Origin: Alphaproteobacteria bacterium
GTDB lineage: Bacteria; Pseudomonadota; Alphaproteobacteria; Sphingomonadales; Govanellaceae
NCBI GenBank assembly: GCA_003695065.1
Contig: RFJA01000288.1
Location: 1 to 34,281, forward strand
Length of the DNA stretch: 34,281 bases
Reading direction: 5' to 3'
A program made the translations under genes and the position numbers. The notes below the pieces were generated by a model. That model searched no databases. It had not been told where the DNA came from and saw only the letters and a list, made by a program, of their open reading frames with translations. This document shows positions 1-34,281 of this stretch, in pieces. Numbering within the stretch: position 1 is the stretch's first letter; each line of letters begins with the position of its first letter.

Positions 1-64
1 CCTCTTCCTCGATGAACGAGACTAGCTGATCGTCGATGGTTAAACCTGCAATTTCACGTGTCAT
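1..64 (-). CDS. 5'-truncated view of a CDS running off the left edge; possibly malate synthase G
   Basis: The reverse strand from 64 reads ATG then MTREIAGLTIDDQLVSFIEEE, open to the window edge. GGGAG lies upstream. It resembles the malate synthase G N-terminus (GLQ-A--L--FIE-E), but only 21 codons are visible. Confidence 0.3.
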   Translation of the reverse strand, partial: MTREIAGLTIDDQLVSFIEEE

Positions 65-126
65 GCCGGTTATGCTCCCGTTTTCTGACGTTCTTCACCC
101 TGCACCTTTACCTGCCCGAATCTTAA

Positions 127-138
127 ATGTAAATACAA
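127..138. promoter_or_regulatory. Putative GntR/HutC operator (site A) ATGTAAATACAA
   Basis: One mismatch to TTGTANNTACAA; lies between the leftmost minus-strand CDS and the RidA-family gene. Confidence 0.55.
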
Positions 139-173
139 GTGGTCGAGTGTTCATTTCGCCGAGGAGATTTGAT

Positions 174-650
174 ATGGGGCGCATCGAAGAAAAACTGGAG
201 AGTATGGGCATCGTTCTGCCGCCACCGCTTGAACTACCGAGCGCAAACCGGACGTCGGCTGTTCTGGCAGGTTCAATGCTCTACGTGTCGGGTCATGGGG
301 CTCAACTTCTCGACGATGACAGTTGCGCAAGATGGGGCAAGGTGGACGTGGACATAACCGAGGAGCAGGCGTACGACACGGCCCGCGCGCTTGGCATCAA
401 GATGATTGCCACGGTCAGGCACCATATCGGGGACCTGGACCGGGTTCAGCGTGTTGTGAAGATACTGGGCATGATCAATGCTCACCCTGATTTCGAGCGC
501 CAGAACAAGGTGTTGAACGGCGCCTCCGACCTGTTTTACGAAGTCTTCGGCCCGGAGATCGGGTGTCACGCCCGTTCTTCCGTGGGTGTTGACGGGCTGG
601 TTGGACGTCAGCCCGTGGAGATCGAGGGTATTTTCCAGATCGCCCTCTGA
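174..650 (+). CDS. RidA/YjgF/UK114 family protein
   Basis: MGRIEEKLESMGIVLPPPLELPSANRTSAVLAGSMLYVSGHGAQ... is typical of the RidA (Atu1953-like) family. The ATG at 174 is preferred over the ORF start at 36. Confidence 0.8.
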   Translation: MGRIEEKLESMGIVLPPPLELPSANRTSAVLAGSMLYVSGHGAQLLDDDSCARWGKVDVDITEEQAYDTARALGIKMIATVRHHIGDLDRVQRVVKILGMINAHPDFERQNKVLNGASDLFYEVFGPEIGCHARSSVGVDGLVGRQPVEIEGIFQIAL

Positions 651-682
651 AGCTTTCAGGCGGATTCCAGCGCGGGAAAAAA

Positions 683-1405
683 TCAGTTCGGTTTATAACG
701 GCTTCCGAGGGTGAAACCGGACCCGGCATAGACGAACCTCGTCACCGTGATTGGTTTGCCCTTGAAGAAGTTTCGCCGTTCCAGAAACAGCGCGGGCTCA
801 CCCTCGGGCAGCCCAAGGAGGAGTGCTTTCTGTTTATCGGGTAAAATTGCTCTCAGGACCGTTTCGACATCCTGCAGGGTCGAGCGTTCGGTGAGAAACT
901 GATACACGCTCTTGGTGGTGAAGTCCTGTTCGAGGAAGTCTTCGAAAAGATCGCATACCAGATAGCGGTCCTCGACCGCCACGGGCTCATTATCCGCCTT
1001 CTGGAGGAGGGAGGCGTGATACACAGGTTCATCAGGCCCCAGTTCCAAAAGGGTACGCACCCCTTCACCCGGAATGATCTTGCGTTGAATGAGCACCTCG
1101 GTTTCGGGCTCCTTTCCCCGCGCCCGCGCCTCTTCCGCCAGGTCCCGAACCTCAAGGAGCGAAAACCGCGTGGGCCTCGGCTGAACAAAGGTGCCCGCAC
1201 CCTGAACCCTGCGAACCAGACCTTCGCTCACCAAATCTCTGACGGCCCGTTGAACAGTCAATCGTGAAACATCGAACTTTCGCGCAAGCTCATTCTCGGA
1301 CTCGATTTTCGATTCCGGTTTGGCCTCACCGGACTGGATCTTGGTGATTATATAATCCTTGATGTCCTGATAACGGGGTTGCGATCCGTTTTCTTTCTTG
1401 CCCAT
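683..1405 (-). CDS. GntR family transcriptional regulator, HutC/UTRA type
   Basis: N-terminal wHTH (ESENELARKFDVSRLTVQRAVRDLVSEGLVRRVQGAGTFV) plus a C-terminal UTRA-like domain (PVAVEDRYL...FLERRNFFKGKPITVTRFVYAG). Confidence 0.92.
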   Translation of the reverse strand: MGKKENGSQPRYQDIKDYIITKIQSGEAKPESKIESENELARKFDVSRLTVQRAVRDLVSEGLVRRVQGAGTFVQPRPTRFSLLEVRDLAEEARARGKEPETEVLIQRKIIPGEGVRTLLELGPDEPVYHASLLQKADNEPVAVEDRYLVCDLFEDFLEQDFTTKSVYQFLTERSTLQDVETVLRAILPDKQKALLLGLPEGEPALFLERRNFFKGKPITVTRFVYAGSGFTLGSRYKPN

Positions 1406-1494
1406 TTGCTGGTCACCTCGGGTTTTCCGGTTTGTGATTTTTCAGGAAGCATATCAACGGAAGTCGGTAACTCGTTCGCTGATGATCCGCAAAG

Positions 1495-1506
1495 TTGTAT
1501 TTACAT
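1495..1506. promoter_or_regulatory. Putative GntR/HutC operator (site B) TTGTATTTACAT
   Basis: One mismatch to TTGTANNTACAA; between the gntR start (1405, minus) and the CDS at 1561 (plus). Confidence 0.6.
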
Positions 1507-1560
1507 ATTTACGGTTTGCCCTTATCGTCTCTATTCAAGGAAAAATCGGGAAGATACGCA

Positions 1561-2109
1561 ATGGCTTTTTTCATTTATCAACCGCATATCCACAAGGCCA
1601 GCAAACGCATTACACCTGACATCCTGATCAGGTCTGCGGAAGCTGTCTTCCAGGGAGGAGAGGCTTGTCCTTTGCGCGTCGGCAACCTGTCCACTGCTAT
1701 TGAGCAGGAGGTCGTGCTCGCCCAAACGGTCATTGCGCCCGGGCTGGGGCTGTTGGCGGGTCAGGATACTAACTATGTGGTCCCAGCCTTTCTTGTGCTG
1801 GAGGAGCGGTTGCTGGAGGCAGAACAGGGGCTCGCGGTACGGACCGCCCCGGTTGTGCTCATGCGGTTCGGATGGCGGCTTGATGAAGCGGGCGGCAAGC
1901 CGATCATGTTCCGGGTTTCTCAGGATGGGGACGAGACCCCGCCCATGACAATGGAAATAGATGACGGCCCGCTCGGTCGTGGAGAATTCAGCCTGAATCT
2001 CGCCGGCCCATTCACCGCAGTAATCCCCGGGCCATTGGACGTTCGGGTTTCTGCCGAAGGTCAGGAAGACCTCCACACCCGTTTTGTCCTTCAAGAGATG
2101 AAAGGATAG
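1561..2109 (+). CDS. Conserved-looking hypothetical protein (182 aa), no recognised domain
   Basis: ORF 1495-2109; ATG at 1561 (MAFFIYQPHIHKASKRI...). It ends 7 nt before the next gene, so it is probably co-transcribed. Confidence 0.7.
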   Translation: MAFFIYQPHIHKASKRITPDILIRSAEAVFQGGEACPLRVGNLSTAIEQEVVLAQTVIAPGLGLLAGQDTNYVVPAFLVLEERLLEAEQGLAVRTAPVVLMRFGWRLDEAGGKPIMFRVSQDGDETPPMTMEIDDGPLGRGEFSLNLAGPFTAVIPGPLDVRVSAEGQEDLHTRFVLQEMKG

Positions 2110-2116
2110 GTCAGCA

Positions 2117-3193
2117 ATGTACAACACTGATCGTTTGCCTGAGGGCACCCTGCCTGTGGTTTATGCTGCGTCGATCGGTCATTCCGGCTGGTTCAGCCAT
2201 GATCTGGGCGAGAGCTGGCAGCGGGCGCACACCAATTGGGGTGGCATTTATAACGAAAGCCGCTGCTGGTGTTTCGCCATTCATCCTGACAGACCGGGAG
2301 AGCTTCTGGCGGGCACGGATCAGGGCATTTATCGTTGGGATCCGCGAGTACAGCGCTGGAATTACGTGCCGTCACCCATGGACGGGCTTCATATTCTGAA
2401 ACTGACCCAATGCCCCGCAAACTCCGACCTAATCATTGCGGGCACACGACCGGCCGAATTGTTCCGGTCAGAAGACGGCGGATTGACATGGGAATGGACG
2501 CCAATCGCCAACAAGACCGAGGTTCCCTACATCAATACGCCGCGTGTCACCTCCCTGCAGTTTGACCCGGAGGTTGCCGGCAAGGTCTGGATGACAATTG
2601 AAATTGACGGGGTTTGGCGCTCTGACGACGCGGGAAAAAGCTGGGTCCGGCTTGGAACGGATCTGCCCGATCAGGATACGCACAACGTCGTCATATTGAG
2701 GCAGGACGGGAAGCGGGTTGTTCTTTGTACAACCGAGATCGGCCTTTTCAGGAGCGAGGATGAGGGGGAGACCTTCGCGAAAGTCGACACAGGCGACATT
2801 CCCTATCACTATTTCCGCCACATGCTTCACCGGCCCGACAATACCGGCGTCCTGTTCCTCTCCGTCGGAGATCGGCCGAGCGGTGATGATGCCATGCTCT
2901 TGCGCAGCCGGGACTACGGGGCGAATTGGGAAGTGGTGGACCTGCCGGGAAATCAGAACTCAACGATCTGGAGCATCAGCGCGCATCCGGCCGATCCCAT
3001 GCTCCTTTTCTGTCACTCCATCATGGGCGAAATTTATCGCAGTCTGGATGGCGGGGAGACCTGGGAAAAGATGGAGAAGTTCCTGGGCGAGTTGCGTGAA
3101 GTCGTATGGGCGCCCGTGCCCGAGCAATTCCTCTCCGACCGGCCCAAGGCCTGGGTGACTGCGGACGAATTCGCGGCAGAGAGTTCCGCCTGA
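2117..3193 (+). CDS. Asp-box (BNR/sialidase-type) beta-propeller protein, probably cytoplasmic
   Basis: Six S-x-D-x-G-x-[ST/N]-[WF]-like repeats: SHDLGESW, SEDGGLTW, SDDAGKSW, SEDEGETF, SRDYGANW, SLDGGETW. No signal peptide. Confidence 0.8.
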   Translation: MYNTDRLPEGTLPVVYAASIGHSGWFSHDLGESWQRAHTNWGGIYNESRCWCFAIHPDRPGELLAGTDQGIYRWDPRVQRWNYVPSPMDGLHILKLTQCPANSDLIIAGTRPAELFRSEDGGLTWEWTPIANKTEVPYINTPRVTSLQFDPEVAGKVWMTIEIDGVWRSDDAGKSWVRLGTDLPDQDTHNVVILRQDGKRVVLCTTEIGLFRSEDEGETFAKVDTGDIPYHYFRHMLHRPDNTGVLFLSVGDRPSGDDAMLLRSRDYGANWEVVDLPGNQNSTIWSISAHPADPMLLFCHSIMGEIYRSLDGGETWEKMEKFLGELREVVWAPVPEQFLSDRPKAWVTADEFAAESSA

Positions 3194-3231
3194 TCGCAAG
3201 TGCTCAGGACCTCGGCTCGAATTGTTTCAAA

Positions 3232-3245
3232 GTTGTAGTTACAAC
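3232..3245. promoter_or_regulatory. Putative GntR/HutC operator (site C) GTTGTAGTTACAAC
   Basis: Perfect 6-bp inverted arms; upstream of the Rieske oxygenase gene. Confidence 0.7.
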
Positions 3246-3308
3246 ATTGCCAGCGGGCGTTAGTTTAATGGTCTCACTGAACATGTTTGAAATACCGAAG
3301 GCCAGCTG

Positions 3309-4460
3309 ATGACCATACAGCAAAAAATTCCCCATTCTGCCACCCCGGCCCCAAGCCCGGAGATCGGGGCCATTGCCGATCGTTTGACCCCGCTTGTCCG
3401 CAATGCCTGGTACGTTGCGGCATGGAGCAGCGAGGTGAGCCGCACACTCACACGGCGCTGGGTCCTGTCCCAGGATATCCTGATGTACCGCGATCGGGCC
3501 GGTCGGGTGGTCGCGCTTCAGAACCGTTGCGCCCATCGGTCGTTCCCGCTTCACAAGGGCAGGCTCGACAGCGACAATGTGGAGTGTAACTACCATGGGC
3601 TCACCTACGGCCCGGATGGCGCCTGCGTGCGCGTGCCTGCCGACCCGGGCGGTAAATCCTGCGCCAACTTCTCCCTCCACAAATATCCGGTGGTGGAGAG
3701 GCCCCCCTTCATTTGGATCTGGACAGGAGACCCGGAACTGGCGGAGGAGAGCACTATCCCTGACCATCACTGGCTGGGCGCAGAAGGCTGGGCCTATGCG
3801 GGCGGATACAAGCAAATCGCCGCCAATTATATTGGCCTGCACGAGAATCTTCTTGATACGACTCACTTCAGCTTTCTTCATGCGGGAAATGTCGGGACGC
3901 CAGAATATGCGTCCGACGCGGGCATGGTGACGGAGGTGGAAGGTGACACCGTTCGCCAGCACAGGACTCTTGAGGGTCAGATCCTGCCCGCGCTTTATGA
4001 CAAGCCGATGGATCTCATCAACAAGCGGGTCAAGCGTCACACCGACTCGCGTTTCTTCTCGCCGGGCTGGCATATTGCTCACGCGCGGGTGACGGACCAT
4101 AATCCCGAACCGGGGCGGCAGAGGGAATACCGAACCAAGATCCTTCACGGGATCACCCCGCTCTCGCAGACCGAGACCCATTATTTCTGGGCGATCGCCC
4201 GCGACTATAATACCGCCGACCCGGACATCACCGCTTATATGGAGCAGGCGATTACAGAGGCCTTCGAGGAAGATCGCGAGGCCCTTGAATGGATCGAGCA
4301 AATTCAGAGCCGGGAGAACCGGCCTGAGTATCAGGAGCGCAGCTTTCGGGCGGACAAGGGGGGCATTTCCATGCGCCGGATCATCGCACGTCTTGCGCGG
4401 CGCGAAGCGGCGGAAGCCCCGGAATCAAGACACTCAAGGAAGGGAGTAAAACGCATATGA
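3309..4460 (+). CDS. Rieske [2Fe-2S] aromatic ring-hydroxylating/O-demethylating oxygenase (VanA-like)
   Basis: NAWYVAAWSSEV; Rieske CAHRSFPLHKGRLDSDNVECNYHGLTY; mononuclear Fe-site-like ENLLDTTHFSFLH. Confidence 0.9.
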   Translation: MTIQQKIPHSATPAPSPEIGAIADRLTPLVRNAWYVAAWSSEVSRTLTRRWVLSQDILMYRDRAGRVVALQNRCAHRSFPLHKGRLDSDNVECNYHGLTYGPDGACVRVPADPGGKSCANFSLHKYPVVERPPFIWIWTGDPELAEESTIPDHHWLGAEGWAYAGGYKQIAANYIGLHENLLDTTHFSFLHAGNVGTPEYASDAGMVTEVEGDTVRQHRTLEGQILPALYDKPMDLINKRVKRHTDSRFFSPGWHIAHARVTDHNPEPGRQREYRTKILHGITPLSQTETHYFWAIARDYNTADPDITAYMEQAITEAFEEDREALEWIEQIQSRENRPEYQERSFRADKGGISMRRIIARLARREAAEAPESRHSRKGVKRI

Positions 4461-5140
4461 CTTTTGAGATGCCACAATATGTGATTGATCGCGTCATCAA
4501 GAAGCGGGGACGTCTTCACGTTTTCGATGAACTGGACCCCACGAAAACGGCGCTCGTGGTGATCGATATGCAGAACGCCTTCGTCAAGGGCAAGGTGAAG
4601 GCGGAAACCGCCCTGGCGATCATGCCCACGATCAACCGGCTTGGCGCAGAGCTCAGGGAAATGGGTGGGCATGTGGCCTGGGTCCAGCTTCAGGCGGGCA
4701 CACCCGACGGCAAGAGCATTGCCGAGCTCTATCATAAATACTTCTTCAGCCCGGAAGGTGCAGAGGCCCATCGGTCCTCGCTCACACCCGGAGAGTGGGG
4801 GTATGAAATTTGCGAGGAGCTGGACGTCCAGCCCGGTGACATTCGTGCCTGGAAATCGCGTCATTCGGCATTTGTCCCGGGTCATGGCGATCTCAAGGAG
4901 AAGCTTGACGAGAAGGGTATCGAGAACCTCCTCATCGGCGGCACGGTGACCAACTTCTGCTGTGAGACCACGGCGCGGGATGCCATGATGCTGGATTACC
5001 GGGCTGTCATGGTGTCGGACTGTAACGCGGCCCGTTTTCCCGAGGATCACTCAGCCGGACTGACCACATTCTTCCAGAGCTTCGGCGACGTCTACACCGC
5101 TGACGAAGTCATGGAGGTTCTCAGGAGAGGGCAGGGCTGA
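4457..5140 (+). CDS. Cysteine hydrolase, isochorismatase family
   Basis: TALVVIDMQNAFVKG, WKSRHSAFVPG and LLIGGTVTNFCCETTARDAMMLDYRAVMVSD; overlaps the Rieske gene by 4 nt. Confidence 0.9.
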   Translation: MTFEMPQYVIDRVIKKRGRLHVFDELDPTKTALVVIDMQNAFVKGKVKAETALAIMPTINRLGAELREMGGHVAWVQLQAGTPDGKSIAELYHKYFFSPEGAEAHRSSLTPGEWGYEICEELDVQPGDIRAWKSRHSAFVPGHGDLKEKLDEKGIENLLIGGTVTNFCCETTARDAMMLDYRAVMVSDCNAARFPEDHSAGLTTFFQSFGDVYTADEVMEVLRRGQG

Positions 5141-5145
5141 CCGGG

Positions 5146-6018
5146 CTAGTTCTGACGGATGCCTTTCAGGCGGTCTGCAAACGACCGCCAGTCGAATGAC
5201 GCGGCCGGGTCATATTCAAGGCCCTTGTCATCCATCAGGTCGCGCAGGTGGTCCTGAGTTCGCGCCACTTCTGCGGCCATTCCGGTCTGAAGTCCGCTTT
5301 CGCGCACGGTCAGCGCCACTTCGCGCATCTCGGCTGCCCGGCGTCGCCCATGCTGGGCAATGCGCGAGATCAGGTAATCTGCGGCCCTGTCGTTCCAGCC
5401 CATTTCCGGGAAGCTCTCATGCAGGGAAGAAAGAACTTCCTTTTCGACCCCGTAATGCCGGGCGGTCAGCAGGCTTTCGGCGGTCAACGCTTCGATCCCC
5501 TTGATCATCACGCTGCGGCACATCTTGATGGCCGCCGCCCGGCCCACCTCGGTTCCGGCGCTTCTGGCGTTCAGCCCTATCCCGGAGAGACAATCTGCAA
5601 CCATGTCCGCGTCCGGCCCCGCCACCAGCAGAGGCACGGCGGCGCCTGCGGGATAGACCGGTGACATGATCGCCACATCCAGCAGGTCCGCTCCCGACTC
5701 CGATATCAGGCTTGCGTTCTTGCGTTTGGTGTCAGGTGATACGGAGTTCATCTCCAGGTAACGCTGGCCCGGCTTGATAATGCGGGCCGCTATCCGGGCC
5801 GCCTGCTCGGACTGGTCGGCAGTTACCAGGGAGAGAATCAATTCGGCGTCGCCGATGGCCCGGTCCGAGCTGTCTTCAAGGATCACGCCCGCCTCCTCAG
5901 CCCTTTGCGCGATCTCCGGCACCGTGCTGATGTCGTAAGCGCGAACGTGGTGCGCGGCCGCCAGTGCGGACCCGAACATGTGCCCGGCTTCGCCAAATCC
6001 GATGATCGCGATCCTCAT
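5146..6018 (-). CDS. NAD(P)-dependent oxidoreductase (6PGDH/beta-hydroxyacid dehydrogenase-like, DUF1932-type C-terminus)
   Basis: MRIAIIGFGEAGHMFGSALAA Rossmann start (ATG at 6018); AAIKMCRSVMIKGIEAL. Confidence 0.8.
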   Translation of the reverse strand: MRIAIIGFGEAGHMFGSALAAAHHVRAYDISTVPEIAQRAEEAGVILEDSSDRAIGDAELILSLVTADQSEQAARIAARIIKPGQRYLEMNSVSPDTKRKNASLISESGADLLDVAIMSPVYPAGAAVPLLVAGPDADMVADCLSGIGLNARSAGTEVGRAAAIKMCRSVMIKGIEALTAESLLTARHYGVEKEVLSSLHESFPEMGWNDRAADYLISRIAQHGRRRAAEMREVALTVRESGLQTGMAAEVARTQDHLRDLMDDKGLEYDPAASFDWRSFADRLKGIRQN

Positions 6019-7100
6019 TGACCAGCCCCCTTGTGCGGAAAGACGACGCCGTCCATCAGCTTTCTGGCCGTGCGGATGAGCGCTGTTCGTATCACTGTTC
6101 CGTTCTCCCACTCGAGCTCCACAGTCAGTGCGCCCGAGGGGTGCTCCACATCCACCCGGCAAGGGTTCGAAGGCTCAAGATGTGCAATATCATGACCGAC
6201 GCTTCCTTCAATCATACAGGCTGCTGCGTCCGACGCTGCGGCCAAAACGCCAAGCGTTTCGTGAACGCGATGGGGAATGAAGGTCCGGGTATTGATCAGG
6301 CCGCCATGCCTCGGCGGGGAAATCAGGCACATCTTGGGCACGGTCTTGGGCCCAACGTTGCCGAGCCCCATCATTGGCCCGGCCTTGAGACGGATCGCCT
6401 CTACCTTGTCCCTGAGCGTGGTATTTTCCTCGAGTTCGGCGGGCGTCTCATATCCCGTGACGCCAAGACTTTCCGCGCGTATCAGTACACTGGGCATGCC
6501 GTTGTCCACAAGTGTGCAGGGAACGCCTTCGATAACATCCGTCGGATTGCCGGTTGGCAGCAGCGCCCCGCATTGTGCGCCTGCCGTGCCAAAGTAATTC
6601 TGGATGATGGGTGCATGACGGCCCGGAACACCATCAATGCGGGTGTAGCCTTCATAATTGACCCTGCCGTCGGGCGTCTGCACGACCAGATCCGCGCGGG
6701 CGTCCGAATTCACCATGTACACCCGAACGGTGGTCTCAGGGGCTGTTGCCTTGACGAGGCCGCGCTCGATCGCAAAGGGTCCGACACCGGCCAGAATATT
6801 CCCGCAATTCTGCGCATCGGACACCGCCCCTGTGTCCGGGGTCACCTGAAGAAAGAGGTAATCCACGTCACAGTCTTCGTGGTCCGAGGGTGAAACGACC
6901 GCGACCTTGCTGGTGAGCGGATGTCCGCCGCCCACCCCGTCGATCTGGCGGCTATCCGGGGAGCCGAGCACAGTGCAGAGAAGAGCGTCCCGGGCCGAAG
7001 TGTCCTCCGGCAGGTCAGATTTCAGGAAATATGGTCCTTTCGAGGTTCCGCCACGCATCAGCATGCAGGGAATACCCTCGATTTCCGGGGAGGTAGACAT
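6015..7100 (-). CDS. 4-oxalomesaconate tautomerase (PrpF/GalD/LigU family)
   Basis: GIPCMLMRGGTSKGPYFLKSDLPED; IDGVGGGHPLTSKVAVVSPS; CGNILAGVGPFAIERG. Neighbours ligJ- and ligK-like genes. Confidence 0.85.
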   Translation of the reverse strand: MSTSPEIEGIPCMLMRGGTSKGPYFLKSDLPEDTSARDALLCTVLGSPDSRQIDGVGGGHPLTSKVAVVSPSDHEDCDVDYLFLQVTPDTGAVSDAQNCGNILAGVGPFAIERGLVKATAPETTVRVYMVNSDARADLVVQTPDGRVNYEGYTRIDGVPGRHAPIIQNYFGTAGAQCGALLPTGNPTDVIEGVPCTLVDNGMPSVLIRAESLGVTGYETPAELEENTTLRDKVEAIRLKAGPMMGLGNVGPKTVPKMCLISPPRHGGLINTRTFIPHRVHETLGVLAAASDAAACMIEGSVGHDIAHLEPSNPCRVDVEHPSGALTVELEWENGTVIRTALIRTARKLMDGVVFPHKGAGQ

Positions 7101-7133
7101 GTATTTCGACCCTTGCTGCATCACTGTTGAAGC

Positions 7134-7145
7134 TTGTATTGTCAA
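7134..7145. promoter_or_regulatory. Putative degenerate operator (site D) TTGTATTGTCAA
   Basis: Two mismatches to TTGTANNTACAA; in the divergent intergenic region between the tautomerase and hydratase genes. Confidence 0.4.
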
Positions 7146-7192
7146 CTGCTTCAGGATAAAAGCATAGAATGCAATCACGCAAGGACGCAATA

Positions 7193-8218
7193 ATGCTTGT
7201 CATTGATATTCACGGTCATCAGACTATTGTGCCCAAGGCGCATCTGGCCTTTCGGGAGGCCCAGATGGCGCGGCTTAAGGACGCGTCATTACCGCGTCCG
7301 GCATTGCCTGAAATCGATGATGACGAGCTGCGGGAGATTATTGAAAACAATCAGCTCAGGCTCCTGCGCGAACGCGGCGCGGACATGACTATCTTCTCGC
7401 CGCGCGCCTCGCGGATGGAACCTCATGTGGGGGACCGGGAAACGTCAGTGGACTGGGCGCGGGCCTGCAATGACATGATCCGGCGGGTAATAGACCTGTT
7501 CCCGGACCATTTCATCGGTGTCTGCCAGCTTCCGCAGCGCCCGGATGCCCCCCTTGACGCTTCGATCGCGGAACTTGAACGCTGCGTCAACGAGCTTGAT
7601 TTCGTTGGCTGCAACCTTAATCCGGATCCAAGCGGCGGCAAATGGACGGCGCCGCCGCTGACCGATCGCTATTGGTATCCTCTTTACGAAAAGATGTGCG
7701 AGCTTGAAGTCCCGGCGATGATCCATGTGTCGGGCTCGTGCAATCCGACGTTCCATGCCACCGGCTCCTATTACATCGCGGCAGACACCAATGCCTTCAT
7801 GAATTTCCTGACCGGTAACCTGTTCGCGGACTTCCCTGATCTTAAATTCATCATTCCCCATGGCGGCGGGGCAGTGCCATATCACTGGGGGCGATACAGG
7901 GGGCTTGCCGATATGCTCGGCCAGCCGCCCCTTGGCGAACATGTGATGAAGAACGTTTTCTTCGACACCTGCGTCTATCATCAGCCCGGGATCGATCTCC
8001 TTTTCGAGGTAATCGACATCGACAATATCCTGTTTGCGTCCGAAATGGTCGGGGCCGTGCGCGGGATCGATCCCGAGACGGGTCATTATTTCGACGATAC
8101 GAAGCGCTATGTCGATAATCTCGATCTTTCAGACGCGGATCGCCAAAAGGTTTTCGAGGGGAACGCGCGGCGGGTCTACCCGCGCCTCGACGCTCAATTG
8201 AGGAAAAGGGGCCTTTGA
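7193..8218 (+). CDS. ligJ: 4-oxalomesaconate hydratase, amidohydrolase family
   Basis: [24 protein letters not shown]...[30 protein letters not shown]...[21 protein letters not shown], strongly LigJ-like. Confidence 0.88.
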
Positions 8219-8220
8219 CC

Positions 8221-8892
8221 ATGGGGATAGTTGTTCAGAATATTGACCGGGTGGACCTCGGTCTTGTTGACCGGCTCGGTGGTTTCGGCGTTGCAACTGT
8301 TCACGAGGCCCAGGGCCGCAAGGGCTTGCTCGCTCCCTTCATGCGTCCGATCTATGACGGCGCGCGGATTGCCGGGAACGCCGTCACGGTCTCGATCCCG
8401 CCTGCCGACAACTGGATGATTCACGTGGCGATCGAGCAATGCCGGGAAGGCGATATCCTTGTTGTTGCCCCGACTTCGGATAGCCACGCAGGCTATTTCG
8501 GGGATCTTCTGGCCACCTCTCTCATGTCACGCGGGGTGCGCGGCCTCGTGATCGAGGGCGGCGTGCGGGATATTGCGGACCTGAAGGCCATGGGGTTTCC
8601 GGTCTGGTCCAAGTATATCCATGCCCAGGGAACGGTGAAGGAGACACTCGGGAGCGTCAATGTCCCCATCGTTTGTGCGGGCGCGCATATCGAGCCGGGC
8701 GATGTGATCGTGGCTGATGATGACGGTGTCTGCGTAGTACGCGCATCTGAAGCCGAGACCGTGGCGCAAAAGTCGGCCGATCGCGAGGCTAACGAAGCCC
8801 AGAAGCGCAGCCGGTTTGAAGCTGGCGAGCTGGGGCTCGACGTTTACGACATGCGCGAGCGTCTCAAGGAGAAGGGGCTCAAATATCTGTAA
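8221..8892 (+). CDS. ligK: 4-carboxy-4-hydroxy-2-oxoadipate aldolase / oxaloacetate decarboxylase (RraA fold)
   Basis: [37 protein letters not shown] and [15 protein letters not shown]; follows ligJ directly. Confidence 0.88.
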
Positions 8893-8898
8893 TTACCG

Positions 8899-10503
8899 TC
8901 AGGTCCGCCAGTCTGCGCGGATCAGGTCGCTTGCCTTCTCCGCGATGGCGGCGGTCGGCGCATTGGTATTCCCTGACGTGATGTCCGGCATGATCGACGC
9001 GTCGGCCACCCGCAGGCCTTCAACGCCGCGAACGCGCAGCCTCGGGTCCACCACGGCGTTCTGGTCACTGCCCATGCGGCAGGTTCCAACAGGGTGAAAA
9101 ATGGTGCTTGCGTTCGCGCGAACGTAAGCGAGAAGGTCCTCTTCCGTCTGGCAATCAGGGCCGGGCGCAAATTCCCGGACGATCAGGTCCCTGAGCGGTG
9201 AGCGGGCGGCAATCGCGCGGGAGAGCTTGAGCCCGTCAATGGCAGTTTGCCGATCCTTTTCCGAGGCGAGGTAATTGGCTGCGATCAACGGTGCGTCTTT
9301 TGCGTCGGGCGAACGCAGCGTGATGCGGCCCCGGCTTTCAGGCTTGACGGGGCAAATGGACGCGGTGAAGCCCGAGAACGGGTGCATGATCCCTTTGGAG
9401 GGCTCGGACGAACTCCAGGGCAGCACATGGAACTGGATATCGGGGGCCTCGAGACCCGGCTTGGAGCGCGCGAAACAAAAAACCGGGGCGGCGGCCATGG
9501 TCATGGGGCCGCGGCGCGTGAACGCATACTCAAGTGCGATTCCGATCTTGCCAAACCAGCTGTTAAGGCGATCGTTGAGGGTCGGGATGGTGACTTCGTA
9601 AGAATTGTGAATCTTGAGATGGTCCTTGAGATTGGCACCCACCTCGGGGTTGTGCGCAATAACAGGAATGTCGAGCCCCCGGAGATGATCCCCCGGCCCA
9701 ATGCCTGACAGCATCAGTCGCTGGGGGGAGCCGATTGCGCCCGCCGAAATGATGACTTCCTTGAGTGCATTCGCCAGCAGGCTGCCCCCGTTTTTCTTTC
9801 GGTACTGGACACCACGGGCCCGTCCGTCCTCGATGATGATCTTTTCGCAGTGGGCCTTTGGCACGATGGTGAGATTTTTCCGGCCCTTCGCAAGCCGACG
9901 AAGTCCGGTCGCGGTACTGCTGCGCATGCCATTCTTAATCATGACCTGATAATAGCCAAGGCCCTCGGGGTCACCGCGATTGCAGTCTTCCAGAAAAGGA
10001 AGGCCATAATTCTGCGCAGCTTCAATGAACTTTGGGGAGATTGCAAAATCTGTCCGGTCGTCAGATACGGCAAGGGGTCCGCCAGTTCCGTGCCAAGGGT
10101 CGGCACCGCGTTCCTGATCCTCGGAACGTTTGAACATCTCCAGCATGTCTGCCCAGCCCCATCCCGGACAACCCGCCTCTTACCAGGCGTCATAATCACT
10201 GGCCTGCCCCCTGACATAGACAAGCCCGTTGATGGACCCCGATCCGCCCATAACCTTGCCGCGGGGCCATAAGATGGAACGATAATCAAGCTCTCCCTCT
10301 GGCTCCGTGGCGTACATCCAGTCGGTGCGAGGATTGCCGACGGTCTTGAAGTAGCCCACGGGAACATGAAGCCAGGGGGCTAGTCGCGGACCCCCGGCCT
10401 CGATCAGGCACACGCTGACAGCCGGGTTCTCGCTGAGCCTGAGCGCCAGGATACAGCCCGCTGTTCCGGCACCGACGATCACTAAATCCCACTGGCTATC
10501 CAT
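8899..10503 (-). pseudogene. GMC family oxidoreductase (choline dehydrogenase-like) interrupted by one in-frame TAA
   Basis: ORFs 10503..10180 (WDLVIVGAGTAGCILALRLSE...GKVMGGSGSINGLVYVRGQASDYDAW) and 10146..8899 (ADMLEMFKRSEDQ...IFHPVGTCRMGSDQNAVVDPRLRVRG) are in one frame, separated only by TAA at 10182-10180 and 11 sense codons EAGCPGWGWAD. Confidence 0.85.
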
Positions 10504-10552
10504 CCCTAGCGTCCGTTTCTGTTACAGTTGACCAAATCTACACCCAATAAAG

Positions 10553-10564
10553 ATGTATTGACAA
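10553..10564. promoter_or_regulatory. Putative degenerate operator (site E) ATGTATTGACAA
   Basis: Two mismatches to TTGTANNTACAA; between the divergent GMC and ALDH genes. Confidence 0.4.
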
Positions 10565-10624
10565 GTTCGTGTTGCTCATTTCTACTCAGCCTGAATCCAG
10601 TATGGAAAGAACGGATTGATTCCA

Positions 10625-12145
10625 ATGGCTCCAAGTGGTCTCTACGAAAAATATCGGCCAAGGATTTCTGAAGTCGCTCCCGCGATCATCAACGGCAAGA
10701 GGGAAGCGGCTTTATCGGACGAGCGGGTGTCTGTTATAAACCCCGCTGACGGCACGCAACTTCTTGAAATTGTCGAAGCCGATGAGGCGCAGGTCAATCA
10801 CGCGGTAGGTCGTGCCCGTGACGCATTTTTGCGGGGGAGCTGGTCACGTGCCCCGCTTCTTGAGCGGCAGGCCGTGCTCTCCCGGGCGGCGAACCTGGTG
10901 CGTGAAAATGCAGAGGAATTGGCCGTACTGGACACCATGACAACGGGCCTGACGTTTGCGGGTGCAACGCATGGCCAGGCCCAGGCGGCGGCGGGCTGGT
11001 TTGATTATTTCGCAGGCTTTCTTTTGAATATGGGCGACGATCTCTATCGTCAAATTCCCCATGTCCAGACCACCGTGACCCGGAACCCGGTCGGCGTGGC
11101 CGCTCTCTTTACGCCCTGGAATATTCCGCTGATGGGGGCGGCACTGAAGCTTGGGGCGGCCCTGTCCATGGGAAACAGCGCGGTGATCAAGCCGTCGGAA
11201 CAGAGCCCGCTTGGCACCATCCGTTTGGTCGAGCTGCTCCACGAGGCGGGCCTGCCCGAGGGGGTTCTCCAGCTTGTCAACGGGCGCGGTGCAGTGACCG
11301 GTGCGGCCCTTGCCGGGCATGCGGATGTGGACCTGATTTCCTTTACAGGCGGGGAAGGGGCCGGGCGCATTATCTCCCGCATGGCGGCGGAGCGGTTTGC
11401 CAAGATCACCATGGAACTGGGTGGCAAGTCGGCCAACATCATTTTCGATGACGCAGACTATGACCGCGCGCTTGATGGGGCGATCATGGCCATCTACGCC
11501 AATAACGGTGCAGCCTGCCTCGCCGGGTCGCGCATTCTTGTGCAGAACAGCATTGCCGATAAGTTCATCGCTGATTTTGCCGATCGGGCCAAGGCGATCG
11601 CAATCGGCGATCCGTTCGATCCGGCAACGGAACTGGGACCTCAGTCGTCGAAGGCGCATATGGATCGTGTCCTGTCGTTCAAGGACAAGGTCCGCGACGA
11701 GGGAGGGGAAATCATTCTCGACGGCGCGCGCGTTCCGACATTGGGCGAGGGGTTCTATATTTCCCCTACCGTTTCGGTCGCCATAAGTAATCGTAACGCC
11801 GTATGCCAGGAGGAAATCTTCGGGCCTTTCGCCACCTTTCTTACTTTCGAGACAGAAGAAGAAGCAGTTCAGATTGCCAACGACACGCGCTTTGGCCTTG
11901 CGGGCTATGTGTGGTCGGACAACCTGCAGCGGGCAATGAGGGTCGCGGACGCCTTGCGGACCGGTTACGTGCTGGTCAACAGTCCCATGGTCCGCGAACG
12001 CAACGCGCCGTTCGGGGGTTATGGACACTCTGGTATTGATCGGGAAGGCGGGCGCTGGAGTCTTGATTTCTATAGCGAGGCCAAGACCACCGTCATCCCC
12101 TTCCGGGACTTCGCGGTCCCGACCATGGGCAAATCAAAGGAATAG
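10625..12145 (+). CDS. NAD(P)-dependent aldehyde dehydrogenase
   Basis: TPWNIPLMGAALKLGAALSMGNSAVIKPSEQSP; MELGGKSANIIFDDAD; NNGAACLAGSRILV; QEEIFGPF. ATG at 10625 is preferred to TTG at 10616. Confidence 0.93.
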   Translation: MAPSGLYEKYRPRISEVAPAIINGKREAALSDERVSVINPADGTQLLEIVEADEAQVNHAVGRARDAFLRGSWSRAPLLERQAVLSRAANLVRENAEELAVLDTMTTGLTFAGATHGQAQAAAGWFDYFAGFLLNMGDDLYRQIPHVQTTVTRNPVGVAALFTPWNIPLMGAALKLGAALSMGNSAVIKPSEQSPLGTIRLVELLHEAGLPEGVLQLVNGRGAVTGAALAGHADVDLISFTGGEGAGRIISRMAAERFAKITMELGGKSANIIFDDADYDRALDGAIMAIYANNGAACLAGSRILVQNSIADKFIADFADRAKAIAIGDPFDPATELGPQSSKAHMDRVLSFKDKVRDEGGEIILDGARVPTLGEGFYISPTVSVAISNRNAVCQEEIFGPFATFLTFETEEEAVQIANDTRFGLAGYVWSDNLQRAMRVADALRTGYVLVNSPMVRERNAPFGGYGHSGIDREGGRWSLDFYSEAKTTVIPFRDFAVPTMGKSKE

Positions 12146-12148
12146 GAT

Positions 12149-12922
12149 ATGGGGGGTAACAGCAATATGGGGACACTTGACGGCAAGGTGGCTGTGGTCA
12201 CCGGGGCGGCCCAGGGGATCGGCGCGGAGCTTGCCCGCGGGCTAGCCGCCATGGGTGCGATGGTTGTGGTGTCTGACGTGCTTGACGGGGCGGCTGTTGC
12301 CGACGAGATAAAAGGTGCGGGCGGCAGTGCTATTTCGTTGGTTACAGATGTGACCAGCGCGGACTCGCTTACCAAAATGGTCGAAGCGACGATCGGGGCG
12401 TTTGGCGGGATCGACATTCTGGTAAACAACGCGGCGTTATTTGGCAAGCTGCCATTGGCACCCATGCAGGAAATCCAGGTTGAGGTCTGGGACCGGGTTA
12501 TGGAGGTCAACGTTCGCGGCGTTTGGCAGGCCAGCTGCGCTGTGCTTGATAGTATGAAGGCACGTGGGGGCGGGTCGATTGTCAACATCGCCACCAACCG
12601 GGTTTTTAAGGGGTTTCCCATGATGCTGCATTATGACGCGTCCAAGGGGGCCGTGGTTGCGATGACCAAGTCCATGGCGGTGGAGCTTGGCGACCTGAAT
12701 ATCCGCGTCAACGCCATCGCCCCCGGCCTGACAATGAGCGAGAACGTGCTTGCCAAGGACGGGATCGAGGATCGAAAGGGCGCGATTGCGGGCGCCCGCG
12801 CGCTCAAGCGTGACCAGCAGCCCGAGGATCTGGTGGGGGCCGTAGCTTTTCTGGCGAGCGACCAGAGCTCTTTCATGACGGGGCAGACGCTGGTTGTCGA
12901 TGGCGGCGGGATTATGCGGTGA
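12149..12922 (+). CDS. SDR family oxidoreductase
   Basis: GKVAVVTGAAQGIGAELARGLA; ILVNNAA; YDASKGAVVAMTKSMAVELG; SSFMTGQTLVVDGGG. Confidence 0.93.
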   Translation: MGGNSNMGTLDGKVAVVTGAAQGIGAELARGLAAMGAMVVVSDVLDGAAVADEIKGAGGSAISLVTDVTSADSLTKMVEATIGAFGGIDILVNNAALFGKLPLAPMQEIQVEVWDRVMEVNVRGVWQASCAVLDSMKARGGGSIVNIATNRVFKGFPMMLHYDASKGAVVAMTKSMAVELGDLNIRVNAIAPGLTMSENVLAKDGIEDRKGAIAGARALKRDQQPEDLVGAVAFLASDQSSFMTGQTLVVDGGGIMR

Positions 12923-14295
12923 CGGGTCCCGCCCCTTCCAGCATGCCTGTATCCACGAAGCTTGGATACGGGATAGGTATTTTCGGGCCCATGCTGGGTT
13001 GGGTCGCAGCGACCCAATACCTCATGTACTTTTATACGGATGTGGCGGGCATTGACCCGGCGCGCGCCGGGCTCATTTTCATGCTCGGCATGGTGTGGGA
13101 CGCCATCAGTGACCCGCTCATCGGCACCTTCGCCGACAAAACCCGGACCAGGTGGGGAAAATACCGTCCCTACCTGCTATTCGGTGCGGTGCCCTTCGCC
13201 CTATCTGTATTTCTGGTATTTACCCCCTACTGGGGCAGCGAGGCCGGCATATTCTGGTTCGCGCTCATTACCTGTCTGCTGTTCAGGACGGGGTATACTG
13301 TGGTTTACATGCCCTACACCGCGATGATTGCGCGAATGACAACCTCCTACGACGTGAGAACGAGTTTGACCGCGGTCAAAACCGCCTTCGTTTTTGCGGG
13401 GAACCTGGTGGTATCCTTCGGTTTTTACAGCCTCGTTCTTTTCTTTGGTGCGGGGTCAGAGGCCCGTGGCTTTCCGCTGGCAGCTCTGGTCATTGGTTTG
13501 TTCGGGGCCATTACAACCCTAATATGCTTTGCCCAGACCCGGGAGGCACCGGAGGACGGGGAAACGCCGGCGGGTCAGTTAGCAGCGGACAGACGGTCAA
13601 ATCTGAAGGCGCTGTTCCGCGTATTTGCGGACCTTGCCGGCAACAGGGCGTTCCTTCTGTTATTCTTCGGGGTGTGTCTGTTCGGCGGCTTCTACGGACT
13701 TGAATTGGCCATGACGGCCTATTTTGCTAAGTACTGGCTGGGCGACGCCGGACACACCCGAACGATCTTCACCGTTCAGGCCCTAACTTCGCTTGCGTCA
13801 ATTCCGCTCTGGCTCTGGCTGGCAAAGGTACATAGCAAGACGCTGGTCTGGGTATCGGGGATATTGCTGGCGACTTTTGGCCTGGTGCTGGTCTTTTTGC
13901 TGCGTCCCACAAGCGTTGAGGCGTTGAGCGCGCTTTATGCCGTGAAGAATGCTGGCGCTACCGGCTTCATCATGATTTTCTATGCCATGACCGCGGACAC
14001 AGTCGACTGGGGTGAATGGGTGCGGGGGCGGCGGCACGAAGGTGTTATCTTTGGCGCCATTTCCTTTGCGAACAAATTCTCGGCGGGGGTGGCAACGGGC
14101 GTCCTCGGCCTGACCTTGTCGCTGATCGGCTTCGTTGCAAACGAAAATCCTTCCGCCGGGGTAATTGACGGCATGTTCGTGGTGGGCACGCTCGTCCCGG
14201 CAATTGGGTTCTGTTTGGCCGCCCTATTAATGCGCTGGTATCCCGTGACCCGGGACAGACATGCACAATTGATCGCCGAAGTCGAAGCCCGTTAG
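12919..14295 (+). CDS. MFS transporter, glycoside-pentoside-hexuronide (GPH/MelB-like) family
   Basis: LMYFYTDVAGIDPARAGLIFMLGMVWDAISDPLIGTFADKTRTRWGKYRPYLLFGAVPFA; 4-nt overlap with the SDR gene. Confidence 0.88.
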   Translation: MTGPAPSSMPVSTKLGYGIGIFGPMLGWVAATQYLMYFYTDVAGIDPARAGLIFMLGMVWDAISDPLIGTFADKTRTRWGKYRPYLLFGAVPFALSVFLVFTPYWGSEAGIFWFALITCLLFRTGYTVVYMPYTAMIARMTTSYDVRTSLTAVKTAFVFAGNLVVSFGFYSLVLFFGAGSEARGFPLAALVIGLFGAITTLICFAQTREAPEDGETPAGQLAADRRSNLKALFRVFADLAGNRAFLLLFFGVCLFGGFYGLELAMTAYFAKYWLGDAGHTRTIFTVQALTSLASIPLWLWLAKVHSKTLVWVSGILLATFGLVLVFLLRPTSVEALSALYAVKNAGATGFIMIFYAMTADTVDWGEWVRGRRHEGVIFGAISFANKFSAGVATGVLGLTLSLIGFVANENPSAGVIDGMFVVGTLVPAIGFCLAALLMRWYPVTRDRHAQLIAEVEAR

Positions 14296-14460
14296 GCAAG
14301 CCCTCTTCCGAATCAATATATCATTACAAGCTGCCCTCAGTAGAACTTGTCGCGTGCTGGCGAGTTCAGGATGTGATAATGCATAACCCCTTGAGTATGG
14401 GTCAAAATATGTTGCGCAACTGCAACACGGGGCAAAATTTTGATATTCGGTCTTTACAAA

Positions 14461-14472
14461 ATGACAATACAA
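14461..14472. promoter_or_regulatory. Weak operator-like site (site F) ATGACAATACAA
   Basis: Resembles variants D and H (TTGAYAATACAA); upstream of the TonB receptor gene. Three mismatches to the strict consensus. Confidence 0.25.
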
Positions 14473-14560
14473 CTTCATTCTTGGGTTTGTTAGGCGAGGA
14501 AAACCTGACGACAGAAAGGCCTATTGAACGGGTGCGACACCAAAAAGGAGGGGAAACACC

Positions 14561-16912
14561 ATGGCGACAAAGACTCATCCATCAGTTAGAGCGAAAGGCA
14601 CCAAGGCATCGGTCCTTCTCGGGACAGCGCTGGTCAGCATTTCGTTTATGACGCCGGCACAGGCGCAATCCAAGTCCTTCATGGACGAGATCGTTGTGAC
14701 AGCGCAGAAGCGGGAGCAAGGCCTCCAGTCCGTGCCTCTTGCGGTGACCGCCGCCACGGGCGAGCAGCTGGAGATGCTGAATCTTACAGATGTTGGGGAC
14801 GTGGAGTTCTTCACCCCCGGACTCCTTTGGGGGGAAGGTGGCTCGTCGCAGTGGCCGACCATCCGCGGCGTCAATACGCCCGTGAACGAAAACATCGGTG
14901 ACCCGTCCGTCGCCTTCTTTATCAACGGGGTTTACAAGAGCCGCACCGGTCAGGCCCTGGCCACCATGGTGGATGTGGAGCGTATCGAAGTGCTGCGCGG
15001 CCCACAAGGCACCCTGTTCGGACGGAATGCCACGGCCGGGGCGATCAATGTTGTAAGCCGCAAGCCCACTGATGAGTTCGAGTACGGGGTTGACGGTACC
15101 TTCGGAAATTATTCCACCCTTGAAGCGCAGGGTTATGTGAACATTCCGATCACCGAAAAGTTTCAGCTTCGCCTTGCCGGGTCAGGCAAGTCCCGGGACG
15201 GCTATGTGAACAATATCGGGACGGGGCCGGATCTGAACGATGAGGATATCTTCTACGGCCGCCTTTCGGCCAGAATCCTGCCGTCCGAGAATGTGGAGGT
15301 GATTGCCCGTATTTCAGGCATGGACCGCGACCGGGCTGGCGGCGGCGCGTTCACCTACAAGGTGCTTGGCCAGATGTTTGATGTATCCCAGGGCCAGCGC
15401 AGCGTCTTTGGCGAGCCCGTATTCATCAACCCCCGGGTCAGAGATGGTATTGCGGATTTTGTAAATGGTGTAAATGTGGGTGACATCGGGGTGCCGGTGA
15501 ACCTTGACCCCTATGTGGTTGACACCAACTTCAAGAATACGGAACGGACCAAGTCCATTGACGCCGATCTGGAGATTACCGTCGATCTCGACGGTATGGA
15601 GTTGAAGTCCATTACTGCCTACTCGGACTTCAGTTCGCTGCCCACCAACGATAACGACTTTACCTCATTGTCCGACATCCTGAACCGTTCGAGCCTGCTC
15701 AGCCAGGACGCGGAAACATTCACACAGGAAATTCAGCTGTCGTCCAACGATGATGGTCCCCTTCAGTGGGTGGTCGGTGCGTTCTACCTGAACGACAAGA
15801 CGTTCGAGATCTTCAGTATCGACGATGAAAATGGCATTCAGGGGCCTTTCCCCAACCGGGACGGTGACCTGACGACCTTCGTCTTCAACCGTCAAACGGA
15901 TGTGGATACGGAGTCATGGGCCGTCTTTGGTCAGGCCACCTACAACCTCACCGAAGACTTCAGCATCACCGCCGGGGGCCGGTACACCGAAGACAAGAAG
16001 GACTTCAAACTTCGGGAGTTCGGCTGGCTTGGCTTCCTCGGTTTCAACCCGGACATCGACTCCAGTGAGACGTTCGACAAATTCACGTGGCGCCTTGGTG
16101 CCGAGTACCAGGTCGATGACGACTCGCTTCTTTATGCCTCGGTGGCAACAGGGTTCCGCTCAGGTGGTTTCAACCGGTTTGTCGACGCGGGCACGACAGA
16201 TGCCAATACCTTCGACAGCGAAACCATCCGGACCTACGAGGTCGGGAGCAAGAACTCGCTTCTGGATGGCCGCATGCGTCTAAACCTTGCGGCCTATTAC
16301 AGCAAGCTCAAGAACCAGCAGGTTGCTACCGTGATTTCCGTTGGCGGCACCGGTCAGTCCGGCTTTGATAACGCCGGTAAGTCCGAGATCTATGGTGCCG
16401 AGCTTGAGCTTCAGGCCCAGGTCACGGAAAACTGGTTTGCCCAGGGAACGATGGCCTATGTCCATTCCGAATATAAGGAGTACTTCGCGGCCGGTTTTGC
16501 CGGGGATGGTCTGGGTGATCCCAACGTCATCGATGCCGGTGGCAGCCCGGTTATCGACCTTGCAGGCAATACCACCGAGCGCTCGCCCGAGTTCCGCGCG
16601 ACGTTGCTGTCGGGGTATGACTTCCCGCTTGATAACGGTGGGATGCTGACGCCGCTGGTTGCCTTTACGTACACCAGCAGCTTCTATAACACCCAGTTCA
16701 ACACGCCGCTGTTGAAGCAGGACAGCTATACGAAAACCGATCTCCGGCTCGTCTACACATCGCCTGACGCCCGCTTCAAGATCGAAGGCTATGTGGAGAA
16801 CCTTGAAGATGAGGCTGTCATCAGCCGGGGGACCTATGGCGGGAGTAATGCGGCATTCGTATCCTATGCCGCGCCGCTGACCTACGGGCTGCGTATTCGT
16901 CTTCGTAATTGA
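14561..16912 (+). CDS. TonB-dependent outer membrane receptor
   Basis: Signal peptide ending AQAQ; TonB box DEIVVTAQKREQ; plug VERIEVLRGPQGTLFGRNATAGAINVVSRKP; C-terminal YGLRIRLRN. Confidence 0.95.
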   Translation: MATKTHPSVRAKGTKASVLLGTALVSISFMTPAQAQSKSFMDEIVVTAQKREQGLQSVPLAVTAATGEQLEMLNLTDVGDVEFFTPGLLWGEGGSSQWPTIRGVNTPVNENIGDPSVAFFINGVYKSRTGQALATMVDVERIEVLRGPQGTLFGRNATAGAINVVSRKPTDEFEYGVDGTFGNYSTLEAQGYVNIPITEKFQLRLAGSGKSRDGYVNNIGTGPDLNDEDIFYGRLSARILPSENVEVIARISGMDRDRAGGGAFTYKVLGQMFDVSQGQRSVFGEPVFINPRVRDGIADFVNGVNVGDIGVPVNLDPYVVDTNFKNTERTKSIDADLEITVDLDGMELKSITAYSDFSSLPTNDNDFTSLSDILNRSSLLSQDAETFTQEIQLSSNDDGPLQWVVGAFYLNDKTFEIFSIDDENGIQGPFPNRDGDLTTFVFNRQTDVDTESWAVFGQATYNLTEDFSITAGGRYTEDKKDFKLREFGWLGFLGFNPDIDSSETFDKFTWRLGAEYQVDDDSLLYASVATGFRSGGFNRFVDAGTTDANTFDSETIRTYEVGSKNSLLDGRMRLNLAAYYSKLKNQQVATVISVGGTGQSGFDNAGKSEIYGAELELQAQVTENWFAQGTMAYVHSEYKEYFAAGFAGDGLGDPNVIDAGGSPVIDLAGNTTERSPEFRATLLSGYDFPLDNGGMLTPLVAFTYTSSFYNTQFNTPLLKQDSYTKTDLRLVYTSPDARFKIEGYVENLEDEAVISRGTYGGSNAAFVSYAAPLTYGLRIRLRN

Positions 16913-16932
16913 CGAAAGCCTGATAGTGGGGG

Positions 16933-16965
16933 AAGGCGCTGCAATCACTGCGGCGCCTTTTCTTT
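16933..16965 (+). terminator. Intrinsic terminator after the TonB receptor gene
   Basis: AAGGCGCTGCA-ATCAC-TGCGGCGCCTT, an 11-bp stem (one G-U) followed by TTCTTT. Confidence 0.8.
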
Positions 16966-16990
16966 GTGAGAGACTGCTGGAGAACCGGCC

Positions 16991-18343
16991 TTGAATTCGG
17001 CGCAATCAAAAACCCTCGGTCCAGAACTCGGGCAGGCCTACAGGCTTGGTTTGCCGATGATGGCGACACGGCTGCTGATGCCCTTTTTTCTGACCGCTGA
17101 CCTGTTCTTTGTCGGGCGGCTCGCTGGGGTCGAAGCAGGCGCATATGGGCTCGGTTTTGCGCCGATGCTCTTCCTCCAGTTCCTGGTCATCGGGGGACTT
17201 CAGCCGGTCCTGTTGATGGGGGCGCAGGCCGTTGGTGCCGGAGAGGACGAGTCCCTCGGCAAGATTGCCCGTCTTGGTCTCTTGTCACTTCTACTAGTTG
17301 TGCCGGCGGTAGGCCTTATGGCGGTCAGTCTGCCGTCGGTATTCTATTTTCTCGATTACGCGCCTGATATTGCGTCAGTAGCCAGTCGTACGGCGGCAGT
17401 GTTCGGTCTGTCAGTTCCGTTTTTGCTTATCTTCCTTGTCGGGACCTTTTGCCTTGAAACGTTGTCCCAGGGACATGTAGGGCTCGTGGCCTTGATGATC
17501 GGCACCGCGCTCAATCTTCTGTTGAACGCTGTTCTTGCGCCCTTGTCTCTCGAAATTTCGGGAGATGCGAGCTCAGGAGTGGCGTATGCCACGGTCATTG
17601 CCCGGGCGGCAATGGCTGCTGTTGTTTGGGTCTATCTCCTGCGTCATGTAGATTTGACCCGGTACGGTTTTCACGGTGGGTTCAGGGGGCTCGCCCCTCT
17701 TCTGGGACGCGTGGCACGGCCCGCGCGATTGACTGCAATATCCTATGGGGCCGAGCATGGTGTGGCCATGGTGATGATCTTCATCGCAGCTTCTTTCGGG
17801 CCTGCAGCTCTCGCCGTACTGCAAATTTCCCTGAACTATGCGTCCCTTTCGGGAATGGCGGCGGTTGGTGCTGGGGCGGCCGGCGCGGTTATGGTGGGAC
17901 GATGTGTGGGTGCAAATGATCCTGCTGGCGCCAGGCGGGCGGGCGCACTCGCGGTCGCTGTCGGGCTAACGGTTCTCCTGCCAATTTCCCTGTTCACGCT
18001 TATATTTCCTGACCTGATCGTCAGCTTGTTCTTGCGTGACGCCGTTGATGTGGACAGTGCCGCCCGTATTTTCAGGCTGGCCGCACTCCTGATCCTCAGT
18101 AACGGGCTTTTTCTGATGGCCGGTAATCTGGTACGGGCGGCAAGCAGCGTTCGCTATGTCCTTGGCGCTGTCATCGCGGCAAATATCCTGATCGCGATCC
18201 CGGCAGGAGTGCTGCTTGCGCGTGTCCTGAACCTTGGTGTATGGGGGTTGATGGCGGGGATGATCATCGGCGGGGGGCTCGTCGCGCCTGTCCTTTACTG
18301 GCGGTTCAGGCGTATAACTGCGCGACAGGTTCCGAGGCTCTGA
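16991..18343 (+). CDS. MATE family efflux transporter
   Basis: LGQAYRLGLPMMATRLLMPFFLTADLFFVGRLAGVEAGAYGLGFAPM and multiple TM helices. Probable TTG start; first ATG in frame is near 17056. Confidence 0.82.
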   Translation: MNSAQSKTLGPELGQAYRLGLPMMATRLLMPFFLTADLFFVGRLAGVEAGAYGLGFAPMLFLQFLVIGGLQPVLLMGAQAVGAGEDESLGKIARLGLLSLLLVVPAVGLMAVSLPSVFYFLDYAPDIASVASRTAAVFGLSVPFLLIFLVGTFCLETLSQGHVGLVALMIGTALNLLLNAVLAPLSLEISGDASSGVAYATVIARAAMAAVVWVYLLRHVDLTRYGFHGGFRGLAPLLGRVARPARLTAISYGAEHGVAMVMIFIAASFGPAALAVLQISLNYASLSGMAAVGAGAAGAVMVGRCVGANDPAGARRAGALAVAVGLTVLLPISLFTLIFPDLIVSLFLRDAVDVDSAARIFRLAALLILSNGLFLMAGNLVRAASSVRYVLGAVIAANILIAIPAGVLLARVLNLGVWGLMAGMIIGGGLVAPVLYWRFRRITARQVPRL

Positions 18344-18373
18344 CGGGCCCACCGTCTCATACCATTGGCAGCC

Positions 18374-19684
18374 TCAGGCGCGAGCCACTTGCAGTTCCCG
18401 AGACTGAATGGCCATGACGGCATATGCTGCAAACGCCATCGGCACCGCGAAGAAGAAGAAGGTTGCGCCTGTTGACCAGCCTGCCGCAGCCAACAAACCG
18501 CCAACGTAGGGCCCCGCAATGCCGCCCAGCCGCCCCGCCCCGATTGCCCAGCCAATTCCCGTCGTGCGAATTTCCGCTGGATAAATGCGGGCCGCAACGG
18601 AATAAAGGCCGGCAAATCCGCCGTCCACAAAGGCGCCGATGAAGAAGGTCAGGATCAGGAGGAGGTAGAGCCCCTCGGAAATCAGGCCGAATACCACCAT
18701 GAAAGCGCCGCCAAGAACACAGAACAACGCAATCAGTTCGCGCAGTCCCTTTTTATCCGCAACGTAACCGAGCGCGAGGACGCCCAAGATCGCCCCGGCG
18801 TTAAAAGTAATTCCCGCAGAAATGCCGTCTTCCATACGAAAGCCCGCATCCACAAAAATCTTGGGGATCCAGCTGAGGAGGAAATAGAGGGTGAAAAAGG
18901 TCAGGAAAAATGCTGACCAGAGACAGAACGTGCGGCCTCGGTGAGCCTGTTGCATCAGGGAAGAAAGGCGTGCAGGGGCGAGCGCCTCGGTTCCGGGCTC
19001 CGGCAGCCGGTCAAGTCGCTCCAGGTTCATCTTTTCAAGAATGACATTCAACCTCTCAAGCGCGTTAGGCGGACGGCGCTTTATGAGGAAATCCACAGAT
19101 TCCGGAAGCCAGATCAGAACCAGCAGAATCATTGCAGCCGTTAGTATTCCGCCCAGCAGGAAGAGCCCTCGCCACCCGTATTCCGGCAAGACCCAGGCAG
19201 CGATAAAGCCGCCGATGGTGGCGCCTACCGGGTAACCTGTTTGCAGGAACCCGATGGCGAAGTTCCGTCGTCTTCGCGGGGTATATTCGGCAACCAAAGC
19301 CGTCAGACTCGCCAGCATGCTACCGATACCAAGACCCGTCAGACAACGTAAAAGCATGAGTTGCCAGACTGCATTTGCCAGACTTGAAAGGGCCATTGTC
19401 ACGGCGACGACCACCATCGCGGCCAGGATCATTCTTCGTCGACCAATGACGTCGGTCAGGGGCGCGAGGAACATGGCGCCGAGCGTCATGCCGATCAGGC
19501 CGGCACTGAATACAGCCCCGAGCGTTGCCGGGCTGATAGACCAGTCTGTGGAAATGGAGGGTGCGGCATAGGATATGGCTACCACATCAAAGCCGTCGTG
19601 AACGTTTAGGCTGAAGCAAAGGATAATCACGGTCAGCTGCAGGCGGGAGATTGCCGCCTTGTCCATACGTGCCTTAACGTCCAT
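18374..19684 (-). CDS. MFS transporter, aromatic acid:H+ symporter (AAHS/PcaK-like)
   Basis: LNVHDGFDVVAISYAAPSISTDW; LAPLTDVIGRRRMILAAM; LTGLGIGSMLASLTALVAEYTPRRRRN. Start 19684 is preferred over 19714. Confidence 0.82.
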   Translation of the reverse strand: MDVKARMDKAAISRLQLTVIILCFSLNVHDGFDVVAISYAAPSISTDWSISPATLGAVFSAGLIGMTLGAMFLAPLTDVIGRRRMILAAMVVVAVTMALSSLANAVWQLMLLRCLTGLGIGSMLASLTALVAEYTPRRRRNFAIGFLQTGYPVGATIGGFIAAWVLPEYGWRGLFLLGGILTAAMILLVLIWLPESVDFLIKRRPPNALERLNVILEKMNLERLDRLPEPGTEALAPARLSSLMQQAHRGRTFCLWSAFFLTFFTLYFLLSWIPKIFVDAGFRMEDGISAGITFNAGAILGVLALGYVADKKGLRELIALFCVLGGAFMVVFGLISEGLYLLLILTFFIGAFVDGGFAGLYSVAARIYPAEIRTTGIGWAIGAGRLGGIAGPYVGGLLAAAGWSTGATFFFFAVPMAFAAYAVMAIQSRELQVARA

Positions 19685-19842
19685 GGGATTGCACCCCACT
19701 GCTCGAAACATCAAACCCTCACAATACGCTACCGGGAATGTCTTTACAAGAAAGCGAGCTTCACCGACGGGATCTATCTCTGTCTATCTTTGGGAAAGGG
19801 GCGGGGGATTGAGTTTCCGGACGCATTGTGGTTGTTTCTATC

Positions 19843-19854
19843 TTGTAAATACAA
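19843..19854. promoter_or_regulatory. Putative GntR/HutC operator (site G) TTGTAAATACAA
   Basis: Perfect TTGTA/TACAA arms between two divergent MFS genes. Confidence 0.7.
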
Positions 19855-19907
19855 TCTGAGGGGAGTGGACTGCTGCCCCTTCATTGCCACGAGGAGTTGG
19901 AGTAATC

Positions 19908-21149
19908 ATGCGCAAGTGGGGCCGGGAAGTTCTAGGTGGGATCCGGGATCCCTATTATCGCGGTGCACTGATCCTTTTCGTTTTTGGGCCCATGTTATTT
20001 CTGATCCAGCCGCTGGTGATTGGCGCGGTCAGCGACGCCTACGAATTAACGCACCGACAGATCGGCTGGTTTGCTTCCAGCGATCTATATGGCAGCGCGC
20101 TGGCTGCTTTCGTGGCTGGCTTCTGGATAACGCGCGTCTCGCCCCTGATCCCGATTGTCGGCGGGCTGATCTGCTTTATCCTTGGGAATCTGATTACCCT
20201 TGGTTCGCCGTCTTTCGATGCGTTGCTTCTCGTCCGGATGTTTTGTGGAGCAGGCGCAGGAACGGTCGTGTCCGTGGCAACTGTGATCCTCGGTCGTCAC
20301 CAGAGCCCCGCCTTCGTCTTTGGGGTGGGCATTGCTGGCCGGTCGTTTGTGTCGACTATCGCCTTGTTTGCGTTGCCCACTCCTATCGCTTCCTTTGGAT
20401 TTCAGGCAGCATACTGGTTTCTGATCGGGGTTGCCGTAATCGCCTTCGTCTTTGGTTCCGCCATACGATCGTGGGGCCTCGATGTTTCTGCGACCCAAGA
20501 AGAGAGCGCTCGACGGGATGATCGTCAGAACTTTGAAGGTGCGAATAACCGCAGGGGCGCGCTGTTGTCGATCTTCGGTCTCTTATCAAGTCTGTTTCTC
20601 CTCACTGCTGTTGCCGCCGTCTGGGCTTATTCTCAGCCAATTGCAAAGGAATCAGGGATTGACCTCGAGTTTGTAGGGTTTGCGGCTGGCCTGGCCGGGG
20701 TGTCTGCAGTGCTTGCATCACTAGTGGCGTCGGTAACTGGGCGGAAAGGTACGCTTCGATTACAGCTCGTGGCCAGTATAACAATTCTCCTGGGCGCGAC
20801 TGCATGCCTCCAGCCCGGCGTCAGCCCGCTCCTTTTCGCTGTCGCCATCTTCATATTCAAGGGCGCATACTGCTTCGTCATTGCTCTTCAAATGGCCATA
20901 GTGGCGTTTGTCGACCGCTCCGGACGGTTTTTGGCGGTCTTGCCTTCGTTCCAGATTCTTGGCTCGGCCATTGGTCCCTCGCTCGTTGCCCTAGCAATGA
21001 CCGCTGGAGACCTATCCATGGTGACGGTAATTGCCGGGTCAATGTTGGCAGCCACACTCCTCAGTATTCTGCTGCCTGCGAGGGTGACGGATACAGGGGG
21101 CCGCCTCGCGTCCAGAGCCGCTCTGGGGGCCGGTGGGGCGGGGACATGA
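19908..21149 (+). CDS. MFS transporter
   Basis: About 12 hydrophobic segments (GALILFVFGPMLFLIQPLVIGAV...). ATG 19908 is preceded by GAGGAG. Confidence 0.75.
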   Translation: MRKWGREVLGGIRDPYYRGALILFVFGPMLFLIQPLVIGAVSDAYELTHRQIGWFASSDLYGSALAAFVAGFWITRVSPLIPIVGGLICFILGNLITLGSPSFDALLLVRMFCGAGAGTVVSVATVILGRHQSPAFVFGVGIAGRSFVSTIALFALPTPIASFGFQAAYWFLIGVAVIAFVFGSAIRSWGLDVSATQEESARRDDRQNFEGANNRRGALLSIFGLLSSLFLLTAVAAVWAYSQPIAKESGIDLEFVGFAAGLAGVSAVLASLVASVTGRKGTLRLQLVASITILLGATACLQPGVSPLLFAVAIFIFKGAYCFVIALQMAIVAFVDRSGRFLAVLPSFQILGSAIGPSLVALAMTAGDLSMVTVIAGSMLAATLLSILLPARVTDTGGRLASRAALGAGGAGT

Positions 21150-21337
21150 TAAAAAGACAATTTCCCGAGTCGTGTCTGTTTGGGCCTATTTTAACCAGAA
21201 GAGTTGATGTTCCGGCACATTGAACCTAGCGACATACCTCGGCATCTGGATTGGGGGCGCTAGCTCAAGCTTCTGAAATACAATGAAAAGGTTGTCCTCT
21301 TGTCGGGGATACTAAAAACCGTTTGCTTTGAATAAAA

Positions 21338-21351
21338 GTTGATAATACAAC
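21338..21351. promoter_or_regulatory. Putative degenerate operator (site H) GTTGATAATACAAC
   Basis: GTTG..CAAC arms, two mismatches to the core; upstream of the LigM-like gene. Confidence 0.45.
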
Positions 21352-21444
21352 TATGGGAGTCTCATCCGAGCAAATTGTCGGCTTTGCCCCTCAGGCGGGC
21401 GCAATGTTCGAATACGCGAAGAATTGATAAGGAGGTCTGTCCTG

Positions 21445-22815
21445 ATGTCTAGCCGGTCGCTTGAAGACAAGATCAAGGAAGTCGGGAATCCGGTCGATAT
21501 GCTGCGGAATGCGCAGATCGGGCCCTATGAATTCCCGATCAAGAGCGAATTCAGTAACTGGCGGGATGAGCAGGAGGCCTGGAACAAGACGGCGGTCCTT
21601 TTCGATCAGTCCTATCACATGACGGATCACTATATTGAAGGCCCGGATGTCAAGCGGCTGCTCAAGGACCTCGGGATCAACTCCTTCGAGACTTTCGGTC
21701 GCAACAAGGCCAAGCAATTGGTGGTTTGCAACTACGACGGTTACGTCATTGGCGACGCAATCCTGTTTGGCCTTGAAGAAGACAAGGTCAATATTGTCAA
21801 CCGTCCCGTGGCGGGGAACTGGGTCCAGTTCCATGCCGAGACGGGCGGCTATGATGTGAAGGTGGACAAGGATGACCGTGCCCTCGACAACACCGGCGTC
21901 CGCAAGGGTTACCGTTTCGAAGTTCAGGGCCCGAACGCCTGGGAAATCCTTGAGAAGGTGAACGGCGGCCCCATCGAAGGTTTCAAGTTCTTCGGTATGG
22001 GCGAAATCACCATCGCCGGGCGCAAGGTCCGGGCGCTTCGCCACGGCATGGCGGGTGCGGCGGGCCTCGAGCTTTTCGGCCCCTATGAGGAGCGCGAGGA
22101 CATCCGGGGTGCAATCCTCGAGGCGGGCCGGGACCTTGGCCTTCTCGAGGCCGGGTCCAAGACCTATTCAACGGTTGCCCACGAATCCGGGTGGATCCCG
22201 TCTCCGCTTCCGGCCATCTTTACCGGCGACAAGATGAAGGCGTTCAGGGAATGGCTGCCTGCCGACGGGTTCGAGGCCAATGGCTCGCTCGGTGGCAGCA
22301 TGGTAAGCGATAATGTTGAGGATTATTACCTGACGCCCTGGGATCTCGGTTACGGGCACATCCTGAAATTCGACCATGACTTCATCGGCCGCGAGGCGCT
22401 TGAGAAGATGAAGGACCAGCCCCACCGCAAGAAGATGACGCTGGTGTGGGAGCCCGAAGACGTGATCCGCATCTTTGCATCCCTGTTCAATGACGGCGAT
22501 CGCTTCAAGTTCATGGACATGCCGGCGTCCCACTATGCAACCTATCCCTACGATATGGTGGTCAAGGGTGACAGGCAGGTCGGGATTTCCTGCTATCCGG
22601 TCTACACCTCCAATTATCGGCGCTGGATTTCGCTCTGCATGCTGGACGAGAGCGTGGCCAATGTGGGTGACGAGCTTGAAATCGTCTGGGGTGAGCCCGG
22701 CGGTGGGTCCGACAAGCCCGTGGTCGAGCGTCACATCCAGACCCGGGTGCGGGCGAAGGTCACTGACTGCCCCATCTCGAAGACGGCGCGGGAAGTCTAT
22801 CGGAAAAATCCCTGA
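21445..22815 (+). CDS. Tetrahydrofolate-dependent O-demethylase, LigM/DesA-like (GcvT fold)
   Basis: NPVDMLRNAQIGPYEFPIKSEFSNWRDEQEAWNKTAVLFDQSYHM; YRFEVQGPNAWEILEKVNGG; RALRHGMAGAAGLELFGPYEERE; ESGWIPSPLPAIFTGDKMKAFREWLP; FDHDFIGREALEKM. Strong SD AAGGAGG. Confidence 0.85.
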   Translation: MSSRSLEDKIKEVGNPVDMLRNAQIGPYEFPIKSEFSNWRDEQEAWNKTAVLFDQSYHMTDHYIEGPDVKRLLKDLGINSFETFGRNKAKQLVVCNYDGYVIGDAILFGLEEDKVNIVNRPVAGNWVQFHAETGGYDVKVDKDDRALDNTGVRKGYRFEVQGPNAWEILEKVNGGPIEGFKFFGMGEITIAGRKVRALRHGMAGAAGLELFGPYEEREDIRGAILEAGRDLGLLEAGSKTYSTVAHESGWIPSPLPAIFTGDKMKAFREWLPADGFEANGSLGGSMVSDNVEDYYLTPWDLGYGHILKFDHDFIGREALEKMKDQPHRKKMTLVWEPEDVIRIFASLFNDGDRFKFMDMPASHYATYPYDMVVKGDRQVGISCYPVYTSNYRRWISLCMLDESVANVGDELEIVWGEPGGGSDKPVVERHIQTRVRAKVTDCPISKTAREVYRKNP

Positions 22816-22884
22816 GAACTTTGAGGGGTCCGATATGTCATCCGACCTGCGGGCACTCGCGGCATAGCTTGAACGGAGACCTGT

Positions 22885-23805
22885 GTGGCGGACACCATCA
22901 ATAGCGACGCGGCGCTTTCACGCCTGCTGACCGGATATTCGGCGGAAGTCACATCGCCGGACCGCAAGGCCATTGATGCAGCGGCGGATGTCATGCCTGA
23001 AGGCGCTCGGGTCTATATCGCGGCGCTCCCGAACAAACCGGTGGATGGTCAGGTGGAGGCGGCCTCAAGGCTGCGGGGCATCGGGCTTGAACCCGTTCCT
23101 CATCTGGTGGCGCGTAGTTTCGCAAGTCCCGAAGACCTCGACAGGCTTCTCGGGCAGCTCGTGGAGGGTGCGGCCATAGAGCGAGCGCTTGTTCTGGGTG
23201 GTGACCGGGATGATCCCGCAGGGAACATGACGTCCGCGCTGGATATCATCAGGACAGGGCTTTTAGAGGATCACGGTATCCGCCGTATCTCCATCGGGTG
23301 TTACCCTGAAGGCCATCCACGGATCAGCGATGAGGAGCTGCGTCGTGCTTTGCATGAAAAGCTGGAGGCGGCGGACAAGGCCGGGCTTGAAACGATCCTG
23401 GTCAGCCAGTTTTGTTTTGACCCCAATGCAATACTGAATTTTGTCCGGGATTTGCGGGCGGACGGTATCAATACGCCTATTCGCATCGGTGTGGCAGGCC
23501 CGGCCAAGGCTGCGACGCTGATCAAGTACGCCATGATATGCGGGGTCGGCCCGTCGCTTCGCGCACTGAAGGAACGGCAAAGTCTGGCCCGCAACCTGCT
23601 GGGTGCGGTCACGCCAGAGGACATTCTTCGTGATGTTGCCGTTGCGCGGGAGCGGGAGCCCGAGCTTAGGATCTGGGGGATTCACTTTTTCACGTTTGCG
23701 GCGCTCAGGAAATCCATCGAGTGGGCAGAAGAGCGGATTGACAGGTCAAAGGACCCGGATGCGGTCCCCGATGACGTTTTCGCTGAAAACTCCGAAAAGC
23801 CATAA
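22885..23805 (+). CDS. metF: Methylenetetrahydrofolate reductase family (MetF-like)
   Basis: GTG start; VYIAALP, LVLGGDRDDPAGN, ISIGCYPEGHP, ETILVSQFCFDPNAILNFVRDLRADGINTPIRIGVAGPA. Confidence 0.85.
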   Translation: MADTINSDAALSRLLTGYSAEVTSPDRKAIDAAADVMPEGARVYIAALPNKPVDGQVEAASRLRGIGLEPVPHLVARSFASPEDLDRLLGQLVEGAAIERALVLGGDRDDPAGNMTSALDIIRTGLLEDHGIRRISIGCYPEGHPRISDEELRRALHEKLEAADKAGLETILVSQFCFDPNAILNFVRDLRADGINTPIRIGVAGPAKAATLIKYAMICGVGPSLRALKERQSLARNLLGAVTPEDILRDVAVAREREPELRIWGIHFFTFAALRKSIEWAEERIDRSKDPDAVPDDVFAENSEKP

Positions 23806-23864
23806 GACCGGCTTTCAGGGTTTGCGGGGGGTGTAGCCTCCGGGCCCTCAGAAGGAGAGATGTA

Positions 23865-24467
23865 ATGGCAAGGCGGAATTCATATCTCGAACTTGTTAAT
23901 GGGCCCCCCAATCCGTTGCAGGAGGCATTGGGGCTAAACAAGGCGGCCGGTGAGATGGTGAATGCCTACCATCAGGTGGTCATGCGTGGCGAATCCAGCA
24001 TTTCTCCCGCCCTCAGGGAAGCCATTGCGGCTTTTGTATCCACCCTCAACATGTGCCCATTGTGCAGCGAGGCCCATACCCGTGTCGCAGAGTTACTGGG
24101 CGTTGACCCCGATGTGATCTTGGCGCTGCGTAAAGATGTGGAGGGAGCGCCGGTGAGGGAAAAGGAGCGCCCGCTCTTTGCCTACGCCAAGAAGATGACC
24201 CTGGCTCCTTCTACATTATCGAAAACCGATGCAGAGCGTGTCTTCAAGGCAGGATGGAACGATCGAGATCTGCACGACGTGATTAACGTCATCTGCATCT
24301 TCAATTTCATAAATCGGTTCGTCCTCGGTCACGGAATAGAGGTGAGCGAGGCGGATGTGGAATACAGCGCGCAGATGCTTGCGAGCAAAGGTTACTGGGA
24401 TGGGGAAAAAGTCCCTGCCCTTGGTGATATCTTCTTTACCGAAGTTCGGCCGATACTTGCACAATAG
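23865..24467 (+). CDS. AhpD/carboxymuconolactone decarboxylase-like protein
   Basis: FVSTLNMCPLCSEAHTRVAELLG (CxxCxxxH); all-alpha AhpD-like pattern. Confidence 0.75.
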   Translation: MARRNSYLELVNGPPNPLQEALGLNKAAGEMVNAYHQVVMRGESSISPALREAIAAFVSTLNMCPLCSEAHTRVAELLGVDPDVILALRKDVEGAPVREKERPLFAYAKKMTLAPSTLSKTDAERVFKAGWNDRDLHDVINVICIFNFINRFVLGHGIEVSEADVEYSAQMLASKGYWDGEKVPALGDIFFTEVRPILAQ

Positions 24468-24531
24468 TCTGTTCATTATGATGCGCCATGTTCTCTGATA
24501 TCCGTTCATGTGCCGAGAGGAGAAAAGCCCG

Positions 24532-25392
24532 ATGATCAATCCTTTGATCCTCACCCTGTCCTGCGATGACAAGCCAGGCATTGTCGCCGCGGTCACGACC
24601 CTTCTTCATGAGAACGGTGGCAACATCCTTGAGGCCCAGCAGTTCGACGATATGGAGACCGGGCGCTTCTTCATGCGTGTGATGTTCAACCTGTCTGACG
24701 AGGGCGGGTCTGCAGAGGAGGTGAGGGAGCAGTTCCACCGCCTTGCAGAAGAGTATGGTATGGACTGGAGAATTCGTGCCCGGAATGCGCGGAAACGCGT
24801 TTTGATGATGGTTTCAAAGTTCGATCACTGTCTTGGTGACCTGCTCTACAAGATGCGCATTGGGGAACTAAACATGGATGTTGTGGGGATCATCTCCAAT
24901 CATCCCAAGGATGCGTTGAACCTCACCACGTTCGGTGACATCCCTTATCATCATCTTCCGATCACGAAAGAAACCAAGCCTGAGCAGGAAGCCCAGGTCA
25001 AAAAGATCATCGAGGACACGGGCGCCGAACTGGTGGTGCTCGCCCGGTACATGCAGGTTCTGTCCGATGACATGTGCCGCTTTCTTGATGGCCGATGCGT
25101 CAACATTCATCACAGTTTCCTGCCCGGCTTCAAGGGCGCAAAACCCTATCACCAGGCGCATAGCCGGGGGGTAAAGATGATCGGTGCAACGGCTCATTTC
25201 GTGACCAGGGATCTTGATGAGGGTCCGATCATCGCCCAGGATGTGGAGCCCATAACCCATGCGGACTCGCCGGATGACCTTGTGCGAAAGGGCCGGGATA
25301 TAGAGCGCAGGGTACTCTCCCGGGCCGTGGCCCATATCCTGGAGGACAGGGTCCTGATGAACGGATCGAAGACGGTGGTTTTTGCAGGATGA
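24532..25392 (+). CDS. purU: Formyltetrahydrofolate deformylase
   Basis: N-terminal ACT domain (LTLSCDDKPGIVAAVTTLLHENGGNI) and hydrolase HHSFLPGFKGAKPYHQAHSRGVKMIGATAHFVTRDLDEGPIIAQDV. Confidence 0.93.
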   Translation: MINPLILTLSCDDKPGIVAAVTTLLHENGGNILEAQQFDDMETGRFFMRVMFNLSDEGGSAEEVREQFHRLAEEYGMDWRIRARNARKRVLMMVSKFDHCLGDLLYKMRIGELNMDVVGIISNHPKDALNLTTFGDIPYHHLPITKETKPEQEAQVKKIIEDTGAELVVLARYMQVLSDDMCRFLDGRCVNIHHSFLPGFKGAKPYHQAHSRGVKMIGATAHFVTRDLDEGPIIAQDVEPITHADSPDDLVRKGRDIERRVLSRAVAHILEDRVLMNGSKTVVFAG

Positions 25393-26237
25393 CGAAGATG
25401 CTGGACTGGCTTGAAGATCAGTACGTTACAGATCTCGCGCGCCAGAAATCATCTGACCTTTTTGCGGAATATGCGGAGCGCAGTGCAGAATGCGCACGCA
25501 CTCTCGGGACGCACATAGATGTCCCTTACGGTGACGCCCCTCGGCAGCGCCTGGACATTTACATGCCCGCGAGCGATGCGCCTGTGCCCGCCCTGTTCTT
25601 TATTCACGGCGGATACTGGAAAGCCGGGGACAAATCCATGCGCAGCTTCCCGGCGCCTGCCTGGGTTAACCGCGGGTGCGCCTTCATTGCGATCAATTAC
25701 CGCCTCCTGCCGGACACGCCCCTGGCGTCCATTCTGTCTGACGCGCGCTCCGCGCTGATCTGGGTGATGCGAAACGCTGAAGGGATCGGAATAGACCCCG
25801 CCCGCATTGCTATCTCGGGCACATCGGCGGGCGGGCACCTCTCCGCAATGCTGGCGACAGAGGACTGGCGTGCTTACGGTGGCGGGGCTCCGGGAGGAAT
25901 TAGCTGTGCGGCCCTCATCAGCGGGCTCTTTGACCTTGGGCCCTTGCTCGCCACTTCCATGGGATCTGCCCTCGCGTTGACGCCTGCGGATGCGCACGAA
26001 TTGAGTCCTGTCAATCGACTCCCCTGCGACCAGCTTCCGGTGATGATTGCGGTGGGCGAACAGGAATCCGATGCGTTTAAATATCAGAGCAAGGCTCTGG
26101 CCAACCGCTGGCAGGCATTTGGTTTGTCGCCAAAGCTCTCCGTCGTGCCGGAGCGGGACCATTTCACGGTTTTTGCGGACCTCGCAGATCCCGATAGCGA
26201 GCTTTCCTGTTTCGTGGCGCAAAATCTGGGTGTTTAA
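25389..26237 (+). CDS. Alpha/beta hydrolase (esterase / arylformamidase-like)
   Basis: FFIHGGYWKAGDKS oxyanion motif; nucleophile elbow GTSAGGHLSA; 4-nt overlap with purU. Confidence 0.82.
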   Translation: MTKMLDWLEDQYVTDLARQKSSDLFAEYAERSAECARTLGTHIDVPYGDAPRQRLDIYMPASDAPVPALFFIHGGYWKAGDKSMRSFPAPAWVNRGCAFIAINYRLLPDTPLASILSDARSALIWVMRNAEGIGIDPARIAISGTSAGGHLSAMLATEDWRAYGGGAPGGISCAALISGLFDLGPLLATSMGSALALTPADAHELSPVNRLPCDQLPVMIAVGEQESDAFKYQSKALANRWQAFGLSPKLSVVPERDHFTVFADLADPDSELSCFVAQNLGV

Positions 26238-26264
26238 GTCCGAAACCTGATCGGCCCTCTTTTG

Positions 26265-26278
26265 GTTGTATTTACAAC
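26265..26278. promoter_or_regulatory. Putative GntR/HutC operator (site I) GTTGTATTTACAAC
   Basis: Perfect 6-bp arms upstream of the FAD enzyme/AcnX operon. Confidence 0.72.
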
Positions 26279-26378
26279 TTTTCTCGCCTATAGTCTGGAA
26301 AACTTCGACAAGCGTAAGCAGAGAGTGCTGTCGGCTGTTCAACGGGCAGGTCGGCCATGGGAAGGTACGGAAAACCAT

Positions 26379-27953
26379 ATGACGGACAAGTATGATGCGA
26401 TAATTGTTGGCGGCGGCCACAATGGATTGACATGTGGCGCCTATCTCTCGAAAGCGGGCCTCAAGACGCTTGTGATTGAACGCCGTGATATTCTGGGCGG
26501 GGCGGCCGTCACGGAAGAGTTTTCACCGGGCTTCAGCGCGTCGTCCTATTCCTTCATCATGGGGCACCTGCACCCCAAGGTGATCAAGGACCTTGAGCTT
26601 GAGAAGTTCGGCCTGAGCCGCGTGGTCGTTGATAACGTTATCAACCCGACCGAGGACGGTGACTGCATCGTCTTCTCCAAGGACCCGAAGAAGACGCAGG
26701 CCCAGATCGCACGCTTTTCCCAGAAGGATGCGGAGAATTACCCCAAGTTCTTCGCCTCCATGCAGAACGCCATCGACCTCTTGCGCCGCCTTCAGTTCGA
26801 AGTGCCGGTGGACCCGGTCAAGCGGGATATCAAGTCCCTGATCAAGGCCGGCAAGTTCGGCTGGAAATACCGGGATGTGAGCGACGAAATCTACGATATC
26901 ATCGACGGCCTCTCCTTGAGCGCGCACGATTATGTGGACCGCTGGTTCGAAACCCCGGTGGTCAAGGCGAAATTCATGTACTGGGCGACCATAGGCGGTA
27001 ACGTCGGCCCCTATTCGCCGGGCACCGCCTTCTACCTGATCGCTCACCTGATCGGTCAACTGGGCATGAGCTTCCCCATTGGCGGCATGGGCGCCATATC
27101 GAATGCCATTCACGCGTCCGGCAAAACGGCAGGTCTCGAGACGCGGGTCTCTGCCCCGGTGGAAAAAATCCTCGTTCGCGACGGGCGGGCCTATGGCGTG
27201 CGCCTTGAAAGTGGGGAGGAAATCCATGCCAGGTGCGTGGTCACCAACGTCAACGCCAAGATCGCGTTCGGCCAGATGGTGGACAAGGAACATCTGCCCG
27301 AAGAAATCGTTGGCAGGATCAGTCGCTATCGGACACGGGGCAAATCGTTCAAGATCCTTTGCGCGACGGACAGCCTGCCTGAGTACGCGTCCTTTAGCCA
27401 GGAAAAGACCGGGGTCGATTACCCCGCCTATGCCCATATCGGTCCCACGCCCGAATACCTGGAGCGGGCGTTCGACGATGCGAAATACGGCTGGTATTCC
27501 AAGAAGCCGTTCCTCTCGGCTATCGTGCCCACATATTATGACAAGACCCTCGCGCCCGAGGGCAAGCATGTGGTGTCGCTTTATGGCGGGGTCGCGCCTT
27601 TCGAACTTGAGGGCGGAAGCTGGGACAAGGAACGCAAGAACCTGGTCCGGAATGCCTTTGACGTCATGGACGAATACGCTCCCGGATTTTCGGATACGGT
27701 CCTCGACTATAAGCTGATCCTGCCCAAGGACATCGAAGAAGTGGTCAACATGCCGGGCGGCAATACGCTTCACGGTGAAATGACGCTGGATCAGTTGTTC
27801 TTCGGTCGTCCTGTTCCGGGCCTTGCCGATTATCGCAGCCCCATCACGGGCCTCTATCAGTGCGGTGCCTCAAGCCATCCGGGTGGTGCAGTGTCCGCCG
27901 TGCCGGGCCATAATGCGGCCCGCGAGATCCTGAAGGACTGGAAGCGGCTCTAG
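26379..27953 (+). CDS. FAD-dependent oxidoreductase, phytoene-desaturase/PYROXD2-like
   Basis: YDAIIVGGGHNGLTCGAYLSKAGLKTLVIERRDILGGAAVTEE; C-terminal GLYQCGASSHPGGAVSAVPGHNAAREIL. Confidence 0.9.
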   Translation: MTDKYDAIIVGGGHNGLTCGAYLSKAGLKTLVIERRDILGGAAVTEEFSPGFSASSYSFIMGHLHPKVIKDLELEKFGLSRVVVDNVINPTEDGDCIVFSKDPKKTQAQIARFSQKDAENYPKFFASMQNAIDLLRRLQFEVPVDPVKRDIKSLIKAGKFGWKYRDVSDEIYDIIDGLSLSAHDYVDRWFETPVVKAKFMYWATIGGNVGPYSPGTAFYLIAHLIGQLGMSFPIGGMGAISNAIHASGKTAGLETRVSAPVEKILVRDGRAYGVRLESGEEIHARCVVTNVNAKIAFGQMVDKEHLPEEIVGRISRYRTRGKSFKILCATDSLPEYASFSQEKTGVDYPAYAHIGPTPEYLERAFDDAKYGWYSKKPFLSAIVPTYYDKTLAPEGKHVVSLYGGVAPFELEGGSWDKERKNLVRNAFDVMDEYAPGFSDTVLDYKLILPKDIEEVVNMPGGNTLHGEMTLDQLFFGRPVPGLADYRSPITGLYQCGASSHPGGAVSAVPGHNAAREILKDWKRL

Positions 27954-27984
27954 GCCGCCCCCACATGAAGCGAAGGAGACTATA

Positions 27985-28176
27985 ATGGCGATTGTAAGAG
28001 TGATCATGCTTGAGGGCCGAAGCACCGAAATCAAGGCGCGGGTGATCAAGGGCATCACCGAGGTGATGAACCGGGAAGTGGATCCGGACCCGAGCCATGT
28101 GCGGGTCGTCATCGAGGAGGTCAAGCCCGAAAACTATGGTGTGGCCGGTCGCTACATCGGCCAGCCGGCTGACTGA
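27985..28176 (+). CDS. 4-oxalocrotonate tautomerase family protein with Ala replacing Pro-1
   Basis: MAIVRVIMLEGRSTEIKARVIKGITEVMNREVDPDPSHVRVVIEEVKPENYGVAGRYIGQ; AAGGAG SD upstream of the ATG. Confidence 0.88.
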   Translation: MAIVRVIMLEGRSTEIKARVIKGITEVMNREVDPDPSHVRVVIEEVKPENYGVAGRYIGQPAD

Positions 28177-28201
28177 TAACAACGGTTGAAGAGGTAAACA
28201 C

Positions 28202-29488
28202 ATGTTTCTCACCGACGAGGAAAAGGCGGTTCTGGACGGGAGCGAGGGCGAGGCCCGCGCCCACGCCATGGACCTGATGGTGCGCTATGCGAAGGCGTTA
28301 GGGGCCGAGCGGCTGGTCGAAACGAACAACGTGTGCGGCGGTGTAGTAGGCTCTCTGCCGGGCCGCCGGGATGTGCTTCCCGAGGACAAGCGCCACGACA
28401 TGAATGCGGTCTATTCGCTTTTGAATCTTGATAGCGACAAGACCCTCGACATCCCGCCGGTCAAGACCAATACCTACCGCCTGATCGAGGCCATGGACGC
28501 CGATCTTTATGACGTTCAGGGTGTCGGGGAGGAAACCCAGCGGCTCGTCCGGGAGACCACCGCATTCTGCCAGAAGAGCGGCTACCAGCTTTGTAACACC
28601 TGTACGCCCTACCAGGTGGGCAATGTGCCCTTGTTTGGTGAGCATTGCGCCTGGATGGAATCCTCGGCCGTCATTTACATCAATTCCCTGATTGGTGCGC
28701 GTTCCAATGTCGAGGGAGCGCACAGTACGGCAGCGGCTTCCCTGATCGGTAAAATTCCCTATTGGGGATACCACATCCCGGAAAATCGCCGGGGCACACA
28801 TCTGGTAGAGGTGGAGTACCCGATCGATAACATGCTCGACTGGGGGTTGATGGGGTATTACGTGGGCGAAAAGGTGCAGGAGAACGTGCCTGTCTTCACA
28901 GGCATTTCCGGTGTGCCCAACGCCAACAAGCTGAAGCATTTCGGCGCCTCCATGGCAAGCTCCGGCGGGGTCGAGATGTACCATATCGTCGGCGTGACCC
29001 CCGAGGCGCCAACCCGCGACGTGGCCTTTGGCGGTAACCGGGCACAAGAGACGATCAGGTTCGGGCGCGCCGAGCTGGAGGAGGCCTACAGCTGGTTCAG
29101 CACGGCCAAGGACACGGACGTTGATTTCGTCGTGCTCGGCTGTCCCCATGGCTCGCTTGAACAGGTCCGCCTTGTTGCCGGCCTCCTCGAAGGCAAGAGG
29201 CTCTCCGCCAATACCGACCTCTGGATGTTTATCCCGCGCTCCATAAAGGCGATCGCGGACCGAATGGGGTATACGGACACATTCCGCAAGGCGGGAGCCT
29301 ACCTGATGACCGACAGTTGTGCAGCACTCAGCAAGGTTTCTCCCAAAGATGTGAAGACGGCAGCTACCGACTCCTGTAAGCAGGCGCATTATCTGCCCGC
29401 CACCATGGGATTCGGCACTTGGCTTGGCAGCACGGAACAGTGTGTGAATGCGGCCATTAGCGGAAAATGGACGGGAGGTCTTGAGTGA
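28202..29488 (+). CDS. Aconitase X catalytic (large) subunit, DUF521-type
   Basis: CNTCTPYQVGNVPLFGEHCAWMESSAVIYINSLIGARSNVEG and VVLGCPHGSLEQV; followed by the swivel-domain gene. Confidence 0.9.
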   Translation: MFLTDEEKAVLDGSEGEARAHAMDLMVRYAKALGAERLVETNNVCGGVVGSLPGRRDVLPEDKRHDMNAVYSLLNLDSDKTLDIPPVKTNTYRLIEAMDADLYDVQGVGEETQRLVRETTAFCQKSGYQLCNTCTPYQVGNVPLFGEHCAWMESSAVIYINSLIGARSNVEGAHSTAAASLIGKIPYWGYHIPENRRGTHLVEVEYPIDNMLDWGLMGYYVGEKVQENVPVFTGISGVPNANKLKHFGASMASSGGVEMYHIVGVTPEAPTRDVAFGGNRAQETIRFGRAELEEAYSWFSTAKDTDVDFVVLGCPHGSLEQVRLVAGLLEGKRLSANTDLWMFIPRSIKAIADRMGYTDTFRKAGAYLMTDSCAALSKVSPKDVKTAATDSCKQAHYLPATMGFGTWLGSTEQCVNAAISGKWTGGLE

Positions 29489-29916
29489 CCGTAATCATTC
29501 TCAAGGGTCGCCCGGTCGTGGAAGGGGTTGCCGAGGGTGAAGCGCTTGTCACCCGACAGACCATCTCCGGCTTTGGCGGCATCAACAACCAGACAGGGGA
29601 AATAACTGAAGTCCGCCACGAACTCAGGGGCAAGTCCTTCAAGGGCAAGGTTCTCGTCTTTCCCGGCGCCAAGGGATCGTCCGGCTGGGCCAGTCATTTC
29701 CAGACCGTGCGGCTTGCCGGCGCCGCCCCCGCGGCGATGATCTTCAACATCACCACCACGAAGATGGCGCTGGGCGCGGTCGTGACGCGGGTGCCAGCCG
29801 TCACCGATTTGGATCAGGATCCCCTTGACGTGATCGAGACCGGTGACTGGGTCAAGGTGGATGGCAATACGGGCACGGTCACCATAACCAAGCCGGACAG
29901 GAAGGACGGGGCGTGA
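29485..29916 (+). CDS. Aconitase X swivel (small) subunit, DUF126-type
   Basis: LVTRQTISGFGGINNQTG...GKVLVFPGAKGSSGWASHFQTVRLAGAAPAAMIF; overlaps the large subunit by 4 nt. Confidence 0.9.
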   Translation: MTVIILKGRPVVEGVAEGEALVTRQTISGFGGINNQTGEITEVRHELRGKSFKGKVLVFPGAKGSSGWASHFQTVRLAGAAPAAMIFNITTTKMALGAVVTRVPAVTDLDQDPLDVIETGDWVKVDGNTGTVTITKPDRKDGA

Positions 29917-30737
29917 GAGTAGCTATAACGGTCGATGGACGGATCATCATCGAGCAGGGGGGCAGCCAGTTCGACGCAAGCGCGCTCGCCCGGAAGATAA
30001 AGCCCGTGTGGCCCGCCGAGCCCGGCGACCCGTTCATGCAGATCTGGGCCGATATCCGGGCATTGACGGACGACGAGATCGCGGCGCTGCCCCCGATCTC
30101 TGTTGACGGGTCCAAGCTCAGGAATCCCATCCGCTCCCCCAACAAGATACTCGGGGCCATGGCCAACTACACCGCGGCCGACGGCGCGATCCCCGAAACC
30201 TCGATCCGCAAGTATGGCTTTTTCGTCAAGGCGAACTCTGCCATCACGTCTCCGACGGAGGGGGTGGTGGTCCCTGCGGACATGCCCACCCTGCACGAGC
30301 CTGAACTCTCGCTGATTATCGGGCGGACGATCAGGTTCGCAAGCCATGACGAGGCCCGCGAGGCCATCGCCGCCGTCTGCGGGTCGCTCGACATGACGGG
30401 CAAGAGCAGCCACCTTTTCAGTCACCGCAAATCCCTGGACAGTTTCGCCGTGTTCGACTCATGGCTGACACCGATTGATGAGTTCAGTGCGCCCGAGGAC
30501 CTCCACGACCTCGGCATAAAGCTCTGGATCAATGAAGACTTGCGCCAGGACGGTAGCACCAATCGGCTGATCTGGAAGCCGATAGATCTGGTTGTGGAGG
30601 CGTCGCGCTATTTCACACTTTACCCCGGCGACATCATAATGTGTGGCACGCCGTCCGGCGTTGGGCCTGTGGAGCCCGGCGACCAGATCCGGGTTGAAAT
30701 CGAGCGGACGGCAGGTTTCAGTGTTCCGGTCCGGTGA
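29913..30737 (+). CDS. Fumarylacetoacetate hydrolase family protein
   Basis: LHEPELSLIIGRTIRFA, HRKSLDSFAVFDSWL, INEDLRQDGSTNRLIW, YPGDIIMCGTPSGVGPVEPGD. Confidence 0.88.
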   Translation: MRVAITVDGRIIIEQGGSQFDASALARKIKPVWPAEPGDPFMQIWADIRALTDDEIAALPPISVDGSKLRNPIRSPNKILGAMANYTAADGAIPETSIRKYGFFVKANSAITSPTEGVVVPADMPTLHEPELSLIIGRTIRFASHDEAREAIAAVCGSLDMTGKSSHLFSHRKSLDSFAVFDSWLTPIDEFSAPEDLHDLGIKLWINEDLRQDGSTNRLIWKPIDLVVEASRYFTLYPGDIIMCGTPSGVGPVEPGDQIRVEIERTAGFSVPVR

Positions 30738-30747
30738 GTAACGCGTA

Positions 30748-32142
30748 ATGGGCAAGGTGCAGGTGGCTGACGAGGACAGACTGACAGTTCGCCAGCGCGC
30801 GTCCTACGGGGTCGGGATCGGAGGGCTGTGGATGGTCTTCATGACCACGGCCTTCTACCTTCTCTATTTCTACACGGACGTGCTTGGCCTGTCCGGCAGC
30901 GAAGCCGGGCTCATTCTTCTGATCGCGACGCTCTGGGATGCGGTTACGGACCCGGCCATGGGATATCTGGTCAGCCGCACACGCAGCCGATGGGGGCAGT
31001 ACCGCCCGTACCTGATCTTTGGCGCTTTCCCGATGGCGGTCAGCTTCGTCGCCGTGTTTCTGCGTCCCGACTTCGTAGCCGGACAAATTTTCCTGTTCGC
31101 GCTCCTGACCCAGATTATTTTCAGGACCCTGTTCACGGTGGTCTATATTCCCTATACCGCGCTCATTTCACGCTTGTCGCGGGATGCGAACGAGCGCGCC
31201 TCCATTGCGAGCGTCAAGGCCTTCTTCGTCTCCGCCGGTGCCTTGACGGCGTCCTATTTCGGCCTCCCACTGGTGGCGGCGCTTGGGCAGGGGGATGATC
31301 TTCAGGGTTTCATTCTGACGGCCGGGATATTTGGCGGCGTCGCCACACTCACCCTGATGTTCACTGGCTTTACCGTCCGGGAGAAAGGGGCTGTTGGCAA
31401 GACCCGGGCGGAAGCCGCCGGGGAGGCCCTGTTCGAGGATACATCCTCCATAAAGGAAGCGCTCAGTGGCCTGTTCAGGAACCAGGCGTTCCTTCTCGTT
31501 TTCTTTGGCGTGATCATGTTCACGGGCTGCTACACGGTGCTGAACAAGACAAGCATCTATTTCTTCGAATATGACTATGGTGACCGCGGCGCGGTCCGCT
31601 ATCCGTTGACGGCCATATCCGTCGCCGGACTGGTCGCACCCTTCCTGTGGGCGAAGGTCACCCATATGACCAGCAAGCGCTTTGTCTGGGTCAGCGGCTG
31701 CCTTTTGGCGGCGGCCTGTCTGGTGACGTTCTACGCGCTCGGTTCGCAGAACCTGTCGCTGGTGTGGATCACGGCCATCTATTTCATGACCGGCGTCGGC
31801 ATTCAGGCCTTCCTGATGACGTTCTACGCGATGACGGCGGACGCCATTGATTACGGGGAATGGAAGACGGGACAAAGGGTAGAGGCTATGGGCTTTGGCC
31901 TTCTCTCTTTCGCCAGCAAGTCGTCGCTCGCACTGGGCGGTTTTGCCCTTGGCTTCCTGCTCGACGAGATCGGCTACGTTTCGAAGGCGGTCCAGAGTGA
32001 AGACGTTCTCGCCGATATCCGCCTTATCCTTGTTTTCTTCCCGACTGCCGGCTTCCTTTTGTCCGCGCTGATTATCAGCTTCTTCCCGGTGTCCACGCAA
32101 AAGCATCGGGAAATCATGAAGGAAATTCGGAACCGTAAGTGA
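30748..32142 (+). CDS. MFS transporter, GPH family (paralogue of 12919-14295)
   Basis: YLLYFYTDVLGLSGSEAGLILLIATLWDAVTDPAMGYLVSRTRSRWGQYRPYLIFGAFPMA. Confidence 0.88.
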   Translation: MGKVQVADEDRLTVRQRASYGVGIGGLWMVFMTTAFYLLYFYTDVLGLSGSEAGLILLIATLWDAVTDPAMGYLVSRTRSRWGQYRPYLIFGAFPMAVSFVAVFLRPDFVAGQIFLFALLTQIIFRTLFTVVYIPYTALISRLSRDANERASIASVKAFFVSAGALTASYFGLPLVAALGQGDDLQGFILTAGIFGGVATLTLMFTGFTVREKGAVGKTRAEAAGEALFEDTSSIKEALSGLFRNQAFLLVFFGVIMFTGCYTVLNKTSIYFFEYDYGDRGAVRYPLTAISVAGLVAPFLWAKVTHMTSKRFVWVSGCLLAAACLVTFYALGSQNLSLVWITAIYFMTGVGIQAFLMTFYAMTADAIDYGEWKTGQRVEAMGFGLLSFASKSSLALGGFALGFLLDEIGYVSKAVQSEDVLADIRLILVFFPTAGFLLSALIISFFPVSTQKHREIMKEIRNRK

Positions 32143-32238
32143 CCTCGACGGGTAACTTAGCTCATGAAGGGGAGGCGTAACAGGTCAGGAAGCCGCAGCA
32201 GTCATCGAAGAAGATGGCGTCGCAACTAAGGTCTTAGA

Positions 32239-33816
32239 TCATTTCAGTTTGCTGTAATCCTTGAGAATCTCTCGTGCGGCATTGTGACCTGGTACGGCAG
32301 AGACCGATCCTCCTGGATGAGCCGAGGAGCCGCATTGGTAAAGCGACCGGATCGGGCTGCGATAATCTGCGTAGTGTGGTGCAGGACGCTTGAAAAATAG
32401 CTGGTCAAGGGCTACTTCCCCATGCAGTTCGTGGCCACCGGGCATGCCCAGAACATCCTCGAGATCGTGGGGCAGAAAGACTTTGTAGTCGATCAGGCTC
32501 TCGCTGAATCCTGGCGAGAATTCATCCATCACCGAAAAAACATTGGCGACGAAACGGTCACGTTCATCGTCCCAGCTTGCTCCTTTCAGTTCATAAGGGG
32601 CGTGTCCGCCCGATAGTGTGACCACGTGTTTGCCTTCGGGGGCAAGTGTGTTGTCAATGGCGCTTGGTGTGATCGGAGACACGAAGGGACGAGCCGAGTA
32701 CCAACCGTGTTTGGCGTCGTCATAGGCGCGTTCCATGAACTCGATTGTCGGGCCGATATGGGCATAAGCTGGATATTCCAACCCTGCTTGGCCGGGCGTG
32801 AAGCCGCGGTACTGCGGAAGCCGGTCGACGGCACAGTTGATCTTGTAAACCTCGCCCCGGCTTCGCCAGCGGTCTATATTGGCCATGAAGTCTTCAGGCA
32901 GTTCCGATCTGGGGACCAGGCGTCCAAATGAAACCGGAGCCGCGAGGTTGGACGCTACCAGTTTCGCATTGAATTCGCGCCCGTCCTCTGTCACCACACC
33001 AGTGGCACGTCCATTTTTAACAACGACTCTTTCGACGGCCGCATCGGTCAGGATTTCCATCCCGTATTTACGCCCGGCTGCGGCGATCGCATTCGACACG
33101 CTGCCCATTCCACCCTTGGCAAAACCCAGCCCATTTTCTCCCAGAAGGTGGAACAGGATAGAGTACGCGGTGCCTGCGGCACGCGGACCCCGGAAATTAC
33201 CGATGCCAGCCCAATAGCAGAACAGCGCCTTGACTTCCTCGCACTCGAACCAACGGGACACGAAATCATAGGCTGACTGGGTCATGGCATCGGTGATATT
33301 GTAAAACTCCTCACCCATGCCACGGTAACGCCAGGCCATGCGCGCCACATTCTTCAGCGCAGACCAACTGCGGTCACCGGGGTCGACGGGTGTTTCCAGT
33401 AGCATTCGTCGAAGCACCGAGATCGTTTGGGTGATGTCCTCGATAAATTTCGGATAGGCTTCGGCGTCTTTTTTCGAAAATCGCGCAATTTCAGTCTGAG
33501 TTGTCGATACATCGGTGGAGAAAACGATGCTATCGTCATTATCCAGCGGATGCAGCACCTCGCCCATTTTCAGATGGGTCAGGCCGAATTGCTCCAGCTG
33601 CAGCTCTCGGATCACCTTCGGGTGCACGTGGCCCATGATGTAGCTGAAGGTCGAGGCTCGGAAGCCGGGGTGGAATTCTTCGGTTACCGCGGCGCCACCG
33701 ACAATGTGGCGTCGCTCCAGCACCAGCGTCTTGAGGCCTGCCTTGGCCAGATAAGCTCCGCAGGTCAGTCCATTGTGGCCCCCGCCAACGATTATCGCAT
33801 CGTATTCATTCGTCAT
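32239..33816 (-). CDS. FAD-dependent oxidoreductase, phytoene-desaturase-like (paralogue of 26379-27953)
   Basis: YDAIIVGGGHNGLTCGAYLAKAGLKTLVLERRHIVGGAAVTEE...SLYQCGSSAHPGGSVSAVPGHNAAREIL. Confidence 0.9.
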   Translation of the reverse strand: MTNEYDAIIVGGGHNGLTCGAYLAKAGLKTLVLERRHIVGGAAVTEEFHPGFRASTFSYIMGHVHPKVIRELQLEQFGLTHLKMGEVLHPLDNDDSIVFSTDVSTTQTEIARFSKKDAEAYPKFIEDITQTISVLRRMLLETPVDPGDRSWSALKNVARMAWRYRGMGEEFYNITDAMTQSAYDFVSRWFECEEVKALFCYWAGIGNFRGPRAAGTAYSILFHLLGENGLGFAKGGMGSVSNAIAAAGRKYGMEILTDAAVERVVVKNGRATGVVTEDGREFNAKLVASNLAAPVSFGRLVPRSELPEDFMANIDRWRSRGEVYKINCAVDRLPQYRGFTPGQAGLEYPAYAHIGPTIEFMERAYDDAKHGWYSARPFVSPITPSAIDNTLAPEGKHVVTLSGGHAPYELKGASWDDERDRFVANVFSVMDEFSPGFSESLIDYKVFLPHDLEDVLGMPGGHELHGEVALDQLFFKRPAPHYADYRSPIRSLYQCGSSAHPGGSVSAVPGHNAAREILKDYSKLK

Positions 33817-33915
33817 CCGGATTTCCTCGTTTTGCTAAGCCGACCTGCCCGGTAGAACGGTTGAGGATACTCAATACTTGAGCATTTTGACGTTAACCAA
33901 GACTGTAGGCGAACA

Positions 33916-33933
33916 AGGTTGTATATACAACCT
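33916..33933. promoter_or_regulatory. Putative GntR/HutC operator (site J) AGGTTGTATATACAACCT
   Basis: Perfect 18-bp palindrome upstream of the minus-strand FAD enzyme gene. Confidence 0.78.
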
Positions 33934-34182
33934 AGAATCATTTGCCGCCATAAGCTATCGGAAGAATAAAAGTATCCGGTTTCTTTACCGCTTCCTTAAC
34001 TGGAGGCAGTGAACCATATCCATTGCCAAACCATTAAAGCGGCGTGGCCTAAGGCGCCATTCGAAAACGGTGGTTGCTGACATGTGATCACAACTCACAA
34101 CTTTTTAGTAAATGATGTTCTCGGTGGTATCGGGCCTCTGCAACCACTTTCAGACACGCTTTGCTAATGTAGGATCTTGACA

Positions 34183-34202
34183 AAATCCTGCCCCCGCAAC
34201 CA
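34183..34202 (+). other. 3'-end remnant of an initiator tRNA-fMet gene (possible att site)
   Basis: AAATCCTGCCCCCGCAACCA matches the T-arm/acceptor/CCA end of bacterial tRNA-fMet. The preceding bases do not form the rest of a tRNA (no CGCGGGG 5' end about 77 nt upstream). Confidence 0.6.
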
Positions 34203-34244
34203 ATAATTTAGGGCCCGTACCATCCGGTGCGGGCCTAAATTATT
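34202..34244. terminator. Strong near-symmetric hairpin, probably a (bidirectional) terminator
   Basis: AATAATTTAGG-g-CCCGTACC-ATCC-GGTGCGGG-CCTAAATTATT: about 19 bp with one bulged G and a 4-nt loop, A/T-rich at both bases. Confidence 0.7.
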
Positions 34245-34281
34245 TGTAGGTGGGGCCTGGTGAATGAACCTGTGTTCGGCC

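Follow-up and report, generated by a model that had tools for sequence, protein, structure and literature searches.

The stretch of DNA under consideration, 34,281 nt in all and referred to here as the window, is from an 82%-complete MAG and carries six plus-strand genes, from a CrtO/CrtI-like FAD oxidoreductase to a GPH-family symporter, whose spacings are, in order, +31, +25, -4, -4 and +10 nt (Table 1). The original prediction of gaps of 10-31 nt or 4-nt overlaps is correct, as is that of a perfect operator ahead of the first gene, where 6-bp arms flank an asymmetric centre. With up to 2 mismatches allowed, the full 34,281 nt of the window contain 8 sites matching GTTGTANNTACAAC against 0.36 expected, a number reached by none of 100 shuffles of the window. 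The operon is one of several with a common operator, a point the original prediction missed, and is probably a single transcription unit within a larger catabolic regulon that takes up most of the 34-kb contig. The protein presumed to bind GTTGTANNTACAAC operators is a HutC-like GntR regulator, with 37-58% homologues in four related clusters; its score against HutC TIGR02018 (212.8 bits) is just under the 220 cut-off and denotes family-level resemblance only.

Table 1. Genes and operator sites in the window
Feature	Position	Strand	Match or remark
GntR/UTRA (HutC-like) regulator	683..1405	-	PF07702 1.9e-30, PF00392 1.1e-17
Operator-like site, 2 mismatches	1494..1507	.	upstream of 1561-2109
Small protein, partner of BNR propeller gene	1561..2109	+	no Pfam match
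Cytoplasmic BNR-type beta-propeller protein	2117..3193	+	PF15902/PF02012
Perfect operator GTTGTA-GT-TACAAC	3232..3245	.	upstream of Rieske gene
Rieske oxygenase, VanA-like C-terminal domain	3309..4460	+	PF19112 6e-39, PF00355 5e-19
Isochorismatase-family (RutB/biuret hydrolase-like) hydrolase	4457..5140	+	PF00857 2e-38
DUF1932 / 6-phosphogluconate dehydrogenase-like protein	5146..6162	-	PF09130 7e-18
4-Oxalomesaconate tautomerase (LigU/GalD, PrpF family)	6015..7190	-	NF033377 504 bits, cut-off 440
4-Oxalomesaconate hydratase (LigJ)	7169..8218	+	583 bits to solved LigJ 6dwv
4-Carboxy-4-hydroxy-2-oxoadipate aldolase (LigK)	8215..8892	+	TIGR02798 364 bits, cut-off 304.5
Aldehyde dehydrogenase (ALDH)	10616..12145	+	HpaE-like, 484 bits, below cut-off
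Short-chain alcohol dehydrogenase (SDR)	12149..12922	+	59-64% homologues in L042, L044; 58% in L106
Second GPH-family transporter	12919..14295	+	38% identical to 30748-32142
TonB-dependent receptor	14561..16912	+	31-37% homologues in three related clusters
Operator-like site, 2 mismatches	19842..19855	.	upstream of MFS gene (19884-21149)
Operator-like site, 2 mismatches	21338..21351	.	upstream of O-demethylase gene
Tetrahydrofolate-dependent O-demethylase, LigM/DesA family	21424..22815	+	NF047885 LigM 591 bits
MetF-like methylenetetrahydrofolate reductase	22885..23805	+	TIGR00676 1e-11
Formyltetrahydrofolate deformylase (PurU)	24532..25392	+	TIGR00655 345 bits, cut-off 286
Operator GTTGTA-TT-TACAAC of six-gene operon	26265..26278	.	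perfect arms
CrtO/CrtI-like FAD oxidoreductase	26379..27953	+	NF045689 283 bits; 67-71% homologues in four clusters
4-Oxalocrotonate tautomerase-like, Ala-1 in place of Pro-1	27985..28176	+	PF01361 2e-14
Aconitase X (AcnX) large subunit	28202..29488	+	PF04412 1e-115
Aconitase X swivel (small) subunit, catalytic Ser65	29485..29916	+	PF01989 2e-23
FAH-family hydrolase	29913..30737	+	PF01557 6e-35; best solved relative maleylpyruvate hydrolase 6jvv
GPH-family (MelB-like) symporter	30748..32142	+	TIGR00792 326 bits, cut-off 231; PF13347 2e-83
Second CrtO-like FAD oxidoreductase	32239..33816	-	57% identical to first
Perfect operator GTTGTA-TA-TACAAC	33918..33931	.	upstream of second FAD gene

A set comprising the LigM-like O-demethylase, CrtO-like FAD enzyme, Ala-1 tautomerase, both AcnX subunits, ALDH, SDR, HutC-like GntR regulator, BNR propeller and oxalomesaconate module is found again in six further genomes, and nearly all of it is carried by a culture-collection isolate, Parasphingorhabdus marina DSM 22363, whose genome is 100% complete (same record as G778). 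At 45% identity, the 74 loci from the AcnX sister clade contain none of the pathway genes other than AcnX. Conservation holds for the gene set and not for gene order. The succession FAD-4OT-AcnX-FAH-GPH, originally put forward as defining, varies: the FAH gene is absent from all six related clusters and private to this window, and GPH genes are loosely associated, being merely 38-46% identical to the window's, so that both were wrongly listed among the defining parts. The actual companions of AcnX are the LigM-like demethylase, MetF/PurU, ALDH, SDR, the propeller with its small partner and the HutC-like regulator, with a bicupin as a further companion elsewhere.

In P. marina the same operator is upstream of the demethylase, of the GntR/small-partner, ALDH-SDR-AcnX-FAD and tautomerase/GPH units and of HisD/SSS, and in L046 it precedes both AcnX and LigK. 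Operator matches at genes of the oxalomesaconate module are weak, with 2-3 mismatches both in the window and in P. marina, so that linkage and distribution are the main grounds for counting the module as a member. These weak sites, the varying gene order and the location of the G442 and G446 oxalomesaconate genes on different contigs from AcnX are what would be expected were the AcnX/FAD operon and the O-demethylation/oxalomesaconate module two or more unrelated pathways that are neighbours by chance. Such an arrangement is quite improbable, however, given the strong operators common to demethylase, propeller, AcnX, FAD, ALDH and transporter genes in two lineages, and the finding of the same set in Sphingomonadales, Hyphomonadaceae, Rhodobacteraceae-assigned and betaproteobacterial genomes. 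That AcnX is linked to the O-demethylase and to the oxalomesaconate module, as originally proposed, is borne out by the shared operator and by co-occurrence in seven genomes.

Both domains of the AcnX superfamily, PF04412 catalytic and PF01989 swivel, are present, and the two-subunit layout and the catalytic Ser, Glu, Ser, Lys and Tyr are those of type II AcnX (PMC8184944). Glu153, Ser154, Lys393 and Tyr397 of the large subunit do not vary across the 7 core and 74 sister sequences, and catalytic Ser65 of the small subunit is present in 7 core and 73 sister sequences. As in type IIb enzymes (PMC8184944), there are three cysteines for a [4Fe-4S] cluster; Cys134, 314 and 373 are invariant and match Tk Cys110, 283 and 342. 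In a quick tree, for which just two characterised enzymes served as reference, the core clade (support 99) is separate from AtAcnX and TkAcnX, and so outside the characterised cis-3-hydroxy-L-proline (C3LHyp) and mevalonate 5-phosphate (MVA5P) dehydratases. AtAcnX Asp203, Thr72, Ile206 and Asn233 are replaced by Gly47, Gly67, Gly50 and Leu94, and Trp35 by Phe30, so that none of the C3LHyp-specific contacts tested is kept in the window AcnX. The TkAcnX phosphate loop (48-53, Asn79) falls within Tk residues 44-81, which are unaligned with the window protein. The loop is unlike that of type I in length and sequence. An LP(G/N)RR loop is found in the core clade and not in the sister-clade sequences shown. 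Unlike known type II enzymes, then, the core has its own clade, Phe30 and LP(G/N)RR restricted to it, and neighbours from another pathway. Plasmid records yielded only remote AcnX relatives (<60% identity).

At family level AcnX nevertheless scores best with the C3LHyp dehydratase model (219 bits against a cut-off of 700) and with TkAcnX (207 bits), as an enzyme of either known activity in an unusual place would give. With the AtAcnX contact residues replaced, the clade separate, and the annotated neighbours free of hydroxyproline and mevalonate genes, that is very improbable. The expectation of a substrate different from the known ones stands, given the clade of its own and the missing C3LHyp-binding residues, and from its sequence features the clade is best read as an aconitase-like enzyme with an undescribed substrate. 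Among bacterial AcnX, subclasses IIc-IIf have the landmark residues of neither known activity (PMC8184944).

The tautomerase has the fold family and length of the 4-OT group (PMC5818174), but catalytic Pro-1 is replaced by Ala-1 in all seven homologues. Since the Met-Ala start, in place of Met-Pro, is found in the window and all six related genomes, the loss of Pro-1, already remarked on in the original prediction, is conserved. For the 4-OT subgroup just 13 members of this kind are listed, none of them characterised (PMC5818174). The first FAD oxidoreductase is far below the CrtO model's cut-off of 1000, and its 108 bits fall short of the 238 set for CrtI phytoene desaturase; the two FAD paralogues are adjacent in L042.

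The demethylase, which has 69-77% homologues in four clusters, scores above the LigM cut-off (580) and below that for DesA (619 against 800), with 505 bits to solved LigM 5x1i. At positions which we take to form the LigM active site (Tyr29, Tyr31, Gln57, His60, Arg122 and Tyr247, LigM numbering), Tyr29, Gln57, His60 and Tyr247 are kept in all five demethylases and Arg122 in four, with Lys in L106, while Tyr31 is Phe in all five. MetF-like homologues adjoin the demethylase in L043 and L044. The combination of a LigM-family demethylase with MetF and PurU-type genes is that of the Sphingobium SYK-6 LigM/DesA system; differences are the score between LigM and DesA, the Phe at Tyr31, and a HutC-like regulator here versus the MarR/IclR regulators DesR and DesX (PMC12314914).

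All three enzymes of the gallate/protocatechuate 4,5-cleavage lower pathway (LigU/GalD, LigJ/GalB, LigK/GalC; PMC12314914) are present, here joined to AcnX and CrtO-like enzymes. The oxalomesaconate tautomerase and LigK families are each above cut-off in five of seven genomes (the other two LigK matches are partial), LigJ is in the window and in all but one of the six related genomes, and P. marina keeps tautomerase, hydratase and aldolase. (LigJ translation likely starts a few codons downstream of 7169.) A further difference from the known pathway is that no LigB-family ring-cleaving dioxygenase is present in P. marina or in three other genomes, and the only one in the window genome, at its 82% completeness, is HpaD-like. 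Since P. marina has none, its oxalomesaconate would not derive from the usual gallate/protocatechuate 4,5-cleavage; LigB-family genes are present in G442 and G446, for which reason the module there may serve protocatechuate cleavage. The conserved bicupin was considered as a ring-opening dioxygenase and set aside: its first cupin motif is HxHxxxE, but Arg stands in place of the second-motif histidine, which casts doubt on its being a type III extradiol enzyme.

These distributions bear on another explanation, in which AcnX and the FAD enzyme would be accessories to an ordinary methoxyaromatic pathway of the lignin type, one that oxidises syringyl or vanillyl alcohol to the acid, O-demethylates it and cleaves the ring to reach oxalomesaconate. 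Many parts would suit: the LigM-family demethylase with MetF and PurU, the VanA-like Rieske oxygenase, ALDH, SDR and LigU/J/K. It is unlikely all the same, as P. marina has the same cluster in a complete genome lacking the dioxygenase, an aromatic substrate leaves AcnX nothing to dehydrate, and AcnX is in every cluster, with a clade specific to it.

What is favoured instead, at a probability of roughly 0.6, is a new regulon for the breakdown of a C7 ring compound, O-methylated and with a hydroxymethyl group, that enters metabolism at the level of oxalomesaconate and 4-carboxy-4-hydroxy-2-oxoadipate (CHA), with AcnX dehydrating a hydroxy-carboxylate intermediate. More than 20 genes under one regulator appear to demethylate, oxidise and dismantle a ring compound, probably of algal or plant origin, and that AcnX acts on a hydroxylated carboxylate derived from an aromatic or hydroaromatic ring, as originally suggested, remains the best reading. 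We infer an O-methylated C7 skeleton, a six-carbon ring with a one-carbon side arm. SDR and ALDH would oxidise the arm from CH2OH to COOH, the LigM-like enzyme would transfer the methyl to tetrahydrofolate, for recycling by MetF and PurU, and the FAD enzymes would act oxidatively on the ring or on an amine substituent. In the AcnX step a hydroxyl positioned alpha or beta to a carboxylate would be removed; the small subunit's Ser65 would serve as base and the [4Fe-4S] cluster on large-subunit Cys134/314/373 as Lewis acid. The ring would open before or after this step, its carbons leading to 4-oxalomesaconate and CHA, from which LigU, LigJ and LigK would yield pyruvate and oxaloacetate.

CHA is a homologue of citrate. 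Aconitase-type enzymes act on citrate-like acids of this kind, so that AcnX might instead be a hydro-lyase at the oxalomesaconate/CHA level, acting on a ring-opened tertiary hydroxy-acid and not on a ring compound; the LP(G/N)RR loop could bind an extra carboxylate, and LigK is in all seven genomes if the partial matches are included. That a dedicated hydratase, LigJ, is already there makes this a rather unlikely role.

For the favoured C7 ring compound, the likeliest class, tentatively, is the mycosporine/4-deoxygadusol-type hydroaromatics, because the carbon skeleton fits: the six-ring-plus-one skeleton with a tertiary hydroxyl would map carbon for carbon onto CHA. After side-arm oxidation to COOH, the LigM-like enzyme would remove the enol-ether methyl and AcnX take off the tertiary hydroxyl, and the ring carbons would reach oxalomesaconate/CHA without a classical ring-cleaving dioxygenase. 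The literature searched for catabolism of mycosporines, MAAs or gadusol contained neither a pathway nor catabolic genes, and bacterial mycosporine conversion is reported only up to mycosporine-glycine and 4-deoxygadusol (PMC3083659). The regulon might be the first genetic route by which bacteria consume natural sunscreens of the mycosporine/gadusol type, and would in that event link UV-screening compounds that are abundant in aquatic habitats to the turnover of carbon by bacteria. Apart from the identity of the substrate, an uncharacterised clade of bacterial AcnX would gain a function through the regulon, the conserved Pro-1-less tautomerase would have a pathway in which to be tested, and there would be a further route to oxalomesaconate, one not begun by a LigB-type ring-cleaving dioxygenase. 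The isolate P. marina, having nearly the whole set, makes the question directly testable.

Of the remaining genes, the propeller has 47-65% homologues in all six related clusters; remoter ones (33-57%) occur in other contexts without the core AcnX set, so that the propeller alone is no marker of the pathway. Its AlphaFold model (pLDDT 86) has as best PDB match 3b7f, a putative glycosyl hydrolase, and otherwise generic BNR propellers. Fast-evolving homologues of the small partner (model pLDDT 32) adjoin the propeller gene in L042, L043, L044 and L045; a fusion of the two in L151 is only apparent, from a wrong upstream frame. Homologues of ALDH (59-61%) are near AcnX in L042 and L044, of the Rieske oxygenase (54-55%) in the G445 cluster, and of the isochorismatase-family hydrolase (74-79%) in three related clusters. 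The DUF1932 protein, with a true start downstream of the listed TTG, has 40-47% homologues adjoining LigJ in L146, L150 and L153.

As judged from the sequences compared, the predicted catabolic regulon that includes an AcnX protein of putative function is real and conserved, and it is apparently undescribed. The six-gene operon holds exactly as first described: genes for an FAD oxidoreductase and a 4OT-like protein are followed by those for the two AcnX subunits (large, then swivel), an FAH-family hydrolase and a GPH-family symporter, the successive intergenic distances being +31, +25, -4, -4 and +10 nt. It belongs to a regulon and is not a lone unit. With up to 2 mismatches allowed, GTTGTANNTACAAC has 8 sites in the window versus 0.36 expected, a number reached by 0 of 100 shuffles of the window, and the genes downstream of the perfect and weaker sites are listed below. 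In P. marina the operator lies ahead of the demethylase, a GntR/small-partner pair, an ALDH-SDR-AcnX-FAD unit, a tautomerase/GPH pair and a HisD/SSS unit; in the related locus L046 it precedes both AcnX and LigK. The candidate for binding these sites is the HutC-like GntR protein, encoded in the window and in 4 of 6 related clusters.

Operators, oxalomesaconate module and GMC-family ORFs in the window
Feature	Position	Detail
Weaker operator	1494	Upstream of small-partner/propeller genes
Perfect operator	3232	Upstream of Rieske gene
4-Oxalomesaconate tautomerase	6015-7190	504 bits, cut-off 440
4-Oxalomesaconate hydratase LigJ	7169-8218	583 bits to 6dwv
CHA (4-carboxy-4-hydroxy-2-oxoadipate) aldolase LigK	8215-8892	364 bits, cut-off 304.5
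GMC-family oxidoreductase, first ORF	8899-10146 (-)	
GMC-family oxidoreductase, second ORF	10180-10503 (-)	N-terminal FAD motif
Weaker operator	19842	Upstream of an MFS gene
Weaker operator	21338	Upstream of LigM-like demethylase
Perfect operator	26265	Upstream of six-gene AcnX operon
Perfect operator	33918	Upstream of second FAD gene

Four close AcnX proteins were aligned, and a scan of genome contigs with this alignment yielded 80 loci, six of which have a gene set in common with the window: L042, L043, L044 (P. marina DSM 22363), L045, L046 and L106. Identities to the window are 69-77% for the demethylase, 67-71% for the FAD enzyme, 40-67% for the tautomerase, 47-65% for the BNR-type propeller and 74-79% for the isochorismatase-family hydrolase; AcnX L and S, ALDH, SDR, GntR, a RidA-like protein, MetF and PurU are also shared, not each member being present in each sampled stretch of the six loci. 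At 45% identity, shared members other than AcnX occur in 0 of the 74 sister-clade loci. Conservation of the operon in its exact make-up is not borne out, FAH being present in 0 of 6 related clusters. A bicupin is found in 6 of 6 other genomes and not in the window genome, an 82%-complete MAG of which the window is the entire contig C102, and the gene cluster may extend past the contig ends. On genome placement, the order of the window genome takes in a Sphingomonadales MAG and Parasphingorhabdus marina. The bicupin has HxHxxxE, lacks the second-motif histidine, and in several core genomes accompanies SnoaL-like, MetE-like and SSS transporter genes (L174, L043, L147, L151).

The suspicion that this AcnX has a substrate other than those of the characterised enzymes gains support from its separate clade and from its substrate contacts. 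In a quick tree the core AcnX proteins group in a single clade (SH-aLRT 99) whose sister is a broad bacterial clade, and a long, fully supported branch sets both apart from the type I enzyme AtAcnX and the type IIb enzyme TkAcnX. The catalytic serine, the Glu, Ser, Lys and Tyr residues and the full set of three IIb-type cluster cysteines are invariant. Of the cis-3-hydroxy-L-proline contacts, Asp203, Thr72 and Ile206 are each Gly in the window, and Asn233 is Leu. The Trp35 position is Phe in 7 of 7 core proteins and Trp throughout the sister clade (73 of 73), and an LP(G/N)RR loop is confined to the core clade among the sequences displayed. Bacterial subclasses IIc-IIf, without landmark residues of either known activity, await characterisation (PMC8184944). 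The sister clade (L047-L121 except L106; 52-58% identity) is found in Burkholderia, Bradyrhizobium, Neorhizobium, Pseudomonas, Alicyclobacillus and others; its neighbours differ (50 loci have an FAD-dependent oxidoreductase, 38 an IlvD/Edd-like dehydratase and 13 a TauD-like dioxygenase) and its pathway also looks uncharacterised. A same-order genome has a remote AcnX (32%) and two CrtO-like FAD paralogues (36% and 32%) within 10 kb (L038, 9496-17808).

The tautomerase begins Met-Ala in 7 of 7 cases, and the free amine of the N-terminal Ala could serve as a base or imine-former. Superfamily members without Pro-1 number 346, only 13 of them in the 4-OT subgroup and none of these characterised (PMC5818174). 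The demethylase scores over the LigM cut-off and under that for DesA. It keeps the LigM active-site residues Tyr29, Gln57, His60 and Tyr247 (LigM numbering), with Arg122 in 4 of 5 and Tyr31 replaced by Phe in 5 of 5, positions being mapped on the assumption of a three-residue tag in 5x1i.

LigK-family proteins occur in 7 of 7 genomes (5 over cut-off, 2 partial) and the 4-oxalomesaconate tautomerase is over cut-off in 5 of 7; in P. marina some 22-27 kb separate AcnX from LigU, LigK and LigJ. The known 4,5-cleavage of gallate or protocatechuate is an unlikely source of oxalomesaconate in P. marina, three further genomes and the window genome, because no LigB-family dioxygenase was found in P. 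marina (3.5 Mb, 100% complete) or the three others, and the only one in the window genome is HpaD-like and adjoins a homoprotocatechuate-type ALDH. The completeness of P. marina is the value for G778, in which the propeller gene has identical coordinates. LigB-family genes are present in genomes G442 and G446, where the module may serve such cleavage.

The enzyme classes imply O-demethylation of a phenol ether or enol ether, conversion of a primary alcohol into an acid, oxidation by a flavin enzyme, Fe-S dehydration of a hydroxy-carboxylate, and entry at oxalomesaconate/CHA. The core of mycosporines, 4-deoxygadusol, is a six-membered ring bearing a CH2OH group, a tertiary hydroxyl and a methoxy enol ether. 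Oxidation of that CH2OH, removal of the methyl and ring opening between neighbouring oxidised carbons would give the CHA skeleton, and dehydration would lead to an oxalomesaconate or gallate skeleton; mycosporine nitrogen substituents would suit the RidA-like, isochorismatase-like and amine-oxidase-fold proteins. Bacteria are reported to turn shinorine and porphyra-334 into mycosporine-glycine and 4-deoxygadusol (PMC3083659), and no genes for mycosporine, MAA or gadusol catabolism were found in the literature searched. A substrate of the mycosporine/4-deoxygadusol type is tentatively proposed, at little better than one chance in four.

In another genus (L193-L195) propeller and small partner (55-57%) adjoin GST and MetE-like genes without a core AcnX, pointing to use of the pair by a second pathway. 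A propeller homologue at 33% (L171-L173) is flanked by genes for ALDH and a TPP-dependent enzyme, with an aminotransferase and a hydratase-like gene nearby, an arrangement conserved among Sphingomonadales-order genomes. A separate homoprotocatechuate-type cluster (L123, G000:C95) comprises HpaD-like dioxygenase, ALDH, isomerase-like and FAH-family genes. The division of the window GMC-family oxidoreductase into two ORFs suggests either an assembly error or a frameshift; several sister-clade loci, among them L058, L059, L064 and L074, also have GMC genes close to AcnX.
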